DNA of 64,000 nucleotides from Haloarcula sp. H-GB4 (GCF_030848575.1 NZ_JAVDDX010000003.1:310001-374000); one strand, 5' to 3'; counted from the first letter of the stretch, positions 1 through 64,000 are shown. Numbers and translations are program-made. Notes: generated by a model not told the origin, from the letters alone.

Positions 1-2
1 CG

Positions 3-395
3 GCGTACATGAGCGAGGCTGTGCCGGATGGGTTCTCAGAGGACGAACTCGGGTTCAACGTCGCCGCAGGCGGGAGTATGCTGGTAAACCCGGCGGGGAT
101 CGTCAAAGCCGGACCGTTGGTTGGTGAGGAGGGCCTCCTGACCGCCGAGTTCCGAGACGACGAACGGCGGGCGACGAAGGCGTACTTCGATGCGATGGGT
201 CACTACACACGGTGGGACGCAGTCAGCTTGTCCATCAGTGACGAAACGTTAGCGCCGTCACAGCCACAAGGACCCAGCAAGCATGCCGTCGCTGGAAACG
301 GGTCGCTCTCGGCAGCACAAGCACAGGCGGTAGCCGACGAGTACGATGTGCCTGTCGAGGCTGTCGAAGCGGTTGCTGACGAGTTGGTAGGCTAA
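3..395 (+). CDS. Nitrilase-family hydrolase, C-terminal part (5' end outside window)
   Basis: This is the C-terminal portion of a carbon-nitrogen hydrolase of the nitrilase superfamily, which cleaves C-N bonds in nitriles or amides. The reading frame is open to the left window edge, so the ATG at 9 is probably internal. The visible part has the typical late core pattern: GGSMLVNPAGIV, then AGPL and a GLLTAEF strand, followed by GHYTRWDAVSL, which matches the end of aliphatic and plant-type nitrilases. The catalytic Glu-Lys-Cys residues would lie upstream and cannot be checked. The last 45 residues form an Ala/Glu-rich helical tail that may be specific to haloarchaea. Substrate is unknown. Confidence 0.75.
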   Translation, partial: AYMSEAVPDGFSEDELGFNVAAGGSMLVNPAGIVKAGPLVGEEGLLTAEFRDDERRATKAYFDAMGHYTRWDAVSLSISDETLAPSQPQGPSKHAVAGNGSLSAAQAQAVADEYDVPVEAVEAVADELVG

Positions 396-446
396 ACGGA
401 CGTGCTAGTCTATTCCTGAACAGGCTGCAAAACGATGGTCGGCGTA

Positions 447-614
447 TTACTTGTTGTAACTGTCGGGAATCAACACGACACCGTGGAAGTCGAACAGGTC
501 GGACACGACCGACTCAATACGACCGAAGTTCGGTGGAAGGGCGACTGCCGGCAGATAGAAGTCGTTGTTTGAGAACTTGCTTTCCTCGGTGGATTGGATT
601 TGTGTCTTGCTCAT
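447..614 (-). CDS. Small hypothetical protein (55 aa)
   Basis: A short reading frame with an ATG at 614-612 and a TAA at 449-447 encodes 55 residues. It starts MSKTQIQ and ends PDSYNK. The middle is Pro- and hydrophobic-rich (FYLPAVALPPNFGRIE) and the codon use looks like real coding DNA. I do not recognise the family. The gene lies convergent to the upstream nitrilase. It could be a genuine small protein or the surviving N-terminus of a longer one, since the frame closes cleanly with no sign of homology continuing. No membrane segment or cysteine motif is visible. Confidence 0.45.
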   Translation of the reverse strand: MSKTQIQSTEESKFSNNDFYLPAVALPPNFGRIESVVSDLFDFHGVVLIPDSYNK

Positions 615-1021
615 ATCAATACATAATACTGGGTATAGCTTTCTAAGCTCACTAGGGGATAATTACGGGTGTTTATTACACCCAATTATAAATGATTGTT
701 GATGCATGTCTGGGTATATACGTGTGCTGTGCAACGAATTTAGTGGATTCATGATACACAGTTTCAAAGTTGTTCTATATTTCTTCGGTGTTTTGACTGT
801 GGCCACCATGCTGGTCTCATTAGTGAGAATACGATCTGCTATGAGTGATGTGAGCTATTTCCGCCGGCAGTCATCTTTTTATTTTTGCCCTCGTGTGTGC
901 ACCTGTGCATGTAAACATTGACGTAGAGAACCTGCGTATATACAGTAATTCACATATGATGGCGCCCAGTTGTCGGACTGGTATTCGTCTCTGACTTCGA
1001 TAGCAGTCTTCGCACCATAAA
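615..1021. other. Intergenic region, no convincing gene
   Basis: This AT-rich stretch of about 400 bases precedes the HTH-10 regulator. A 71-codon frame at 706-921 has one hydrophobic segment but a Cys/Arg-rich, unlikely tail, and I do not accept it. The region probably holds promoters for the small gene to the left and the regulator to the right. Confidence 0.4.
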
Positions 1022-1675
1022 ATGTCAATAACGACTAAAATACATATCGAACACGAACGCCTCGCGCTGGTTCCAACCTTACAGAACCTCGAAGACGTAG
1101 CGATTCGTGTCATCACGCAGGGGAACACCGATCCGGGGTCCACCGTATTTCCATTCCTCATTGAGTATCCCGACAGGGACCGACTCGAAGAGATGCTTGA
1201 TGCTGACCCGACAGTCCAGAGCTACGAACTTGTCGACTGGACCGACCAGACCGGCATATACTATATCGAACACACCCCACAAACGAAACTCATCAGCTCT
1301 GTCGTTACTGATGTCAACGGATTTCTCGTCCATACAGAGACAAAGAGCAACGGCTGGCTCGTCCGACTGTTGCTCCCTGACCGCGAGGCACTCAATACGA
1401 TCTGGGAGTATGCAAACGAGAACGACATTTCTCTCGATATCATCGAAATATACGGAAATACGGACACCGGCGGTGAGTCGTCATACGGGTTGACCGACGA
1501 ACAACTGACTGCGCTAATAACTGCATATGAACACGGCTATTTCGGAGAACCAAGGGATATCTCTCTGAACGAAGTTGCCGACGAAATTGGCCTGTCCTCA
1601 ACAGCGATGAGCGGCAGACTCCGTCGTGGAATGCGGAACCTCATTGCGGCAACAATAATTGATAGAGAGAAGTAA
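1022..1675 (+). CDS. HTH-10 (Bat-type) transcriptional regulator
   Basis: This 217-residue protein is a haloarchaeal transcription factor of the bacterio-opsin activator (Bat) group. Residues 1-155 form the sensor-like region that usually precedes this HTH. The C-terminal 60 residues are the HTH-10 domain: GLTDEQLTALITAYEHGYF, then ISLNEVADEIGLSSTAMSGRLRRG, a helix-turn-helix with the typical pattern of Leu/Ala and a final recognition helix. There are no PAS or GAF repeats, so this is the short form of the family. The ATG lies directly after an AT-rich stretch, suggesting a leaderless or short-leader transcript. The target is unknown; the neighbouring nitrilase is one candidate. Confidence 0.85.
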   Translation: MSITTKIHIEHERLALVPTLQNLEDVAIRVITQGNTDPGSTVFPFLIEYPDRDRLEEMLDADPTVQSYELVDWTDQTGIYYIEHTPQTKLISSVVTDVNGFLVHTETKSNGWLVRLLLPDREALNTIWEYANENDISLDIIEIYGNTDTGGESSYGLTDEQLTALITAYEHGYFGEPRDISLNEVADEIGLSSTAMSGRLRRGMRNLIAATIIDREK

Positions 1676-1849
1676 GCTCACAGATCCATTATTGGGGGCG
1701 CCCGCGGCCGCTCCCATTCGATTTGTTGAATTAAAATCCACGCCTGTGATACCGAACCCTATTTGAATTTAAATTCTACAGTATGTGTACAAAAACCCTC
1801 AAAAATAGATGTATCAGAACGGATATGAGATCTACATTCCCGCAATACT

Positions 1850-2125
1850 CTACTCGGATCGCCCGTTCGAATCTTTTTGACGGTAGACTGGCCGTAGTGC
1901 TGTCGCGTCTTTGTTATAGCCTAACCACACGCTCAGTGCTGTCGCAACGAAGACAAGATACACGGGGAACAGAAGAACGAGTGTGTATCCAGCAAAGACC
2001 GGAGTCAGGACATCTAGCCAGTACAGTGTCGCGATTCCGGCGAGTCCACCGACAGCACTCGCAATGATCCCTAGACGAAACGCCTGAGCGGCGGCGGGAC
2101 CGGGCGACAGGTGAATCGTATCCAT
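1850..2125 (-). CDS. Small two-helix membrane protein (91 aa)
   Basis: This hypothetical protein starts at the ATG at 2125-2123 (MDTIHLSPGPAAAQAF). The longer frame back to 2266 reads into low-quality sequence and would overlap the start of the DHFR gene. Two hydrophobic helices are visible, roughly residues 18-40 (LGIIASAVGGLAGIATLYWL) and 46-70 (FAGYTLVLLFPVYLVFVATAL), followed by a charged cytoplasmic tail. It is divergent from the DHFR gene. No function can be assigned. Confidence 0.65.
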   Translation of the reverse strand: MDTIHLSPGPAAAQAFRLGIIASAVGGLAGIATLYWLDVLTPVFAGYTLVLLFPVYLVFVATALSVWLGYNKDATALRPVYRQKDSNGRSE

Positions 2126-2253
2126 ACGGCATTTTATATGGCTGAACACCATAAGTCGCGCGCGAGACACGCTATCAAAGTCCGGGGTGGCTCTGGCGTT
2201 GCGAAGTCGTGCTGGGACGGATTTATTACCAGTAACCCGACAAAGGGGTACGT

Positions 2254-2745
2254 ATGAAACTCTCACTGATCGCCGCCGTCGCGGCTAACGGTGTGATCGG
2301 TGCCGCCGGCGACATCCCGTGGCAGTATCCCGAGGATCTGACACATTTCAAACAGACAACTGTCGGCCATCCGGTGATTATGGGGCGGCGGACCTTCGAG
2401 AGTATTCGGCGTGGTCTTGATGGCCCGCTGCCGGAGCGGCTGAACATTGTTTTGACCACGGCGCCGCAGCAACTTCCAGACAGTGTCACGGCCGTTACCT
2501 CGACGACGGCGGCATTGGCCGAAGCGGCCGATAGTGACGCATCTACGGCGTATGTTATTGGCGGGGCGACAGTGTACGAGCAGTTTCTCCCACAGGCCGA
2601 CGAACTCATTCTGACCGAACTAACAGCAGCTTTCGACGGCGATACGGTCTTTCCGACAGTCGACTGGTCGCACTGGACTGAGACGGAACGAACGACTCAT
2701 AGCGAATTTGCTATTGTGAGATACACTCGAACCAGCAGCGACTAG
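2254..2745 (+). CDS. folA: Dihydrofolate reductase
   Basis: This 163-residue enzyme reduces dihydrofolate to tetrahydrofolate with NADPH. It shows the classical DHFR fold signatures: an N-terminal [13 protein letters not shown] strand and Met20-like loop, W23, the acidic active-site motif PEDL with D28 matching E. coli D27, the cofactor segment [12 protein letters not shown], and the late Gly-rich [13 protein letters not shown]. The length equals typical bacterial and haloarchaeal DHFRs (about 160). It supplies the THF that the demethylating enzymes nearby would use. In Haloferax such genes are called hdrA or hdrB; I cannot tell which ortholog this is. Confidence 0.93.
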
Positions 2746-2988
2746 GATTGATATCTGTCCGAACAGTCACAGCAACTGCCCGGTTGTGTTCTGTGTCGGT
2801 CCGTTCTCACACTACAACCCTCGGCATCTGCTGAGTAACACGACACGGCTCTGGTGGAATACTCCTGCTCACGGGCTGTTGGAAAACGCTCCTGTCCGTC
2901 TTTGCTACCCACAAAAGCTACCCGTACATAAACCCCAGAAGCAAGTAACAATATCTTTTATTAGCATTTCATATGTTCTTTCAGAGGC

Positions 2989-4365
2989 ATGACCGGTAAC
3001 GAGGAACATCCTAACTATCCCAGTGTCGACCAGTCAGACCGGACCGTCCCCCGTAACCTCCGCCAGACTGGTGACCCCAACATCGAGATGTTGGTGTCGA
3101 CGCGCGTTCGAAAGTCCCCGTTCTTCCACAAGTCCTTCAATGAGGAGGGCGCCTGGCGGGCGACCGTCTACAACCGCCTCTATCACCCGCGTGGCCTCAT
3201 CGAACCCGAGGACGGTGGGGTGATGAAAGAGTACGACGCACTGACCAACACTGTCACCCTCTGGGATGTCGCCGTAGAGCGTCAGGTCCGGGTCAAGGGA
3301 CCCGACGCCGAGGCGCTGACGAACTATGTCGTCACCCGTGATGTGACAGGCATGGACGCCATGGACGGAAAGTACGTCATCCTGTGTAACGAAGATGGCG
3401 GCATCCTGAACGACCCAGTGTTGCTCCGCCCCGAGGAAGACGAGTTCTGGTTCTCTATCTCGGACTCGACGCTGATGCAGTGGTTACAGGGTGTCAACGT
3501 CGACAACGACTTTGATGTTGAAATCGACGAGATCGACGTGGCGCCGATGCAGATTCAGGGCCCGCGCTCCGAGGACGTGATGATTGATGTCGTCGGCGAC
3601 AAGGTCAGTGACGTGCCGTACTACGGCTTGATGGACGCCGAAATCGACGGTTGTGACGTGTTGATTAGCCAGACTGGCTTCTCGGGCGAGAAAGGCTTCG
3701 AAATCTACGTCAAAGACGCAATGGAAAACGCCGAGCGCGTCTGGGACCCTGTCATGGAGTCTGTCAAGGACCACGGCGGCCGCCAGATCGCACCTGGCCA
3801 TCACCGCCGTATCGCCGCCGGCATCATGTCCTGGGGACAGGACATGGACCACGAAACGTCCCCGTTCCAGGTCAACCTCGGCTACCACGTCCCCGACGAC
3901 AAAGAAGCCAACTACATCGGCAGAGAGGCGCTCGAAGCACAGAAAGAACAGATCGAGAACGGCAACTATCCGTTCGAGCACAAACTCATCGGACTGAAGA
4001 TTGCTGGCGAGCCAATCCGTGACTACGCCCCGGACTTCTGGCTCATCTCCGATCCGGATACCGGTGAGGAGTGTGGCTACCTCACGTCCCCGTGGTGGAA
4101 TCCGGACTTAGAGACCAACATCGGGATGGGATTCGTCCCAGCCGAGAAGATTCAGGAAGTCAGCGATACGCCGCTCAACGACGAAATATACGACGAGGAA
4201 CTGGATCTGGAGTTCCAGGTCCACCTCCCCGATGAGTACGCCGAGGAATCCGGCGAGCCGGTGTTTGCGACCGCCGCGAAGGTGCCATTCAAGGAGTCTG
4301 TCAATCCGAGCGCCCGCGAGCAAGCGAAGCTCAACGCCCGGAAAGAGGCCGAAAGCGACGACTAG
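2989..4365 (+). CDS. DmdA-like GcvT-family THF methyltransferase
   Basis: This 458-residue protein belongs to the GcvT/aminomethyltransferase family and most resembles the DMSP demethylase DmdA branch. DmdA moves a methyl group from dimethylsulfoniopropionate to THF, giving 5-methyl-THF. Diagnostic stretches are TVYNRL near residue 57, WDVAVERQVRVKG near 93-105, GGILNDPVL, MQIQGPRSEDVM and SGEKGFEIYV; the first two match the DmdA signature better than glycine-cleavage T-protein. It is about 90 residues longer than typical DmdA because of a C-terminal extension. A TTTATTA box lies about 30 bases upstream of the ATG. The convergent neighbour is MetF, which would oxidise 5-methyl-THF. The substrate could be DMSP, glycine betaine or a related compound. 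Confidence 0.8.
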   Translation: MTGNEEHPNYPSVDQSDRTVPRNLRQTGDPNIEMLVSTRVRKSPFFHKSFNEEGAWRATVYNRLYHPRGLIEPEDGGVMKEYDALTNTVTLWDVAVERQVRVKGPDAEALTNYVVTRDVTGMDAMDGKYVILCNEDGGILNDPVLLRPEEDEFWFSISDSTLMQWLQGVNVDNDFDVEIDEIDVAPMQIQGPRSEDVMIDVVGDKVSDVPYYGLMDAEIDGCDVLISQTGFSGEKGFEIYVKDAMENAERVWDPVMESVKDHGGRQIAPGHHRRIAAGIMSWGQDMDHETSPFQVNLGYHVPDDKEANYIGREALEAQKEQIENGNYPFEHKLIGLKIAGEPIRDYAPDFWLISDPDTGEECGYLTSPWWNPDLETNIGMGFVPAEKIQEVSDTPLNDEIYDEELDLEFQVHLPDEYAEESGEPVFATAAKVPFKESVNPSAREQAKLNARKEAESDD

Positions 4366-4682
4366 CCCCCACTCCGTCTGTCCCAGCACCCTACTCGCTT
4401 ATTTTCGCCTGACACCTTTTTATGATGCAGATCACAGCACTCCGTCCCCACCAACATTGTTGTAGCGCGACATCGCGCTCACATGCCGATTGTTACTGCC
4501 GCTCTGCAGCCGTACAGATGCGGCCATATAGATGCGGCGTGGCGAATATTAATTCAGTTTCCTGCTGGACTGCGTTGGGGATAGTCTGGTCATAGTGGGG
4601 CCTGCTGACAGTTTCGGCTCGCAAGGCTGTCGAAAACAGAGTGTAGCTGGCTGTCCCGGGTCTGGACAGTAGCCGGTCAGGT
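4366..4682. other. Convergent intergenic region
   Basis: This gap lies between the 3' ends of the DmdA-like and metF genes. It contains a T-run (CTTTTTAT at about 4417) that may terminate the plus-strand transcript and a short direct repeat, AGATGCGGC, present twice 14 bases apart near 4516-4540. No gene is visible. Confidence 0.4.
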
Positions 4683-5543
4683 TCAGGCGTCGAGACGCTT
4701 GTGCCGCCACTGCTCTGTGTCGGGCGTCTGATTAAACGTGTAGATGTGGACGCCGCGGATATTGTACTCGTCGTCTCCAACGTAGGGCGCGAGCCCATCG
4801 ATGAGTTCGTCGGGTTCGTAGGTCCCGCGGGAGCCGACCAGTTGCTTGACGAACCCAAGAATGCCCGTGGTCTTCCTGAGGAACTTTATCGAATCACCGA
4901 CGCCGACTTTCTGTGAGATTTGCATCAACCGCTGGTAGTTCATCACGCCCGGGATGCCCACTTCGACTGGGAGTTCGATACCGCGAGCACGGATGTCTTC
5001 GACCCACTCCAGCACGGCATCCGGGTCGTAACAGAGTTGTGTAACGATATACGTCGCGTACGGTGCTTTCTGTGCCATCGACTCCGCCAGCGTTTCGTCG
5101 TTGATGAAGTCGTGGCCCTCGGGGTAGCCCGTGATGCCTACCTCCTCGAAGGAGTACTGGGTCTCTTCGAGCGCTTCGAGCATGTCGAGCGCTGACTCGT
5201 ACTCACCGGCCGGTTCCTCGCGGTCGCCACCGGGAACGAAGATGTCCGTGATGCCCGCCTGTTCCAGTCGCTCGGCTATCGATTCGAGTTGGTCCCTGTC
5301 TTCCACGTAGCGGGCCGCGATATGTGGCACAACGTCGTACCCCATTTCGGCGGCTTCCGCCGTCTTTTCGACGGTCTTCTCGATGCCGAGCTGGGGCGAA
5401 GTCGTGATTGCGATAGTCGCATTGTCGGGGAGGTGGGTAATCTCCTCGTCGAAGCTCTCGAACGGCATCAGTTCAAACCGGGCGCTCGTCAGTAGCGTCC
5501 GGACACCCTGACTGTCTGAGACCGTGCGTGTTCCGAGGGCCAT
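4683..5543 (-). CDS. metF: Methylenetetrahydrofolate reductase
   Basis: This 286-residue flavoprotein interconverts 5,10-methylene-THF and 5-methyl-THF. It has the family motifs in order: FELMPF near residue 23 (the F-E-x-x-P start strand with the catalytic Glu), DVVPHIAAR near 90, PGGDREEP near 124 (the GD-x-P flavin motif), VGITGYPEGH near 156, and VTQLCYDPD near 188. Length fits the catalytic TIM barrel without the eukaryotic regulatory domain. Next to a DmdA-like demethylase its likely role is oxidation of methyl-THF during catabolism rather than only methionine supply, which is an inference. The promoter shares a 15-base element with the next gene upstream. Confidence 0.9.
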   Translation of the reverse strand: MALGTRTVSDSQGVRTLLTSARFELMPFESFDEEITHLPDNATIAITTSPQLGIEKTVEKTAEAAEMGYDVVPHIAARYVEDRDQLESIAERLEQAGITDIFVPGGDREEPAGEYESALDMLEALEETQYSFEEVGITGYPEGHDFINDETLAESMAQKAPYATYIVTQLCYDPDAVLEWVEDIRARGIELPVEVGIPGVMNYQRLMQISQKVGVGDSIKFLRKTTGILGFVKQLVGSRGTYEPDELIDGLAPYVGDDEYNIRGVHIYTFNQTPDTEQWRHKRLDA

Positions 5544-5593
5544 GAGTTGCCAGAGCTAGGACGCACCCGTACTTTTCTCTGTGGGTGGGGCAT

Positions 5594-5608
5594 CGAACCC
5601 ATTTATAA
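5594..5608 (-). promoter_or_regulatory. Putative metF promoter with shared 15-base element
   Basis: On the minus strand the sequence TTATAAATGGGTTCG contains a TATA box and nine following bases that are identical to those upstream of the HTH gene at 6824. In both cases the element's downstream end lies 51 bases before the chosen start codon. The conserved bases just after the TATA box could be an operator. Confidence 0.55.
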
Positions 5609-5621
5609 GGACTCACTCCTA

Positions 5622-6824
5622 TCACGCGCTATGAGGCGTACACTGCCGGATTCGACTGGCCACAGTCCCGTAGGAGACAGCATGGTCCGGTTCATCTGCG
5701 AGCCGGCAGAGGACGAGATCTAACAGATTGAGTTGCTCCAGCAGATCTCGGGTCTGGCCACGCTCGAGACGCAGACATCGCTGCACCTCGTACACCGTGT
5801 CAGAATCGACGACGGCATCCGCGACGTCTTGTAGTTGGACAGCAGCCGGGAGTCCAATCCCGTCAGTGACCAGTTGCTCGTCCGGAAGTTCTCTGACCGA
5901 CTCTCTGGCAGAATCCGACGACTCGGCTGAGACAGGCTCCGCGACACTGATTTGATCGTCCTCATCTATCGCTGCAGACTGGGCAGCGTCCTCATCCGCG
6001 GTCCCTGATTTAGCCGACGGGTCTTCCTCGTCATCACTGGACGTATCGTACGTGTTCGGGACGTGGATATCCGCTTCTATCATATATCGGCGGACCGTCT
6101 CAGAAGAGACGTCCATCTGTATCTGCTCAGCGATTGCTCTGAAGTTGTCACACTCATCGTACAGCGCTTGCAGGTAGTCGGTGTCCTCGTACGGTGGCAC
6201 GGAGTCGTCGCGGACGGCGGCGAATAGGTCGGATTCAGAGTCGGTCTCGCGATCAGACTGCGTATCCGCCGTAGACGCGGCATCTGACTGTGGGCTTTTC
6301 TGTGAACTGTCGCTTCCGTCACTGATAGACTCCGAATCCGAGACAGCCGACCCGTCGGGCAAGGCATCGTCACCCTCAATGGTAGCGGCCAAACGCGTTT
6401 CGGTGACGGTTTCTGCGCCGCCAGCGTCAGCCTGTTCCGGTCCACAGTCGGCGCTGGCTGCCTCGTCTGGCGCGCCTGTGGCGTCGATTATCAGTTGCAC
6501 CGTCAGGAGCAAGCCGTCGTCGGTGACTGTCGCTGAGGCATCGTCTACCGACAGTGAGGAACCGGTAGCTGACGGGAGTTCGGTGGCCGACGGTGAGAAT
6601 GTGACTTCGAGGTCACCACTGTCGTTCAGCCTCGCCGTCTCCGGCGTGAGGCCCTCATCAGCGCCGCCGCCGGACCGCAACGAGACCGGCATCGCCAGCG
6701 TCACATCAAGGACTGCATCACCGGTGTCGGCCGGCGATGCTTCGACGGTCTCGATTGACCGACCGCGGGATTCGTACGCATCGATGACCTCCGCGAGCGC
6801 CATGAAAGCGGTGTGAAGTCCCAT
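5622..6824 (-). CDS. Haloarchaeal multidomain HTH protein, probable regulator
   Basis: This 400-residue acidic protein has three parts. Residues 1-125 form a compact domain beginning HTAFMALAEVIDAYESRG. Residues 130-210 are a Ser/Asp/Glu-rich linker. Residues 215-260 look like a homeodomain-type helix-turn-helix (LYDECDNFRAIAEQIQ, then SSETVRRYMIEADI). The C-terminus (about 305-395) is a helical domain with QRCLRLERGQTRDLLEQL. The layout suggests a DNA-binding regulator, but I cannot name the family. An alternative ATG exists at 6803. Its promoter shares a TATA-plus-operator-like element with metF, which hints at autoregulation and control of metF. Confidence 0.65.
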   Translation of the reverse strand: MGLHTAFMALAEVIDAYESRGRSIETVEASPADTGDAVLDVTLAMPVSLRSGGGADEGLTPETARLNDSGDLEVTFSPSATELPSATGSSLSVDDASATVTDDGLLLTVQLIIDATGAPDEAASADCGPEQADAGGAETVTETRLAATIEGDDALPDGSAVSDSESISDGSDSSQKSPQSDAASTADTQSDRETDSESDLFAAVRDDSVPPYEDTDYLQALYDECDNFRAIAEQIQMDVSSETVRRYMIEADIHVPNTYDTSSDDEEDPSAKSGTADEDAAQSAAIDEDDQISVAEPVSAESSDSARESVRELPDEQLVTDGIGLPAAVQLQDVADAVVDSDTVYEVQRCLRLERGQTRDLLEQLNLLDLVLCRLADEPDHAVSYGTVASRIRQCTPHSA

Positions 6825-6874
6825 GTCATTGAGTGACTATGACACGTTGTGGTGTAGAGATAGGTGTGGAATAC

Positions 6875-6889
6875 CGAACCCATTTATAA
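6875..6889 (-). promoter_or_regulatory. Putative promoter of the HTH gene, same 15-base element
   Basis: The minus-strand sequence TTATAAATGGGTTCG is identical over 15 bases to the element upstream of metF. It lies 51 bases from the ATG at 6824, exactly the metF spacing. Outside the element the two leaders are not alike, so this is not a recent duplication. Confidence 0.55.
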
Positions 6890-6962
6890 ACTACCCCAAA
6901 ACTGCGGCTAGCAACGAACGTCTGAAACAGTGCTCGTGGACGATTCCTTGGACTCGTGCCGG

Positions 6963-7919
6963 TTATCGCGGTATCGCAATACCCGCGAGTCGCTCCCCTT
7001 TCACGACAACAGACTCCCTGGCAAGCGAGAATATCACTCCCCGTTCTGTCGCTGAGACGATCTGTTGTTGCTCGAACGAGGCGGGCTCGTAGACGGTGCC
7101 CAGTCGCTCCCCGGCGTCGACAGTGTCGCCGACAGCGATGTCCGGTCGGCACTCAAACAACCCCGATTCCGATGCGGTGACTGGTTCCGCATCGTTTCGG
7201 AGCACCGTCTGCACAGCCTGTGGTTCCGGCTCCGCTGGGAGGACTGCCCACTCGCGCAGGAGATTCTGTATCCCGTCGACACCAGCTGCAACCGCATCCT
7301 GTGCTATCCGACGACTGTTCGACAGTTCTGCAGTGATGACCGGAATCCCGGCTTCCGCAGCCGCAGCGCGGAACGTCCCACCCGACCCGTCGTCGCCGGC
7401 GTCCTCGTGACCGTCGGTGAGTCTGTAGGAAGTGCCGAACGCTTCGGCGAGGCGCTGGGCGGCTTCGTCGTCCGCCCGGCACCGGACGTGTTCCAGCATA
7501 TCTGCCGTGCCGGTGTGGAGATCGACTGCTGCGTCGGCGTCTTTCACGAGTTCCCACAGCCGAGCGGCAAACTGTTCCTGTAGGCTTCCGGACTCGTCGC
7601 CCGGCCACACACGGTTCAGGTTCGGATTCATCACGTCGTACTCGCCAGGGGTCATATATGACCGGTGGTCGAACGCGAGCTGGTTCACTACCGGGACGAC
7701 GAGTACCGTCCCAGCGATGGCCGCGCCGGTCAGGCGGCCGTGCAGTCGACGTAACGCGGCTGGGCCGTTGAGTTCGATGCCGTGTTGCGCCGCCTGAATG
7801 TACACTGTCGGCCCGGGGCTGCCGACGTACTGGTGGACAGTCACAGACACGTCTCGACCCGACGGTAACCGTCCAAGCCGTCGGTCAGTCGTCGTATGCG
7901 TGACGGCCGTGTAGTCCAT
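6963..7919 (-). CDS. Succinylglutamate desuccinylase/aspartoacylase (AstE/AspA) family protein
   Basis: This 318-residue enzyme is a zinc carboxypeptidase-fold amidohydrolase that removes acyl groups from amino acids or related amines. The zinc site is visible as AAQHGIELNG near residue 43 (H-x-x-E) and DLHTG near 147 (second His). The segment MNPNLNRVWPG carries the N-x-N-R substrate-binding residues. The C-terminal 80 residues form a beta-barrel-like domain. The ATG at 7919 is chosen because the frame upstream is not conserved-looking. Relatives include N-acetyl-diaminobutyrate deacetylase of ectoine breakdown, so a second osmolyte-related role is possible. The exact substrate cannot be read from sequence. 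Confidence 0.8.
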   Translation of the reverse strand: MDYTAVTHTTTDRRLGRLPSGRDVSVTVHQYVGSPGPTVYIQAAQHGIELNGPAALRRLHGRLTGAAIAGTVLVVPVVNQLAFDHRSYMTPGEYDVMNPNLNRVWPGDESGSLQEQFAARLWELVKDADAAVDLHTGTADMLEHVRCRADDEAAQRLAEAFGTSYRLTDGHEDAGDDGSGGTFRAAAAEAGIPVITAELSNSRRIAQDAVAAGVDGIQNLLREWAVLPAEPEPQAVQTVLRNDAEPVTASESGLFECRPDIAVGDTVDAGERLGTVYEPASFEQQQIVSATERGVIFSLARESVVVKGERLAGIAIPR

Positions 7920-8288
7920 ATCACTGCCTGATGGCGTGCAAACAAAAAACGCTGGGAGGAGGAGCGCCACTGTGCCACATGGAGTGATACTGTGATACTC
8001 CCCCGGAACAGAGGCACCCCGATACAGCGGCCCTCAATGGTGTGAGAGCGTCATGTGGAAAATGTTGTGTGGTCACTGTTAACACATAAGCCGACAGTAC
8101 AATCTGATAGTTGGGAGCAATTAGAAGCTTTTGAACATAAGTGGCAACCACCATAGGGGGACCAAATTTATTAACAATGGTACTCCTGTTATTCTGAAAC
8201 ACTACGTGATAAAACAATGTCAGTTTGCAAAAGCGGTGGGTCAGGCGGTAACTATATTGCCACGCCATAGCACGTTCTACGCAGAGTT
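7920..8288. other. Divergent promoter region
   Basis: This gap separates the AstE/AspA-like gene from the first FAD/GcvT gene. It is AT-rich, with AAATTTATTAAC near 8163 and a TATATT box near 8253, about 34 bases before the ATG at 8289. No gene is visible. Confidence 0.45.
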
Positions 8289-10859
8289 ATGGAGCCTACC
8301 GATAGCCTGCCGACCCAGACCGATACCGTCATCGTCGGTGCTGGAATCGTCGGCTGTAACATCGCCTATCAGCTGACAGAGCTCGGCCGCGAGGACGTGG
8401 TCGTGGTCGATCAGGGGCCGATGCCGACCACGGGTGGATCGTCGACGCACGCCCCCGGAATCATGTTTCAGACCGCGGAACCGAAGGTCCTCAGCCAGTT
8501 TGCGGACTACAGCCGACGGCTGTACTCGGACCTCGAAGGCGCGGACGGACATCAGGCCTACAACGAAACAGGTGGCATCGAAGTCGCACGCAGCGAGGAG
8601 CGCATGGATTTCCTCCAGCGCCGCGTCGAGTATGCGAACGCCTGGGGCATCGAGGACCCGCAGTTACTCTCGCCCGAAGAAGTCACCGAGCACCTCCCGC
8701 TGGTCGACGCCGACCAGATCAAGGGCGGCTACTACTCCCCGACAGACGGGCAGGTCTCGGGTGTCGTCGCCTGCGATGCGCTGGCCAGGGAAGCGATGGA
8801 TAGGGGTGCGAAGTTCGTCCCACACACGCGCACCGAGAACGTCGAGACAGAGGACGGCTCGGTACAGGCTGTCGTCACGGAGAACGGCAGTATCGAGTGC
8901 AACGAGGTGGTGGTAGCGACGAACATCTGGGCCCGCCAGCTCGGCGAGAAACTCGACGTGCACCTGCCCGTAACGCCGGTCGAGCACCAGTACACGATGA
9001 CGGAGTCCCTCGATGAACTGGCCGACAGCGCGGTCGACATTACCGACCACCCGCTGTTCGAGAACTACGAGAACGTCTCCGGAGAGAAGGCGAAGCGACT
9101 TCTCGTTGGGCCGGACCGCCCGATTCTCCGTGACCAGGACAACGCGATGTACTATCGGAATCACGGGGATTCCTACGGTATCGGCTCGTACAACCACGAC
9201 CCTATCGTGCCTGACCCGCAGGACCTCGGCGGGAACGATCCAGACGGCGAACAAGGGTCCGTCCACGAGTTCACGGACTACCACATGGACAACGCGACCC
9301 ATCCGGATCGGCCGGACAAGGCGCCGCGTCAGGCCAGCGATGAACTGCTCCCTGCGACGGCCGGCAAGGAGCTCGAACACAAGTACAACGGGATGTTCGC
9401 AGAGTCGCCGAACGGTCTCCCCGTGATGGGTCCCGTTCAAGAATACGACGGCCTCTGGACGGCGGCGGCCATCTGGGTCACGCACGCCGGCGGTGCCGGC
9501 AAAGCACTTGCCGAGTGGATGGAACACGGCGTTCCACGGCTCCCTGACGGTCCGATTGACCTCGCCCATTGTGACGTGAACCGCTTCGACGAGCACGAGG
9601 GCAGCTGGGACTTCGCTCGGGATATCGGTGGTGAGGAGTACCGCATCGTCTACAACATCATGCACCCCAAGTGGGTCTGGACCGACAAACAGCGGGACAT
9701 CCGCCGAACCCCGATGTATCACACCCACAAGAAGTATGACGCCGAATTGTGGGCCGAGGCCGGCTGGGAGGAACCACACTGGTTTGACTCCAACGCCGAC
9801 CTGCTGGCGGAGTACGGCGACCGGATTCCGGACCGCGAGGGCTGGGAGGCGAAGTACTGGTCGCCGATCGAGGGTGCCGAGGCGCTGAACGTCCGCAACA
9901 ACGTCGGCCTCCACGACATGACCTCGTTCAACAAGATGGAGGTCATCGGGAGCGACGCCGGCGAGTTCGTCCAGTACCTCTGTACGAACGACATGGACAT
10001 CGACGTGGGCGACGTGAAGTACACGCTGATGTGCAACGAAGGCGGTGGCGTCCGGGCGGACATCACGGTCACGCGAACCGGCGAGGACCGCTATCTCCTG
10101 CTGACGACGGGTCGCGAAGTCGGGAATAACCACGTCGCGTGGGTGCGCGAACAGTCCCCTGACGACGTGGTCGTCAACGACGTGACCTCCAGCCTCGCCG
10201 CGATGGTCTGTACTGGCCCGAACGCCCGGAAGGTTCTCTCGAAGGTCACCGACATCGACCTCTCCGACGACGCCTTCCCGTTCTTCACGAGCCAGCAGTT
10301 CTTCGTCAAGAACATCCCCGTGACTGCGCTCCGCGTCTCCTATGCGGGTGAACTCGGCTGGGAGTTCTACACGCCCTCGGAGTACGGCGAGCGCCTCTGG
10401 GAGCACATCATGGAGGCCGGCGAGGAGTACGGTATCCGCCCGTACGGCAACGGCGCACTCAATTCCCTTCGAATCGAGAAGGGGTTCCGACTCTGGGGGA
10501 AGGACCTCCACACGGAGCATAATCCCTACGAGGCCGGCCTCGGCTGGGCCGTCGACCTCGAAACCGACTTCATCGGCAAGGAGGCGGTCGCGGCGGCCGC
10601 CGACGGCGACAACATCAACCACAAAGTCGCCTGCCTGACACTCGACGACGAGGACGCCGTCGTGTTGGATAACAAGCCGGTCCTCGACGGCGACGACACC
10701 ATTGGTTACCTCCATAGCGCCGAGTACGGCTACACCGTCGGCGCTTGCGTCGCCTACACGTACCTGCCGCCCGAATACGCCGAACCGGGGACGAGTGTCG
10801 AAATCCTCTACGAGGGGGACCGATACGACGCCACTGTCCGCGAGGAACCGCTCGTCTGA
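8289..10859 (+). CDS. FAD-dependent oxidoreductase/GcvT fusion (dimethylglycine/sarcosine dehydrogenase-like), copy 1
   Basis: This 856-residue protein has the architecture of dimethylglycine and sarcosine dehydrogenases. The N-terminal DAO domain (about 1-400) starts with an FAD-binding GAGIVG (G17-G22). It carries His54 in GGSSTHAPG at the position of the covalently flavinylated His of the family. A central linker domain (about 400-520) follows. The C-terminal GcvT-type domain (about 530-856) contains ALRVSYAGELGWEFY and LRIEKGFRLWGKDL and binds THF. The enzyme would demethylate an N-methylated amino acid and pass formaldehyde to THF as methylene-THF. The second copy follows in tandem. Which of dimethylglycine and sarcosine it uses is not visible. 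Confidence 0.85.
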   Translation: MEPTDSLPTQTDTVIVGAGIVGCNIAYQLTELGREDVVVVDQGPMPTTGGSSTHAPGIMFQTAEPKVLSQFADYSRRLYSDLEGADGHQAYNETGGIEVARSEERMDFLQRRVEYANAWGIEDPQLLSPEEVTEHLPLVDADQIKGGYYSPTDGQVSGVVACDALAREAMDRGAKFVPHTRTENVETEDGSVQAVVTENGSIECNEVVVATNIWARQLGEKLDVHLPVTPVEHQYTMTESLDELADSAVDITDHPLFENYENVSGEKAKRLLVGPDRPILRDQDNAMYYRNHGDSYGIGSYNHDPIVPDPQDLGGNDPDGEQGSVHEFTDYHMDNATHPDRPDKAPRQASDELLPATAGKELEHKYNGMFAESPNGLPVMGPVQEYDGLWTAAAIWVTHAGGAGKALAEWMEHGVPRLPDGPIDLAHCDVNRFDEHEGSWDFARDIGGEEYRIVYNIMHPKWVWTDKQRDIRRTPMYHTHKKYDAELWAEAGWEEPHWFDSNADLLAEYGDRIPDREGWEAKYWSPIEGAEALNVRNNVGLHDMTSFNKMEVIGSDAGEFVQYLCTNDMDIDVGDVKYTLMCNEGGGVRADITVTRTGEDRYLLLTTGREVGNNHVAWVREQSPDDVVVNDVTSSLAAMVCTGPNARKVLSKVTDIDLSDDAFPFFTSQQFFVKNIPVTALRVSYAGELGWEFYTPSEYGERLWEHIMEAGEEYGIRPYGNGALNSLRIEKGFRLWGKDLHTEHNPYEAGLGWAVDLETDFIGKEAVAAAADGDNINHKVACLTLDDEDAVVLDNKPVLDGDDTIGYLHSAEYGYTVGACVAYTYLPPEYAEPGTSVEILYEGDRYDATVREEPLV

Positions 10860-11035
10860 GAACGGTCTGACCGGTCGCTGGTTCTATCGTAATTGTAACA
10901 CGCTGTGGTTCAGTTCCGCATCGCCGTTTACTCTCCCTGCCCGACGAATAGCAGACGTTTCGGTACTGGACGAAGTTCGTACTTTTGGCGCCTCTATATG
11001 ACATTTTCTTTCCAGAGCGGTTCTCCTCACCGGTG

Positions 11036-11042
11036 TATTTAA
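11036..11042 (+). promoter_or_regulatory. Probable TATA box of copy 2
   Basis: TATTTAA lies about 35 bases upstream of the ATG at 11075 in the 215-base gap between the two FAD/GcvT genes. This suggests the second copy and the downstream dehydratase can be transcribed separately from copy 1. Confidence 0.45.
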
Positions 11043-11074
11043 GATTGTGACAGAAACAGTCCCAAACGAGATAC

Positions 11075-13627
11075 ATGAGCACAGAGACTCCCCCATCTCG
11101 GGCGGATACTGTCGTTATCGGTGCCGGGGCCGTCGGGTGTAGCGTCGCGTATCACCTGACGGAACTCGGCGCGGAGGACGTTGCCGTCATCGACCAGGGA
11201 CCGCTCCCGGTCACTGGCGGCTCATCGGTCCACGCCCCTGGGATAATGTTCCAGACCTCGCCGTCGAAGATACAAACAAAGACAGCCTACTACACCAGTC
11301 GGCTCCTTTCGGACGCCGGCGTCTACGACGAGGTGGGTGGCATCGAAGTGGCCCGCAGCGAGGAGCGCATGGACTTCCTCCGTCGGCGTGTCGAGTGGGC
11401 GACTTCCTACGGACTGCCGGAACCACAGTTGCTCTCGCCTGAGGAGGTCACCGAGCACCTTCCGATGGTCGACGAAGACGAAATCCTCGGTGGCTACTAC
11501 TCGCCGACCGACGGGCGCGTTGACGGTATCGGCGCGCTCCAGTGGTACATGGAGCACTCCTCGGCGTCTTTCTACGGAAACACGGAGGTCACGGATCTGG
11601 ATGTTTCGGGGGGCGAGATCAACGCCGTCGAGACGGACCAGGGCGGAATCGACTGCGAGCGAGCGGTTATTGCGACGAACAACTGGGGCTACCAGACCGG
11701 CCAACTGGCCGGACTCGACCTCCCAATTGCCCCGGTCGAGCACCAGTACGTCGTCACGGAACCGATGGACGAACTCGCCGACACCGAATCCTCCGTCGGC
11801 GACAACACGACGGGGCTAGACGTTCCGGGGGATCGCTCTATCGCGGAGTACATGAGCGAAGGGCCACACCAGCCCGTCGGCCGCGACCAGGACCACTCGC
11901 TGTACTTCCGAACCCACGGCGATGCCTTCGGAATGGGGTCGTACAATCACGAGACGCTCTCGGTCGATCCCGAAGCGATGGGGAAGAACACCGAGGAACA
12001 TCAGGCGTCAGTTAGAGGGTTCACGAAAGAACACTGGGATACGCCGACCCACCGCGGCCGGGACAAGTCCGCGAAACAGGCCTTCGACGAACTGCTACCG
12101 GCGACACAGGACGTGGAATACGAGGCCACCGAGAACGGTATCTTCGTCTTCACGCCCGACGGGATGCCGGCCGTCGGCGAGACGGCGCAGGTCGACGGCC
12201 TCTGGACGGGGCTGGCCATCTGGTGGACCCACTCCGGCGGCTACGGCCGCATCCTTGCCGAGTGGATGGAGAACGGCGTTCCCCGGTTGCCGTCCGGCCC
12301 GGTCGACACCGGCGGCATCCACGTCCGACGGTTCGAACCCCACGCGGGCGAGAAGGACTACTTTGTCGACCGCGGGGCCAAGCGCTACGAGCAGGTGTAC
12401 AGCATTGTCGAGCCGCGGTGGCAGCCTAATGACCACCGCACGCTCCGGACGAGTCCATTCTACCACCAGCAGAAGGAACTCGGTGCGGAGTTCTACCAGA
12501 GCGGCGGCTGGGAGACACCACAGTGGTACGAGTCAAACGCCGACCTCGTTGAGAAGTACGACGACCGGATTCCTGACCAGGACGGCTGGCAGGGCGTCAA
12601 TCGCTCGAAGATCGAGGCCGCGGAGCATCTCCACACCCGCGAGAATGTGTCGATGTTCGACATGACGACGTTCAGTTCGATTATGGTCGAAGGTGAGGGG
12701 AGCCAGTCGTTCCTCCAGCGGGTCTGTAGCAACGACATGGACCTCGATGTCGGCCAGGTACGGTACTCGCTGCTGCTGAACGAGGGTGGCGGCATCCTCG
12801 CCGATATCACTGTCGTCAAACTCGACGACGAGGAATTCATGGTGACGACCGGTGGCGGGAACTCTCCCGGTATCCACGGCGGCCACCTCGAAGACGAAGC
12901 GCCTGCGACGGTGTCGGTCCACGTTGAAGAAGGTGCAAAATCCACAATCGGCCTCTGGGGACCGAACGCGCGGCTCCTCCTCCAGCGATGTACAGACGCG
13001 GACGTGACAAACGAGGGCTTCCCGTACTTCAGCGCCAAGCAGATGTACGTTGGCGACGTGCCGGTCATCGCGCTGCGGGTCTCGTACGTCGGCGAGCTCG
13101 GGTGGGAGCTGTGGGCTCCGACGGAGTACGGCCAGCGACTTTGGGAGACGCTGCAGGACGCTGGAGAGGATCTCGGGGTTCGGCCGATGGGCGGCGGCGC
13201 GCTCAGTTCCATGCGACTCGAGAAGGGCTACCGACTCTGGGGGACGGACATCGATACGGACTCGAACCCTTTCGAGGCCGGCCTTCCCTTTGCCGTGGAT
13301 ATGGATACCGAGTTCATCGGCAAGGCGGCCCTAGAAACCGCACGCGAGGAAGGTATCGACAGCAAAATCACGCCGCTCACGCTCGACGACTCGACAGACA
13401 TCATGCTAAGTGGGCGACCAGTGCTCAAAGACGGCGACGCGATTGGCTACGTGCAGGCCGGGAACTACGGCTACAGTCTCGGCGAGTCAATCGCGTACAC
13501 GTATGTTCCAACCGAACACGCTGAAGCCGGCACGTCGGTTCAGATCCAGTGCGAGGGCGAGACATACGACGCGACCGTACGCGACGAGCCGCTGTTCGAC
13601 CCGACCCGGGAGCGAATCATCAAATAA
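11075..13627 (+). CDS. FAD-dependent oxidoreductase/GcvT fusion (dimethylglycine/sarcosine dehydrogenase-like), copy 2
   Basis: This 850-residue paralog of the preceding gene has the same domain order: DAO domain with GAGAVG (G16-G21), His53 in GGSSVHAPG, linker, and C-terminal GcvT domain with ALRVSYVGELGWELW and MRLEKGYRLWGTDI. Long stretches are shared with copy 1 (for example GGIEVARSEERMDFL), but differences are spread through the whole length, so the duplication is old and the two enzymes probably differ in substrate. A simple reading is that one acts on dimethylglycine and the other on sarcosine. The dehydratase gene follows after 56 bases and may be co-transcribed. Confidence 0.85.
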   Translation: MSTETPPSRADTVVIGAGAVGCSVAYHLTELGAEDVAVIDQGPLPVTGGSSVHAPGIMFQTSPSKIQTKTAYYTSRLLSDAGVYDEVGGIEVARSEERMDFLRRRVEWATSYGLPEPQLLSPEEVTEHLPMVDEDEILGGYYSPTDGRVDGIGALQWYMEHSSASFYGNTEVTDLDVSGGEINAVETDQGGIDCERAVIATNNWGYQTGQLAGLDLPIAPVEHQYVVTEPMDELADTESSVGDNTTGLDVPGDRSIAEYMSEGPHQPVGRDQDHSLYFRTHGDAFGMGSYNHETLSVDPEAMGKNTEEHQASVRGFTKEHWDTPTHRGRDKSAKQAFDELLPATQDVEYEATENGIFVFTPDGMPAVGETAQVDGLWTGLAIWWTHSGGYGRILAEWMENGVPRLPSGPVDTGGIHVRRFEPHAGEKDYFVDRGAKRYEQVYSIVEPRWQPNDHRTLRTSPFYHQQKELGAEFYQSGGWETPQWYESNADLVEKYDDRIPDQDGWQGVNRSKIEAAEHLHTRENVSMFDMTTFSSIMVEGEGSQSFLQRVCSNDMDLDVGQVRYSLLLNEGGGILADITVVKLDDEEFMVTTGGGNSPGIHGGHLEDEAPATVSVHVEEGAKSTIGLWGPNARLLLQRCTDADVTNEGFPYFSAKQMYVGDVPVIALRVSYVGELGWELWAPTEYGQRLWETLQDAGEDLGVRPMGGGALSSMRLEKGYRLWGTDIDTDSNPFEAGLPFAVDMDTEFIGKAALETAREEGIDSKITPLTLDDSTDIMLSGRPVLKDGDAIGYVQAGNYGYSLGESIAYTYVPTEHAEAGTSVQIQCEGETYDATVRDEPLFDPTRERIIK

Positions 13628-13683
13628 CAGGACAGCGCAATGCCCCAACAACTTTGATAGCAGGCCCGAGACGATATCAACAT

Positions 13684-14946
13684 ATGACACAAACTGAATC
13701 GGACACGCTGTCCATCACATACGCAGATATCGAACGAGCCCGCGAACGTCTGGACGACGACACAGTTGTAAAGAAAACGCCAGTCGAACGCAGCTCGTCC
13801 CTTGGTGGGTTCGTTGACGCCGAGGTGTACCTGAAGATGGAGCACCTCCAATGGACAGGGTCGTTCAAAACCAGAGGTGCGTATAACAAAATCTCGCAGG
13901 ATGTCGCCGATGGTGTGGAATCCTTTGTCGCCGCCAGCGCCGGGAATCACGCACAGGGCGTCGCCCTTGCCGCGACGAAATGCGGGGCAGAGTCGACGAT
14001 TTTCATGCCGGAAAACGCACCACAGGCCAAGATCGACGCCACAAGGTCCTACGGCGGAAGCGTCGAACTGGTCGGCAACGACTTTCAGGAGACGATGTCC
14101 CACGCCAAAGCTGTCGTCGAGGAAACCGACGCTGAGTTCGTTCACGCCTACGACGATCTAGATATCATTGCCGGACAGGGGACCCTCGGTACGGAAATGT
14201 ACCACGACTGCCCCGATGTCGACACGGTCATCGTCCCCATCGGCGGCGGTGGACTTATCAGCGGTGTCTCGACCGCAATCAAGCACCTCTCGCCCGAGAC
14301 GCGCGTCGTCGGCGTTCAGGCGACCGGCGCGGAGACGGTGCACGAAAGCCTCGACAAGGGGATTCCGGTCGTGCTTGATGAAGTTGACACCATTGCCGAC
14401 GGTATCGCCACCGGCGGTATCTCGGAGACGACACTTGACATCATCGAGGCGAACGTTGACGAGGTTGTGACGGTTTCGGACACCGACATCGCACAGGCAA
14501 TTCTCCTGTTGATGGAACGGGCAAAGCAGGTTGTGGAAGGTGCTGGGGCCGCCTCCGTGGCCGCCGTACTGAGTGATGGCCTTGACGTATCGGGCGAAAC
14601 TGTGATGCCACTGCTCTGTGGCGGGAACCTCGACATGACACAAATGCGAGAGGTTCTCATCCATGCGCTCACCGAGCGCCAGCAACTCCTCCAGCTCCGG
14701 GTTCGTATCGACGACCAGCCAGGCGTGATGGAGGAAATATCGGGCGTTATCGCCCGGCAAGGGGCCAATATCCACGACGTTCGGCACGAACGGTCTGTCG
14801 AGAATCTCGAAATCGGGGAGGCGTATCTCGTATTCAACGTCGAGACCAGCGGTGCCGAGCACGCACAGACCATCATCACAGCGATACGCGACGCGGGCTA
14901 TCCCGTCGATAACGTTGCACGGGAAGCGAAAAGCAGCGCATTGTAA
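13684..14946 (+). CDS. Serine/threonine ammonia-lyase with C-terminal ACT domain
   Basis: This 420-residue PLP enzyme deaminates threonine to 2-oxobutyrate or serine to pyruvate. The PLP lysine is K62 in GSFKTRGAYNK, the phosphate-binding loop is IGGGGLISG near 186-193, and the C-terminal part from about residue 335 is an ACT-like regulatory domain (RVRIDDQPGVMEEISGV). Length equals the catabolic TdcB/IlvA type with one ACT domain. The start at 13684 is chosen since the frame further upstream overlaps the preceding gene. Placement behind the demethylases suggests it turns serine, made from glycine plus methylene-THF, into pyruvate. A biosynthetic isoleucine role is the alternative. Confidence 0.88.
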   Translation: MTQTESDTLSITYADIERARERLDDDTVVKKTPVERSSSLGGFVDAEVYLKMEHLQWTGSFKTRGAYNKISQDVADGVESFVAASAGNHAQGVALAATKCGAESTIFMPENAPQAKIDATRSYGGSVELVGNDFQETMSHAKAVVEETDAEFVHAYDDLDIIAGQGTLGTEMYHDCPDVDTVIVPIGGGGLISGVSTAIKHLSPETRVVGVQATGAETVHESLDKGIPVVLDEVDTIADGIATGGISETTLDIIEANVDEVVTVSDTDIAQAILLLMERAKQVVEGAGAASVAAVLSDGLDVSGETVMPLLCGGNLDMTQMREVLIHALTERQQLLQLRVRIDDQPGVMEEISGVIARQGANIHDVRHERSVENLEIGEAYLVFNVETSGAEHAQTIITAIRDAGYPVDNVAREAKSSAL

Positions 14947-15037
14947 GCGGGAATCAGCGTTCAGACAGATGGACCGACTCCGCAAGCGGGGAAACCTATA
15001 ACAGGTGTGTGGGGGAAGTACACATGAGTCAGGTACC

Positions 15038-15481
15038 ATGTACGACCACATACTCGTCCCGTATGACGGCAGCGACGAGGCCCGGAAGGGGGCAGAGCAC
15101 GGCATCGAACTCGCCGCTGCACTCGGTGCGACAGTCCATGCATTGTACGTCATCGATCTGCCGGGCACACCCCGTGCGCTTGCGCTCAGAGATGACGAGG
15201 AAGAGATGCGCGAGGAGTATCGGAACTACGGGGAGGAGGTACTGGCGAATCTCAGGACTATCGCTGAAGAACACGGTGTCGACTACGAAACGCACTTCAA
15301 AACGGGCGCGCCCAGCGAGGAGATCGTCGAGTTCGCCGAAGGCGAAGGTATGGACGCGATTGTTCTTGGCTCGGCGTTCCGCGGCAAACTCGGGAACCTG
15401 CTCGGTGGCACGACCGACAAGGTGGTCCGAACGTCAAGCATTCCAGTCATCAGTCAGCGGATGAGCGTCAACGATATTTGA
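15038..15481 (+). CDS. Universal stress protein (UspA family)
   Basis: This 147-residue protein is a single Usp domain. It begins MYDHILVPYDGSDEARKG and has the ATP-binding signature AIVLGSAFRGKLGNLLGGTTDKVVR (G-x2-G-x9-G-S/T type) near residues 105-129. A longer frame from 15005 exists, but the start at 15038 gives the normal Usp N-terminus. It follows the dehydratase by about 90 bases in the same direction. UspA proteins in haloarchaea often sit beside transporters, and the BCCT transporter is close by. A specific role is not known. Confidence 0.88.
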   Translation: MYDHILVPYDGSDEARKGAEHGIELAAALGATVHALYVIDLPGTPRALALRDDEEEMREEYRNYGEEVLANLRTIAEEHGVDYETHFKTGAPSEEIVEFAEGEGMDAIVLGSAFRGKLGNLLGGTTDKVVRTSSIPVISQRMSVNDI

Positions 15482-15487
15482 CCCATA

Positions 15488-15649
15488 CTACGCGTCTATC
15501 AATCGCGTCTCGCGTATGTAGATCACAAGACTTGCGCTGAGGAAACTGAACCCTGCAAGCCGAAAGTCGCCAGCTGTCATCCCGATGAGACCGACGCCCA
15601 TCAGCAGTGCTGCCACCGCGGCTGCCCCCGTTGCCAGAAGTCGTCCCAT
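15488..15649 (-). CDS. Small membrane protein (53 aa)
   Basis: A short frame with ATG at 15649-15647 and TAG at 15490-15488 encodes 53 residues beginning MGRLLATGAAAVAALLMGVG. It has two hydrophobic stretches, about 5-23 and 30-43, with a charged end YIRETRLIDA. Its composition is that of a real haloarchaeal membrane protein. It converges on the UspA gene with a 6-base gap. Function unknown. Confidence 0.55.
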   Translation of the reverse strand: MGRLLATGAAAVAALLMGVGLIGMTAGDFRLAGFSFLSASLVIYIRETRLIDA

Positions 15650-16064
15650 ACTGGTCGTAGGTGGGATTCCGAAATAAATACGCGCCCACCATGCCGCGAG
15701 ACAATCGAACGACTCATCGACGGCCAGTAAACCTCAATGTGCTAGATTGAATACGTATCTGTCAAACCACCGCAGTACAGCGCTTCAATCCGTAATATAT
15801 TGCTGTCTAAGGTGAAGTTTTATTAGAGTTGCATTAGTGCATATGTATGAGACTGTGTAGCACATAAAGCACATCGACAATAACCCTACGGGCACGCTGT
15901 GCCCGCACAGGCGAGTACAGTGAGACAAACAGGATGCGAATGCTGCAGACGCCCTACGCCGGGATGTCGCTGGCATGACGGTGGCAACGGATCATGACAG
16001 AGCAGGACCGTAACTACGACAATGAGACACCACAGATCAGTACCGCGTTCGAGAGGGGTAACGT
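15650..16064. other. Intergenic region upstream of the BCCT gene
   Basis: About 415 bases without a convincing gene. The part at 15780-15850 is AT-rich with AGTTTTATTAGAG. The region probably carries the promoter of the BCCT gene and that of the small membrane gene on the other strand. I see no clear dyad that could be an operator. Confidence 0.4.
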
Positions 16065-17825
16065 ATGTCAGACAGTGACGACCAAACCGGCGAGATGTCG
16101 GACGGGCTTCAGGTAGAACTGTTCCACCCGGAGTCCGACCGCGAGCCCGGTGACACAAACATTCAGGCGGCTGGATTTGACATCCACCCGGTGGTATTCC
16201 CGGTGGCGCTGGCGATCATTGCGTTATTTGTCGCAGTCACGGTACTGCTGGGTGACACAGCAGCCTCCGCGTACACGTGGCTGTTCAACACTATCGGAGA
16301 CACCTTCGGCTGGTTCTACCTGCTGGCGGTGAACGTGTTCATTATTACATTGCTGTACTTCGCGTTCAGCAAGTACGGCAATATCAAAATCGGTGGCGTG
16401 GAGGCAGAAAAGGAGTTCAGCGATTTCTCCTGGATGGCGATGCTGTTCAGCGCCGGCATGGGGATCGGACTCATGTTCTTCAGCGTCTCGGAACCGCTGT
16501 ACTACTTCCAGAACCCGCCGAGTTTCTTCGGAGCGGAAGCCGGAACCGGTGCGGCAGCGTCCGCCGCGATGGCACAGACATTCTTCCACTGGGGCTTTCA
16601 TCCGTGGGCGGTGTACGGCCTCGTGGGACTCGGCCTCGCGTTCTTTTCATTCAACCGCGGGCTCCCACTCACATTCCGGTCGATATTCTGGCCCCTGCTC
16701 GGTGAGCGGATTTACGGCTGGCCGGGCCACATTATCGATCTCGTGACAGTGTTCGCTACGCTGTTCGGGCTGTCAACCTCGCTGGGACTCGGTGTTGCAC
16801 AGGTCAACACGGGCCTCTCATACGTGGGCGGAGACATGCTCGGTGCGGTGAGTATCCCGACAGGGACCTTGCCGCAAGTCGTGCTCATCGCTGGTATCAC
16901 GCTTATCGCGACGCTCTCGGTTGCGGCGGGGCTTGACGGCGGTGTCAAGCGGCTGAGCACGCTCAACCTCTACCTGATGTTCGCACTGCTTGGGTTCCTC
17001 GCTATCGTGGGCCCAACGGTGTACATCTTCAGTTCTTGGGTAGAAGGACTCGGCGCGTACTTCGGGAACATCCTCGCGCTCGGGTTCTTCACCGGCACAC
17101 TCAACGAGGCCTCAAACGGGACCGTCACTGCATGGACCGTGTTCTACTGGGGCTGGTGGATCGCGTGGTCGCCGTTCGTCGGGATGTTCATCGCACGCAT
17201 TTCGAAGGGGCGGTCCGTCCGGGAGTTTGTCCTGGGCGTCCTGTTCCTTCCGTCGCTGTTCTCGACGCTCTGGCTGTCGGTGTTCGGCGGCAGCGCGATG
17301 TTCAATTCACTGATGGGGAACGGACAGGCGCTGGCGACGTATAACGAAGTCGGCCAGACCGTCGCGATGTTTGCCCTGCTGGAGCAGTTCCCGCTTGGCG
17401 TGATTAGCGGCCTGTTGGCAACGTTGCTGGTCATCACGTTCTTCGTCACGTCGTCGGACTCGGGGTCACTGGTCATCGACCACCTGACTTCGGGCGGGAA
17501 ACACGACGTTCCGCGAACGCAGCGAATCTTCTGGGCACTCACTGAAGGGCTTGTCGCGTCGATCCTGCTCATCGGCGGCGGACTGACTGCGCTCCAGACG
17601 GCCGCAATCACCACGGGACTCCCGTTCGCAGCCATCCTGTGTCTGATGTGTTATACGGTGTATCTGGGGCTCGATAACGAGTACCAGATACTCGAGTCCG
17701 AGGAGTTTGCAGAGACAATTCAGGATCTCTCTGAACGGGATGACGTGGACGTCGTGACCTCTGGTGACGAGATGGTAACGGATATCTCCGACCCAGGAGA
17801 CGACACTGCTACAGGCACTGACTGA
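16065..17825 (+). CDS. BCCT-family transporter, betaine-type
   Basis: This 586-residue integral membrane protein belongs to the betaine-choline-carnitine transporter family, with about 12 membrane helices. Hallmarks are the glycine-rich helix FSAGMGIGLMFF near residue 130, the stretch FFHWGFHPWAVYG near 175-187, the core motif YWGWWIAWSPFVGMFIARIS near 362-381, and SSDSGSLVID near 464. The glycine-rich loop reads GMGIG as in the sodium/betaine carrier BetP, not GMGID as in proton/choline carriers, which favours a betaine-like substrate. The cytosolic tails are short and acidic. It probably supplies the substrate of the demethylation enzymes encoded nearby; DMSP is another possible cargo. Confidence 0.9.
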   Translation: MSDSDDQTGEMSDGLQVELFHPESDREPGDTNIQAAGFDIHPVVFPVALAIIALFVAVTVLLGDTAASAYTWLFNTIGDTFGWFYLLAVNVFIITLLYFAFSKYGNIKIGGVEAEKEFSDFSWMAMLFSAGMGIGLMFFSVSEPLYYFQNPPSFFGAEAGTGAAASAAMAQTFFHWGFHPWAVYGLVGLGLAFFSFNRGLPLTFRSIFWPLLGERIYGWPGHIIDLVTVFATLFGLSTSLGLGVAQVNTGLSYVGGDMLGAVSIPTGTLPQVVLIAGITLIATLSVAAGLDGGVKRLSTLNLYLMFALLGFLAIVGPTVYIFSSWVEGLGAYFGNILALGFFTGTLNEASNGTVTAWTVFYWGWWIAWSPFVGMFIARISKGRSVREFVLGVLFLPSLFSTLWLSVFGGSAMFNSLMGNGQALATYNEVGQTVAMFALLEQFPLGVISGLLATLLVITFFVTSSDSGSLVIDHLTSGGKHDVPRTQRIFWALTEGLVASILLIGGGLTALQTAAITTGLPFAAILCLMCYTVYLGLDNEYQILESEEFAETIQDLSERDDVDVVTSGDEMVTDISDPGDDTATGTD

Positions 17826-17904
17826 CGGGCTCTTGTTTTGCCGTTTTCGTACGCGACCGCGCGAGTCTGTTCGCTCTCGCTAACAGCGGTCACAACCGGT
17901 CACG

Positions 17905-18513
17905 CTACTGACCACCCAGTTCTGTCTCGACCGTCCGTTCAGAGTGTATCCAGAGTCGGGCAGCGCCGCCGATTCCGAGCGCGGCGATGGCAATGCTAGA
18001 GACGATACTGCCAGCCGGAGACAACAGGACCCACAGCACAGCACTGAGCGATGCGCCGATGAGCAGGCCCAACGCTGGTTGTCGGTCGGACAGAATATCG
18101 GTGAAAAGCGTGCCGACGACGAGAAACCCGAAACTTGTGAGTACCAGAACGAACGCGCTACTGACGAGAATCGCGATGCGGACGAACACCCCGCCAGCGA
18201 CACTGAGTCGGGCCAGCGTCGTTGCCCCGTAGAGGCCGACAATACCGACGATCACGTATCCAGCGATGCCGTAGAGGACGGCTGTCATCGGGCTAGCCAG
18301 TATCGCGTTGATCGACTCGTCAACGTAGCCCTGCCGCAGTCGGAGTACTACTGCGCCAGCCACCAGTACAAGAACGAACGAGGCGAGCCCGCGGATCGGT
18401 CTGGACAGTTCGGACCTAACGCCGGGGGCCAACTGCCCCACAACGGGGTTCCAACTGGTTGCGGCCAGTTCCGGGACGGCCGGCGCGACACTGGCAGCCA
18501 CGTCAAAACTCAT
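17905..18513 (-). CDS. Polytopic membrane protein, unknown function
   Basis: This 202-residue protein has about five hydrophobic helices, for example near 46-62 (SFVLVLVAGAVVLRL), 73-95, 105-140 and 150-190. The N-terminal 40 residues are Ala/Pro-rich and may be periplasmic or a poor leader. It converges with the BCCT gene and is divergent from the zinc-ribbon gene. No family motif is recognised. Confidence 0.65.
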   Translation of the reverse strand: MSFDVAASVAPAVPELAATSWNPVVGQLAPGVRSELSRPIRGLASFVLVLVAGAVVLRLRQGYVDESINAILASPMTAVLYGIAGYVIVGIVGLYGATTLARLSVAGGVFVRIAILVSSAFVLVLTSFGFLVVGTLFTDILSDRQPALGLLIGASLSAVLWVLLSPAGSIVSSIAIAALGIGGAARLWIHSERTVETELGGQ

Positions 18514-18727
18514 ACTTCACATACCGTGGGTCACCGTGAAAACCTATCGACCGCACAGCACCGGGTCAGTGTCGGCACTGCCCGGAAATTTAAGCCGTCA
18601 GAATACATACCATGTCACAGTGTCTAGATGGCCCGCAGTTCTGCTCTCGAAGCTTGTTTGGGTTGGGAAGCGGGTTGCGGCGCCACTCCAGCGGAGTGAT
18701 GGGCCGAACAAGTTCAGGCTGTCGAGC

Positions 18728-19051
18728 ATGGACACGGCAACGACGACCTACGACGGTGACATTGGGTGGGCAAGACGGCCGCCAGCGACGGTCGAGTGTC
18801 CGCGATGCGAGTCGAAAATCTTCCAGCACAACGCGCGTGACAGCATCGACTGCCCGCGGTGTGTCGGTGAGTACGGCCACGACGAATTTGCTGACCTGCA
18901 ACTCCTATATCTCACGTGTCCAGTCTGTCGAAGCCGGATGGAACACGGTCAACGACATCCCGAGCGGTTCGACATTCCCGAGTGGGCGACCTGTACGGAC
19001 TGTCGGTACCACTGGGAGTTCGAACACTCCTACGACCACAGTACCGATTAG
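18728..19051 (+). CDS. Zinc-ribbon protein (107 aa)
   Basis: The start at 18728 (MDTATTTYDGD) gives a protein with four C-x2-C knuckles: CPRC, CPRC, CPVC and CTDC. This suggests two zinc ribbons, the first at about residues 25-43 and the second at about 65-95. The longer frame from 18536 lacks coding character upstream. It is probably a small metal-binding protein in nucleic-acid or protein contacts; nothing more specific can be said. Confidence 0.65.
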   Translation: MDTATTTYDGDIGWARRPPATVECPRCESKIFQHNARDSIDCPRCVGEYGHDEFADLQLLYLTCPVCRSRMEHGQRHPERFDIPEWATCTDCRYHWEFEHSYDHSTD

Positions 19052-19165
19052 ACAAGAGGCACACGAACCGGAGTACCGTCATGTGGCTGCCTATGTGTGG
19101 CTTCGAAACGGCCACAGGGTCAAGCGTGGGATGCTCTCCTTATACCACACGCGTTGGATTTAACT

Positions 19166-19399
19166 TCAGTAGTACTTCCAGTCGTCCTCACGGCTTCCCT
19201 GTACGACGTCGCCGTCTTCGTCACGGTCCATCTCCTCTCGCTCGTCGGGCCACCGGATTCCGTCTCCGACGACGCTCTTGTACGCGAAGGCACCTAGGCC
19301 GACGAGTATCAGTAGGAGAACGACGGTCCCAGCGACTGCAGCCACCTGCCCGACGGATTCGAGCAGACCAGAGCCGAGCTGAACCGGAAACTGTACCAT
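19166..19399 (-). CDS. Single-helix membrane protein (77 aa)
   Basis: The frame from ATG 19399 (MVQFPVQLGSGLLESVGQ) has one strong hydrophobic helix, VAAVAGTVVLLLILVGLGAF, followed by a highly charged C-terminus rich in Asp, Glu and Arg. It lies 25 bases downstream of folCP on the same strand and is probably co-transcribed. The reading frame upstream of 19399 is Arg-rich and unlikely. Function unknown. Confidence 0.6.
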   Translation of the reverse strand: MVQFPVQLGSGLLESVGQVAAVAGTVVLLLILVGLGAFAYKSVVGDGIRWPDEREEMDRDEDGDVVQGSREDDWKYY

Positions 19400-19424
19400 A
19401 CATACTGTTGGTGTTGGACGGGTA

Positions 19425-21824
19425 TCATTGTTTCTGCGGCTCAGACGGTCGCGACGCTGTCGCTGATACCGTCTTGAGTACGGCGTTGTTCTCGGAGACG
19501 TCGTGGACCCTGATGGCGTCAGCCCCGCGTTCAGCAGCAAGCGCTGTCGTTGCTAGGGTCGGCGGCAGCCTGTCCGCTCCTGTGTCGCTCATGCCAGCAA
19601 ACATCGACTTCCGGGAGTGCCCGACCAGCACCGGACAACCGAGCGCATGGAACTCGTGGAGTCGGTCGACGAGTTCGAACGATTCGGCGGCGTTCTTCCC
19701 AAACCCACAGCCGGGGTCGACGATAATTTGCTCGCGGTCGATGCCGGCTTGCTCGGCGAGCAGTATCTGCTCCGTGAGGTCTCGAAGCACGTCATCGACG
19801 ACATCGTCGTAGGTCACAGTCCGACCTGGGTCCACCGGCGCAGACAGGCTGTGCATCAGGATAACGGACGCGTCGTGATCAGCAACCACAAACCGCATTT
19901 CGGGGTCCGACAGCCCCGACACGTCGTTGACGATGTCGGCGCCAGCACCCAGCGCCGCGTCAGCGACGGCGGCCTTTCGGGTATCTACGGAGACAGTCGT
20001 GTCAAGCGACGAAACGGCCTCTATGACCGGTACTACGCGATCAATTTCCGTTTCAATGGACACCGGCTCTGCCCCAGGACGCGTGCTCTCGCCGCCGACA
20101 TCGATGATATCCGCCCCGGATTCGATCATCTGTTCTGCGTGACTGATAGCAAGGTCGCGATGGTTGTACTCGCCGCCGTCGTGGAAACTATCCGGCGTAA
20201 CATTGAGAATACCCATCACGGCCGCCTCCTCACTATCGAACGGCGGCGGGAACGACCGCCCAGACAGCCTATCTTCGAGTTGCATGGCGAGGCGACTGAG
20301 CCCCAGCCCGGCCGAAGCCAGACGGTCAGTGAGCTGTTTAAATTGTCGCGGCGTCCCTGAAAGCGTCGTATCGACGAGTTTCTCCGGCATTCCGACAGCC
20401 GAACAGGTACACGTACCGCCACAGTCCTCGAACTCTTGTTTGACGACTCCTGCTTGGTCACGCCGCAACGTGACCGAGAGCATCTGCTGGTGAAGTTGTG
20501 GCTTCTTTCCGACTCCAGCAGTCTCTTCGGTGGACGCCTGCTGGAGAGTCTTTTTCGGAACGACGAGCCGACTCCAGCGGTCCCGAGCCTCGGCCACTGC
20601 GTAGAGTGAGCCGGCCACGAGCACGAAGTCGTCCGCGCCGGCCGCGGCTATGGCTCGTTCGGTAGCTTCGGGGACGGACTCAATCTGCTGTATCTGTGCT
20701 GCCTGCCCCTCAAACGCAGCAGCGAGCGATCCGGTGCCTGCGGCTCGGTCGACCGCCGGTTTCGTCGCGAAGGCCGTCTCGACGGCCGGAAGCGTCGCAA
20801 TCATCTGTTCGTACTCCTTGTCCTGCATCGCGGCGAAGACAACGTGGAGATTATCGTACTCGTATCGCTGGATAAGTGTCGTCAGCGTCTCCATCGCACC
20901 GGGGTTGTGAGAGCCATCGAGAACCACCATCGGGTCGGTCGACCGGATCTCGAATCGGCCCGGCAGCGTCGCAGCCCGCAGCCCCTCGGCAATAGTTTCC
21001 GTGTCTACGTCGGTGAGTTGTCGAGCCAGTGTCGCGGCGACGCCAGCGTTCTCCGCCTGATGCTGTCCAAGTAGCTTGAGGTTCGATTCGAGGGCCCAGT
21101 CCGGCCCCGTGAGCGCGATACGGTTCTCGACGGCCGAGCGCATGCCGTTTTCGACGGCCGTGACATCGGCCGCCTCATCACCGACCGTGACAGTGTCGGT
21201 AATCCCCTGAACCGAATCGAGAGCAGCGCCGGTCGTTCCCGTCACAAGTGGGGCGTCTCTGGGGCTGACCTGCGCTTTGTCGCGAGCGATCTCCTCGACT
21301 GTGTCGCCGAGCAGGTCAGTGTGTTCTAAACTGATACTGGTGACAGCGCTTGCGACGGGATCGACTGCGCTTGTTGCGTCGTACCGGCCGCCAATACCGA
21401 CTTCCAGTACTGCCACGTCGACATCTTCGACATCGAAGTGATAGAACGCCAGCGCCGTGAGTACCTCGAAATGCGTCGGCTTGTCGTCCTCGGCAGCCAG
21501 TTGGTCGATACAGGGATCTATCTGTTCGACGAACTCCGTCACTCGCTCTTTCGGTACCCGACCGCCGTTGACCGTGATTTGCTCCCGGAAACCGTTCAAT
21601 CCTGGCGAGGTGAACAGGCCGACATCGAGCCCGGCGGCTCTGAGCACACTCTCGGTCATTCGGGCGGTACTTCCCTTTCCGTTCGACCCAGCGATCTGCA
21701 CGCTGTCGAAACTGTCGTCCGGGTCACCGAGATGCGAGAGCATCCGCGCCGTCGTATCGGTCCCCAACTTGGGCCGACGACGCTGTAGTGACTGCAGGTA
21801 GTCCGCCGACTCGTGGTACTCCAT
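19425..21824 (-). CDS. folCP: FolC-FolP fusion: dihydrofolate synthase/dihydropteroate synthase
   Basis: This 799-residue protein joins two folate-synthesis enzymes. The N-terminal Mur-ligase-type FolC domain has the ATP loop IAGSNGKGSTARM (residues 44-56), the GIGGRYDAT motif and DGSHNPGA. The C-terminal domain (from about 520) is dihydropteroate synthase, with VMGILNVTPDSFHDGG, VGGESTRPGA, DTRKAAVAD, NDVSG and VGHSRKSMF. The enzyme makes dihydropteroate from pterin diphosphate and p-aminobenzoate and adds glutamate. A bifunctional protein of this type is known from Haloferax volcanii. The ATG at 21824 is chosen over an upstream frame that extends to 21920 because the FolC N-terminus starts there. 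Confidence 0.92.
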   Translation of the reverse strand: MEYHESADYLQSLQRRRPKLGTDTTARMLSHLGDPDDSFDSVQIAGSNGKGSTARMTESVLRAAGLDVGLFTSPGLNGFREQITVNGGRVPKERVTEFVEQIDPCIDQLAAEDDKPTHFEVLTALAFYHFDVEDVDVAVLEVGIGGRYDATSAVDPVASAVTSISLEHTDLLGDTVEEIARDKAQVSPRDAPLVTGTTGAALDSVQGITDTVTVGDEAADVTAVENGMRSAVENRIALTGPDWALESNLKLLGQHQAENAGVAATLARQLTDVDTETIAEGLRAATLPGRFEIRSTDPMVVLDGSHNPGAMETLTTLIQRYEYDNLHVVFAAMQDKEYEQMIATLPAVETAFATKPAVDRAAGTGSLAAAFEGQAAQIQQIESVPEATERAIAAAGADDFVLVAGSLYAVAEARDRWSRLVVPKKTLQQASTEETAGVGKKPQLHQQMLSVTLRRDQAGVVKQEFEDCGGTCTCSAVGMPEKLVDTTLSGTPRQFKQLTDRLASAGLGLSRLAMQLEDRLSGRSFPPPFDSEEAAVMGILNVTPDSFHDGGEYNHRDLAISHAEQMIESGADIIDVGGESTRPGAEPVSIETEIDRVVPVIEAVSSLDTTVSVDTRKAAVADAALGAGADIVNDVSGLSDPEMRFVVADHDASVILMHSLSAPVDPGRTVTYDDVVDDVLRDLTEQILLAEQAGIDREQIIVDPGCGFGKNAAESFELVDRLHEFHALGCPVLVGHSRKSMFAGMSDTGADRLPPTLATTALAAERGADAIRVHDVSENNAVLKTVSATASRPSEPQKQ

Positions 21825-22149
21825 AGCACAATTGGGCGGCGGCGGCCTGATTAATTTATCGCCAGAGCGAATCTGCCTCGATATCACGTACCCAAGTAAC
21901 GTAGCCAATTCGGGCTTCAATCGGTGTAAAACCTAAATACTGGACCTGAAGCTGCGGTCAAGTAATCTCGCAAATTCTGCCTTTGCGGCCACTGTCGGCT
22001 GACCTGCTGTCAGATCTGTGAACAGATCTCGTAAGCCGAGATACATGATGTGGCTTCTAGGGTCTGCAACGGCATCTCGAACACATCCTATCCCGGTAGT
22101 GTCAGTTTCACTAACATTATTACGACGGTGCAGGGAAGAGCTAACTGAG
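21825..22149. other. Divergent promoter region, folCP/fhs
   Basis: This 325-base gap holds the promoters of folCP (minus) and fhs (plus). On the minus strand TAAATTAAT at 21851-21859 is a candidate TATA box for folCP, and AACATTATTA near 22111-22120 is one for fhs about 30 bases before its ATG. No gene is visible. Confidence 0.4.
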
Positions 22150-23895
22150 ATGTCTTCACAGGATGAGCAATCCGCGACCGAAGAGACACGGGAGCCGATT
22201 CCAACGGATTACGATATCGCCCAGTCGACCGATATGGAGCCGATATGGGAACTGGTCGAGCCGTGGGGACTCGGCCTTGACGACCTCCAATACTTCGGCG
22301 AATACACCGCAAAAGTCAAACAACACGCCATCGAGCGCCTCCGCGAACAGGCCGAGAACAGGGAACAGAACCTCGTACTCGTAACCGGAATGACGCCGAC
22401 ACCGAAAGGCGAAGGGAAGACGGTAACGACCGTCGGCCTCGGCCAGACGCTCAACCACGTCGGCGAGGAGGCGATGATTGCCATCCGGGAACCCTCGCTT
22501 GGCCCGGTGTTCGGCGTCAAAGGCGGCGCAGCAGGTGGCGGCCGGTCGCAGGTCCTTCCGATGGAGGACATCAATCTCCACTTCACCGGCGACCTCCACG
22601 CGCTCACCTCCGCGCACAACCTCATTGCTGCAATGCTCGACGCGAAGATCTCGCAGGGCGACGACCTGGACATCGACATCAACAACGTCTCCTGGCCGCG
22701 CGCGATCGATATGAACGACCGCGCGCTCCGGGAGACGGTCGTCGGTCTCGGCGGAAAAACCGGTGGGACGCCGCGGGAGGATAGCTTCATCTTGACGGCG
22801 GCTTCCGAGCTGATGGCGGTCCTCTGTCTGGCCAGCGATATCGGGGATCTGAAAGAGCGCGTCAGTCGCATCATTGTCGCCTACGACGAGGACGGTGACC
22901 CGGTGACTGTCGATGACATCGAGGCAACCGGCCCAGCAACCATGCTTCTCCGGGATGCGATTAAGCCGAACGTCGTCCAGACCATCGAAGGGACGCCGGC
23001 GCTGGTTCACGGCGGGCCGTTCGCGAACATCGCCCATGGAACGAACTCGCTGGTCGCCGACAAGACCGCCTTCGGAATGGGTGACTACCTCGTCACCGAA
23101 GCCGGCTTCGGCTCCGACCTGGGAGCCGAGAAGTTCATGGACGTGGTCTGTCGCAAGGGGGACATGACGCCAAACGCCGTCGTGCTCGTGGCGTCGGTTC
23201 GCGCGCTCAAGTACCACGGACTGGACCAGTGGCCCGTCGACTACGACGAGATCGACGAGGCTGGCGTTGAAGCCGTTGAAGCGGGCTTCTCGAACCTCGA
23301 TAAACACGCGCGGAACCTCCAGAAGTTCGGCGTCCCGGTCGTCGTCTCTGTTAATCGCTTCCCGGACGACACCGACGAGGAGGTTCAGGCTGTACTGGAC
23401 CACTGTCACGACGAACTCAGCGTCAGAGCGGCCGAGTCGAACGTGTTCTCCGATGGCAGTGAGGGCGGTGTCGACCTCGCGGAGAACGTCATCGAAGCAA
23501 CCGAGGAGAGCAACGAGGAGGACTTCCAGATGCTGTACGACGACGAGGACAGCATCAAGAAGAAGATTCACACCGTTGCGACCGAGATTTACGGCGCTGA
23601 CGACGTGAAATACACCGGTGGCGCGCTCGACGACATCGAGCAGATGAACGAGCTTGACTTCGACGATTACCCGGTCGTTATGTCCAAAACGTTCCATTCG
23701 CTGAGCGACGACGCGAGTCAGAAGGGTGCGCCGGAGGGCTGGGAACTCGAAATCAGCGAAGTGTACCCATCCGCCGGCGCGGGCTTCCTCGTCGCGCTCA
23801 CAGCCGATGCGCTCACGATGCCCGGCCTGCCGGCCCGTCCAGCAGCGGCCGACATGGACATCGACGAAGACGGCAACATTTCGGGCCTGTTCTGA
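22150..23895 (+). CDS. fhs: Formate-tetrahydrofolate ligase
   Basis: This 581-residue enzyme joins formate to THF with ATP, or runs backwards to make ATP and formate from 10-formyl-THF. The ATP loop TPTPKGEGKTVTTVG lies at residues 82-96, followed by the family stretches EPSLGPVFGVKGGAAGGG, FTGDLHALTSAHNL and GGPFANIAHGTNS. Length fits the family (about 555-590). The start at 22150 gives a normal N-terminus; upstream frame sequence lacks homology. In a demethylating pathway it would run in the ATP-forming direction, which is an inference. Confidence 0.95.
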   Translation: MSSQDEQSATEETREPIPTDYDIAQSTDMEPIWELVEPWGLGLDDLQYFGEYTAKVKQHAIERLREQAENREQNLVLVTGMTPTPKGEGKTVTTVGLGQTLNHVGEEAMIAIREPSLGPVFGVKGGAAGGGRSQVLPMEDINLHFTGDLHALTSAHNLIAAMLDAKISQGDDLDIDINNVSWPRAIDMNDRALRETVVGLGGKTGGTPREDSFILTAASELMAVLCLASDIGDLKERVSRIIVAYDEDGDPVTVDDIEATGPATMLLRDAIKPNVVQTIEGTPALVHGGPFANIAHGTNSLVADKTAFGMGDYLVTEAGFGSDLGAEKFMDVVCRKGDMTPNAVVLVASVRALKYHGLDQWPVDYDEIDEAGVEAVEAGFSNLDKHARNLQKFGVPVVVSVNRFPDDTDEEVQAVLDHCHDELSVRAAESNVFSDGSEGGVDLAENVIEATEESNEEDFQMLYDDEDSIKKKIHTVATEIYGADDVKYTGGALDDIEQMNELDFDDYPVVMSKTFHSLSDDASQKGAPEGWELEISEVYPSAGAGFLVALTADALTMPGLPARPAAADMDIDEDGNISGLF

Positions 23896-23980
23896 CGGAC
23901 CGGTCCTGCGTTCCAGCATTCGCGTTTCGCTGCCTCGACTTTCAACGGACACTGCTCGACGTTCAACGAGCGGACGCCGC

Positions 23981-24574
23981 TCACCGCTTCGCGTTTGTGA
24001 CCGCTTCGTCGAGCGCCGCTTCGCCGGCCACTTCTGCTTCGTCTGCCCGCTGTTTCATCGCTGCCACGAATGATTCGTCGTCTATCATGTCAAGATTGGC
24101 CCGGACAGTCGAGACGGACGCCCGTAGCGCCGCTGCCGCGAGCAGCACCCCGACAGTCGCGTCCGGGACGGCGACCGGCGTCCCCTTCGCAGTCACCGTA
24201 CGGGCGTGCTCGACGACGTCGAGACAGACCTCGGCCGTCTCTAGTGGCACCTCTGTCGAGCGTTTCGAGGCCGCCTGAATCCGGTTGTCGTTCCCGGATT
24301 CGAACGCGGCCCCGACCGCGTCGACCGCTGCCGCGTCCTCGTCAGCAAGGGCAAGCAGCCGTGCCCGGCTATCGGCCAGCGCATCCGCCAGAGCCGCTAA
24401 TTCACCGAAGTCTGCACTGGGCTCGTCAGCACTGACGGTGTGGATGCAGACCATCTCACAGAGCGCCGCGCCCATCGCCCCGCCGATGGCCGCGACCGCG
24501 CCACCGCTCGGAGTTACCTGCCCCGACGCGACTTCGTCGAGAAACTCGCCGATTGGCTGGTCCCCGAAGGTCAT
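23981..24574 (-). CDS. Cyclodeaminase/cyclohydrolase family protein (FchA/FTCD-C type)
   Basis: This 197-residue protein belongs to the formiminotransferase-cyclodeaminase C-terminal family, which includes methenyl-THF cyclohydrolase FchA. It begins with the typical IGEFLDEVASGQVTPSGGAVAAIGGAMGAAL, where TPSGGAVAA is the family hallmark, and is alpha-helical throughout with GTPVAVPDATVGVLLAAAAL. It converges on fhs. In this setting it would turn 5,10-methenyl-THF into 10-formyl-THF, the substrate of Fhs. A cyclodeaminase role in histidine breakdown is the alternative, but no hut genes are nearby. The ATG at 24574 is preferred over 24628. Confidence 0.85.
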   Translation of the reverse strand: MTFGDQPIGEFLDEVASGQVTPSGGAVAAIGGAMGAALCEMVCIHTVSADEPSADFGELAALADALADSRARLLALADEDAAAVDAVGAAFESGNDNRIQAASKRSTEVPLETAEVCLDVVEHARTVTAKGTPVAVPDATVGVLLAAAALRASVSTVRANLDMIDDESFVAAMKQRADEAEVAGEAALDEAVTNAKR

Positions 24575-24726
24575 TTGTCGGCCACAGTGCCAGTCGTCTC
24601 TGGTGATTGACTGCCCATACTGCACCACTCTCGGCCCACTTGCCTAATGGTTTCCCTGAAGGTATTCGAACGCCATGTGGGCCCTCCCGTCACAAAGGCT
24701 ATGACTGGGCTGTGTCAAGACGAAGT

Positions 24727-25104
24727 ATGGCCTCTTCGTGCGAAACCGTCCAGCCAGCGACGCTACTAACGGAACAGTTCAATACCTGCGAGACGGAGGT
24801 CCGGAAGCTCACGGACCCGCTCGGCTGTGAGGTGATGCGGGTGAATCAGGTCGTCGAACCGGACTCCGTGACGACGCCGCATACGCACGACGGCCAAGAA
24901 GAAGTGTTCGTCGCGACGACCGGCGGCCAGATATCTATCGAATGCGACGTTTACGACGTCCCCTAGCGCAGAGTGGTCCGTGTGTATCCGGATACGGTTC
25001 GAACCCTGTGTAACCATACTGCTGAGACGCACGTGTGGCTTGCCCTCGGTGCGCCACCGGTGGAAACCGTCGATAACTTCGGAAATTACGTTATCGAGGA
25101 ATGA
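24727..25104 (+). pseudogene. Cupin-domain protein interrupted by an in-frame TAG
   Basis: From the ATG at 24727 the frame encodes a cupin: RVNQVVEPDSVTTPHTHDGQ, then EEVFVATTGGQISIE. After 79 codons it meets TAG at 24964-24966. The same frame continues without further stop for 45 codons and restores the second half of the cupin, including VRTLCNHTAETHVWLALG and the end FGNYVIEE, closing with TGA at 25102-25104. One base change (for example GAG to TAG) explains it, so this is probably a recent loss or a sequencing error. The intact protein would be about 125 residues with the first metal-binding H-T-H motif present. Confidence 0.7.
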
Positions 25105-25367
25105 GTCGGGTCGGCCAGTCGCTTCCTCGTCTTCGAGGCTGCACCTCCGCCGAGGACGTGGCCCATCGCCATCTTTCCAAAACGATCGACGAGTACAGGC
25201 CAGGGTTCCGTGGCTAGACCGCATGCACTCATCCTATATGATTACAAATACGTTGAGTTTTGCACCACGCACTGGTCACACAGGCACCATACGCGATCGG
25301 AGACGCAGTAGCAGGTAGAATTCCTGTTTATCAATACCCTCCTGAAATGCGGATCACCCATCAGTGA

Positions 25368-25985
25368 CTACTGGTCGTGTCGTCGAATCGACTCCCTGAA
25401 CTGCGTACGGTCCGCTTCGCTGATCGTTCCGACGTGTTCTCTGGTCGTCGTCTCAGTCTCCGTCTCGATGCCCCGCATGACTTCGCACATGTGCGTTGCG
25501 GTCACCTCGACGACGACGCCGTGCGCGTCGAGTTCATCGGCTAGACCGACTGCGATATCTCGCGTGAGCGTCTCCTGTGTCGTCAGCTGGCGTGACTGCC
25601 ACCGGACGTACCGGATGAGCTTTGATAATCCCACCATTTCTTCCCCGGGTCTGTACGCCACGTGGGCAACGCCCTGGAAGGGGAGCAAGTGATGTTCGCA
25701 CATGCTGTGAAGCGGAATTCCGGTTTTGACGATGAGTCCGTCGGTCTCCGCATTGAAGGTCCGCATGACCGGTCCTGACTCGGACCGAGACCCTGCCGTC
25801 AGCGTCTCGAACATGTCCGGGACACGCCGGCTCCACGTATCCGAGAGCGCTGCCGAATCGGGATCACGGCCAGCGGCTTCAAGCAGAAGGCGAGCGCCAC
25901 GTCGCGCCTTCTCTTCGTCAAAGCCGTCTGTCGGTTGGGTTGCAGTATCGTGCTGTTGTGCAGGTTCCTGTTCCCGGGAATCCAT
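25368..25985 (-). CDS. folE: GTP cyclohydrolase I (FolE1)
   Basis: This 205-residue enzyme converts GTP to dihydroneopterin triphosphate, the first step of folate synthesis. The zinc ligands of the type I enzyme are present as C96 and H99 in MCEHHLLPFQG and C167 in THMCEVMRG. Further motifs are VGLSKL, RQLTTQETLTRDI and the final helix. Length fits bacterial FolE1. Many archaea use the unrelated MptA for this step, so a FolE1 gene here may be acquired. The start at 25985 avoids a short unlikely extension to 26015. It sits on the edge of the folate/C1 region next to a broken cupin gene. Confidence 0.93.
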   Translation of the reverse strand: MDSREQEPAQQHDTATQPTDGFDEEKARRGARLLLEAAGRDPDSAALSDTWSRRVPDMFETLTAGSRSESGPVMRTFNAETDGLIVKTGIPLHSMCEHHLLPFQGVAHVAYRPGEEMVGLSKLIRYVRWQSRQLTTQETLTRDIAVGLADELDAHGVVVEVTATHMCEVMRGIETETETTTREHVGTISEADRTQFRESIRRHDQ

Positions 25986-26199
25986 TACAAGCAAACAGGG
26001 GGACTCGACGTACAAAGTCTCTGTTCCCCATCAGTTCACTACTCGAATAACAGTGGTAACATTGTGATTTCGCACCACAACGTATCACCGACTGTGAATA
26101 TCCTGTATTACAAGAATGTTCAATGAGTCCCCCACATGTCAGTAAATGCGTTCCTGTTGACCGACGGGCCAGCCGCAACGTTGCTTTCGTAACGCTGTT

Positions 26200-27510
26200 T
26201 CAGTCAGAGCTCAGTTCCTGAACAGTCTGTTGAGCCGCTACTGACGCTGAACGGGCGAGTGCTGTCGCGTGCCAGTAGTCCACAACGCTTCTGTCGAGGG
26301 TGGACGCAGAAATCTCTCCCTGGTGATGTGCTACTTCGCGATCAGCGGCCATGACCTTGTGGCCAGCATCGACGAGAACCGTCCGGACCAGTTCCGGTTG
26401 TGAACTCGATTCCAGGGCCACAGTGAGCGCCTCGTACGCGGTTTCCCTAATGTCTCGAACCGCTTCCCCATCCGATGGCCGAACGAGTTCGCCCGCCTCC
26501 CGCCGCGTCTGAACGCGGTCGAGTGCCTGGAGGCGGGCGAGCTGACTGTTCGCATCGACAACGGCACTCGCGGGGCCGACAGCATCCCCAAGACGGCTAA
26601 TACCGCTCTCTACTTCCCACCGGAGCTCATCGAAAACCATCTGCCCCGGATTTCGGTCATCAGCGTTCGTCTCCGGTGCCAAGTTCGACTGCGTGTCGCG
26701 AATGTCCGACAGCAGTGCTTTTGCTGCGGCGGTCAGTTTTCTCCCGACTGACCCAGCATCGGCCGGGAGCGAGGCAGCGAACTTTGCGCGGACGTGGCGA
26801 GCGTCGCTAAGATAGGCTTGGGCCGACTCGGCCGTCTCGCCCCATTCGGCGACAGACAACAGCTCCGACTCCTCCCTTGGCCTGGTATCTGTGTCAGTGG
26901 CCCGTGCCAGTCCCGCTTCAATGCGGGCGTGAACCAGCGCCGCGCGCACTGGATCCGACCCGACGTACTCGTGTTCCTGCCAGATTGTGTGAGCCCCAGA
27001 CACGGTCTGGTCGTATTCGTCCCGGAGCGGAGCAGGGGTGAGACCGCGGTCAACGACTCCCCACCCCGCAGCGGCGTAGCGGGCGTTTTCACGCGCCCGC
27101 CGCAACGATCGGAGCGCGATCAAGCCAGTTCGGGCTGTCCGTGCATCATCGAGACCGTCTGAGGCGTCGCTGGCGGCGTCAGTCAGTCGCTTGCGGATGT
27201 GACCGTTCGGAATCTGCTCCGGACCCAGTGGCGTGGGAAGCGTCGCCAGAAGCGAGCGAACCCGCTCCCGCGCGGCGTCGAAATGGCTCGCTGCGATGTC
27301 GACCGGAACCGAAGGGGGTACTGGGGATTCTCGATCCTCGTCGCGCGGGATATCGGGTAGGTTGTAGGCATCGATAGTTGCCTCCTCTCCCCCACCCAGA
27401 CTGTCGAGACTGCTACAGCCAGCGATAGCGCTGGCCCCAGTTAGGACGAGCACACCCCGCCGGGTCATCTCAGCGGAGTTCCCGTCCGTCTCAGATGCCT
27501 CGTCTGTCAT
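26200..27510 (-). CDS. Tat lipoprotein, alpha-helical, unknown function
   Basis: This 436-residue protein has a twin-arginine leader with lipobox: TRRGVLVLTGASAIAGCSS (Cys at about 32). It is therefore likely to be exported folded and lipid-anchored. The mature part is almost all helical with many Ala, Arg, Asp and Glu, and no catalytic motif is recognised. The start codon overlaps the stop of the upstream lipoprotein gene by four bases (ATGA), so the two are translated together. They may form a surface complex. Confidence 0.7.
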   Translation of the reverse strand: MTDEASETDGNSAEMTRRGVLVLTGASAIAGCSSLDSLGGGEEATIDAYNLPDIPRDEDRESPVPPSVPVDIAASHFDAARERVRSLLATLPTPLGPEQIPNGHIRKRLTDAASDASDGLDDARTARTGLIALRSLRRARENARYAAAGWGVVDRGLTPAPLRDEYDQTVSGAHTIWQEHEYVGSDPVRAALVHARIEAGLARATDTDTRPREESELLSVAEWGETAESAQAYLSDARHVRAKFAASLPADAGSVGRKLTAAAKALLSDIRDTQSNLAPETNADDRNPGQMVFDELRWEVESGISRLGDAVGPASAVVDANSQLARLQALDRVQTRREAGELVRPSDGEAVRDIRETAYEALTVALESSSQPELVRTVLVDAGHKVMAADREVAHHQGEISASTLDRSVVDYWHATALARSASVAAQQTVQELSSD

Positions 27511-28205
27511 GCCTGCTCACCTTCGGACCGGGTGCGTCGGTCACTACTCGGTACTGCCCCGCTCCCGCCCTCACTTTCCCCCGCAGCACCGGCTCGCTGT
27601 CTTTCGCAACTGTTGCCTCCAATGGAGGAGGAATAACTGGAGATGTCGTCGGCGTTGACTGTGTCAGGAATCCGGATGAACCAGACCGCGTACACCTTGT
27701 TGCCTGCTGTACAGGAGGCGTCGTAGGGTCGGCTCACCCGACCGTAGTCGGTCGAGATGTTATCCGACGTCCAACGGATCTGACAGAGCGTTAATCGAAA
27801 GCACTCCTCGGTCATCATATTCTGGACGTAGACGGTTTCCGTGTCGAAGTCAGTCTCATCGAGGAAGGTCCTGATTAGCGGCCGGTCCGCGTCTTCGGCG
27901 ACAGTGACCTGATCTGCTTGGGATGCCGTATCGATAATCTTGGATTCCAGTCGACGGGAGTGTGGGCTTTCGGTCGGCCGACCATCTCCATCAGCAAGCC
28001 AGACTGGCTGACGGTCTGCGTCTACGCGTGTGACAACTGCATCCGGGTCGGATACTGATCCTGCTCCTGAGGCACTCGAACCGTTGTTTTTCGAAGCGGT
28101 ACGTGTTGATTCGTCGCTGCCCTCGAAAACCCCGCTACAGCCCGATAGCACTGTCGCCAGCCCGCAGACGCTGTGGAGGAGGGTACGTCGGGTGGAGGGG
28201 ACCAT
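27507..28205 (-). CDS. Putative lipoprotein, unknown function
   Basis: This 232-residue protein starts with MVPSTRRTLLHSVCGLATVL followed by the lipobox LSGCSG, a Tat-type lipoprotein leader. The mature protein begins with a Ser/Thr/Asp-rich linker and continues with a compact domain (about 65-190) holding several Cys (ECFRLTLCQI, DASCTAG), then a Gly/Ser/Glu-rich tail. It is the first gene of a two-gene operon with the helical lipoprotein. I do not recognise the domain. Confidence 0.65.
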   Translation of the reverse strand: MVPSTRRTLLHSVCGLATVLSGCSGVFEGSDESTRTASKNNGSSASGAGSVSDPDAVVTRVDADRQPVWLADGDGRPTESPHSRRLESKIIDTASQADQVTVAEDADRPLIRTFLDETDFDTETVYVQNMMTEECFRLTLCQIRWTSDNISTDYGRVSRPYDASCTAGNKVYAVWFIRIPDTVNADDISSYSSSIGGNSCERQRAGAAGESEGGSGAVPSSDRRTRSEGEQA

Positions 28206-28505
28206 CGTGTAATTTCTCGCTTGTAATGTCAGGTATAAAATTCTCGTGGTTGCTCAAATCACATCAGACCATCTATAGCTGGGATCAGATGCGGACGCTG
28301 ATGCCAGTAGACGCTGATACATTCATAAATGCCATCTTTACACATCTATACCGCCAGATATCACTCCATATATCGAGTATATAAAATCTGATTTCTGAAT
28401 CTGAATGGTGGGCGCTCTGATAAACAGATATCGCCACGGACCGGTGAACAGACTACCTGATATCGCAACAAAACGGGTAAACCGGACCGATGCGTTCTGG
28501 CGATA
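28206..28505. other. AT-rich intergenic region
   Basis: About 300 AT-rich bases between the lipoprotein operon and the truncated rdfA-like gene. It should contain promoters for both directions. No gene or clear repeat is visible. Confidence 0.4.
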
Positions 28506-28695
28506 ATGGGGTCAGCGCAGTCGAAAGCCGCACAGTTGATCGAAACGTATGAACTGTCGTCGATGGGCGCGGAACTGAAACGCGCTTGGCTCGGAGAGAA
28601 TGGGCAGCGACAGAGTCTACGTGACCTCGCTGATCGGTTCAACCAGGCCCTGCTTGTGGCTGCAATTCGGGATACGGGTATGGGTGTAACCGACG
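28506..28695 (+). pseudogene. Truncated rdfA-like gene (rod-determining factor family)
   Basis: The first 60 codons match the N-terminus of the haloarchaeal RdfA family: AAQLIETYELSSMGAEL, a WLGENG stretch, SLRDLADRFNQALLVAAI and DTGMG. RdfA is linked to rod-shape formation in Haloferax and is normally about 200 residues. Here the similarity stops near 28690, where sequence in another frame takes up PtsI homology. The rdfA frame itself runs on to 28772 with no further meaning. A deletion joined the two genes and removed the rest of rdfA. Confidence 0.6.
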
Positions 28696-29809
28696 TCTCA
28701 CGCGGCGACTTTCGCCTGCTCGCTGGCCCTGCCGGCCGTCGTCGGTGTCGGCGACGCGCTCGACACCGTTGAGGACGGAACAGAGGTCATTATCGACGGC
28801 GACAACGGAACCCTACTGATCAGTCCTGACGGCACCGAGCGGGCAGGGGCAACAAGCGACTCGGGGGCCGCTGTCGTCGATGAGTCTGTCGAAACCACTG
28901 ACGGTCGACACATCGAAATGGCAACATATATTTGACAACCGGCGGAGCTGAAGCCCGGAGCAGAGCGGGAGCCGACAGCGTTGCCCTCTACCGAACCGAG
29001 TTCCTCTTTCTCGATCAGGAGACGCCACCGTCGGAAGACGAGCAGTACGAGGCGGTCCGCAAGGCGCTCGATACATTCCCAGATGGGCGCGTCGTTGTTC
29101 GGACGCTGGATATCGGTGGCGACAAGTGGATTCCCTATCTTGACCTACCAGACGAAGAGAACCCGTTCCTCGGCGAGCGCGGAATCCGGCGCTCACTCGC
29201 TCCGGATTCGGACCTGTTCGCCACGCAGTTCCGTGCGCTCCTGCACGCTGCTGCGGACGGGGCTGGAGACCTCGCCATCATGTTCCCGCTTGTGGCCACC
29301 GTCAAGGAACTCGATGCTGCACTCGACGCACTGGATGCAGCGGCGGCCGATCTTGATGGCCGCGACGCCGAGGCCGTTGATCCCGAAGTCGGCGTAATGA
29401 TAGAAACACCGAGCGCCGCCCTCATCGCAGAGGAACTCGCCGCACGAGTCGATTTCCTCTCGATCGGACGAACGACCTCACACAGTACGTCATGGCTGCC
29501 AACCGCCAGAACGAGCGCGTCGGCGACCTGCACGATCCCACTCATCTGGGCGTCCTCCGCGCCATCGAGCAGACAGTCACCGCGGCCCACGCCGAAGACG
29601 CCTGGGTCGGAATGTGTGGAGAGATGGCCGGTGATCCAGAGTTGACGGAGCTCCTTGTTGGTCTCGGCCTCGACGAACTCAGCATGAGCGCCGTGACGAT
29701 TCCGGAGGTCAAGACGGCCGTCAGCGAAACAGAGTACAGTTCCGCAAGCGAGCGCGGGGACCGCGCCCGACTTGCCGCAACGCGCAGCGAAGTATACCAC
29801 ACTAGACAC
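28693..29809 (+). pseudogene. ptsI: Decayed ptsI (PTS enzyme I): 5' deletion and two frameshifts
   Basis: Enzyme I transfers phosphate from PEP to HPr. The remnant begins exactly at the phospho-histidine region (TSHAATFACSLALPAVVG, frame starting at 28693), so about the first 185 codons are missing. The frame ends in TGA near 28935, while the next part continues in another frame (GADSVALYRTEFLFLDQETP, GKWIPYLDLP-type region) from 28932. A second one-base loss near 29468 shifts FLSIG into [11 protein letters not shown]. The last part ([28 protein letters not shown]) reads through without its own stop into the EIIB start. No active enzyme can be made. Confidence 0.85.
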
Positions 29810-30244
29810 ATGAAACTCGTCGCAGTCACCTCCTGCCCGACTGGGATCGCACACAGTCAGATGGCAGCCGAGAACCTCGAACAGACAGCAGAAGAACAGG
29901 GCCACGATATCAAGGTCGAAGTTCAGGGAGCAATGGGTGCGGAAAACGAACTCTCCGATGAGGACGTTGCAGCCGCCGATGCGGCCATCATCGCCGCAGA
30001 TACATCGGTGAGTCCGGACCGATTCAGTGGTGTCCCGCTAGTCGACGGAACCGTTAAAGACGCCGTTAACGACGCTGAAGGAATGGTCGCTGATGCGATT
30101 GCGGCTGCTGACGGCGACGCGCCGGCAACCGGGGGCAAAGGAGAGGATGCCGAGTCCACGAGTACTGAGTCCGATCAGCAGCGCCGCCGTGGCGGTGACC
30201 GTTCAAAGAGTTTCGTGGCCCGACTGAAGCGTCTGTTCAGTTGA
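29810..30244 (+). CDS. PTS fructose-type EIIB component, orphan
   Basis: This 144-residue protein is a fructose-family PTS EIIB. It starts [21 protein letters not shown], where Cys9 is the phosphorylated residue of the family and [10 protein letters not shown] its phosphate loop, followed by the conserved VEVQGAMG and [20 protein letters not shown]. Residues 105-144 form a low-complexity tail ending in a basic segment. It looks intact, but the upstream ptsI is broken and no HPr, EIIA or EIIC gene is in the window. It is related to Haloferax PtfB. It may be functional only if other PTS genes exist elsewhere. Confidence 0.85.
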
Positions 30245-30380
30245 TTCGGAGCTATATCATGCCGACATAGGATATTTTTCGCCCGGTCCCTTCGGAGTGG
30301 GCAATTCCATCAGCTACGGAGCTAAGTAGAAAGTGGACAATCCAGTCTCAAATGCGGGATTGCGAATCGTCTGAAATGTC

Positions 30381-32309
30381 CTAAACCGGCCTTATCCGAG
30401 AGCCAAACCGTTGTATCTCATTGGCGGTTATGTCATCGTCACTCGAGAAGCCAGATATATCTCCACGGCTAGCTCCCGGGCTAAGAAGGTAGCCCAAAGC
30501 TGTTGCTCCTGACTCGGGACCGGATCGTAATTCCACTGTTTGTCGCTCCTGAGCAACGCCAAACTCGGGGAAGTATTCGGTCGTAGTGGTGCGAACGTCG
30601 TTGGTACCCAGCGGGTGAATACTTAGCAAGGGTGGATCATCGTCGGTGACTGTTCCGTGAAATACCCGTATTGTTCCAGACTCGTCGATTGTAACGCCAA
30701 TATCTGGGTGGAAGTGGAGTCGGGAGATGCTTGGCTCGGTCTCAGTGTCGGGCCCGCGGAGTGTATCGCGAACAAGCCACCAGTCGTCCGCCGCAACGAT
30801 TGCCCTGCTATGCTGATACGACGCCGGTGCATGTGGATCTGTCTCATATCGTCCGTTGAAAACCGTCGGGTCCGTATCCTCGTAGCGTACCGTCGGTTCC
30901 GTTCGCGCACCCATCAGATACTTTCCGCCGATCTCGATCGGTTCCGTATCGCCAACCTGGACTGTATTGTGTCCAGCAACACTTCTGACGTACTGTCGTC
31001 GTTCGTTGCTAGCATAATCATATACCCCAGTATCGGTAAGCACACGGTGTCCGTCAACCCAGAGTAAGACACTCAGCATATCGTTGTGAGAGTGGCCGGG
31101 TAAATGTGGAGGCCCGACGGGGCCACCGTCCACTAACAGACGTCCATGGTCTGTATCGAGCCAATAGTACCCTGACTCCCCGCTCGCTGGACTATGAGCC
31201 GGGGCTGGCCGGTCAGTAGGCTCGAATCCGGCAGCACCAGCATACTCCAAACAGTCCGTAAGCGGGAGCGCTTGACCAAACACGGCGTCGTTACACATCG
31301 GAATCTGTTCGTCCGGGGGACAGAGGTACCGCAGGTACGCGACGGCCTGCCTCGTCATCGCTGTCAGCCAAGTAGGGACTGTGCGATCACTGGCTGCCAG
31401 TACGGAGCACGCCGTCACGTATCTCGTTGTTACAATCGCGTGGTACATCGGCGACCGCTCGTAATGCCCGCCGTCAGAAAGGAACTGCTTAGCTCCTGTA
31501 CGGCCAAGGATAGATATTCCATCTGAAATCCAGGACTGGTCAGACTCTGGGAAGGTGAGGCCGGCCATGAGCAGTGCGAGCCCGTTTTCGATGAGATGAT
31601 TACCGCCGACATCACCCTCAACGTGATTTTCAAGGAAGGTCGAACTCCGATATATCTCTCGGGCAAGTGCCGCAATAAGTTTCTCTGGGACAGTTCCCTG
31701 CGTGCCCCCAGTTCGCCACGCGAGGTATCGCACGAGTGTTTGAATACGGAGTGATACTGCCCACGGTGTCCACGCATTTCGAAGGTACCCCGGCTGACCG
31801 ATTTCGATACTGTCGGCCCAGTCCCGTACCCACTGGTCGAACACCTCGACAACCCTGTCGGGGGCGGACTGCGGGCCTTTGAATCCCAGCGTCGCCCATC
31901 GGAGGGGGTCGAACGCATATAGTTTCAGCGGCCAGAGTAGCGGATAGTCGTCAAATCGGTCGTCAAACCAGTGAGGGAGATCCGGCGACCGAAGCTGTAT
32001 CGACCTGTTGAGGAAGGTCAGGTTGCCGTCTGCCGCCTGGCGGCTCCGTTGCTGGAACGTCTGGACGGTTGCCTCCGAGAGTTCGCCCTGAAGTAGGTCA
32101 AGGTCAGCTTTGACCGGAGTGGTTGCCACCGAAAGGGTCTGAGGGATCGCGGCGTCGTATCGCCCATCGAAGTCGAGTGGGAGTCGCGTGAGTACGGAGT
32201 TACGGGTCGTCCGCTCAGCCATTCCAAGTACCTGAGCAGGCTCCAACTGTGTGAGTGTGTGTCCGTACAACCTGACCGCTTTCGGAAGCGCCTGAAGGTG
32301 CTCAGTCAT
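30381..32309 (-). CDS. Heparinase II/III-family protein
   Basis: This 642-residue protein has an (alpha/alpha) toroid domain (about 80-370) followed by a heparinase II/III-like beta-sandwich (about 380-620). It belongs with uronate-polysaccharide lyases of the alginate/heparinase group. Signature segments are EGDVGGNHLIENGLALL near 235, GHYERSPMYHAIV near 285, and GHSHNDMLSVLLWVDGHRVLTDTGVYDY near 410-437, with likely catalytic Asn, Tyr and His. There is no signal peptide, which is usual for members in polysaccharide-synthesis clusters. The ATG at 32309 overlaps the end of the GT4 gene by eight bases; the longer frame uses a TTG. It may trim or modify the polymer made by this island. Confidence 0.82.
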   Translation of the reverse strand: MTEHLQALPKAVRLYGHTLTQLEPAQVLGMAERTTRNSVLTRLPLDFDGRYDAAIPQTLSVATTPVKADLDLLQGELSEATVQTFQQRSRQAADGNLTFLNRSIQLRSPDLPHWFDDRFDDYPLLWPLKLYAFDPLRWATLGFKGPQSAPDRVVEVFDQWVRDWADSIEIGQPGYLRNAWTPWAVSLRIQTLVRYLAWRTGGTQGTVPEKLIAALAREIYRSSTFLENHVEGDVGGNHLIENGLALLMAGLTFPESDQSWISDGISILGRTGAKQFLSDGGHYERSPMYHAIVTTRYVTACSVLAASDRTVPTWLTAMTRQAVAYLRYLCPPDEQIPMCNDAVFGQALPLTDCLEYAGAAGFEPTDRPAPAHSPASGESGYYWLDTDHGRLLVDGGPVGPPHLPGHSHNDMLSVLLWVDGHRVLTDTGVYDYASNERRQYVRSVAGHNTVQVGDTEPIEIGGKYLMGARTEPTVRYEDTDPTVFNGRYETDPHAPASYQHSRAIVAADDWWLVRDTLRGPDTETEPSISRLHFHPDIGVTIDESGTIRVFHGTVTDDDPPLLSIHPLGTNDVRTTTTEYFPEFGVAQERQTVELRSGPESGATALGYLLSPGASRGDISGFSSDDDITANEIQRFGSRIRPV

Positions 32310-33552
32310 CTTCAATACATGGGGCCGTGTACGGTTCTTGTCGTTTACTTGTTGTCAATGTCCGAAACACCTCTCCAAGTCGGTCCGCGATGGCCTGCCG
32401 GTCGTACCCCGCGGATACGACTTGGAGCCCATCTCGACCCATTGCCACCCGCTGTTCGGGGTTTTCGAGGAGACTGTCAATCGCTGCCGCAATACTCTCG
32501 GGTTCAGGCTCTGTGTGGATACCTGCGTCTGTATCCGTCGCAAACCGCTTGATTTCCCCTCTACCAGTGACGACGACAGGTAGCGAGCACGCCATGTACT
32601 CGTAGAGTTTCGTGGGTATCGCGTAGTCCAGCTCTGGGCTGTCTTTTATCGGGGCCAGTCCGACAGTTGCGCTATCAAGAATCTCCGGAATTCGTCCACG
32701 GTCCACCAGTCCAACAAATTCTACGCGGTCTTCAAGACCAAGTCTATCTGTCATACTCTTGAGCCGAGACACCTCGTCCCCATCACCGACCAACTGGAGC
32801 ACGGCATCATCGCTTGAAACGTGCTGCATTGCCCGGATACACGGTTCAAGTGCCTGTGCGCTTCCGATATTCCCGGTGTATACTATTCGCGAGTGGTTGC
32901 CTTCAGTGGTAGATACCGAGGAGAAGCGGTCGGTGTCCACACCGTTTGGGACGACCCGAACCCGTTCCCGGAGATCGGTGCCATACGTGTCAGCGACCGC
33001 ATCTCCGAGTGTCTCAGTCGTTACCGTAATGCGATCAGCGGAGTGTAACGCGAGGCGCTGGAAGGTGCGACCAGCTTTTACTAGTGGACTGTCTGCTGTA
33101 ATGTATCCAAGAGCAATCGAGTTCTCAATCCACAGATCCCGGACATCAATTACCCAGGGATTCCCAATGGCAGCAGCCACAAGTCCGGGGAACCCGGTAG
33201 TGATTGGTGGCGTAGATGTCATGACAACGTCGTACTGCCGGAAGTTCATGACTAACCAGAGTGCCGCATGCAGTGCGAATATAAGATAATAAGGGAGTCG
33301 GCGGAGCAGAGAGGGATTCTCTCTCTGTGGCTGCCACGTCCACAGACGGTGGACAACCACCCCGTTATCGTGTTCTGTCTGCTTGCGCTTCCAAGTCCGT
33401 TCGAAGTTCCCCGGTGGGTAGCAGAGGGACGGCGCCAGAACGGTCACATCAAAGTCATCATCCAGATTAACGGCTGTGTCGTGGATTCTGGATGCATTGC
33501 CTCCCTTTTCAGGAGGATACCGCTGAGAGACGATAACACAGTCAGTCGTCAT
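32302..33552 (-). CDS. Glycosyltransferase family 4
   Basis: This 416-residue enzyme transfers a sugar from a nucleotide-sugar donor to a growing glycan. The N-terminal acceptor domain starts VIVSQRYPPEKGGNASRI. The C-terminal donor domain has VVPNGVDTDRF near 195, IVYTGNIGSAQALE near 217 and the GT4 E-x7-E-like region GLAPIKDSPELDYAIPTKLYEYMACSLPVV near 305-335. A short hydrophobic segment near 85-115 suggests membrane contact. It is translationally coupled to the heparinase-like gene downstream. Confidence 0.88.
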   Translation of the reverse strand: MTTDCVIVSQRYPPEKGGNASRIHDTAVNLDDDFDVTVLAPSLCYPPGNFERTWKRKQTEHDNGVVVHRLWTWQPQRENPSLLRRLPYYLIFALHAALWLVMNFRQYDVVMTSTPPITTGFPGLVAAAIGNPWVIDVRDLWIENSIALGYITADSPLVKAGRTFQRLALHSADRITVTTETLGDAVADTYGTDLRERVRVVPNGVDTDRFSSVSTTEGNHSRIVYTGNIGSAQALEPCIRAMQHVSSDDAVLQLVGDGDEVSRLKSMTDRLGLEDRVEFVGLVDRGRIPEILDSATVGLAPIKDSPELDYAIPTKLYEYMACSLPVVVTGRGEIKRFATDTDAGIHTEPEPESIAAAIDSLLENPEQRVAMGRDGLQVVSAGYDRQAIADRLGEVFRTLTTSKRQEPYTAPCIEDD

Positions 33553-34039
33553 CGAAACAAAGTGTGTACGCCGACTGTCCTGGTCTCAGATGCTTCGCTC
33601 GCAATCTTGATGATGGTACCGCGTCAACTGGCCTATCGATACTCATCGACATCCAATCGTTCCACTGTATCTCTGACGGGAGTATTAGTATACGTCCGAT
33701 ACTCCTGAGACATTCTGACGATGAGTCCGTTATATGCCCACTTGGAATTGCTCTATCTCGGTCTGTGGCAGGGCTTTGATTCGAGTAAGTCAGTTAACTA
33801 TCGGTATCCAGCCGGGGCAGCACCCTAAACTACATTAACTCGCTCTGCCCGATCAAGTAATTACACTCTACTCTAAGTATGATATAATTACCATATTCCA
33901 TCTGACTGTCTTATGTATTGAGAAGGTATGTTCTAGGGAATTAGTTGGTAATTACTTCAACTGAATGGGCAATCGAAGTGCATGTAATATGGCTATACCA
34001 TGCGAGAACAGCTAATTAGCATATACCTACTTCAGTCAT
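33553..34039. other. AT-rich intergenic region
   Basis: About 490 bases with no convincing gene and clearly lower GC than the flanks. It separates the minus-strand GT4/heparinase pair from the plus-strand truncated Tat gene. I see no insertion-sequence ends. Confidence 0.4.
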
Positions 34040-34270
34040 ATGTGTATGTTCGATAAGCACGAACCGACTGCTAGCGACAAGAAGACTACAGGCCGTTCAA
34101 GCACTCTTACCACAAGTAAAAGAGGGAAAGGACATCTTAACAGGCGTTCTTTCTTCCAGTTCGGGCTAACAGCCATAACCGCAGCCATTGGAGTTGGAAG
34201 TTTAGGTGCAAGTACCTCATTCGGTCAGGAGAGCAACACCCACACGACGGACTTTAGTGAGTACGTATAG
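34040..34270 (+). CDS. Tat signal peptide with truncated mature part (76 aa)
   Basis: The frame encodes a 34-residue basic leader, then a twin-arginine signal NRRSFFQFGLTAITAAIGVG and an Ala-rich cleavage region ending FGQ. Only about 13 mature residues follow before the stop. A folded exported protein cannot be formed by so few residues, so this is probably the 5' remnant of a longer secreted protein; the beta-helix proteins of this island are candidates. It could also be a real short secreted peptide. Confidence 0.5.
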   Translation: MCMFDKHEPTASDKKTTGRSSTLTTSKRGKGHLNRRSFFQFGLTAITAAIGVGSLGASTSFGQESNTHTTDFSEYV

Positions 34271-34740
34271 TAGAAACGGAATGACCCTTAATTTTACTAG
34301 TCAGTCCGTCCCCAGAGCGAGGCAAATTCGCGTTTTAAGATAGTACAATACTTCCCGGGTGCGTGAGTCACAAACGAACAGGAGAGTTCAGGGCGTCTAC
34401 AGGGATATCGTTCGCTTATCATTACAGCAGACTTATGCTATTCAGTTCGCTTCATGAAAGAGTCGGATAGTTCAGGGTTCGGCATACCTCGACATTCCAG
34501 ACAACCGAATGAGGCATGGTTAAGATTATTATTTGAGGTTTGAAAGAATGTGGCTGGGCTCCCTCTAAAAGAACTGAGAGAAATAGGATTGAGGGCTTCG
34601 TTCAAGCTTCTCTGTAGGAAGCTTATACTAATGTTCTGAGGATATCTCCATGAGACGAGAGCAATGATCATGTTCCTCCATCGTTGGTACCACTCCATTC
34701 GATCCAATCTACCGGGTACTACCACTCTTGTATCTCAGTC
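34271..34740. other. Intergenic region after the truncated Tat gene
   Basis: About 470 AT-rich bases. A 95-codon frame on the minus strand (34438-34725) has no recognisable homology and I do not accept it. The region may be the decayed rest of the gene at 34040. Confidence 0.35.
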
Positions 34741-36279
34741 ATGACAAGTGGATCCGGGGTGATCAGCCGTCGCAGACTTATCGCTTCCATCGGAAGTATC
34801 GTGGCTGTCATCTTTGGCGTCCTCTACACTTGGCTACCAGGTTTCGATAGGGGTGATGGACCACCAGACGGTAACAGAACTAAAACTCCTGCGAAAGCGT
34901 CGGCTCAGCAGACTACAACGCCAACACGACCAGATGATGAACTCGACGTAGCCCAAGATGCCGAGAATATCAGTGACTACGGTTCGGAGCCAAATCCGAA
35001 TGATCCCAGCGTGGCAGCAGCGAGGCGAAACCTCAACGCTATTCTCAAGGCTGCAAAGGCTGCCGGCCAGGGTGGAACAATATTTGTTCCTGAAGGAGAA
35101 TACTATTTTGGCCGCGACGATTCAGGCTATAGCCCGTACGTGGAGTTCGGTGGAACTGTGCCTGCTGGTATTTCTATTGTCGGAGAGGGAGCAAACAAGT
35201 CAACGCTGGCAATTACCGGACACGCTTCTGCTGAGAACCGTCCGAATCAGAGCGGGTTTATTTGGTACGACGGATACGATCACGGGACCGTCGAGATCAC
35301 GGACATTAAGTTGGACGGTAACTACGAAAACGTCAGCGGACTGGCAGAGAACAATGGAGGCTCTTGGGGCCTCCAAATGTCAGAACGTGGAGAGTTCCAC
35401 CTCAAGGGTGCGTGGATTCGAGGCTGGCATTTAGCGGGGGTCCGTGGTCGTGCTGTCCTCAGATCAGTCACGAACTGTACGTTCCAAGACAACGGAATCG
35501 GGCGCCACAACGCGACCGACGGAACGTCAAACTCCCATCATATATCTGTCCGACCACAAGCGGGCGACGAGTTTACTGTTGAGGACAGTTGCTTCATCGA
35601 CTGTGCCGGAAATGCGGTCAATATTAGATTTGGCGATGGAGTCACCAAGCTCCACAACTGTTATATTAGCGGTACGGGGTCAGGTCTATGTAAAATGTCT
35701 GCGGGTAAGATCGTGGAGCTGAAGAACATCTACCACAGAGCGAATACCCCCTCTCTCGAACAGAAAGTGGATAAGCGGGACATCGGGCCTGATTTCCACG
35801 GTCGGTTTTTCATTAATAACCTTGGAAACCGAGGAACGACACCGACCACCGTCATCATGGAGAACGTACTCTCCAGAGATATGTCTGATTACGCGTTCCA
35901 AGCACAGGATGCCATTGGAGATGGTCCAATGGACGTGATATGGAAGGGAGATATGATTTCAATTTATAACACCAATCGCGCTCGGGACGATGCAGTCATT
36001 CGCGACCATGGCGCTGGAGAGTTCTCCAACATCGACATTGGTCGACTATCAATACACAATTCAGAGGCCAAGGCATTCATGTTAACGAACTCTCAAGGCA
36101 CGATAGATACGTTCAGCCACTCCAGTACAGATGGCGTTGGGAATGCAGGAGATGTTGTCATCAACGCAAACAACCAAGGCCAAGATCGGTTCAGTCCAGC
36201 GGTTCCCGGCATAGAGGAGGTAGGAGTGGGGCCGATCACCTCCGATGACGACGTAACGGCAGATGTAGGTAGTAAGTAG
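34741..36279 (+). CDS. Right-handed beta-helix protein with RR leader
   Basis: From the ATG at 34741 this 512-residue protein has a leader SRRRLIASIGSIVAVIFGVLY, a Thr/Pro-rich linker to about residue 60, and a parallel beta-helix (pectate-lyase-like) domain. The domain begins PNDPSVAAARRNLNAILKAA and IFVPEGEYYFGRD, as in polysaccharide-binding or -cleaving beta-helix proteins. It is a paralog of the N-terminal half of the 955-residue protein at 38477-41344; shared motifs include GTG-SGL/QFLKMSAG and NIRFGDG/NIRYGDG. It is probably an exported, membrane-anchored protein acting on surface polysaccharide. No catalytic residues can be assigned. Confidence 0.72.
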   Translation: MTSGSGVISRRRLIASIGSIVAVIFGVLYTWLPGFDRGDGPPDGNRTKTPAKASAQQTTTPTRPDDELDVAQDAENISDYGSEPNPNDPSVAAARRNLNAILKAAKAAGQGGTIFVPEGEYYFGRDDSGYSPYVEFGGTVPAGISIVGEGANKSTLAITGHASAENRPNQSGFIWYDGYDHGTVEITDIKLDGNYENVSGLAENNGGSWGLQMSERGEFHLKGAWIRGWHLAGVRGRAVLRSVTNCTFQDNGIGRHNATDGTSNSHHISVRPQAGDEFTVEDSCFIDCAGNAVNIRFGDGVTKLHNCYISGTGSGLCKMSAGKIVELKNIYHRANTPSLEQKVDKRDIGPDFHGRFFINNLGNRGTTPTTVIMENVLSRDMSDYAFQAQDAIGDGPMDVIWKGDMISIYNTNRARDDAVIRDHGAGEFSNIDIGRLSIHNSEAKAFMLTNSQGTIDTFSHSSTDGVGNAGDVVINANNQGQDRFSPAVPGIEEVGVGPITSDDDVTADVGSK

Positions 36280-36411
36280 GACAGATCCAACTCCTGTTCG
36301 TTATATTGCTTATGCAGATGTATACTGGATCAAGAGAGCCAGCATAGAGTAGCCACGAAAAGCCAGTGTCGGTACACCCAGTTATGAAACTCAGCCAATG
36401 GTGCCTTCTTG

Positions 36412-38220
36412 CTATGCCCCTCGTATTCTGGTTCCGTTAGCCAGATATATCCTGACGTCACCGTTATCGTAGGATCGATCAACTGTTCTGTCCCGATTAA
36501 AGCGCTGGAAATCCTGTGACGTATATTTCCATCTCTGCGGGTAATCCGGGTACGTCTCCTGATAGAAGATGCGGCCTTTTCTGTTGATCATTATGTACTT
36601 ATCGCTACCGTAGTTCTGACCGAAGTACTTAGTAGTTGTATAATTGAAATGTGCAGGGAGGAATACCTCCCAAAATGGCAACCCTTTCCTCACACCGTGT
36701 TCTGCGTGGTGGAACCGTCGGTATTCTATATCGAAGTGATAGAGCTCCCTATTTCCGGTCTCGTGTTCGGTGAGCCACTGGCTACCCTCGACTTCCATCG
36801 CTGTGACCTGATCGTTAGTCATTCCTGACAGCGGTGAAGGAAACAGTGTGAGTGTGGACAGTACGACGAGTATCAATAGTGCAAGAGTAACTGTTTGCTT
36901 TGCACTGTGGGCAAGCAACGATTGATTGGGTCGCCCAAGACGACTCTTAATTATATGGAACAGAGGTCCAAGCAGAACCACTGCACCGATTTTGGCCACC
37001 TGCCAAGGACGCTCTTGGGTGACGATCAAGTCGAGAAGAAGGAATAAGAGCCCAACAGATCCGAACACGCACACAACTGTACCCATTGTGGCGGTCCGCG
37101 TGTCCAGCGCGTATCGTTTTTTAAGACCAAGTAGGAGAGCTACTCCGAACAAGCCGCCGCCAAGACCAAACAGTACCATTTCGGTCCCAAACCTGAACGT
37201 AATGAACTGAACAATATCGATCAGGGACGGTGTGGCCTCCTGTGCGGTCTGGGCATACGCCTGAACGGGTGCATCGTTGCTCCCTGATCCAAAGAGGACA
37301 CGATAGATAGTATCGAACCGCAGTATAACTCCGGGGAAGTTAGAGTACCAACCCGCGATAACCGCAAGCGAGAAGCCAAAAGCGCTTGTCGGGCTCTGAT
37401 AGATCGTCTGTATTTTTGGGGAATACTGAACAGTGTAATACAGCAGAAAGATGCCTGTAACGAATACAGCGGTTAGCGGGTGATAGAGGAGAATACCCAC
37501 AAGTGAAAGTACCAGAATCGCTCTAATTGCGGGAGCAGGATTCCGCTGACTCTTAAAAAAGAGATACAGAACAACCGGGATCAATAGGATGCTAAAATCG
37601 AACGGACGAAACAGCAGATGGCTGTAGCCAAGTATCGGTAACAGGACAAAAGGAAGCCCCAGAAGGAAACCCCTTCTAGAATCGGTCACCTGAAACAAAA
37701 GGGAAACCATTCCTCCAAAATATACTGCGGAGAAAATTACTGGTGTTAGCATCGCTAATGTCATAGCCTTCAGTCCAGTAGCGTCGGCAGTAGCGAGTAC
37801 AAGCAGGTGAGCCAGAGGATAGATGTTAGCCCCCGTAGTGCCTGTGTTGACGATGTCCTGTACGTATCCGAGATGCGTCAGCGGGTCGGCATCACCGTAC
37901 ATTACATATCCCCGTATGAGGGGCATCAACAGCAGTAACGCGTCGGTAGCCAGCATAAGCGAAGCACCGAAGACCCATGACCGTTCGTTCGGGTTCCCAA
38001 CACTTCTAAAGATCAACAGCGAGCCGGCAAACAGAGACCCAATGATACAGCCCCAGAATGAAGCGGGATATGAGTCATAGAGCGATATCTCGTACTCAGT
38101 AGCCTGCGGGGAAATTACCACAATGGCCGTTGATATCAAGAGTAGCAGGACGCCGACGACAGCAATGGCTTCCGTAGTTCGCGAATGAGTGAAAACGGTC
38201 TGCTCAGAGTTCTCACTCAT
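36412..38220 (-). CDS. Polytopic membrane protein, GT-C glycosyltransferase-like
   Basis: This 602-residue protein has about 11-12 membrane helices in the first 470 residues and a soluble C-terminal part of about 130 residues. The first large loop contains YGDADPLTHLGYVQDIV near residue 108. An acidic D-x-D in this place is typical of lipid-linked-sugar-using GT-C enzymes. The C-terminal domain contains many Tyr and basic residues (YFGQNYGSDKYIMINRKG). It lies between the two beta-helix paralogs. It could transfer a sugar from a dolichol carrier outside the cell or act as a polymerase; the class assignment is by layout only. Confidence 0.55.
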   Translation of the reverse strand: MSENSEQTVFTHSRTTEAIAVVGVLLLLISTAIVVISPQATEYEISLYDSYPASFWGCIIGSLFAGSLLIFRSVGNPNERSWVFGASLMLATDALLLLMPLIRGYVMYGDADPLTHLGYVQDIVNTGTTGANIYPLAHLLVLATADATGLKAMTLAMLTPVIFSAVYFGGMVSLLFQVTDSRRGFLLGLPFVLLPILGYSHLLFRPFDFSILLIPVVLYLFFKSQRNPAPAIRAILVLSLVGILLYHPLTAVFVTGIFLLYYTVQYSPKIQTIYQSPTSAFGFSLAVIAGWYSNFPGVILRFDTIYRVLFGSGSNDAPVQAYAQTAQEATPSLIDIVQFITFRFGTEMVLFGLGGGLFGVALLLGLKKRYALDTRTATMGTVVCVFGSVGLLFLLLDLIVTQERPWQVAKIGAVVLLGPLFHIIKSRLGRPNQSLLAHSAKQTVTLALLILVVLSTLTLFPSPLSGMTNDQVTAMEVEGSQWLTEHETGNRELYHFDIEYRRFHHAEHGVRKGLPFWEVFLPAHFNYTTTKYFGQNYGSDKYIMINRKGRIFYQETYPDYPQRWKYTSQDFQRFNRDRTVDRSYDNGDVRIYLANGTRIRGA

Positions 38221-38476
38221 GAATTATCACCTACAGGCATTACTCAACGAATGGATATCCCTAACGACCGGTCCAGTATTCATCGAGAACGTAGACATCA
38301 TTTGGATTATACGCCCATAGAATAGTCTATATCATTGTTAGTGCGCTCCTAACCCGTTCTGGATCACATACCTCATACTATAGCGTTATATTTGCTCCTC
38401 TCAAAAGATACAAACAGATATCCACGGCCCACACAGATTACGTTGCGGACGAGACGAAAGACAGTATGTGCCGCTA

Positions 38477-41344
38477 TTAGACGCTCACAGATTTCGTTGT
38501 AGAGACAGACGCCCCGTTACTATTGACCACTGTGAGTGCGATGCTGTAGTTACTCCCGGTAACCTGATCAAGATTGAACATATCGATATCCGAGGCTGTA
38601 TTTCCGCTGACATCCCACTGGACGCTCTCTACCACAGTATCTGAATCAGCGACATCAATGTCAACCGACCGGAGTTCGCTATCACTACTGTGCACGTCCC
38701 ACACAACAGTGATATTAGCTCTACCGTCACCTTTTTGCGATTCAGAGACGCTGAAACGTCCGATTTGTGGCTTCAATCCGTCTCCCGATGCGGACTCTGA
38801 CGCAGTAGCAGACGTCCCGTTTCCACTACTGTCTGTTGCGGTCAGCACAATGGTATACTCATTTCCGGTACCGGCGTCCCCACTCGCTTGTAACTCAGTT
38901 GTTCCGGTAGCCGAGCCACCCGAAACATCAAGACTCGTCGTATCTTCCTGTTCGTCGTTAGTTTCATCGTACAGGCCCAGGTCGACAGTTGAGAGATCGC
39001 TGTCAGAATCGTTAACTTCCCAGTCGATCGCAAAGACCGCTTCCGTACTGTCGGTCTCGATCTCTGAAACCGATAGACCGCTGACAACAGGGCTGGTGCC
39101 ACTGTTGTCAGTGGTAACGCTGATGCTACTGGAGTCGGTGTTCCCAGCTGAATCAGTCACCGTGGCATCAAGCGTGTGGGTTCCGTCTGATAATTCCGTG
39201 GTATCCCAGGTGTCTTCATAGTATCCCGTGTCTCCGTTGAACGACGCAGATGACCACGTATTACCGTCAGTGCGGTACTTCACGTTGGGAGAGCCAGCAG
39301 CGTCTTCGGCATCAGTTGCACTGATTTGCAGAGTGACTGTCCCGTCGACCGTCCCACCAGACTGGGGCTGTTGCCACGCAATCTCCGGTCTGGCGTCATC
39401 AAGTCTGGCTGGTTCACCGCTGGTGCCAACGCTGAGGAAGTCAAACATTTGAACGGTACTCGACCAAGACCCGATCCCAGTCCATCCCGGACCGGTGACA
39501 TCCCCATCAGTTACGTCTATGTCCCACGAATCGGGCTCGGTTGTCCCGTAACTCCAGTTTTTGGCCTGTACAGATGAGCCATTGATGCGGAGCCGAAGGT
39601 AGCTCCATTCATCAAGGGGATTTGAATTGGCCATAGTTTCGCCGATTGTGGTCTGTGACCCATTGAAATCCTTCTCAACTCGGAGTTTGATGCTGCCATT
39701 GCTCCGAACAAACCACGCCGAATAACCGACCATGTTTCCGCTGGCATCAGTGCCCCCCCGCCCGATCAAACGGCACCAGCCATCGCCGCCGTTGTCTTCC
39801 GAGCCGACACGAACCAGTCCGAGTACCTCGGTATCCGTATGTTCTCCGACATCGTCCCAGGACAGTGCATGCGAGTTGACCGAGCTGGCACTGAACTCCA
39901 TATATGCATTGCCTGTGTTTGAATCACTCGACACAACTGACCAATCCGAGGAGTCACCGTCCCACCGCGCTGTCCAGTCTGGGAGGCTGTTCTGTGAGCC
40001 GTCTGCAGTTTCGGTCGTAGTCGTTTCTTCCTCTGTACTGCTCTGGCTCTTTGCACCCACCTCGTCCTCGCTTGGGACATCCACATTCAGAGGGTTCCCT
40101 CCAGAGAGATGACTGCCAACATTAATGCCTCCCGTGCTTCCGACGCTGCCGACGTTACCCGTTGATAGCGTGGCAATAGAACCGTACGAGTCCTCAGTTT
40201 CAAACACCTTTGCATCAGTGTCGTGAACCGATAACTCGCCAACATCAACGTTCTTGAACGCTGCCCCCTGTCGGTCGCGGATGACCTCATCATCAGTGTA
40301 CATGTTCGAACCGGCGAACGCGATTCTATCACCGATCCACGTGATATCGGATGGGCCGCCCAAGGAATCACGGACTTGGAATGCATACGAAGTGTGGTTC
40401 TTCGTTGATACTTGTTCCATATCCAGCGTCACGCTGGTGTCCCCGCGATCACCCAGACTCTGGATGAAGTGTCGACCCAGGAATCCATCGTTTGGCTCGT
40501 CTGGGAGCAGCGATTCCAGTTCCGCTGTGTATGCTGTGTGGTTGATACGGCGCAGTGTAACCCTCTCTCCGGCAGAGAGCTTGAGGAACTGACTACCTGT
40601 CCCAGCGGCGTACACGTTCCGGATACGATAGGTTCCGTCACCATATCGAATGTTTATCGCACTACCTGGACAGTTCTTTATCTTACAGTTTTCGATGACA
40701 GTGGTGCTGCCTTTTGGCGTCTGTAGTGAGTCAAACGGGTGTGTATTTGATCCGCTGTCGTTGTGATATTCGATACCAATCCGGTCGAGGGTACAGTATC
40801 TCGCGGATGAGAGGTACTGTCTACATCTAATACCTCGCGTATAGGTGTCCGTAATCCGAACGTTGTACAGCGAGAACGACAAGGAGTCACCGGCGAGCGA
40901 GAACCCATCTGCTCCGCCGCTGTACTGATTGAGGTCACCCAGCTTGGGAGCGTTTACGTCCAGCGTAAGGCCGCGAATCTCAACATCGCCATGGTCCGCG
41001 TCCCCATCGTAAATAAATGCTGTCTGGTTCGATATAACTGCGGGATCCATGTGCTCAGTCACTGCAAGTGTGGACTTATCAGGCCCCTCACCGTAGACTG
41101 AGATGCCGCGTGGCTGACTTCCCCCTAGTTCTATCAGGGAGTATACATCCTCGCTACCGAAGTAGTAGGTTCCCTCCGGAACAAAAATAGACCCGTTCGG
41201 CCCAGCAGCGTCCATGGCACTGTGGAGCGCGTTTAGAACCTCTTGAGCGTCTGAGAGGCTTGGATCGTTCGGGTTGTAATCGCGACCAATACCGTGGTTG
41301 GTGACATCTTCGGCACTGTCAGGCACGTAGGCTGGTCTAGTCAT
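38477..41344 (-). CDS. Beta-helix protein with lectin-like and Ig-like domains (955 aa)
   Basis: Residues 1-440 form a beta-helix domain paralogous to the protein at 34741 (YNPNDPSLSDAQEVL, IFVPEGTYYFGSE, YGEGPDKSTLAV). Residues about 450-640 resemble a concanavalin/LamG-like jelly roll (WTARWDGDSSDWSV). Residues about 650-955 hold one Ig-like domain (SGGTVDGTVTLQISATDAEDAAG, with GTHTLDATVTDSAGN) and two related beta-sandwich repeats that begin VSGLSVSE and IGRFSVSE. The protein is very acidic and has no signal peptide at the annotated ATG, which is odd for such a domain set. The start overlaps the upstream 88-codon frame by four bases, so a frameshift or coupling must be considered. Confidence 0.72.
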   Translation of the reverse strand: MTRPAYVPDSAEDVTNHGIGRDYNPNDPSLSDAQEVLNALHSAMDAAGPNGSIFVPEGTYYFGSEDVYSLIELGGSQPRGISVYGEGPDKSTLAVTEHMDPAVISNQTAFIYDGDADHGDVEIRGLTLDVNAPKLGDLNQYSGGADGFSLAGDSLSFSLYNVRITDTYTRGIRCRQYLSSARYCTLDRIGIEYHNDSGSNTHPFDSLQTPKGSTTVIENCKIKNCPGSAINIRYGDGTYRIRNVYAAGTGSQFLKLSAGERVTLRRINHTAYTAELESLLPDEPNDGFLGRHFIQSLGDRGDTSVTLDMEQVSTKNHTSYAFQVRDSLGGPSDITWIGDRIAFAGSNMYTDDEVIRDRQGAAFKNVDVGELSVHDTDAKVFETEDSYGSIATLSTGNVGSVGSTGGINVGSHLSGGNPLNVDVPSEDEVGAKSQSSTEEETTTTETADGSQNSLPDWTARWDGDSSDWSVVSSDSNTGNAYMEFSASSVNSHALSWDDVGEHTDTEVLGLVRVGSEDNGGDGWCRLIGRGGTDASGNMVGYSAWFVRSNGSIKLRVEKDFNGSQTTIGETMANSNPLDEWSYLRLRINGSSVQAKNWSYGTTEPDSWDIDVTDGDVTGPGWTGIGSWSSTVQMFDFLSVGTSGEPARLDDARPEIAWQQPQSGGTVDGTVTLQISATDAEDAAGSPNVKYRTDGNTWSSASFNGDTGYYEDTWDTTELSDGTHTLDATVTDSAGNTDSSSISVTTDNSGTSPVVSGLSVSEIETDSTEAVFAIDWEVNDSDSDLSTVDLGLYDETNDEQEDTTSLDVSGGSATGTTELQASGDAGTGNEYTIVLTATDSSGNGTSATASESASGDGLKPQIGRFSVSESQKGDGRANITVVWDVHSSDSELRSVDIDVADSDTVVESVQWDVSGNTASDIDMFNLDQVTGSNYSIALTVVNSNGASVSTTKSVSV

Positions 41345-41607
41345 TGGAGGCCGCTCCAGTCAGTCTCTGCAGATATATCTGCCCCGGTGGTAGAGGGCGT
41401 CCATGCACCGGCAGTAGTGGTTGCAGTCATTCCATGTGTATCGCTTACAACCGAGTTCATCCTTACCGTTTCACATTCGGTAAATTGATTCCTAATTGCT
41501 TTTTTCGGAACAGTGTAGACGTTTCTAGCCAATTTTGTGTTACCCACCTCAGACTGACCTCCTGCTCTGGTAATAGCCTCTTTCGAAGAGTAGTTCGCTC
41601 TTAACAT
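41341..41607 (-). CDS. Small protein coupled to the 955-aa beta-helix gene
   Basis: This frame of 88 residues ends in TGA that overlaps the ATG of the beta-helix gene (ATGA). Its last 30 residues (TATTTAGAWTPSTTGADI) have the Thr/Gly-rich look of a secreted protein and could be the original N-terminus of the beta-helix protein, separated by a frameshift. There is no typical leader. It may instead be a real coupled small gene. I do not recognise a family. Confidence 0.4.
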   Translation of the reverse strand: MLRANYSSKEAITRAGGQSEVGNTKLARNVYTVPKKAIRNQFTECETVRMNSVVSDTHGMTATTTAGAWTPSTTGADISAETDWSGLQ

Positions 41608-41786
41608 GCTGTACCAGATTCGACCCGACTATGGTATTATGGATTGTTACTTTATATTGATATCTGGTTGTTGGATACAAAACTTTGCGAACGGCATACG
41701 TACCAGTTCATAGTCTCAACACTGATGTACGATTGCAAGTCGCCAGAGCGAGTAATTCGCCTTTTACTGATCGGTGAAGAGAAACC

Positions 41787-42779
41787 TCATATATAGCCAA
41801 GTTGCTTCAGACGATCTTCAACGTCTGATTTCGATGGTTCTTCCTGTTCTGTAACGCTTGCGCACGGGCTGCTGGTTTTGTGGTCTGTGGCAGACGTAAC
41901 TGCCCACGGGACCTTTTTGAGATGGGGATGGGGTATCCCTTCCGGATGTCCATATTGGTTCATCTCTCCAAACAGTTCACCGTGGTCAGCAGTGATAGCA
42001 ACCCGCTCCGCATCTATGTTACTGAGCAGGCGACGAATTGAGCCAAGGACTAGTCGAAGGTTATCCAGATAATTGTCCCAGGCCTCTTGCTTTGAGATTT
42101 CCCCACGCTCGATGGCTTCCCATGGATGATCCTCAGCATCAGTAATATCCCGCTGCTCCCTGTATGCGGATGCCACGTGTGGACGGTGTGGCTGATAGTA
42201 GTGCAGAATCATCTGTTCGAAGTCAAGCTTTCGTCCCGCAAGGATTGCTTGGTCAGTCACGATATTCGGTGGGATCGTGTCGAAGTAGTCTTCGTACCTA
42301 TGGTGACGAGACAGTTGTTTCAAGAACTTGAACTGGCTTTCGTCCACTACGTTCCAATCTGCCCAAGTAACCGGCGTAACGTACTTTCGCGGTGGCCGTT
42401 TCCCCCCTTCAAACGTCGGCTGTGTATGCGGATTCGTGGATATATATACTGTGTCGGAGATCTCGTCTGCGTGTTCCTGAGTAAATGTTTTACATAACCA
42501 CTCATGGGATGAGCTGCCTGTGGACCACACGCTATCAACCCTGTCAATGAACTCGAACTCAGGTGCGACTTCCCGCAACGCATCTACCCGACAGGCGTCC
42601 AGTACGATCAGTAAATCCCACTCCTCTTCATAAATGTTCGTACCCAAAGGGTACTGAGTGGTCAGTGAGAAGTATAGTCCATTATAAGCACCACCTAGAA
42701 AATACCGGAGACCCTCCTCCCCCCCATCTACCTGACCTCCCGTAAGGGTACGTAGCCACTCGCGTATATTCGTCCTCAC
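41787..42779 (-). CDS. Sulfatase/alkaline-phosphatase-like hydrolase
   Basis: This 330-residue protein has the alkaline-phosphatase superfamily fold used by sulfatases and phosphoglycerol transferases. The metal/nucleophile strand reads WDLLIVLDACRVDALREV near residues 54-71, with the putative nucleophile Cys in DAC-R, and the second metal site is AITADHGELFGE near 258-269. The middle region has YYQPHRPH. The frame starts with GTG at 42779. There is no membrane segment, so it acts inside the cell or is exported another way. Similar genes are frequent in haloarchaeal polysaccharide clusters, where they may add or remove sulfate or phosphate groups. Confidence 0.75.
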   Translation of the reverse strand: MRTNIREWLRTLTGGQVDGGEEGLRYFLGGAYNGLYFSLTTQYPLGTNIYEEEWDLLIVLDACRVDALREVAPEFEFIDRVDSVWSTGSSSHEWLCKTFTQEHADEISDTVYISTNPHTQPTFEGGKRPPRKYVTPVTWADWNVVDESQFKFLKQLSRHHRYEDYFDTIPPNIVTDQAILAGRKLDFEQMILHYYQPHRPHVASAYREQRDITDAEDHPWEAIERGEISKQEAWDNYLDNLRLVLGSIRRLLSNIDAERVAITADHGELFGEMNQYGHPEGIPHPHLKKVPWAVTSATDHKTSSPCASVTEQEEPSKSDVEDRLKQLGYI

Positions 42780-42997
42780 AGTACGGACTTTCGCAGTAGA
42801 TAGTATAGTTATAATTCTTCTACCTGCAGTACCGTGAGTGGACTACTCCAGATATAGTTACGCAGGTAATATCCATCTGGTAAATAGATAGTAAACTGTA
42901 TTTTATTTTTACTTATCTGCTTTCAACATATGAGATACCAAACAGGACAGCCAGTACCGGATGCATACTTATTGAGACTTACTGCCAGTTAGTATTT

Positions 42998-44215
42998 ATG
43001 TACGATGCGGTCGTAAGCGCAATGAACCACCCAGACCCCTTCAATCCATACATGGGGCTGTTCAATTTCCGCTCCATCAGGGCACTCAGTATGACCGGTA
43101 CTGGTATAGATGTAGTTACTCCTCGTCCCAGAGCGCCTCCGGTGGGTCCCTACTCCGAGTTCGGTGACATACCGAGCCAACATGATTACAGCTCTCATGA
43201 GGTCCATTATCCCAGATTTCTCTACTTATTACCACAGAAAATATTCAAATATACGCTGTCGTCACGATCGTTTTCGGAAATGCTTCCGGAGTATATCTCA
43301 TCGAACTTCGAGACGCCGGATATCTGCCATGCTGGTCACATTCATTACGATGGTTACGGGTTAGTGCCATACTGTCGGAGCAACGAGATTCCGCTGACAG
43401 TCATGGGGCGTGGAAAGATTTTGAATAACTTCTATGATCTTTCGCAGGTCAGCCGAAGAAAAATCAGAGAGACTCTCAATTACGCGGAGGGTATCTTTTG
43501 TGTAAGTGAATCGCTCGCACGTATCGCTAACGGTATCACCGAAACACCGAAAGCTACTGTACTCCCAAACGGCGCGAATCCAACGCGGTATCCGACGGAC
43601 AACGAGGAAGCGATTCGACAAGAACTGGGAATTGATCGAGATACTACACTAATCATGTTCTGTGGCGGGTACACGGAACGGAAAGGAATCAACGAGATTT
43701 GTGAAGCTCTGGATGAGATTCATAGCGATGACGTAGCGTTTGTTTTTGTCGGTCATTACGGTGACCTTCGTACAGACCTCATCAGTGAACTCAAAGCTAG
43801 CCACCACGAGAACTATCGGGTCCTCTGGGAAGTCCCGCCGCTGGGTCTCCGGCGATGGTTCGCTGTTGCCGACATTTTTATGCTCCCAAGCCACGCAGAA
43901 GGTCGACCCAACACGATATACGAGTCAATGGCAAGCGAAACCGCGGTTGTCGCCTCCGATGTATCCGGTATCCCGGAGCAGGTTGTAGACGGTGAAACAG
44001 GCCTCTTGATCCCAAAGAAAGACTCCAATGGGCTTGCCACCGCTCTGAACAGCCTCATCAACAACCCTTCAGAGCGAGAGCGGATGGGAACAAACGGTAA
44101 GAAACGACTGGTATCGAAGGGATGGACGTGGGAAGCACACGGGAAGCAACTTGCAGACCTCCACGAATCGATCATCGATAACGGCCAGCTCCCCTCGGCT
44201 GAAGTCCTGGACTAG
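42998..44215 (+). CDS. Glycosyltransferase family 4
   Basis: This 405-residue enzyme shows GT4 motifs in the C-terminal half: AEGIFCVSESLARIANG near 163, VLPNGANPTRYPTDNEEA near 188, IMFCGGYTERKGINEI near 217 and the donor site FMLPSHAEGRPNTIYESMASETAVVASDVSGIPE near 296-329 with E-x7-E. The N-terminal acceptor domain is less typical and begins directly at the ATG 42998. A TATA-like ACTTATTG sits about 30 bases upstream, so the transcript may be leaderless. It is transcribed against most of the island. Confidence 0.88.
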   Translation: MYDAVVSAMNHPDPFNPYMGLFNFRSIRALSMTGTGIDVVTPRPRAPPVGPYSEFGDIPSQHDYSSHEVHYPRFLYLLPQKIFKYTLSSRSFSEMLPEYISSNFETPDICHAGHIHYDGYGLVPYCRSNEIPLTVMGRGKILNNFYDLSQVSRRKIRETLNYAEGIFCVSESLARIANGITETPKATVLPNGANPTRYPTDNEEAIRQELGIDRDTTLIMFCGGYTERKGINEICEALDEIHSDDVAFVFVGHYGDLRTDLISELKASHHENYRVLWEVPPLGLRRWFAVADIFMLPSHAEGRPNTIYESMASETAVVASDVSGIPEQVVDGETGLLIPKKDSNGLATALNSLINNPSERERMGTNGKKRLVSKGWTWEAHGKQLADLHESIIDNGQLPSAEVLD

Positions 44216-44232
44216 TGCCCGGCAGGTAGCTG

Positions 44233-45441
44233 TTAGGCTGTGAAGACGTGTTCTCCGAGGAACCGCTCGTACTCATTAAACACAGGTCGCGGGGAGAAGT
44301 CGTCGGCGCGAGAGCGCAACCGATCAGCATCAGGAGGGTCAGCAAGCGTATCACAAACTGCATTGGCCAACCCATTCATATTATCCACTGGGACAAGTGT
44401 CCCATACTTTCCATCGGAGAGAATCTCTCTGGGGCCGCTCGGACAGTCCGTTGACACGATTGGACAGCCAACCGCCAAACACTCGATCAGGACTGTCGGT
44501 AGCCCTTCATACCGAGATGAGAGGAGAAAAGCATCTGATTTTGCCATATACCGATACGGATTATCGACGAATCCGGGAAGAGACACCACATCTGACAGCC
44601 CCAGTCGCTCGACTGTCGCCTGGACTTTCTCTCGGCACGGTCCTTTTCCCGCAATGATGGCACGTGCATTCGAGTTTCTATTGGCTACCGTCTCGAACGC
44701 ACGAACCCATCCATCCAGATTCTTTTGACCTGCGTGTCGCCCAACGAATAGGACGACATCCCGGTCATTACTTTCTACCCACTCGTGCTCAACTGTTTGG
44801 CCGGCCCGCTCACGAATCTGTTCGACGTCCACCGGGTTGTAGAGGACTGAAATATCCGATCGTTCGACTGGAGTTCTGTCAGCGAGGCTGTCCGCGACGC
44901 CCTCGGAAACACTGACGATTTGATCCGAGGCGGGGTAAAGCCGGGGAACGATTCGTCTGACAATCTGGTCCTTCGGTGTCGCCTCAACCTCATGTCCGAA
45001 TGCAGAGTGCTGTGTCGGAATCACCGTAGTATCGACGTCAAGGAACCTATTGATAGCGAGCGACACAATGCTTGGGTGTTCAAGATGGGGAAACAGCGCT
45101 GCCGGCTTGTGCTTATTTAGGTATGTAACTAGAAACGGCAGATGTGCGGCTACCCCGACAACTGGCGTCTTCGATGGTGGAAGCTCAACGATAGAGACCT
45201 GTTCGGAAAGCTCCGACCGGAGCTCACCGCTCGCTCGTGACAGCAGAAGGTCAATATTATAACCTCGGTCGGCCAGTCCGTTTGCGATAGTGATTGCGAC
45301 TTGCTCTGCGCCACCGACGGAGAGGTCCGGAATAAAGAACGCCAGCAGTGGTCGGTCACCGTCCGTCGCAACCGAAATATTTTGTTCAGCTACGGGTGAG
45401 ACTGTAGAACCATCACCATCTGAAAGCGTCGGCTCGTCCAT
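44233..45441 (-). CDS. Glycosyltransferase family 4
   Basis: This 402-residue enzyme has a leading acidic tail of about 28 residues, then LLAFFIPDLSVGGAEQVAI near 30-48, typical of GT4 acceptor domains with the glycine loop GGAE. The donor domain shows QIVSVSEGVADSLA, VLYNPVDVEQI, VLFVGRHAGQKNLDG and FLLSSRYEGLPTVLIECLAVGCPIVSTDCPSG, with the E-x7-E motif. It converges with the plus-strand GT4 gene, with only 17 bases between the stops. Confidence 0.9.
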   Translation of the reverse strand: MDEPTLSDGDGSTVSPVAEQNISVATDGDRPLLAFFIPDLSVGGAEQVAITIANGLADRGYNIDLLLSRASGELRSELSEQVSIVELPPSKTPVVGVAAHLPFLVTYLNKHKPAALFPHLEHPSIVSLAINRFLDVDTTVIPTQHSAFGHEVEATPKDQIVRRIVPRLYPASDQIVSVSEGVADSLADRTPVERSDISVLYNPVDVEQIRERAGQTVEHEWVESNDRDVVLFVGRHAGQKNLDGWVRAFETVANRNSNARAIIAGKGPCREKVQATVERLGLSDVVSLPGFVDNPYRYMAKSDAFLLSSRYEGLPTVLIECLAVGCPIVSTDCPSGPREILSDGKYGTLVPVDNMNGLANAVCDTLADPPDADRLRSRADDFSPRPVFNEYERFLGEHVFTA

Positions 45442-45510
45442 TATGATGTTGGACCCGTCAGATAGTCTTTGTTAGTCACTGGGTTCCAAACTTGACACCG
45501 AAACACGTTA

Positions 45511-46479
45511 TCATTTTGAAGGGACGGTCTCTGTCAGCTTCCGACGTAAGGACGCAGCCATCTCGTAGGTCCGCTCTCCTCCCAAGGAGGGGAGTAGGTG
45601 AGGGTGGACAGGGCGGTAGAGTGGGTTAGCAAAGAAGGCCAGTAAGAAATACTTACGGGCTTCGCCGTATCGCCCTGCACGTATCGCTGACCGTGCCAAC
45701 GAGCGTCGCATGGACGCGAGAAAGGTCCGTTCGTAGTATTTCCCGTGCTCCGCTGCAAGGCCACCATGCTTCTCGATAAATAGGGGATAGGCGATATCTC
45801 GCTTCTGTTCGAAGTTCGCTGTGATGCTATCCTCTCGTCCAGTTTGGCGATACGTAAGCGTCTCTGTGACCGGTTGGAACTCGCAAGACTGTGCGAGCCG
45901 GAAGAACCACTCACGATCCTGCCACGCCGGAAATCTCTCGTCGGGGAGTCCGGCATCGGAAATTGCCTCAGTGTCGACTAGAACCGAAGAAAACTGTCCG
46001 AAGTTTGTGCCAGTCAACAAGTCGGTAACCACATGTCCCGCCGCAGTCGGGGTTGAAATCGTTGTTCCAGCCGCGCTTTCTCGTTTGACCCATGTGTAAA
46101 TGACTCCGGTTTCGGGTGATGATTCGCTGAACCGATCCACCTGCTTCCTGAGCTTTGTCTCTTTCCACCGGTCATCATCGTCGAGAAACGCAACATAATC
46201 GCCGTTTGAAGCCCTGATACCTGTATTTCGGGCGGCATTTGCCCCCCTGTTTTCTTCGTGTCGGACTACTTCCGTACGCTTGTCCTTCAAAATATCTTCG
46301 GGTAGTGTCGTCGCTACCGGTGTCGGTGATCCGTCATCAATGACGAGTAGTTCGATCCGCTCATACTGTTGATTAAGCACACTGTTAATTGCGGCTGGCA
46401 GGTGTTCATCTCTTCCATAGGTGGGTATTACGACACTCACAAGCGGATTCTCGCCGTCCGTGTGACGTTCCACGGGCAT
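45511..46479 (-). CDS. Glycosyltransferase family 2
   Basis: This 322-residue enzyme has a GT-A fold. It begins after a short leader with VSVVIPTYGRDEHLPAAINSVL, then IELLVIDDGS and RGANAARNTGIRAS, followed by the D-x-D metal motif YVAFLDDDDRW near residues 95-105. The catalytic region EWFFRLAQSC is at about 207. The start at 46479 is chosen because the longer frame lacks coding character before MPVERH. The C-terminal 80 residues are basic and helical, perhaps for membrane contact. It is separated by about 70 bases from the GT4 gene downstream. Confidence 0.88.
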   Translation of the reverse strand: MPVERHTDGENPLVSVVIPTYGRDEHLPAAINSVLNQQYERIELLVIDDGSPTPVATTLPEDILKDKRTEVVRHEENRGANAARNTGIRASNGDYVAFLDDDDRWKETKLRKQVDRFSESSPETGVIYTWVKRESAAGTTISTPTAAGHVVTDLLTGTNFGQFSSVLVDTEAISDAGLPDERFPAWQDREWFFRLAQSCEFQPVTETLTYRQTGREDSITANFEQKRDIAYPLFIEKHGGLAAEHGKYYERTFLASMRRSLARSAIRAGRYGEARKYFLLAFFANPLYRPVHPHLLPSLGGERTYEMAASLRRKLTETVPSK

Positions 46480-46749
46480 ATTAATTTTAATTATACCTCG
46501 TGTGCCATCATATTTAAGTACAACATTGCTACCGGACAGATAGAAGAGATTTCTGGACAGAGTGCTACATCCCAAGGTGGTAGATCTGATTTGAGATTAT
46601 ACAGAGAACATTTTGACCCAGTTACGGGATAGATGCTACGTAGTCAACGAAACAACGTATCGGTAGTCGGTGTCTTATCGGCCAAAGCCATACCGTTTCA
46701 GGGGAATTACTATTTGGCAGGTCCCATTATGTCGTAGCACGCAATCCAT

Positions 46750-47049
46750 ATGTCAATGACGAAGTGGGTTTCATCCATGTCGATTTCAGGACCTAACCAG
46801 AGTCGGTTCCAGTGGTTTCTCATCTCGTTCGTGACTCTTGGAACCATCTCGCTAGTCACCCTCTGGGCCGCTAATATTACTAGCATTCGAGTATACTTTG
46901 TCGGACTGTTTCTGACTCTGCTGGTAACCAGTGAGGTGTTCCCGCCGTTGGCAGACAAGCAGTGGTGGCGTGGGCTACAGCTCGTCAAACTCGTCGGTTG
47001 GCTTATTACTCTTTCTCTCCTATTTAAGCGGGTCAGTGCAGTGGTCTAA
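46750..47049 (+). CDS. Small membrane protein (99 aa)
   Basis: This hypothetical protein has three hydrophobic segments, about residues 20-42 (WFLISFVTLGTISLVTLWA), 47-62 and 78-92. A second ATG lies six bases in. It is encoded against its neighbours, close to the DUF1616 gene. No family recognised; the composition makes it more likely real than the antisense frame. Confidence 0.5.
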   Translation: MSMTKWVSSMSISGPNQSRFQWFLISFVTLGTISLVTLWAANITSIRVYFVGLFLTLLVTSEVFPPLADKQWWRGLQLVKLVGWLITLSLLFKRVSAVV

Positions 47050-47125
47050 CCCCTTTCGAGTTTCTGAAGCGAGACGTGACAGGGGGGTTTGATAACAGCT
47101 TTATATGGGGTGTGAGCCAATGCTG

Positions 47126-48103
47126 TCAGCCATTGGTGACAGTAACCCAGAGATGCGTGCGGCGGTACGCGTTCTCAGGACGGGGATTCGCCCCGACTGG
47201 TGCGTCGTTGCGGTAGAGCAGATATGAGATTCGAATGTTCTCACCGACTAGCGTGGGGGTGATTTCGTGCGAGCGCTTGAGCGTTTCACCTGCCGCGACA
47301 CGGTTCTTGAACCGATCAATTCGTGCGGTGGCTAGGACAGTGCCGTTCTCGATTTTCTGAGCAACGACAACAATTGTGTAATTCAGCTCTTGGCCTTCAT
47401 GATTGCCGATAGTGACCTGAACAGTCCGCGAACTGCCGAGCGGAATCTGTGACGGATACTCAGCGGCAACAGGTTCTCCGTTGGCGGATTCCGTTACCAG
47501 CGCGAACTCAGTGAACTGTTCACCCCGTTCCGCCGATATGGCCGCGTAGCCGATCCCGGAACCAGAGACAAGAAGACCCAGTATAAGCAGGATGTATAGT
47601 GTCGAGACACTTCCAGAAGGGTTCAGAGACACTCGGCTCTGTACAGTTGTCCCCCACCGCAAGGGACTGAAACGCTCATCTGATGGCACCCGCATCCGTC
47701 GGATCGTTGCGGCAATCGTGAAGATGGCAGTCGTTATTCCGATAGAGAGTTGGTACGGTCCGGTGGTCGAACCAGGCGAAAGCAAGACTAGTCCGAGCCC
47801 CAGTAGTGGAACTATACAGACACTACTCCCGACTGCAAGGACGAGTCGTTCACCGACAGAAATTCGTCCCACTTGGCCATCAGATGATCCATCGGTCTCA
47901 GTAGAACTGCGTGGGAATAAAAGCGCAACGAGAGCGTATCCTGGTGCAATAAGTATCGCTACCAACCCCAGAAAGGCCCCTACAGATGAGTCTTTGACAT
48001 ACCCTTGGGCAGCAGCGAGATGCCAGAGGCCGAGGAGCCCGACTAGCAGAAGATCGATCGGGAGCGTCTCCGTCTCAATGTTCGCATCTGCGTCAGTAGC
48101 CAT
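47126..48103 (-). CDS. DUF1616-family membrane protein
   Basis: This 325-residue protein has four membrane helices in the first half (IDLLLVGLLGLWHLAAA, GLVAILIAPGYALVALLFP, LVLAVGSSVCIVPLLGLGLVLL, and one near 120-135), one near 170-190, and a C-terminal extracellular beta domain with GSSRTVQVTIGNHEGQELNYTIVV. This layout and the IAPGY motif match DUF1616 proteins found in archaeal surface-glycan and secretion clusters. The ATG at 48103 is preferred over the GTG at 48109. Function unknown. Confidence 0.75.
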   Translation of the reverse strand: MATDADANIETETLPIDLLLVGLLGLWHLAAAQGYVKDSSVGAFLGLVAILIAPGYALVALLFPRSSTETDGSSDGQVGRISVGERLVLAVGSSVCIVPLLGLGLVLLSPGSTTGPYQLSIGITTAIFTIAATIRRMRVPSDERFSPLRWGTTVQSRVSLNPSGSVSTLYILLILGLLVSGSGIGYAAISAERGEQFTEFALVTESANGEPVAAEYPSQIPLGSSRTVQVTIGNHEGQELNYTIVVVAQKIENGTVLATARIDRFKNRVAAGETLKRSHEITPTLVGENIRISYLLYRNDAPVGANPRPENAYRRTHLWVTVTNG

Positions 48104-48135
48104 TATCACTCGATGAGAGCGTAGTAGTAAAATTA

Positions 48136-48403
48136 GACAGTTACTACCAGTGCATGTAACTGATCAGTGTCAAACGGAGTCGTCCGCAATCTCTTCGAAA
48201 AGTCTGTCTGGGTTGAGAGCACGCTGTCTCCACTTGGCAAGTTTCCGCTGACAAAGTAGCTATTCACAACACCCTCATCCAGTTGTACATGACTGGGTCG
48301 TTGGTCCCCTATCTCTGTCAAACAGATCGTTGAGCGTACGGTCAATTCGCCCTCAGGAAGACACGTGAGTCGGCGCCGTGCGGACAGTGGGTACCGGCGC
48401 TGG
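48136..48403 (-). other. Possible gene remnant downstream of wecB
   Basis: In the 300-base gap after wecB the minus strand has an open frame with protein-like sequence (YPLSARRRLTCLPEGELTV near its start and DTDQLHALVVTV at its end) but no start codon of its own outside wecB. It might be the 3' end of a deleted gene. I cannot name a family. Confidence 0.25.
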
Positions 48404-49519
48404 TCACTCAGGGGCTGTGACTGTTTCTCTGGCAGGGAGTTCCGGAACCGCATCGAGAATTTGAACGGCGGCTGTTCCATCGCCGAAAGGCGTTTCCCAC
48501 TCTCCAGCCTTTCCACGCATTTGTGTCGCCGCCGCAGTGATACTACTCGGCTCCCGGCCGGCAACGCAGTTTGCACCGACAAATGCCGTCTCAGGACGTT
48601 CAGTGCCATACCTGAGCGTCACACACGGTGTCCCGAGGATGCTTGTTTCCTCCTGGACACCACCTGAGTCGGTGAACACTAGGTCCGCTGTACTCTCTAG
48701 CCGGAGAAAATCGAAGAAGCCCAGTGGTTCGATGAGGCGAACTTGATCGGGGACTGCAATACCGAACTCTTCGAGACGGTCCTCCGCTCGGGGATGGATC
48801 GGGTAGATGGCTTCCTGTTCCGCTTGAACGCTTGCCCGTGCAACGCCGCTGAGAATCCGCTCGAACGCTTCCCGGTCGTCAACTGTTTCCGCCCGGTGAG
48901 CGGTCAAGAGGTCGAACTGGCCGTCGGAAACGCCGAGTTCACTCAGAATCCGACTTTTGTTTGCAGCCTCATCATCATAGATTTCAACTGCATCGACGAT
49001 CGTATTCCCAGTAACAGTGATACGGTCCGCAGGGATCCCTTCGTCGCGGAGTAACGCTGCTGTCTCGGCGGTCGGTGGGAAAAGGTAATCAGAGATGTGA
49101 TCAATGATGACGCGGTTCGTCTCTTCAGGCATATCGTCATCGAAACTTCGAAGCCCGGCTTCGACGTGAGCCACGTCGACATCCATCTTACTCCCTGCGA
49201 GTGCACCCGCGAGAGTCGAGTTCGTATCCCCTTGGACAAATACCACTGTGGGCTCGGTATCCTGAAGTTCTTCTTCAATGCCAGCGAGCATCGCACCAGT
49301 TTGTGCCCCGTGATCGTCAGATCCGACTTCGAGGTTCGTATCTGGGGGTGATAACCCGAGTTGTCGGAAAAAGACAGTATCCAGCGAGTCTGAATAATGC
49401 TGACCAGTATGGACAATGTGTGTGTTGACACCACGCCGATGGCACTCCTGAATTACCGGGGCTAGCTTGATAATCTCGGGACGCGTCCCAAGAACGAACC
49501 CCACAGTGCTGTTAGTCAT
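48404..49519 (-). CDS. wecB: UDP-N-acetylglucosamine 2-epimerase (non-hydrolysing)
   Basis: This 371-residue enzyme converts UDP-GlcNAc to UDP-ManNAc. It has the family's ordered motifs: GTRPEIIKLAPVI near residue 11, HTGQHYSDSLD near 37, VFVQGDTNSTLAGALAG near 92, HVEAGLRSFDDDMPEETNR near 116 and the late SGGVQEETSILGTPCVTLR near 285. Length is typical (about 365-380). The product is the substrate of the dehydrogenase encoded just upstream, so the two genes make UDP-ManNAcA for the surface polymer. Confidence 0.95.
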   Translation of the reverse strand: MTNSTVGFVLGTRPEIIKLAPVIQECHRRGVNTHIVHTGQHYSDSLDTVFFRQLGLSPPDTNLEVGSDDHGAQTGAMLAGIEEELQDTEPTVVFVQGDTNSTLAGALAGSKMDVDVAHVEAGLRSFDDDMPEETNRVIIDHISDYLFPPTAETAALLRDEGIPADRITVTGNTIVDAVEIYDDEAANKSRILSELGVSDGQFDLLTAHRAETVDDREAFERILSGVARASVQAEQEAIYPIHPRAEDRLEEFGIAVPDQVRLIEPLGFFDFLRLESTADLVFTDSGGVQEETSILGTPCVTLRYGTERPETAFVGANCVAGREPSSITAAATQMRGKAGEWETPFGDGTAAVQILDAVPELPARETVTAPE

Positions 49520-49689
49520 TGTTGGCCCTGATCCGTAAGTCGAACAGCCGGTGATAGCTCCAGCCAGTCAATTTCATACCGGTTCCGTGAGTAGCCGCAG
49601 GATTTGTTATAGGCTTCCTACGCCATTGATCATGGCCAGTCGTCCGCGAGTCAAATTGGTGCTGTCAGAAAATCATCTGTAACGCTGGA

Positions 49690-50970
49690 TCAAATTGTCC
49701 GGACATCAAACCCGTGCTCAGCCCACCGATTCGCGTCGATGACATCAACCGGGTCGATCACAGTTCGGCCCGCCATCTTTGACCTGATGGCTTCCGGGTT
49801 GAGATCTACAAACTCATCGTGTGCTGCCCCGAATATCACCGCATCAGCATCTCTTACTGCCGTCTCAAGGGTTTCAAGCTGTAATCTGGAGTCCGTCGCC
49901 CGTGGGTCGTGAATAGTGACTGATCCCTCGTCCCAACCCCCATCCATAGCTGGGCGAGTGTCCACCGTGACAGTCCCGAGCAGTTTGGCTATTTCCAAAC
50001 CTGGACTATTGCGAGTGTCGCTGACGTTACCTTTGTACGTAATCCCAAGAACAGCTACAGTCTTATTTTCGAGCGAGTCGATAGCGTCCTCGAGTAGCCT
50101 GATAACGTGTTCGGGCATCCTGTCGTTGACTCGGTTCGCGATATCGATTAGCTCTGTTACACCAGACCCATCGCTCAGGAAATGCGGATCGACAGGAAGG
50201 CAATGCCCGCCTACTCCTGGACCTGGGCTCAAAATATCAACCCGTGGATGGTTGTTCGCGAGATTGATCGCAGACCGTACATCAATGCCGTAGTTCTCTG
50301 CGAGGAGTGCGAGCGTATTGGCATACGCGATACTGACGTTTCGCTCGGCGTTTTGTGCAAGTTTCACGAACTCGGCGGTCGTAGGGTCAGCGGCGACATG
50401 AATGTCTCCGGTCGTGAGCGGTTCATAAAGGGATTTGATGGCGTTAACCGAGGCCTCATCGACACCGCCGACGATTCGATCGTTGGTTCGGAGTTCTGTG
50501 AGCGTATTCCCTGGCATCACCGTCTCCGGCGTGTACCCCAAGTGTACATCTTCACCGATGTCGAGATTGCCTCTCGAAATGATCGGGGCCAACATTCCAG
50601 TCGTTGTTCCCGGCGGCACTGTTGACTCCAACACCACGGTGTCGTCCGACCTGAGAACGCCCGCCACGTTTCGTCCAGCATCCTTCACGTATGTCAGATC
50701 CGCCTCGTCGTTCATATCGTCGTACGGCGTTGGGACACAGATTATGTGTACATCAGCGGATTGGGGATGATGACTCGGCGTTAGATTGCACTCCAGCGCA
50801 TCCTGAATGTACGACTCAAGTTCTGGTTCGCTAACTTTCGGATCACCCTCGTTGAGGTGATTGATTACATCCTCGTTGACATCGAAACCAATGACATCGA
50901 TGCCTGAATTGGCGAACAGCGATGCGGTCGTGAGCCCGATATAGCCTAGCCCGTGGACGCAGATAGTCAT
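49690..50970 (-). CDS. wecC: UDP-N-acetyl-D-mannosamine dehydrogenase
   Basis: This 426-residue NAD enzyme oxidises UDP-ManNAc to UDP-ManNAcA (the UDP-glucose dehydrogenase superfamily). The NAD-binding start is VHGLGYIGLTTASLFANSG, the middle has TPETVMPGNTLTELRTNDRIVGG, and the catalytic Cys motif is GPGVGGHCLPVDPHFL near residue 250. The C-terminal domain begins VAVLGITYKGNVSDTRNSP. The start at 50970 is chosen since it begins with the Rossmann strand. It forms a functional pair with WecB. Confidence 0.93.
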   Translation of the reverse strand: MTICVHGLGYIGLTTASLFANSGIDVIGFDVNEDVINHLNEGDPKVSEPELESYIQDALECNLTPSHHPQSADVHIICVPTPYDDMNDEADLTYVKDAGRNVAGVLRSDDTVVLESTVPPGTTTGMLAPIISRGNLDIGEDVHLGYTPETVMPGNTLTELRTNDRIVGGVDEASVNAIKSLYEPLTTGDIHVAADPTTAEFVKLAQNAERNVSIAYANTLALLAENYGIDVRSAINLANNHPRVDILSPGPGVGGHCLPVDPHFLSDGSGVTELIDIANRVNDRMPEHVIRLLEDAIDSLENKTVAVLGITYKGNVSDTRNSPGLEIAKLLGTVTVDTRPAMDGGWDEGSVTIHDPRATDSRLQLETLETAVRDADAVIFGAAHDEFVDLNPEAIRSKMAGRTVIDPVDVIDANRWAEHGFDVRTI

Positions 50971-51189
50971 GCTTTCTGTGCCCTCGATAGTTTTGTTATT
51001 GACTCGCAACGCTGTCGCCGTTCGAAATAGTCTGACGCTGACTCGTTCCGCATTGACCTACGAATGATATAGATTACCCTTTGTTATGCAGAAGTTGTCT
51101 CAAGTAAGAGAATCGACACTATGGTAAACCCAGACCTGAGAAGTGGGGTACGCCGTCTAATACGACCGATCAATGAGGACGATCGCCAC

Positions 51190-52509
51190 TTATTGACGGT
51201 ACAGTTCTAAGGAGTGCAGAATGATCCCGGTGAATGATGCGAGGATGCCAATAATTGTAAAAGTAGTGCTAGTCAGGGCATATCCGAGTGGAAAGCTTCC
51301 GGACTGAAGATAGTTGAACATCGTGAGGTAAGTGAATATAAATCCCAGTAGAACGCAGGAGACACCAGGCACGCCGAGCAACATGATAGGATGTTCTCGC
51401 TCAACCGTTCGAATAATGTTTCCAACAAGCGTAAGCCCGTGCTCAACTGGGCCAAGGTTGTTAGAAGCCTCCACATCGTAATCTATCGTCGTCGGAACCT
51501 CGACGATCTGGTAGCCGTTTGAGTGGGCGTGGTACAGTATATTGGTGCTTGCATCCATTTGGTCGCCAATTGAGTTGTCTTCAGCAAGTGAGGTTATGGC
51601 CTCTGTACTATACGCACGGAAACCACTCTGTGTGTCGTTGATTTGATTGGCTGGCTTGAGGATTCCAAGGCTGAGGTTAGTCATGAGGTTCACCGTGAAC
51701 AGCCCAAATCGCCTGTACAGCGGCATCTTTGTGTCCGCATCCTCATCGAACCGATTACCGATGACGACCTCCGCCCCCGACTCCTTTTGCTGTTCAATTA
51801 ATTCTGGGATATCACTGGGATCATGCTGCCCGTCGGCGTCAAGAATGACTAGGTAGTCCGCGTCACCACGGTCAGCTTGCTCAAAAATACTGTTGAGGGC
51901 ACCACCATACCCGACGTTACGGTCGTGCTCATACACTGTCGCGCCAGCCGCCGCTGCGACCTCGACAGTGTCGTCGGTACTCCCGTCGTCAACAACCAGA
52001 ACAGTGTCTGCATAGTGCTTGGCCGACTCCACTACCGCCCCGATCGTCGCTGCCTCGTTGTACGCAGGAATTCCGACCATGACAGTCGGATCCGGCTCGG
52101 TGACGGGTTCAAGACGGGCATCGACAGTGAACTTCTCTGTACTCTTCAGTGCTTGGCGGCTTGCCGGGAGGTTAACTGACCCATTCTCTTCACCATGATA
52201 CAGGAGTCCCGGATACCCTGCCTGCTTAGCAAACATCCGCAACCGCTCGCGAGGGGCATCGGCTTCAGCCCAGTTTCCAGAAGGGGGAACCACCTCTGCA
52301 TCAAGCCACCGGGCAAAAGTGAGTGCCTGAAGGTCAGCATCAACGGCAGCTGTAACGATTGCCTGGTGTGCCCGTGAGTGGATACGAAGAATCTCAGCCG
52401 CGATCCATTCGGCGTTCGACTCGGTCGCGACTAGTCCCACCGCCGGCAAGTTCTTCGAAACCTCTCGGATACCGTCACCGGCGGGTGATTGCTGGATTCT
52501 ATCCGACAT
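51190..52509 (-). CDS. Glycosyltransferase family 2, dolichyl-phosphate-sugar synthase-like
   Basis: This 439-residue protein has three parts. An N-terminal domain of about 130 residues starts after MSDRIQ and looks like a nucleotide-binding or regulatory domain (SNAEWIAAEILRIHSRAHQAIV). A GT-A domain (about 140-365) follows, with MVGIPAYNEAATIGAVV, VLVVDDGSTDDT, YLVILDADGQHDPSDI (D-x-D) and FRAYSTEAI. The C-terminal 75 residues hold two membrane helices (LLGVPGVSCVLLGFIFTYL and FTIIGILASFTGIIL). It probably loads a sugar onto a dolichol carrier, as AglJ-type enzymes do. A longer frame from 52566 exists. Confidence 0.85.
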   Translation of the reverse strand: MSDRIQQSPAGDGIREVSKNLPAVGLVATESNAEWIAAEILRIHSRAHQAIVTAAVDADLQALTFARWLDAEVVPPSGNWAEADAPRERLRMFAKQAGYPGLLYHGEENGSVNLPASRQALKSTEKFTVDARLEPVTEPDPTVMVGIPAYNEAATIGAVVESAKHYADTVLVVDDGSTDDTVEVAAAAGATVYEHDRNVGYGGALNSIFEQADRGDADYLVILDADGQHDPSDIPELIEQQKESGAEVVIGNRFDEDADTKMPLYRRFGLFTVNLMTNLSLGILKPANQINDTQSGFRAYSTEAITSLAEDNSIGDQMDASTNILYHAHSNGYQIVEVPTTIDYDVEASNNLGPVEHGLTLVGNIIRTVEREHPIMLLGVPGVSCVLLGFIFTYLTMFNYLQSGSFPLGYALTSTTFTIIGILASFTGIILHSLELYRQ

Positions 52510-52858
52510 CTCAGTCCCACTCCGGAACCGCTCTCGATGGCGGTCGTTCGGTGTGGTCGTCCACACGCTCCGGTACGTATAATGGCATCATTGTGGCGAG
52601 TAGTGGACTCCGTTGTGCTCTGCTGTGAACGAGTTATCATATTGTTATCCCCAGCTTTCCGAGATTGTCCCAACCCTGTATTATCCGCAAAAAGCAGGTA
52701 ACAAAGTATAGTCTGGCGTAGGAATACAGCGCGTGGCCACTACGGTCTGAGAGGAGTTTAGTTCGGCCCATCCCTTACGATACCAAGATTACTCAACTAG
52801 GAGATGAGATGTATGTCTATGAATAACTTAAAGCATCAAAACCTCGTTTTCGAATGAT
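52510..52858. other. Divergent promoter region, GT2/epimerase
   Basis: About 350 bases between the GT2 gene (minus) and the epimerase gene (plus). The part next to the epimerase is AT-rich, with AATAACTTAAAG near 52823-52834, about 30 bases before its ATG. No gene visible. Confidence 0.4.
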
Positions 52859-53788
52859 ATGTCGACAAACGATATTCGCAACTGTCGGGTACTAGTTACC
52901 GGAGGGGGTGGGTTCATTGGAAGTCATCTGACATCAGCGCTAGCGGTGGAGAACGAGGTGCGAGTCCTCGATGACTTCTCGACGGGACGGCGTGCAAACC
53001 TCCCAAAAGACGTGACTGTCATTGAGGGCGATATACGCGATAAAGGAACAGTCGACGAAGCGATGGACGACATTGACATAGTTTTTCATCAGGCCGCGAT
53101 GGTTAGTGTCCCGAAGTCAATCGAGCACCCGGTCGACTGTCACGAGCTTAATGGGTCGGCAACCGTCACCGTGTTCGACTGCGCTCGACGGCAGGATGCA
53201 CGGGTCGTACTCGCCTCCAGTGCCGCCGTATACGGCAATCCTGATACGATGCCGATTAAAGAAGAAGAACCGGCCGATCCACGCACGCCGTATGGGATTG
53301 AAAAGCATCTCGGTGAACAGTATGCACAGTTTTATACAGAGCGGTACGGCCTACCCACAGTCCCGTTACGATACTTCAATGTCTATGGACCGCGTGGGCT
53401 TGACGGGGAGTACGCCGGTGTCATCGGCACATTCATTCGTCAGGCACAGGCCGGCAATCCGCTCACAGTCGAAGGTGACGGAAAACAGACTCGGGATTTC
53501 GTACACGTTGATGACATTGTCCGTGCCAACCTGCTTGCAGCCACGACAGATGCTATCGGCAAGCCGTTCAACGTCGGAACTGGACAAAGTATCAGTATCA
53601 AGGAACTTGCCGAAACCGTCCGAGATGTCGTTGGAGCGAATGTGGAAATAAAACACGTCCCCGAACGCACGAATGATATCAGAGAGAGCGAAGCAGATCT
53701 CAGTGACGCACGCACACTGCTTGGATATGAACCAACAGTGTCCCTCGCAAAAGGGCTAGAAACAACGCTCAGTGCTGAAGCGGAATAA
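52859..53788 (+). CDS. NAD-dependent sugar epimerase (GalE-like)
   Basis: This 309-residue protein is an extended short-chain dehydrogenase of the UDP-glucose 4-epimerase group. It has the NAD motif VTGGGGFIGSHL near residues 13-24, VLDDFSTGRRANL, the catalytic Tyr-Lys in YGIEKHLGEQYAQFY near 142-156 and LRYFNVYGPRG. Length fits GalE-like archaeal enzymes. It closes the polysaccharide island on the right and is transcribed away from the GT2 gene. The exact sugar (UDP-Glc, UDP-GlcNAc or another) is not determined by these motifs. Confidence 0.9.
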   Translation: MSTNDIRNCRVLVTGGGGFIGSHLTSALAVENEVRVLDDFSTGRRANLPKDVTVIEGDIRDKGTVDEAMDDIDIVFHQAAMVSVPKSIEHPVDCHELNGSATVTVFDCARRQDARVVLASSAAVYGNPDTMPIKEEEPADPRTPYGIEKHLGEQYAQFYTERYGLPTVPLRYFNVYGPRGLDGEYAGVIGTFIRQAQAGNPLTVEGDGKQTRDFVHVDDIVRANLLAATTDAIGKPFNVGTGQSISIKELAETVRDVVGANVEIKHVPERTNDIRESEADLSDARTLLGYEPTVSLAKGLETTLSAEAE

Positions 53789-54714
53789 GCCCCTTCTGTT
53801 GCTGATAGAACGTCTGTACAATTGCAAGGAAAACATCACATTTGGGCCAGTCTCTCGTCGTAATATCACCGAAGAGGCTATCTATTTATCGCACGGGGTC
53901 AGCAATCGTCCCTATGTAAAATAAAGATAGCCTACATATGATAATATAAAACAGCGTCTAACACTGATCCAGACCACAATCATTTAATTTGTATCATCAG
54001 CCAGATTCAACACACAGAGGGTTGGCATTTAGAACCCCTAGTAGAGTTGTGACATAAGTGATAGTAGCATTAGAGTTTAGTTGTACATCGGCAACAATCA
54101 TCACAAGAAATCCACCACACATCATCTTGATGAGTAAGTGATGGGTTTCTTATTATTCGGGTTCCACCTAGTTTTACTGGTGCATCCCTTCGTTCACAGT
54201 CCCGTGCTCTGGGATACATCCGACCGCAAGTCTATTGAGGGTGAGGCATATTGGGCAGTGTTAAAATAACAGTTATACAATCAGGGTATCGAACAATAAA
54301 CTAGCTATATCGATGTATATTCGTGTGACATGGAGACAGGAGCGAGCGAAAAATCCACACCGTAGTAGCATTTGCGTCTATGTCTGAGTTCTACGAACTC
54401 ACCGACGTTGTTGAACACTGTTATCGGGTGTGTAAAACCGGAATCATGTATTTATCCTCGTATTTGAGCAGAGCCTCCGTCTGGATCGATGGGCCGGATC
54501 ATACTGCAAGCGTGCGTTAGACACGGACGCGCTGTCGCAACTATCTAAATCCTCAATCAGCTGCCGGCAGATTGGTACAGTGTGTACGCTGAGTCCTCAT
54601 CTCAAAGGCCACTGCAAAAGCCTGCACTCGCTGCAGAGTAGCAGCGACTTCTGACAGCACCACGGGTAATTGTTACCGAGGGGGATTTTTACTGGCTCGG
54701 ATGGAAGCAGTCGT
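53789..54714. other. Long AT-rich gap between the glycan island and the glycerate cluster
   Basis: About 925 bases without a convincing gene. A perfect 9-base inverted repeat (AGGCTATCT at 53875-53883 and AGATAGCCT at 53925-53933, loop about 41 bases) lies just after the epimerase gene and may be a terminator-like structure. A 46-codon frame at 54380 starting MSEFYEL has no recognisable homology. The right end should hold the glycerate kinase promoter. Confidence 0.4.
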
Positions 54715-56049
54715 ATGATTCACAACCGAAGCGAGCTGGCTGCCAGCGTTGCACACGAGGTGGCACTCGATTGTATCGAGGCCGCCGTGGCCACGGCCGC
54801 ACCAGAGGGCGCCACAAGGGCAGCCGTCAACCGTGACGGCAAGACGCTGACAGTCGGCGAGACAACGTACTATCTTGACAACTACACTGATGTCGTCATC
54901 GTCGGTGGCGGGAAAGCCGCAGACGGTGTGACACGGGCGCTCGAGTCTGTTCTCGGGGACACCCTCAACGGCGGCCACATCGTCGTCAAGCAGGCTACTG
55001 ACACCGAAACTGTCCAGAGGTCTGTCGGAGATCACCCGTTACCGTCGAACCGAAACGTTGTAGCGACCACCGATATTCTCGAAACCGTTGACGAGGCCGA
55101 TGCGGAGACGCTCATCTTGTTCGTCCTGACAGGCGGGGCCAGTGCGCTTCTATCTGCTCCGGCCGGGGACCTGACACTGGATGACCTCCAGACGACGACC
55201 GACAGGCTGCTCAATGGTGGTGTTCCGATTGAAGAGATCAACGCGGTCCGGAAGCACCTCTCGGACCTGAAAGGTGGACAAATAGCACGGCGCGCGGCTC
55301 CCGCCACTGTCGCCGGGGTACTGATCAGCGACGTTGTCGGAAACGACCTTTCGACCATCGGTAGCGGTCCCTCAGTTCCGGACGAGACCACGTACGAAGA
55401 TGCCCTTGGCGTGTTCGAACGATACGACCTTAGCCCGCCGTCAGCCGTTCACGACCACCTCGAAGCGGGGCAGGATGGCCGACTATCGGAGACACCGTTT
55501 CCCGATGATTCGGTCTTTGACCGTGTTACGAACCACCTCATCGGGGACAACGCAACCGCGCTTGACGCCGCCGCTGCTGTCGCACGGGAGGCCGGCTACG
55601 AACCGCTCGTGCTCACGTCTCGGCTGCGCGGCGAAGCCCGCGAAGTGGCGAAACCACTCGTTGCTATCGCCGAGGAGACAACAGCGACGGGAACACCGGT
55701 CGAACCACCGGCCGTTCTCCTTGCCGGTGGCGAGACGACCGTCACCGTAACAGCGGACGGTGGGCAGGGAGGGCCTAATCAGGAATTTGTTCTCTCCAGC
55801 GCACTGGCCCACGACGGCGACGCGGTCATCGCAGCCGTCGACACTGACGGTGAAGACGGAAGCTCCAATGTGGCCGGTGCAATCGCCGATGGGGCCGTCA
55901 TCGGCGACCGCGAACGAGCCCGCGATGCGTTGCTCGCAAACGATGCCGGCTCGTACCTCTCGGAAATTGAGGCGACAGTCGAAACCGGACCGACCGGGAC
56001 GAACGTCAACGACGTGGCCGTGCTCGTTGTCCCAGACCCAAGCGAGTAA
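54715..56049 (+). CDS. Glycerate 2-kinase (MOFRL family)
   Basis: This 444-residue kinase phosphorylates glycerate to 2-phosphoglycerate. It has the two domains of the family: an N-terminal Rossmann-like DUF4147 domain (VVIVGGGKAADGVTRALE near 66-83, GDHPLPSNRN, LTGGASALLSAPAGDLTLDDL, IEEINAVRKHLSDLKGGQIA) and the C-terminal MOFRL domain (AGGETTVTV, GGQGGPNQEFVLSSALA, DTDGEDGSS). Length fits GckA/TtuD-type kinases. The ATG at 54715 is preferred over 54670. It could feed glycerate from sugar-acid or serine breakdown into lower glycolysis. Confidence 0.92.
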   Translation: MIHNRSELAASVAHEVALDCIEAAVATAAPEGATRAAVNRDGKTLTVGETTYYLDNYTDVVIVGGGKAADGVTRALESVLGDTLNGGHIVVKQATDTETVQRSVGDHPLPSNRNVVATTDILETVDEADAETLILFVLTGGASALLSAPAGDLTLDDLQTTTDRLLNGGVPIEEINAVRKHLSDLKGGQIARRAAPATVAGVLISDVVGNDLSTIGSGPSVPDETTYEDALGVFERYDLSPPSAVHDHLEAGQDGRLSETPFPDDSVFDRVTNHLIGDNATALDAAAAVAREAGYEPLVLTSRLRGEAREVAKPLVAIAEETTATGTPVEPPAVLLAGGETTVTVTADGGQGGPNQEFVLSSALAHDGDAVIAAVDTDGEDGSSNVAGAIADGAVIGDRERARDALLANDAGSYLSEIEATVETGPTGTNVNDVAVLVVPDPSE

Positions 56050-56167
56050 TCCCGGCTACCGATACACGGTGGCTATTCTCAGGTGGTACTACCGGACCGC
56101 CACATCACGATTGAGGTGGTAGCTACCGTTCGATCCGTGGATCACGTTTATCAACAGACGGGCTGAT

Positions 56168-57526
56168 ATGCCGCGTATGAACGCATCAGATCAGGCGGTC
56201 GCGGCGGACGCACTCTCGGTCCCGGAAGAGACGATCGTCGACGCCTGTGGCGACCCGCCACTCCCCGAGTTCGGTATCATCGAACAGGGCTGGGAGACAG
56301 ACCCGATAGCGCCAGACGATGTCGCAACACATGCAGCCCGAGCGGCCGAATCCCTGTCCTTTGCGGACGTGCCTGCCGGCGGCGAAGTCGCGCTGGGTGT
56401 CGGCAGTCGCGGTATTGCGAACCTGCCCACTATTGTCGCCGGTGTCGTCGGCGCAGTTTCCGACGCCGGCTACGAGCCATTCGTCTTCCCGGCTATGGGG
56501 AGCCACGGTGGCGCGACCGGCGAGGGACAGCGAACGATGCTGAACGAACTGGGGGTGACCGAGTCGGCCATCGGCTGTGAAATCCGGTCGACTATGGATG
56601 TGGACGAGGTCGGACGAACGCCGGATCGGGACGTGCCTGTCGTCGCCGACGACAACGCTGTGGCGGCTGATGCAATCATCCCTATCAACCGAGTTAAGCC
56701 ACACACGGACTTCGGCGGGGCAGTCGAGAGCGGGCTCTCGAAGATGCTCGTCATCGGCATGGGCAAGCAGCGCGGCGCACAGATTGCACACAAGTGGGCC
56801 GTCGACTGGTCGTTCCGCCGGATGATTCCCGAAATTACTGGCCAGCTGCTCGAAGAGCTCCCCATCGTCGGCGGCGTCGCAATCATCGAGGACCAACACG
56901 ACGACACGACCCTGATAGAAGGTGTGCCGCCGAGTGGCTTCCTCGACCGCGAGGAGGAACTGTTAGAGACCGCCTACGAGCTGATGCCGAAGCTCCCGTT
57001 CGAGGAACTTGATCTCGTGGTGTTCGACCGGCAAGGGAAGGAGATCAGCGGCCAGGGACTCGATACTAATGTCATCGGCCGCCGACCGTTCTCGATTAAC
57101 GAGCCGGCCCCAGAGACACCGGACATCAAGCGCATCTTCACACGCGGGCTGACGGAGAAGACCCACGGGAACGCGATGGGTGTCGGCTCGGCTGATATCA
57201 TCCATGCTGATATTGTTGCGGAACTTGACGCGGAGACGTCGCTGATCAACGCGCTCACCGCGAGCACGATTCGCGGCGTGAAACTACCGCCGGTAGTTGA
57301 AACCGACCGTGCCGGCATCGTCGCGGCGCTGTCGACGATAGGGGTCGTCAACACCGACACCGTTCGGGTACTCCGTGCAGCCGACACGATGCATCTCCAC
57401 CAGCTCTACGCGTCGCCGGCGCTGGTCGAGGCCGCACGCGACCGTGACGACCTCCGTGTCATCGAAGAGCCGTCGCCGATTAAGTTTGATAACGGACAGC
57501 TTGTCGCGCCGTCGCTCCGCGAGTAG
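56168..57526 (+). CDS. LarA/DUF2088-like protein
   Basis: This 452-residue protein appears to belong to the LarA (DUF2088) superfamily, whose best-known member is the nickel-pincer lactate racemase. The N-terminal half has ALGVGSRGIANLPTIVAGVV and FPAMGSHGGATGEGQRTML near 112-130; the middle has INRVKPHTDFGGAVESGLS and KMLVIGMGKQRGAQIAHK near 178-205. The His-to-Lys spacing differs from that of classical lactate racemase as I know it, so another 2-hydroxyacid may be the substrate. It is co-directional with glycerate kinase and next to the Lut genes, which supports a hydroxy-acid role. No pincer-synthesis genes (larB, larC, larE) are in the window. Confidence 0.6.
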   Translation: MPRMNASDQAVAADALSVPEETIVDACGDPPLPEFGIIEQGWETDPIAPDDVATHAARAAESLSFADVPAGGEVALGVGSRGIANLPTIVAGVVGAVSDAGYEPFVFPAMGSHGGATGEGQRTMLNELGVTESAIGCEIRSTMDVDEVGRTPDRDVPVVADDNAVAADAIIPINRVKPHTDFGGAVESGLSKMLVIGMGKQRGAQIAHKWAVDWSFRRMIPEITGQLLEELPIVGGVAIIEDQHDDTTLIEGVPPSGFLDREEELLETAYELMPKLPFEELDLVVFDRQGKEISGQGLDTNVIGRRPFSINEPAPETPDIKRIFTRGLTEKTHGNAMGVGSADIIHADIVAELDAETSLINALTASTIRGVKLPPVVETDRAGIVAALSTIGVVNTDTVRVLRAADTMHLHQLYASPALVEAARDRDDLRVIEEPSPIKFDNGQLVAPSLRE

Positions 57527-57739
57527 CTGCCGGTAGCGAATCTGTATACTCACACTGCGGACTGCAGACAGAGCAGGCAACGATTCCTAAAAGTCGTCGC
57601 AGCACACACGCGACATCTCAGATCCCGAATCCAACGCGACGTGTCCCCCCAACATCTGGATGGATAATAAATAACGGGCGTACATACGTTAGGTATGACG
57701 CTTCCCGTGCGAGAGCAAATTCCAAGCCGAAGCGGTTGT

Positions 57740-59920
57740 CTAGGTTGCCAATAGCTCGATCGGATGGCGCGGCTGCCGCTCCAGTAGGGCGTCAATCTGT
57801 TCGAGACAAGAGGTCCCGCTGGCGACGACGGGACGGTCCTGTACGCCGTCGTCTCGCAATTGTGTCCGAAGCCGGTCGCCAACGTCCATGCTCAGTTCGT
57901 AGTAATCGGACTTGTACCCGAAGCTTCCAGCCATGCCACAGCACTCCACGTCAGATGTGACAACGTCGTAGCCACACGCTTCGAGGACAGCGACGGTATG
58001 GGCTTCGAGTCCGAGCGTCCGCTGCTGGCAGTGGCTGTGATACGCGATTTCTGCGCCGGTGACGGTCGAGAGTGAATCGGTGGACGCGCCATTGTCGAGT
58101 AAGCCGAAGAGGTATTCGAACACTTCGTAGCTGTTCGCCGCGATGTCGGTAAACGCCGGCTCGTCAAGAAGTCGCTCGTATTCACGGGTGAACATCGCGT
58201 GGTCGCTCGGCTCGATAACGACCACGTCGCGGCCGTCTTCGATATGTGGTTCGAGGATCTCTGTGACCCGTTCGGCGTGGTCGGTCGCCGTCGAAACCAT
58301 CCCCTGTGACAGTGGCGCGCGGCCGCTGGACGGAGCCGGCGGCACTACCACGTCGACACCCAGCGACTCAAGTACCCTTACCGCGGCTTTGCCGCGCTCA
58401 ACCTGCACGTGGTTCGTGTACAGGTCCGGGTACAGCACCGCCCGACGCTCAGGATTTGTGATCTGTGAGTCACGGGCGGCAGCCCAGTCGACAAGCGTTT
58501 GTCGCTCGAACGTCGGCAGATCTCGCCTCGGGTCGATGCCCAGAACTCGGGCCATCGTTTGCCGAGCGAGTGTTGTCTCGGCTAGCCAGTTTGACACCGG
58601 TGCGGTGGCACTACCCAGTTTCGCAACGGTCTCGAAGTTTCCGAAGAAGCGTTTCTGCAGTGGGGCACCATCGTCCTCTTCGTCGGGAGTGAGGCCATCG
58701 ACGAGCCACTCCCCGGGGGCATCTTTGTCGCGGTTGATGCGGTCCCGGACGACGGTGTTGATCCAGGGGATGTCGATACCGACCGGGCAGGCGTTCACGC
58801 AGCGCGTACATCCGGTACAGAGGTCGTTGAACTCCTCAGCCACGTCTAACCCCTCAATACCGGCTTCCCATCCCGTCGCAATACCGCCCGAATACGTCTC
58901 CCCGCCGAAGGCGTGGCCGCCGACGCTCTGGAAGTTCGCACACGAGTTCGAACAGGCGGAGCACCGGATGCAGTACAGCGTCTCCCGGAGCTGCTCGTCG
59001 TCCCGCATCTCTAGTCGGCCGTTATCGATCAGCACGAGATGGAAGTCGCGGTCGGAGTCGAATTCAGACAGCGGTGTTTCGTCGTCGGTGAAATCGACGA
59101 CCGGCGTGTCGACCGGTGGGGTCAGTAGCGAGACATACGACGTAATGTCCTGCCCAGTGCCCGACCGACCGATGAGTTCGATGAACGGATGGAGGTCTGC
59201 AACTGTCGGGATGACTTTTTCGACGCCAGCGACGGCGACGTGTGTGTCCGTCGCAGCCACCGTTTTGCGGGCGTTGCCCTCGCTGGTGACCAGCGCCATC
59301 GTTCCAGTGTCGGCCGCGATAAAGTTCGCGCCAGTAATGCCGACTTCCGCGTCGATGATCTGCTCGCCGAGTTTCTCGCGAGCGAAATGAGTCAGTTCCT
59401 CGGCCGTCTCCAGTGGCTCATCAGGGTCAAACCGCTCGTTAAATAGCTCGGCGATGCTCTCACGAGACTTGTGAATCGCGGGGGCAACGATGTGGGAGGG
59501 GGCTTCATCAGCGACTTGTAACACCCACTCGCCAAGGTCCGTCTCGACCACGTCCACGCCGTCGGCTTCAAGTGCCTCGTTGACCTCGATTTCCTCGCTG
59601 GTCATCGACTTACTCTTGACGGCTCGGTCAGCTGCTCGCTCGTCGGCCACGTCACGAATGTACTCGTTTGCGTCAGCGGCGTCGTCGGCGATGTACACCG
59701 ACCCACCGTTCGCTTCGACGGTCTCCGTTAGCTGGTCAAGTAGATCTGGAAGCTCCGCGATAGCGTCCTCCTTGATACTGCGGGCCGCTCGCTTGAGGTC
59801 CTCGTAGTCCTCTAGGTCCGAGACAGAGTCGTACCGTCCCGTGTTGAACCCCTGCGTATTCTCCGCGATTGCCGCTCCCTCGGTCCGCATCAGTTCGCGG
59901 ATTTCGTCGGCAGTCGCCAT
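57740..59920 (-). CDS. LutB/LutA-type fused iron-sulfur lactate-utilisation protein
   Basis: This 726-residue protein joins parts that are separate in the bacterial LutABC lactate oxidation complex. Residues about 60-305 are a LUD domain (GITGANFIAADTGTMALVTSEGN near 193). Residues 317-327 and 368-378 are two 4Fe-4S clusters of C-x2-C-x2-C-x3-C pattern (CIRCSACSNSC, CTGCTRCVNAC followed by PVGID). The C-terminal part has one CCG domain, with YHSHCQQRTL (C631) and ECCGMAGSFGY (C660, C661). Only one CCG motif is clear, whereas LutA has two. It lies two bases after lutC and is co-transcribed. It probably oxidises L-lactate or another 2-hydroxyacid at the membrane. Confidence 0.88.
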   Translation of the reverse strand: MATADEIRELMRTEGAAIAENTQGFNTGRYDSVSDLEDYEDLKRAARSIKEDAIAELPDLLDQLTETVEANGGSVYIADDAADANEYIRDVADERAADRAVKSKSMTSEEIEVNEALEADGVDVVETDLGEWVLQVADEAPSHIVAPAIHKSRESIAELFNERFDPDEPLETAEELTHFAREKLGEQIIDAEVGITGANFIAADTGTMALVTSEGNARKTVAATDTHVAVAGVEKVIPTVADLHPFIELIGRSGTGQDITSYVSLLTPPVDTPVVDFTDDETPLSEFDSDRDFHLVLIDNGRLEMRDDEQLRETLYCIRCSACSNSCANFQSVGGHAFGGETYSGGIATGWEAGIEGLDVAEEFNDLCTGCTRCVNACPVGIDIPWINTVVRDRINRDKDAPGEWLVDGLTPDEEDDGAPLQKRFFGNFETVAKLGSATAPVSNWLAETTLARQTMARVLGIDPRRDLPTFERQTLVDWAAARDSQITNPERRAVLYPDLYTNHVQVERGKAAVRVLESLGVDVVVPPAPSSGRAPLSQGMVSTATDHAERVTEILEPHIEDGRDVVVIEPSDHAMFTREYERLLDEPAFTDIAANSYEVFEYLFGLLDNGASTDSLSTVTGAEIAYHSHCQQRTLGLEAHTVAVLEACGYDVVTSDVECCGMAGSFGYKSDYYELSMDVGDRLRTQLRDDGVQDRPVVASGTSCLEQIDALLERQPRHPIELLAT

Positions 59921-59922
59921 TG

Positions 59923-60444
59923 TCAGGCCTCCTCCTCGACGATGATGACGTGGACCTCTTTGGGTCCATGTGCACCCTTGACCAACGCGCCCATATCGGC
60001 TGTCGCACTCGGTCCTGTTGCGATGATTGCACTCTCGCCGGTTTCGTTGAACCGCTCGTCCAACTCTGCCACTGCTGCGTCCATATCGGGCTGGATGTCT
60101 TCCTCGTAAAGAATGGCCACGTGGCGCTCGACAAACAGGCTCACGAGTTCGCTGGCCTGATCGGTCATCGAGAGGACAAGTGAGCCGTAGTCGCCGATAC
60201 CGAGTTCGGCCTCGGTTACGCCAGTGGTCGCCTCTCGAAGCGCGACCGGTGTCGGGTCAACTGTTACCGGCGTCTCTGTGAGCGAAAACGCCTCGTCCGC
60301 AACCGCCTCATCAGGCGGAACCCCAACGGCAGGCTCCGTGACCGCCTCGGTGACAGCGGCTTCGAGTTCGGACTCAGTAGTGCTGGCAACTGTCACACCC
60401 AAGGCTTCGAGAGCTCCCTCGAACGACGCGCGTTTGCTTTCCAT
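59923..60444 (-). CDS. lutC: LutC-like LUD-domain protein
   Basis: This 173-residue protein is a single LUD domain, the LutC/LldG component of the lactate oxidation complex. Late segments are TEAELGIGDYGSLVLSMTDQASELVSLFVERHVAIL near 90-125 and IIATGPSATADMGALVKGAHGPKEVHVIIVEEE near 141-172, the LutC signature. It precedes the fused iron-sulfur gene by two bases, so translation is probably coupled. Its N-terminal 60 residues are acidic and variable. Confidence 0.88.
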   Translation of the reverse strand: MESKRASFEGALEALGVTVASTTESELEAAVTEAVTEPAVGVPPDEAVADEAFSLTETPVTVDPTPVALREATTGVTEAELGIGDYGSLVLSMTDQASELVSLFVERHVAILYEEDIQPDMDAAVAELDERFNETGESAIIATGPSATADMGALVKGAHGPKEVHVIIVEEEA

Positions 60445-60763
60445 CTATACGCGAACCGTAAACCTACATCATCATTTAGTTTTTGTCTGAAACGAATGGA
60501 CGTCCGACAAGTTCATACTAAAATGTGACTCAGAAGGTATCCTACAGTGGCTGCAATGTTGTGAACTTGGGCACATCACGATCAGTGTTCATAGAAGCGA
60601 CACCCACAACATAACCAAATCCTGGTATTCCGTATCGATATATTCGATAGATAGATATGTCAATGAAAAATCCACTACCAGATGATACAGTACTCACGGT
60701 ATCGCAGATTCAACGCTAAGCAGTTGTTTTCAGATCAAGCAATGACTGAGAGGAAGGGGTTTT
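60445..60763. other. Divergent promoter region, lutC/HEAT gene
   Basis: About 320 AT-rich bases between lutC (minus) and the HEAT-repeat gene (plus). Half-sites GTTC occur at 60510 and 60590, but none has the N9 spacing seen near iclR. No gene visible. Confidence 0.4.
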
Positions 60764-60796
60764 GTGGGTTCTCGAAGAAACACCGACAACGGACCG

Positions 60797-61801
60797 ATGG
60801 ACGACCGACCCAGTGGATCTCCAGACACAGAGATTGCAACATTGCTTGAACAAGGGAAAGAGGCTGACGCACTGGCAGCACTTGAGCGGCTTTCGACAGC
60901 CGGACCAGCTACCCAACAGGCGTGCTTGCGGTCACTCAAAGCGGCTGCCAACGACCAGCCAGAACTGTTCGACGGCGTCCTACCATCACTCACCGATTTT
61001 TTGCAGGACAGTGAGCGCCCTGTACGGCTCACGACAGCGAAATTATTCGTTACGATCAGTGAGAGCGCGCCGGGTAGCGTGGTTCCGGTTGTTCCGACGC
61101 TTGCTGATCGACTGGCGGATGAGGCGGAGTTCTACTACGTCCGTGCCCGGTGTGCAGAGGCGCTGGGCTACGTCGCCGTCGATCATCCCGACGCCGTTGT
61201 CTCACCTGAGGTCGTGGCAGACCTGCGTATCGGTCTGAAGTTCGACGAACCAGAAGTAACAGAGAAATTGGCGAAGGCGCTGGTCCATGTGGCCCTGGGT
61301 AGTCCCGACAGACTCCGCTATCAAGTCGACTCACTCGCCGAGCATCTTCAAGCAGACAGCGAATTAGTCCGATATCACCTGAGCACAACACTCGTCGTTA
61401 TCGGTTCTGCGTGTCCCGAACGGCTTGCAGACGCCAAGGAAGTACTTGTCTCGTGCCTCGAAGACGAAAACAGATACGTCCGTGGGCGGGCGGCCGAGGC
61501 GCTAGGTTTGCTTGCCGGCACTGCTAGCATGGAATCGTTTCCGCAAGCACAGCTCGACAGTCTCACCGTAGACGAGGCGTTTGTTGCAAGACGAGCACAA
61601 TTCGCCCTGTCTCGGCATCGCGGGACGGAGCCTGCTGATGGATTCACAGGCATAGGCACGAGAGATGCAATCCGCACGCAGACAGCCGATATTGTCTCGG
61701 AAATCCGGACGCCGGAAGGAGATGGCGGATGCCCACACTGCGGGCTTTCACTCCCCGAATCCGGTCCCCCGCTGTGCCCGGGCTGTGGCACCCCACTGTG
61801 A
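60797..61801 (+). CDS. HEAT-repeat protein with C-terminal zinc ribbon
   Basis: This protein of 334 residues consists of about six HEAT-type helical repeats (residues 15-280), for example SLTDFLQDSERPVRLTTAKLFV and LVSCLEDENRYVRGRAAEALGL, and ends in a zinc ribbon CPHCGLSLP, CPGCGTPL. Such proteins act as scaffolds. A GTG start at 60764 would add eleven residues; the ATG at 60797 gives a cleaner N-terminus. It is divergent from lutC. No direct link to lactate metabolism is visible. Confidence 0.8.
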   Translation: MDDRPSGSPDTEIATLLEQGKEADALAALERLSTAGPATQQACLRSLKAAANDQPELFDGVLPSLTDFLQDSERPVRLTTAKLFVTISESAPGSVVPVVPTLADRLADEAEFYYVRARCAEALGYVAVDHPDAVVSPEVVADLRIGLKFDEPEVTEKLAKALVHVALGSPDRLRYQVDSLAEHLQADSELVRYHLSTTLVVIGSACPERLADAKEVLVSCLEDENRYVRGRAAEALGLLAGTASMESFPQAQLDSLTVDEAFVARRAQFALSRHRGTEPADGFTGIGTRDAIRTQTADIVSEIRTPEGDGGCPHCGLSLPESGPPLCPGCGTPL

Positions 61802-62393
61802 AAGAACAGCGGTTTACCGACAGTGCTCACAGCACGGTCCACTTCTAATAGGACTACGGTTGCAGTCGATTACCTAGCGCTGCGTCATCTCGTACCGATA
61901 CCTCTCATATGTATCTACTTCTGTGGGGATCGGATAGTACTGGTGAGACATTCCATCCTAGACAAGATGGAGTGTGTATCTAGTATATCTACATCCAATT
62001 TTGGGAATATAAATCGAAATGGGGCTATTACAGGATTATATTGGACAATATACCTGAAGCACGGGTCAATAGCCGCTCCCGTAGCCGTCCAACTGTCACC
62101 ACAGTTACTTCTTGCTCGGTAACCCTACTTTTTGTTCTGCTTTGAAGAACAGTACAATTTGCATCAGTAGCAGTCACACGAAGGTACCTACTCTCACAGT
62201 CAGGAAGCGGACGGTAGAGTGATCCGCGATACCATCACGAGGGCACTTCTGATGCTAGGTCACCCGCAGGCTATCGTTTGAATGCATGAAAGTCAGGTGT
62301 CCCGTTAGCGGTGCGTGGGAGAGACATTTGTCACTTTGACAGCGGCAATCGGCCCAGTGAATAACAGTGGTACGTCCGTTATTTAGTATCCAA
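61802..62393. other. Intergenic region with one GTTC-N9-GAAC dyad
   Basis: About 590 bases between the convergent HEAT and iclR genes. The part at 61960-62050 is AT-rich. It contains the dyad at 62133-62151. A 99-codon frame at 61823 shows no homology and is not accepted. An unrecognised RNA or promoter cannot be excluded. Confidence 0.35.
62133..62151. promoter_or_regulatory. Dyad TGTTC-N9-GAACA, candidate IclR operator (site 1)
   Basis: Arms TGTTC (62133-62137) and GAACA (62147-62151) are separated by nine bases. The same arms and spacing recur at 63195 upstream of iclR. The site lies about 240 bases after the iclR stop, with no gene start next to it. Confidence 0.35.
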
Positions 62394-63161
62394 TCAATTC
62401 GATGTAAGGGCCACCTGAATGGATTTTGTCGTGCTGAGGACTTGCCCGGTGATATCTTCCCTGAGGTATCGGCCGTTCAAGCGCTCAACGGGGCCACAAA
62501 TGCCCAGCGCGGCGATCCGATTGCCGCCAACGTCAGGCAGCGGGGCGGCAACACCGACAATCCCTTCGTACTGTTCACCTCTACAGAACGCAATACCGTC
62601 ATCGCGGATCCGGCGCAGTTCTTCGGTAAGTTCGTCTGGGGCAACGATTGTCGCGTCAGTCGGTGCGACAAGCTCTCTTTCATCCAGAATCGATTTGACG
62701 CGACTACTCGAGAGCGACGATAGCAGTGCCTTTCCCGGAGCGTTGACATGGAGTGGCAACCGTTCGCCCGCATAGAACGGGACCGACCAGCCGTCTTCGG
62801 GTTCGGAAATTGACACTGGGACGCCGGCCGTTTCTTCGAGAACGAACAGTGTCGCTGTTTCCCCTGTTGCTGCCGCCAGATTATCCAGTTGCTGTTTCGC
62901 CGCCTGATAGAAACTGAGATTATCTCGCGTTCTCTCACCGAGCGCTAGCGGACGGAGCGACGCAGCATACGTTTCTGCGTGCTTGACCACGTATCCGGCC
63001 GCACGCAACGTCGAGAGATGGTTGTGAGCGACGCTCTTAGAAACCCCCACTGTGTTCGCAAGCTCTGTCACCCCGACAGGTCCGCCCTCGGCGACAAGCG
63101 CCTCCAGAATAGCCACCGAGGTCTGGGTCGCTTCGACCGCATACTGTGGTTCTTCGGTCAT
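62394..63161 (-). CDS. IclR-family transcriptional regulator
   Basis: This 255-residue protein has an N-terminal winged helix-turn-helix (residues about 10-70: TSVAILEALVAEGGPVGVTEL and VGVSKSVAHNHLSTLRAAGYVVKH) and a C-terminal effector-binding domain (about 80-250) with LPLHVNAPGKALLSSLS near 135, IRDDGIAFCRGEQYEGIVGVAAPLPD near 188 and the late AALGICGP. This is the standard IclR layout and length. It probably senses a small hydroxy acid or its product and controls the Lut, glycerate kinase or alcohol dehydrogenase genes; the target is inferred from context. A dyad lies 34 bases before its start. Confidence 0.92.
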   Translation of the reverse strand: MTEEPQYAVEATQTSVAILEALVAEGGPVGVTELANTVGVSKSVAHNHLSTLRAAGYVVKHAETYAASLRPLALGERTRDNLSFYQAAKQQLDNLAAATGETATLFVLEETAGVPVSISEPEDGWSVPFYAGERLPLHVNAPGKALLSSLSSSRVKSILDERELVAPTDATIVAPDELTEELRRIRDDGIAFCRGEQYEGIVGVAAPLPDVGGNRIAALGICGPVERLNGRYLREDITGQVLSTTKSIQVALTSN

Positions 63162-63194
63162 TGAACGTCATTTCAATACCTCGCCTTAAAATTC

Positions 63195-63213
63195 TGTTCA
63201 CTAGAGCAGAACA
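63195..63213. promoter_or_regulatory. Dyad TGTTC-N9-GAACA upstream of iclR (site 2)
   Basis: Arms TGTTC (63195-63199) and GAACA (63209-63213) lie 34-52 bases before the iclR ATG, within its likely promoter and next to the AT-rich CCTTAAAATTC at 63184-63194. This is a good position for autoregulation. Confidence 0.45.
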
Positions 63214-63302
63214 GTTAGAGTGATGCAAGCTAGTAACACAGAGTGATACACATTATTTATTGCCCATAACTAGATTGCTACGATGCCTCGATACCGAAAT
63301 TT

Positions 63303-63327
63303 ACTCGTTCTTCTCTCCAGAACGAGT
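63303..63327. promoter_or_regulatory. Nine-base perfect inverted repeat (site 3)
   Basis: ACTCGTTCT (63303-63311) and AGAACGAGT (63319-63327) are perfect inverted copies around a seven-base spacer, and contain GTTC-N9-GAAC like sites 1 and 2. It could be an operator or a hairpin downstream of the alcohol dehydrogenase gene. Confidence 0.4.
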
Positions 63328-63526
63328 GTGCTCAGAACAGTGCAGATCCTCAGCGTGTAGAAAATACCCGCGTCAGGCTGGCACGGCCATTTTGACTGCG
63401 TCGGAATCGCTCTCACCTAAGCACCGTGTCGACTGTGGCTTAGGTCTTCGACCCCAATTGCTCCCATACCGTTGTAAGGCCGCTCGACAGCGGCGTTTCC
63501 GAACGGTATCAGGAGATCGCACTTGC

Positions 63527-64000
63527 TTACTCAGAGCCGTCTGGAATGACGACTTTCTTTAGTCCCTCAGCGTTGCCCATCCGTTCAAACGCTGTCGGAA
63601 GGTCGTCAAGCCCGATACGTTCGGTGATAAGCGGCTCGGCGTCGATACGTTCGTGTTCGAGCAGTGTTATCGCTCGCTCGAAGTCCTCAGTCGTCAGAGA
63701 GAACGAACCGCGGTAGTCAACCTCGTCAAAGAAGACATCGAACGGACTGATTTCCATCGTCGCTTCCTGGTCCGGGACGCCAAAGATGAGTGTCGAGCCG
63801 CCGGGCGCGGTCACAGCGTTGGCCTGCTTGATTGTCGGGACGAGCCCGATAGCCTCAGCGCCGACGTCGACCGGTCCACCGGCCGCCGCCGGGATCGCTT
63901 CCTCGGGATCTTCTTCGTTGGGGTCGATGACGGCATCTGCGCCGAGGTCGGCGGCCAGCTCTCGCCGTTCGTCATCGAGTTCGGAAACCACGATTGGGGC
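63527..64000 (-). CDS. Zinc-type alcohol dehydrogenase, C-terminal part (5' end outside window)
   Basis: The frame is open to the right window edge, so the GTG near 63991 is internal. The visible 158 codons are the second half of a medium-chain dehydrogenase: end of the Rossmann domain with ELAADLGADAVIDPNEEDP and GGPVDVGAEAIG, then TAPGGSTLIFGVPD, YRGSFSLTTEDFERAITLLE and the end LPTAFERMGNAEGLKKVVIP. The zinc-binding half is outside the window. Substrate unknown; context suggests a sugar or hydroxy-acid route controlled by the IclR protein. Confidence 0.88.
   Translation of the reverse strand, partial: APIVVSELDDERRELAADLGADAVIDPNEEDPEEAIPAAAGGPVDVGAEAIGLVPTIKQANAVTAPGGSTLIFGVPDQEATMEISPFDVFFDEVDYRGSFSLTTEDFERAITLLEHERIDAEPLITERIGLDDLPTAFERMGNAEGLKKVVIPDGSE

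Follow-up and report, generated by a model that had tools for sequence, protein, structure and literature searches.

In salt lakes, glycine betaine is among the major osmolytes. Demethylations by the GcvT family are known for a sulfonium substrate (DmdA) and for aryl methyl ethers (LigM); to our knowledge, no enzyme of this family demethylates a quaternary ammonium compound directly with tetrahydrofolate (THF). The Rieske betaine monooxygenase GbcAB, which acts on betaine to give dimethylglycine, requires oxygen and releases formaldehyde. MtgBCD with MetF2 in Ruegeria pomeroyi, and MtgABC in Desulfitobacterium, pass a betaine methyl group to THF, and after this step come MetF2, a serine ammonia-lyase and genes for the oxidation of THF; MtgBCD relies on corrinoid proteins together with an enzyme of the PF06253 family. 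In R. pomeroyi on betaine, the MetF paralogue MetF2 is the most induced protein and is thought to oxidise methyl-THF, and a serine ammonia-lyase and THF oxidation enzymes are also induced, a set equivalent to the one described below (PMC12478193). In Sphingobium SYK-6, the MTHFR of that strain (S6MTHFR) is reported to oxidise the 5-methyl-THF formed by LigM, a GcvT-derived demethylase (PMC12585457). Dimethylglycine oxidase and BCCT genes have been noted in haloarchaea since 2011, and the survey concerned does not appear to name a first enzyme (PMC3102087).

Gene content of the locus

The window, that is, the whole stretch of 64,000 nucleotides analysed here, lies within a 4.19-Mb haloarchaeal genome, and the same locus is carried by Haloarcula species; in Haloarcula hispanica, a laboratory strain, the DmdA-like gene is present at 95.6% identity. 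The gene at 2989..4365 (plus strand) encodes a 458-aa DmdA-like protein (PF01571, 7.7e-43), a candidate THF-dependent methyltransferase and, as we propose, a betaine demethylase. A dihydrofolate reductase gene (2254..2745, plus strand; PF00186, 5e-50) is located directly upstream of it. The candidate regulator of the locus is a BAT/HTH_10 protein (1022..1675, plus strand; PF04967, 6.1e-16), with a member of the same protein cluster at 18 of the 27 main-clade loci. A scan for sigma-70-type promoters gave no match, which is uninformative for archaea. The minus strand encodes a 286-aa MetF (4683..5543; PF02219, 7.6e-15), an adjoining 400-aa protein (5622-6824) that matches no Pfam or NCBIfam model and is conserved beside MetF in 7/27 loci, and an AstE/AspA-like amidohydrolase (6963..7970; PF24827, 1e-29), a conserved neighbour that is likewise found in 7/27.

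The dimethylglycine dehydrogenase-like genes that a preliminary description had placed downstream encode two flavoproteins of DAO-FAO_M-GCV_T architecture on the plus strand. The first (8289..10859) is dimethylglycine oxidase/dehydrogenase-like and matches 1pj5 over its full length (9e-175); the second (11075..13627), dimethylglycine/sarcosine oxidase-like, is about 50% identical to it. They are followed by a threonine/serine ammonia-lyase (13549..14946, plus strand; TIGR01127, 436.7 bits, above the cutoff of 378.75), also a conserved neighbour, whose start is probably downstream of 13549. A transporter of the betaine/choline/trimethylamine type (BCCT; 16065..17825, plus strand) scores above the cutoff of TIGR00842 (467.7 bits), and below that of the betaine BCCT model NF047988 (517 bits, cutoff 650). 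Its PDB matches are headed by the trimethylamine transporter 8zw8, then BetT and BetP, with DddT among them. Sequence comparison of the transporter was rejected as a test of substrate, the top match being a trimethylamine transporter.

Folate genes complete the set: a fused folate-synthesis protein combining Mur ligase/FolC and dihydropteroate synthase (19425..21920, minus strand; PF00809, 1.1e-80, PF02875, PF08245), formate-tetrahydrofolate ligase (FTHFS; 22018..23895, plus strand; PF01268, 3.9e-242), an FTCD_C protein that is possibly an FchA-type methenyl-THF cyclohydrolase (23981..24628, minus strand; PF04961, 4.7e-41), and GTP cyclohydrolase I (FolE; 25368..26015, minus strand; PF01227, 2.1e-50). 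Genes found near the orthologues in other haloarchaea encode SHMT, FolD, FTHFS, PabB and the BAT/HTH_10 regulator. An open frame at 29492-30244 (plus strand) fuses a C-terminal piece of a PEP-utiliser with a PTS IIB domain; these are remnants of a sugar PTS within a haloarchaeal genome.

Judged by sequence, this gene content is coherent for the conversion of betaine through dimethylglycine, sarcosine and glycine to serine and pyruvate, in which folate would carry every methyl group. The BCCT transporter would import glycine betaine. The 458-aa protein would bind THF in its GcvT/DmdA fold and move an N-methyl group of betaine to it, giving dimethylglycine and 5-methyl-THF, and the adjoining MetF, working in the oxidative direction, would convert the latter to 5,10-methylene-THF. 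The two flavoproteins would remove the remaining methyl groups of dimethylglycine and sarcosine, with the methylene passed to THF inside the GcvT domain of each protein. Serine could then be formed from glycine and methylene-THF and be turned into pyruvate by the ammonia-lyase, and excess one-carbon units would leave through FolD/FchA and formate-THF ligase as formate, with formation of ATP. The whole of this pathway, with a THF-dependent betaine demethylase at its head, is our best reading of the locus, and we lean towards it moderately. Glycine betaine itself is the best choice of substrate and a fairly probable one.

Pairing with MetF and apparent exchange with Rieske proteins

In the window, the DmdA-like gene and metF point towards each other, and their stop codons are 317 bp apart; therefore, they are neighbours and do not form a co-transcribed pair in this genome. 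Their direct pairing, as claimed at the outset, holds for position, with co-occurrence in 39/39 genomes, and fails as a single operon here. At seven loci of other haloarchaea both genes are adjacent on one strand, the DmdA-like gene being first.

An orthologue of the DmdA-like protein is present in 39 of the 194 haloarchaeal genomes (73-100% identity), with a gap separating these from ordinary GcvT proteins, which stand at about 35%. The MetF of the window as a query matches 40 genomes, and PF02219 matches exactly 40, namely the same 39 and one more (G057), which has MetF and folate genes and lacks the DmdA-like gene. The two genes are at most 12 kb apart in 32 of the 39 genomes. Since 39 genomes are common to both among 194, the pairing is not due to chance. 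The Fisher values for the association (3e-40, and 2e-13 at the genus level) ignore relatedness and should be read alongside the pattern within genera: in four mixed genera, the DmdA-like protein, MetF and dimethylglycine oxidase are jointly present or jointly absent, the negatives including a species from the same genus as the window. Statements on genome-wide presence and absence rest here on family searches.

Described enzymes for the first step of betaine breakdown were searched for in the genome of the window. It has no match to PF00848 (the Rieske alpha subunit, GbcA) at E<=1e-10, to PF02574 (BHMT type) or to PF06253 (MTTB/MtgB). In 20 haloarchaea, dimethylglycine oxidase is present (at least 44% identity) and the DmdA-like protein is absent. 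A Rieske protein is encoded within 12 kb of the dimethylglycine oxidase in 18 of these 20, versus 6 of the 39 genomes with the DmdA-like protein (Fisher p 3e-8, relatedness being ignored). The remaining module (ammonia-lyase, BCCT, SHMT and FolD) is retained in the Rieske-bearing loci; thus, the DmdA-like protein and the Rieske protein seem to replace one another. This swap is the strongest evidence on which step the DmdA-like protein catalyses. GbcA-like genes occupy the same slot in other haloarchaea, and the step proposed for both is that from betaine to dimethylglycine. It agrees with the earlier suggestion of a replacement for GbcA or MtgB. The proposed enzyme would differ from GbcAB and MtgBCD in using neither oxygen nor a corrinoid. 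We give even chances to the broader proposal of a DmdA-like enzyme class that moves a quaternary-ammonium methyl group from betaine directly to THF and that shares one haloarchaeal betaine and one-carbon module with Rieske and corrinoid enzymes as interchangeable front ends.

If the proposal is correct, a THF-dependent betaine demethylase supplies the missing first enzyme and permits a previously undescribed breakdown of betaine without oxygen or vitamin B12. It would spare the oxygen and reductant that a Rieske enzyme spends, oxygen being scarce in brine, would add a new reaction to the GcvT/DmdA family, and would account for the presence of MetF in only a minority of haloarchaea.

Alternatively, the protein could use THF to demethylate a different N-methylated osmolyte (proline betaine, carnitine, choline, trimethylamine or an N-methyl amino acid), with a product that joins the same pathway. 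We regard this as rather unlikely, even with a trimethylamine transporter as the first PDB match of the BCCT. Representatives of the replacing Rieske proteins have a carnitine monooxygenase as their top PDB match, with a 4qup-type demethylase also close; among curated models, however, GbcA gives them their highest score (NF058607; 137-142 bits, cutoff 670). Carnitine or proline-betaine genes are not adjacent, and the flavoproteins align with dimethylglycine oxidase from end to end. A further point in favour of this alternative is a second, paralogous haloarchaeal clade, 63-70% identical to the protein of the window and found at seven loci that have no MetF, betaine or folate neighbours; one of its copies (G030:C5) is split into two fragments.

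On plasmid pNG700 of Haloarcula marismortui, a Rieske oxygenase gene (22061-23577 of the retrieved locus) is inserted between the two dimethylglycine oxidase genes, and the DmdA-like gene is also kept; the Rieske pair of that locus is absent from the genome of the window. Growth data from the 2011 survey are a complication for the betaine reading: adding betaine brought no improvement for Haloquadratum walsbyi, and no growth on betaine was obtained with Halorhabdus utahensis (PMC3102087).

The DmdA-like protein and its relatives

Among curated models, the 458-aa protein scores best with the DMSP demethylase NF009133 (248.5 bits), below the equivalog cutoff of 410; the DmdA of Phaeobacter, a positive control, reaches 600 bits. 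It falls below the cutoffs of both GcvT models (NF001567, 157 bits, cutoff 300; TIGR00528, 136.9 bits, cutoff 235.85), which are exceeded by a true GcvT elsewhere in the same genome (414.9 and 318.4 bits). In the PDB sequence search, DmdA of Pelagibacter ubique (3tfh) is the top match (1.8e-43), with an alignment that covers the N-terminal region of the protein; the matches to GcvT stop short of that region. By its sequence, the protein thus falls with the DmdA-like members of the GcvT family and not with GcvT itself. The assignment points to transfer of methyl rather than methylene, as had been supposed, and the label 'glycine cleavage system protein T' carried by the orthologues on Haloarcula plasmids is very likely a misnomer.

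The AlphaFold (AF2) model of the protein has the three-domain DmdA/GcvT fold (pLDDT 86.1, pTM 0.84), and its closest PDB fold is 3tfh (TM 0.93 by target length). The input to this model included bacterial relatives; a haloarchaeal-only input gave pLDDT 54.5 and was set aside. The folate-site Glu and Tyr (E204 and Y206 in 3tfh numbering) and the Asn-Asp pair at the position of the catalytic Asp are retained. In contrast to this common fold and folate site, identity to DmdA is about 30%, the protein has an extra C-terminal stretch, and in 21/21 haloarchaeal proteins Phe takes the place of the pocket Trp197 of 3tfh, Gln that of Arg194, and SGEKG or similar that of the SKQGG motif. Comparison with the structure of DmdA, proposed in the preliminary description, therefore gave agreement in the fold and disagreement at the pocket Trp. 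This Trp (W171 in that work, W197 in 3tfh) has been named as key for DMSP (PMC7487153). W197 was tried and rejected as a separator of DMSP-linked from folate/BCCT-linked bacterial relatives. It is weak evidence, because Trp is present in both bacterial contexts and a true DmdA, the dmdBCD-linked one of Phaeobacter, has Tyr at this position.

In the phylogenetic tree, the haloarchaeal proteins form a single clade (SH-aLRT 100). A large marine bacterial clade (98) and DmdA (99) stand beside it, the branching order among the three being unsettled. The bacterial clade, with members from Marinobacterium, Halomonas, SAR11 and roseobacters, is at 34-39% identity, and its genes have neighbours of two types: acyl-CoA ligase, enoyl-CoA hydratase, OsmC and SBP56 genes, or PurU, MetF, FolD and BCCT genes. 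Given its separate clade and the differences in pocket and motif, the haloarchaeal protein should not be classed as DmdA, even if it is DmdA-like in its working.

A true DMSP demethylase, with DMSP entering through the BCCT and being split into methylmercaptopropionate and a methyl-THF that MetF oxidises, is in our view unlikely. DmdA is indeed the closest solved structure and model, BCCT carriers can transport DMSP (DddT is among the matches noted above), and the closest bacterial sister clade is often associated with genes of DMSP type, its first kind of neighbourhood including acyl-CoA ligase, enoyl-CoA hydratase, OsmC and SBP56. Against this stand the score below the DmdA cutoff, the missing SKQGG motif and Trp197, the tight coupling to dimethylglycine oxidase and the swap with a GbcA-like Rieske protein. 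The haloarchaeal gene is surrounded by betaine and folate genes rather than by dmdBCD: no genes of dmdB, dmdC or dmdD type were found at 1-22 kb of the window, among the genes tested beyond, or at the orthologous loci retrieved, in line with what had been stated for this DNA. Generic enoyl-CoA hydratases are encoded elsewhere in the genome, the best being 32-34% identical to DmdD. The earlier preference for betaine over DMSP is thus upheld by the dimethylglycine oxidases, the BCCT, the ammonia-lyase and the folate genes together with these points, which argue for betaine as the probable substrate.

Two groups of bacterial loci deserve mention in their own right. A related DmdA-like gene, in two copies in some cases, occurs at seven Marinobacterium/Halomonas loci with PurU, MetF and/or FolD genes and, at some, a BCCT gene, forming a counterpart in bacteria to the module of the haloarchaea. 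At five Roseobacter loci the DmdA-like gene is accompanied by genes for OsmC, enoyl-CoA hydratase, acyl-CoA synthetase and sometimes SBP56 (methanethiol oxidase family); from its gene content, this cluster is perhaps an alternative set for DMSP demethylation without DmdC.

MetF and the direction of its reaction

The closest solved structure to the MetF of the window is that of S6MTHFR (7xg9; 7.7e-37, 32% identity over 261 positions), the second-best match reaching only 2e-12. E24, D107 and Q169 are common to both; we equate these with the catalytic residues of E. coli MetF. The two systems would be alike in combining a GcvT-derived THF-dependent demethylase with a short, methyl-THF-oxidising MetF; however, the substrates of LigM are vanillate-type aryl ethers, and its similarity to the haloarchaeal protein is only distant.

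By family search, PF02219 is absent from 154 of the 194 haloarchaea. The MetE-like methionine synthase family PF01717 is present in the genome of the window and in Haloferax volcanii, a control that has no match to PF02219. Therefore, MetF in the sense of the PF02219 family is dispensable for methionine in haloarchaea and is not part of their general methionine machinery. Its confinement, with one exception, to genomes with the DmdA-like protein, and the precedent of S6MTHFR as a backward-running MTHFR beside a THF-dependent demethylase, suggest that MetF oxidises 5-methyl-THF, as the preliminary description had assumed. On these grounds we consider it highly probable that a THF-dependent methyl transfer supplies an oxidising MetF. 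A GcvT-type aminomethyltransferase handling methylene, for glycine cleavage or as a partner of the flavoproteins, with MetF making methyl-THF for methionine, would suit the GCV_T domain, the plasmid annotation and the prediction that the split MetE of halophilic archaea uses methyl-pterins (PMC7857596), but is very improbable in view of the scores below both GcvT cutoffs, the true GcvT elsewhere in the genome, the flavoproteins' own GcvT domains and the MetF-less majority of haloarchaea, Haloferax volcanii with its PF01717 protein included.

Some genera fit the betaine reading less simply. In nine of the 39 genomes with the DmdA-like protein, the only dimethylglycine-oxidase homologue is a 38-39% paralogue, and five of the nine also carry an MTTB-type enzyme. 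An MTTB protein occurs in 6/194 genomes, all six of them DmdA-like positive. In one genome (G007, locus L193, 3497-16344), where the DmdA-like protein may be redundant or act on a different compound, genes for MTTB, the corrinoid activator RACo, an MtrH-like methyltransferase, MetF and FolD lie together. From its gene content, this cluster resembles a corrinoid system that passes methyl groups to THF and so would serve as a front end to the same MetF.
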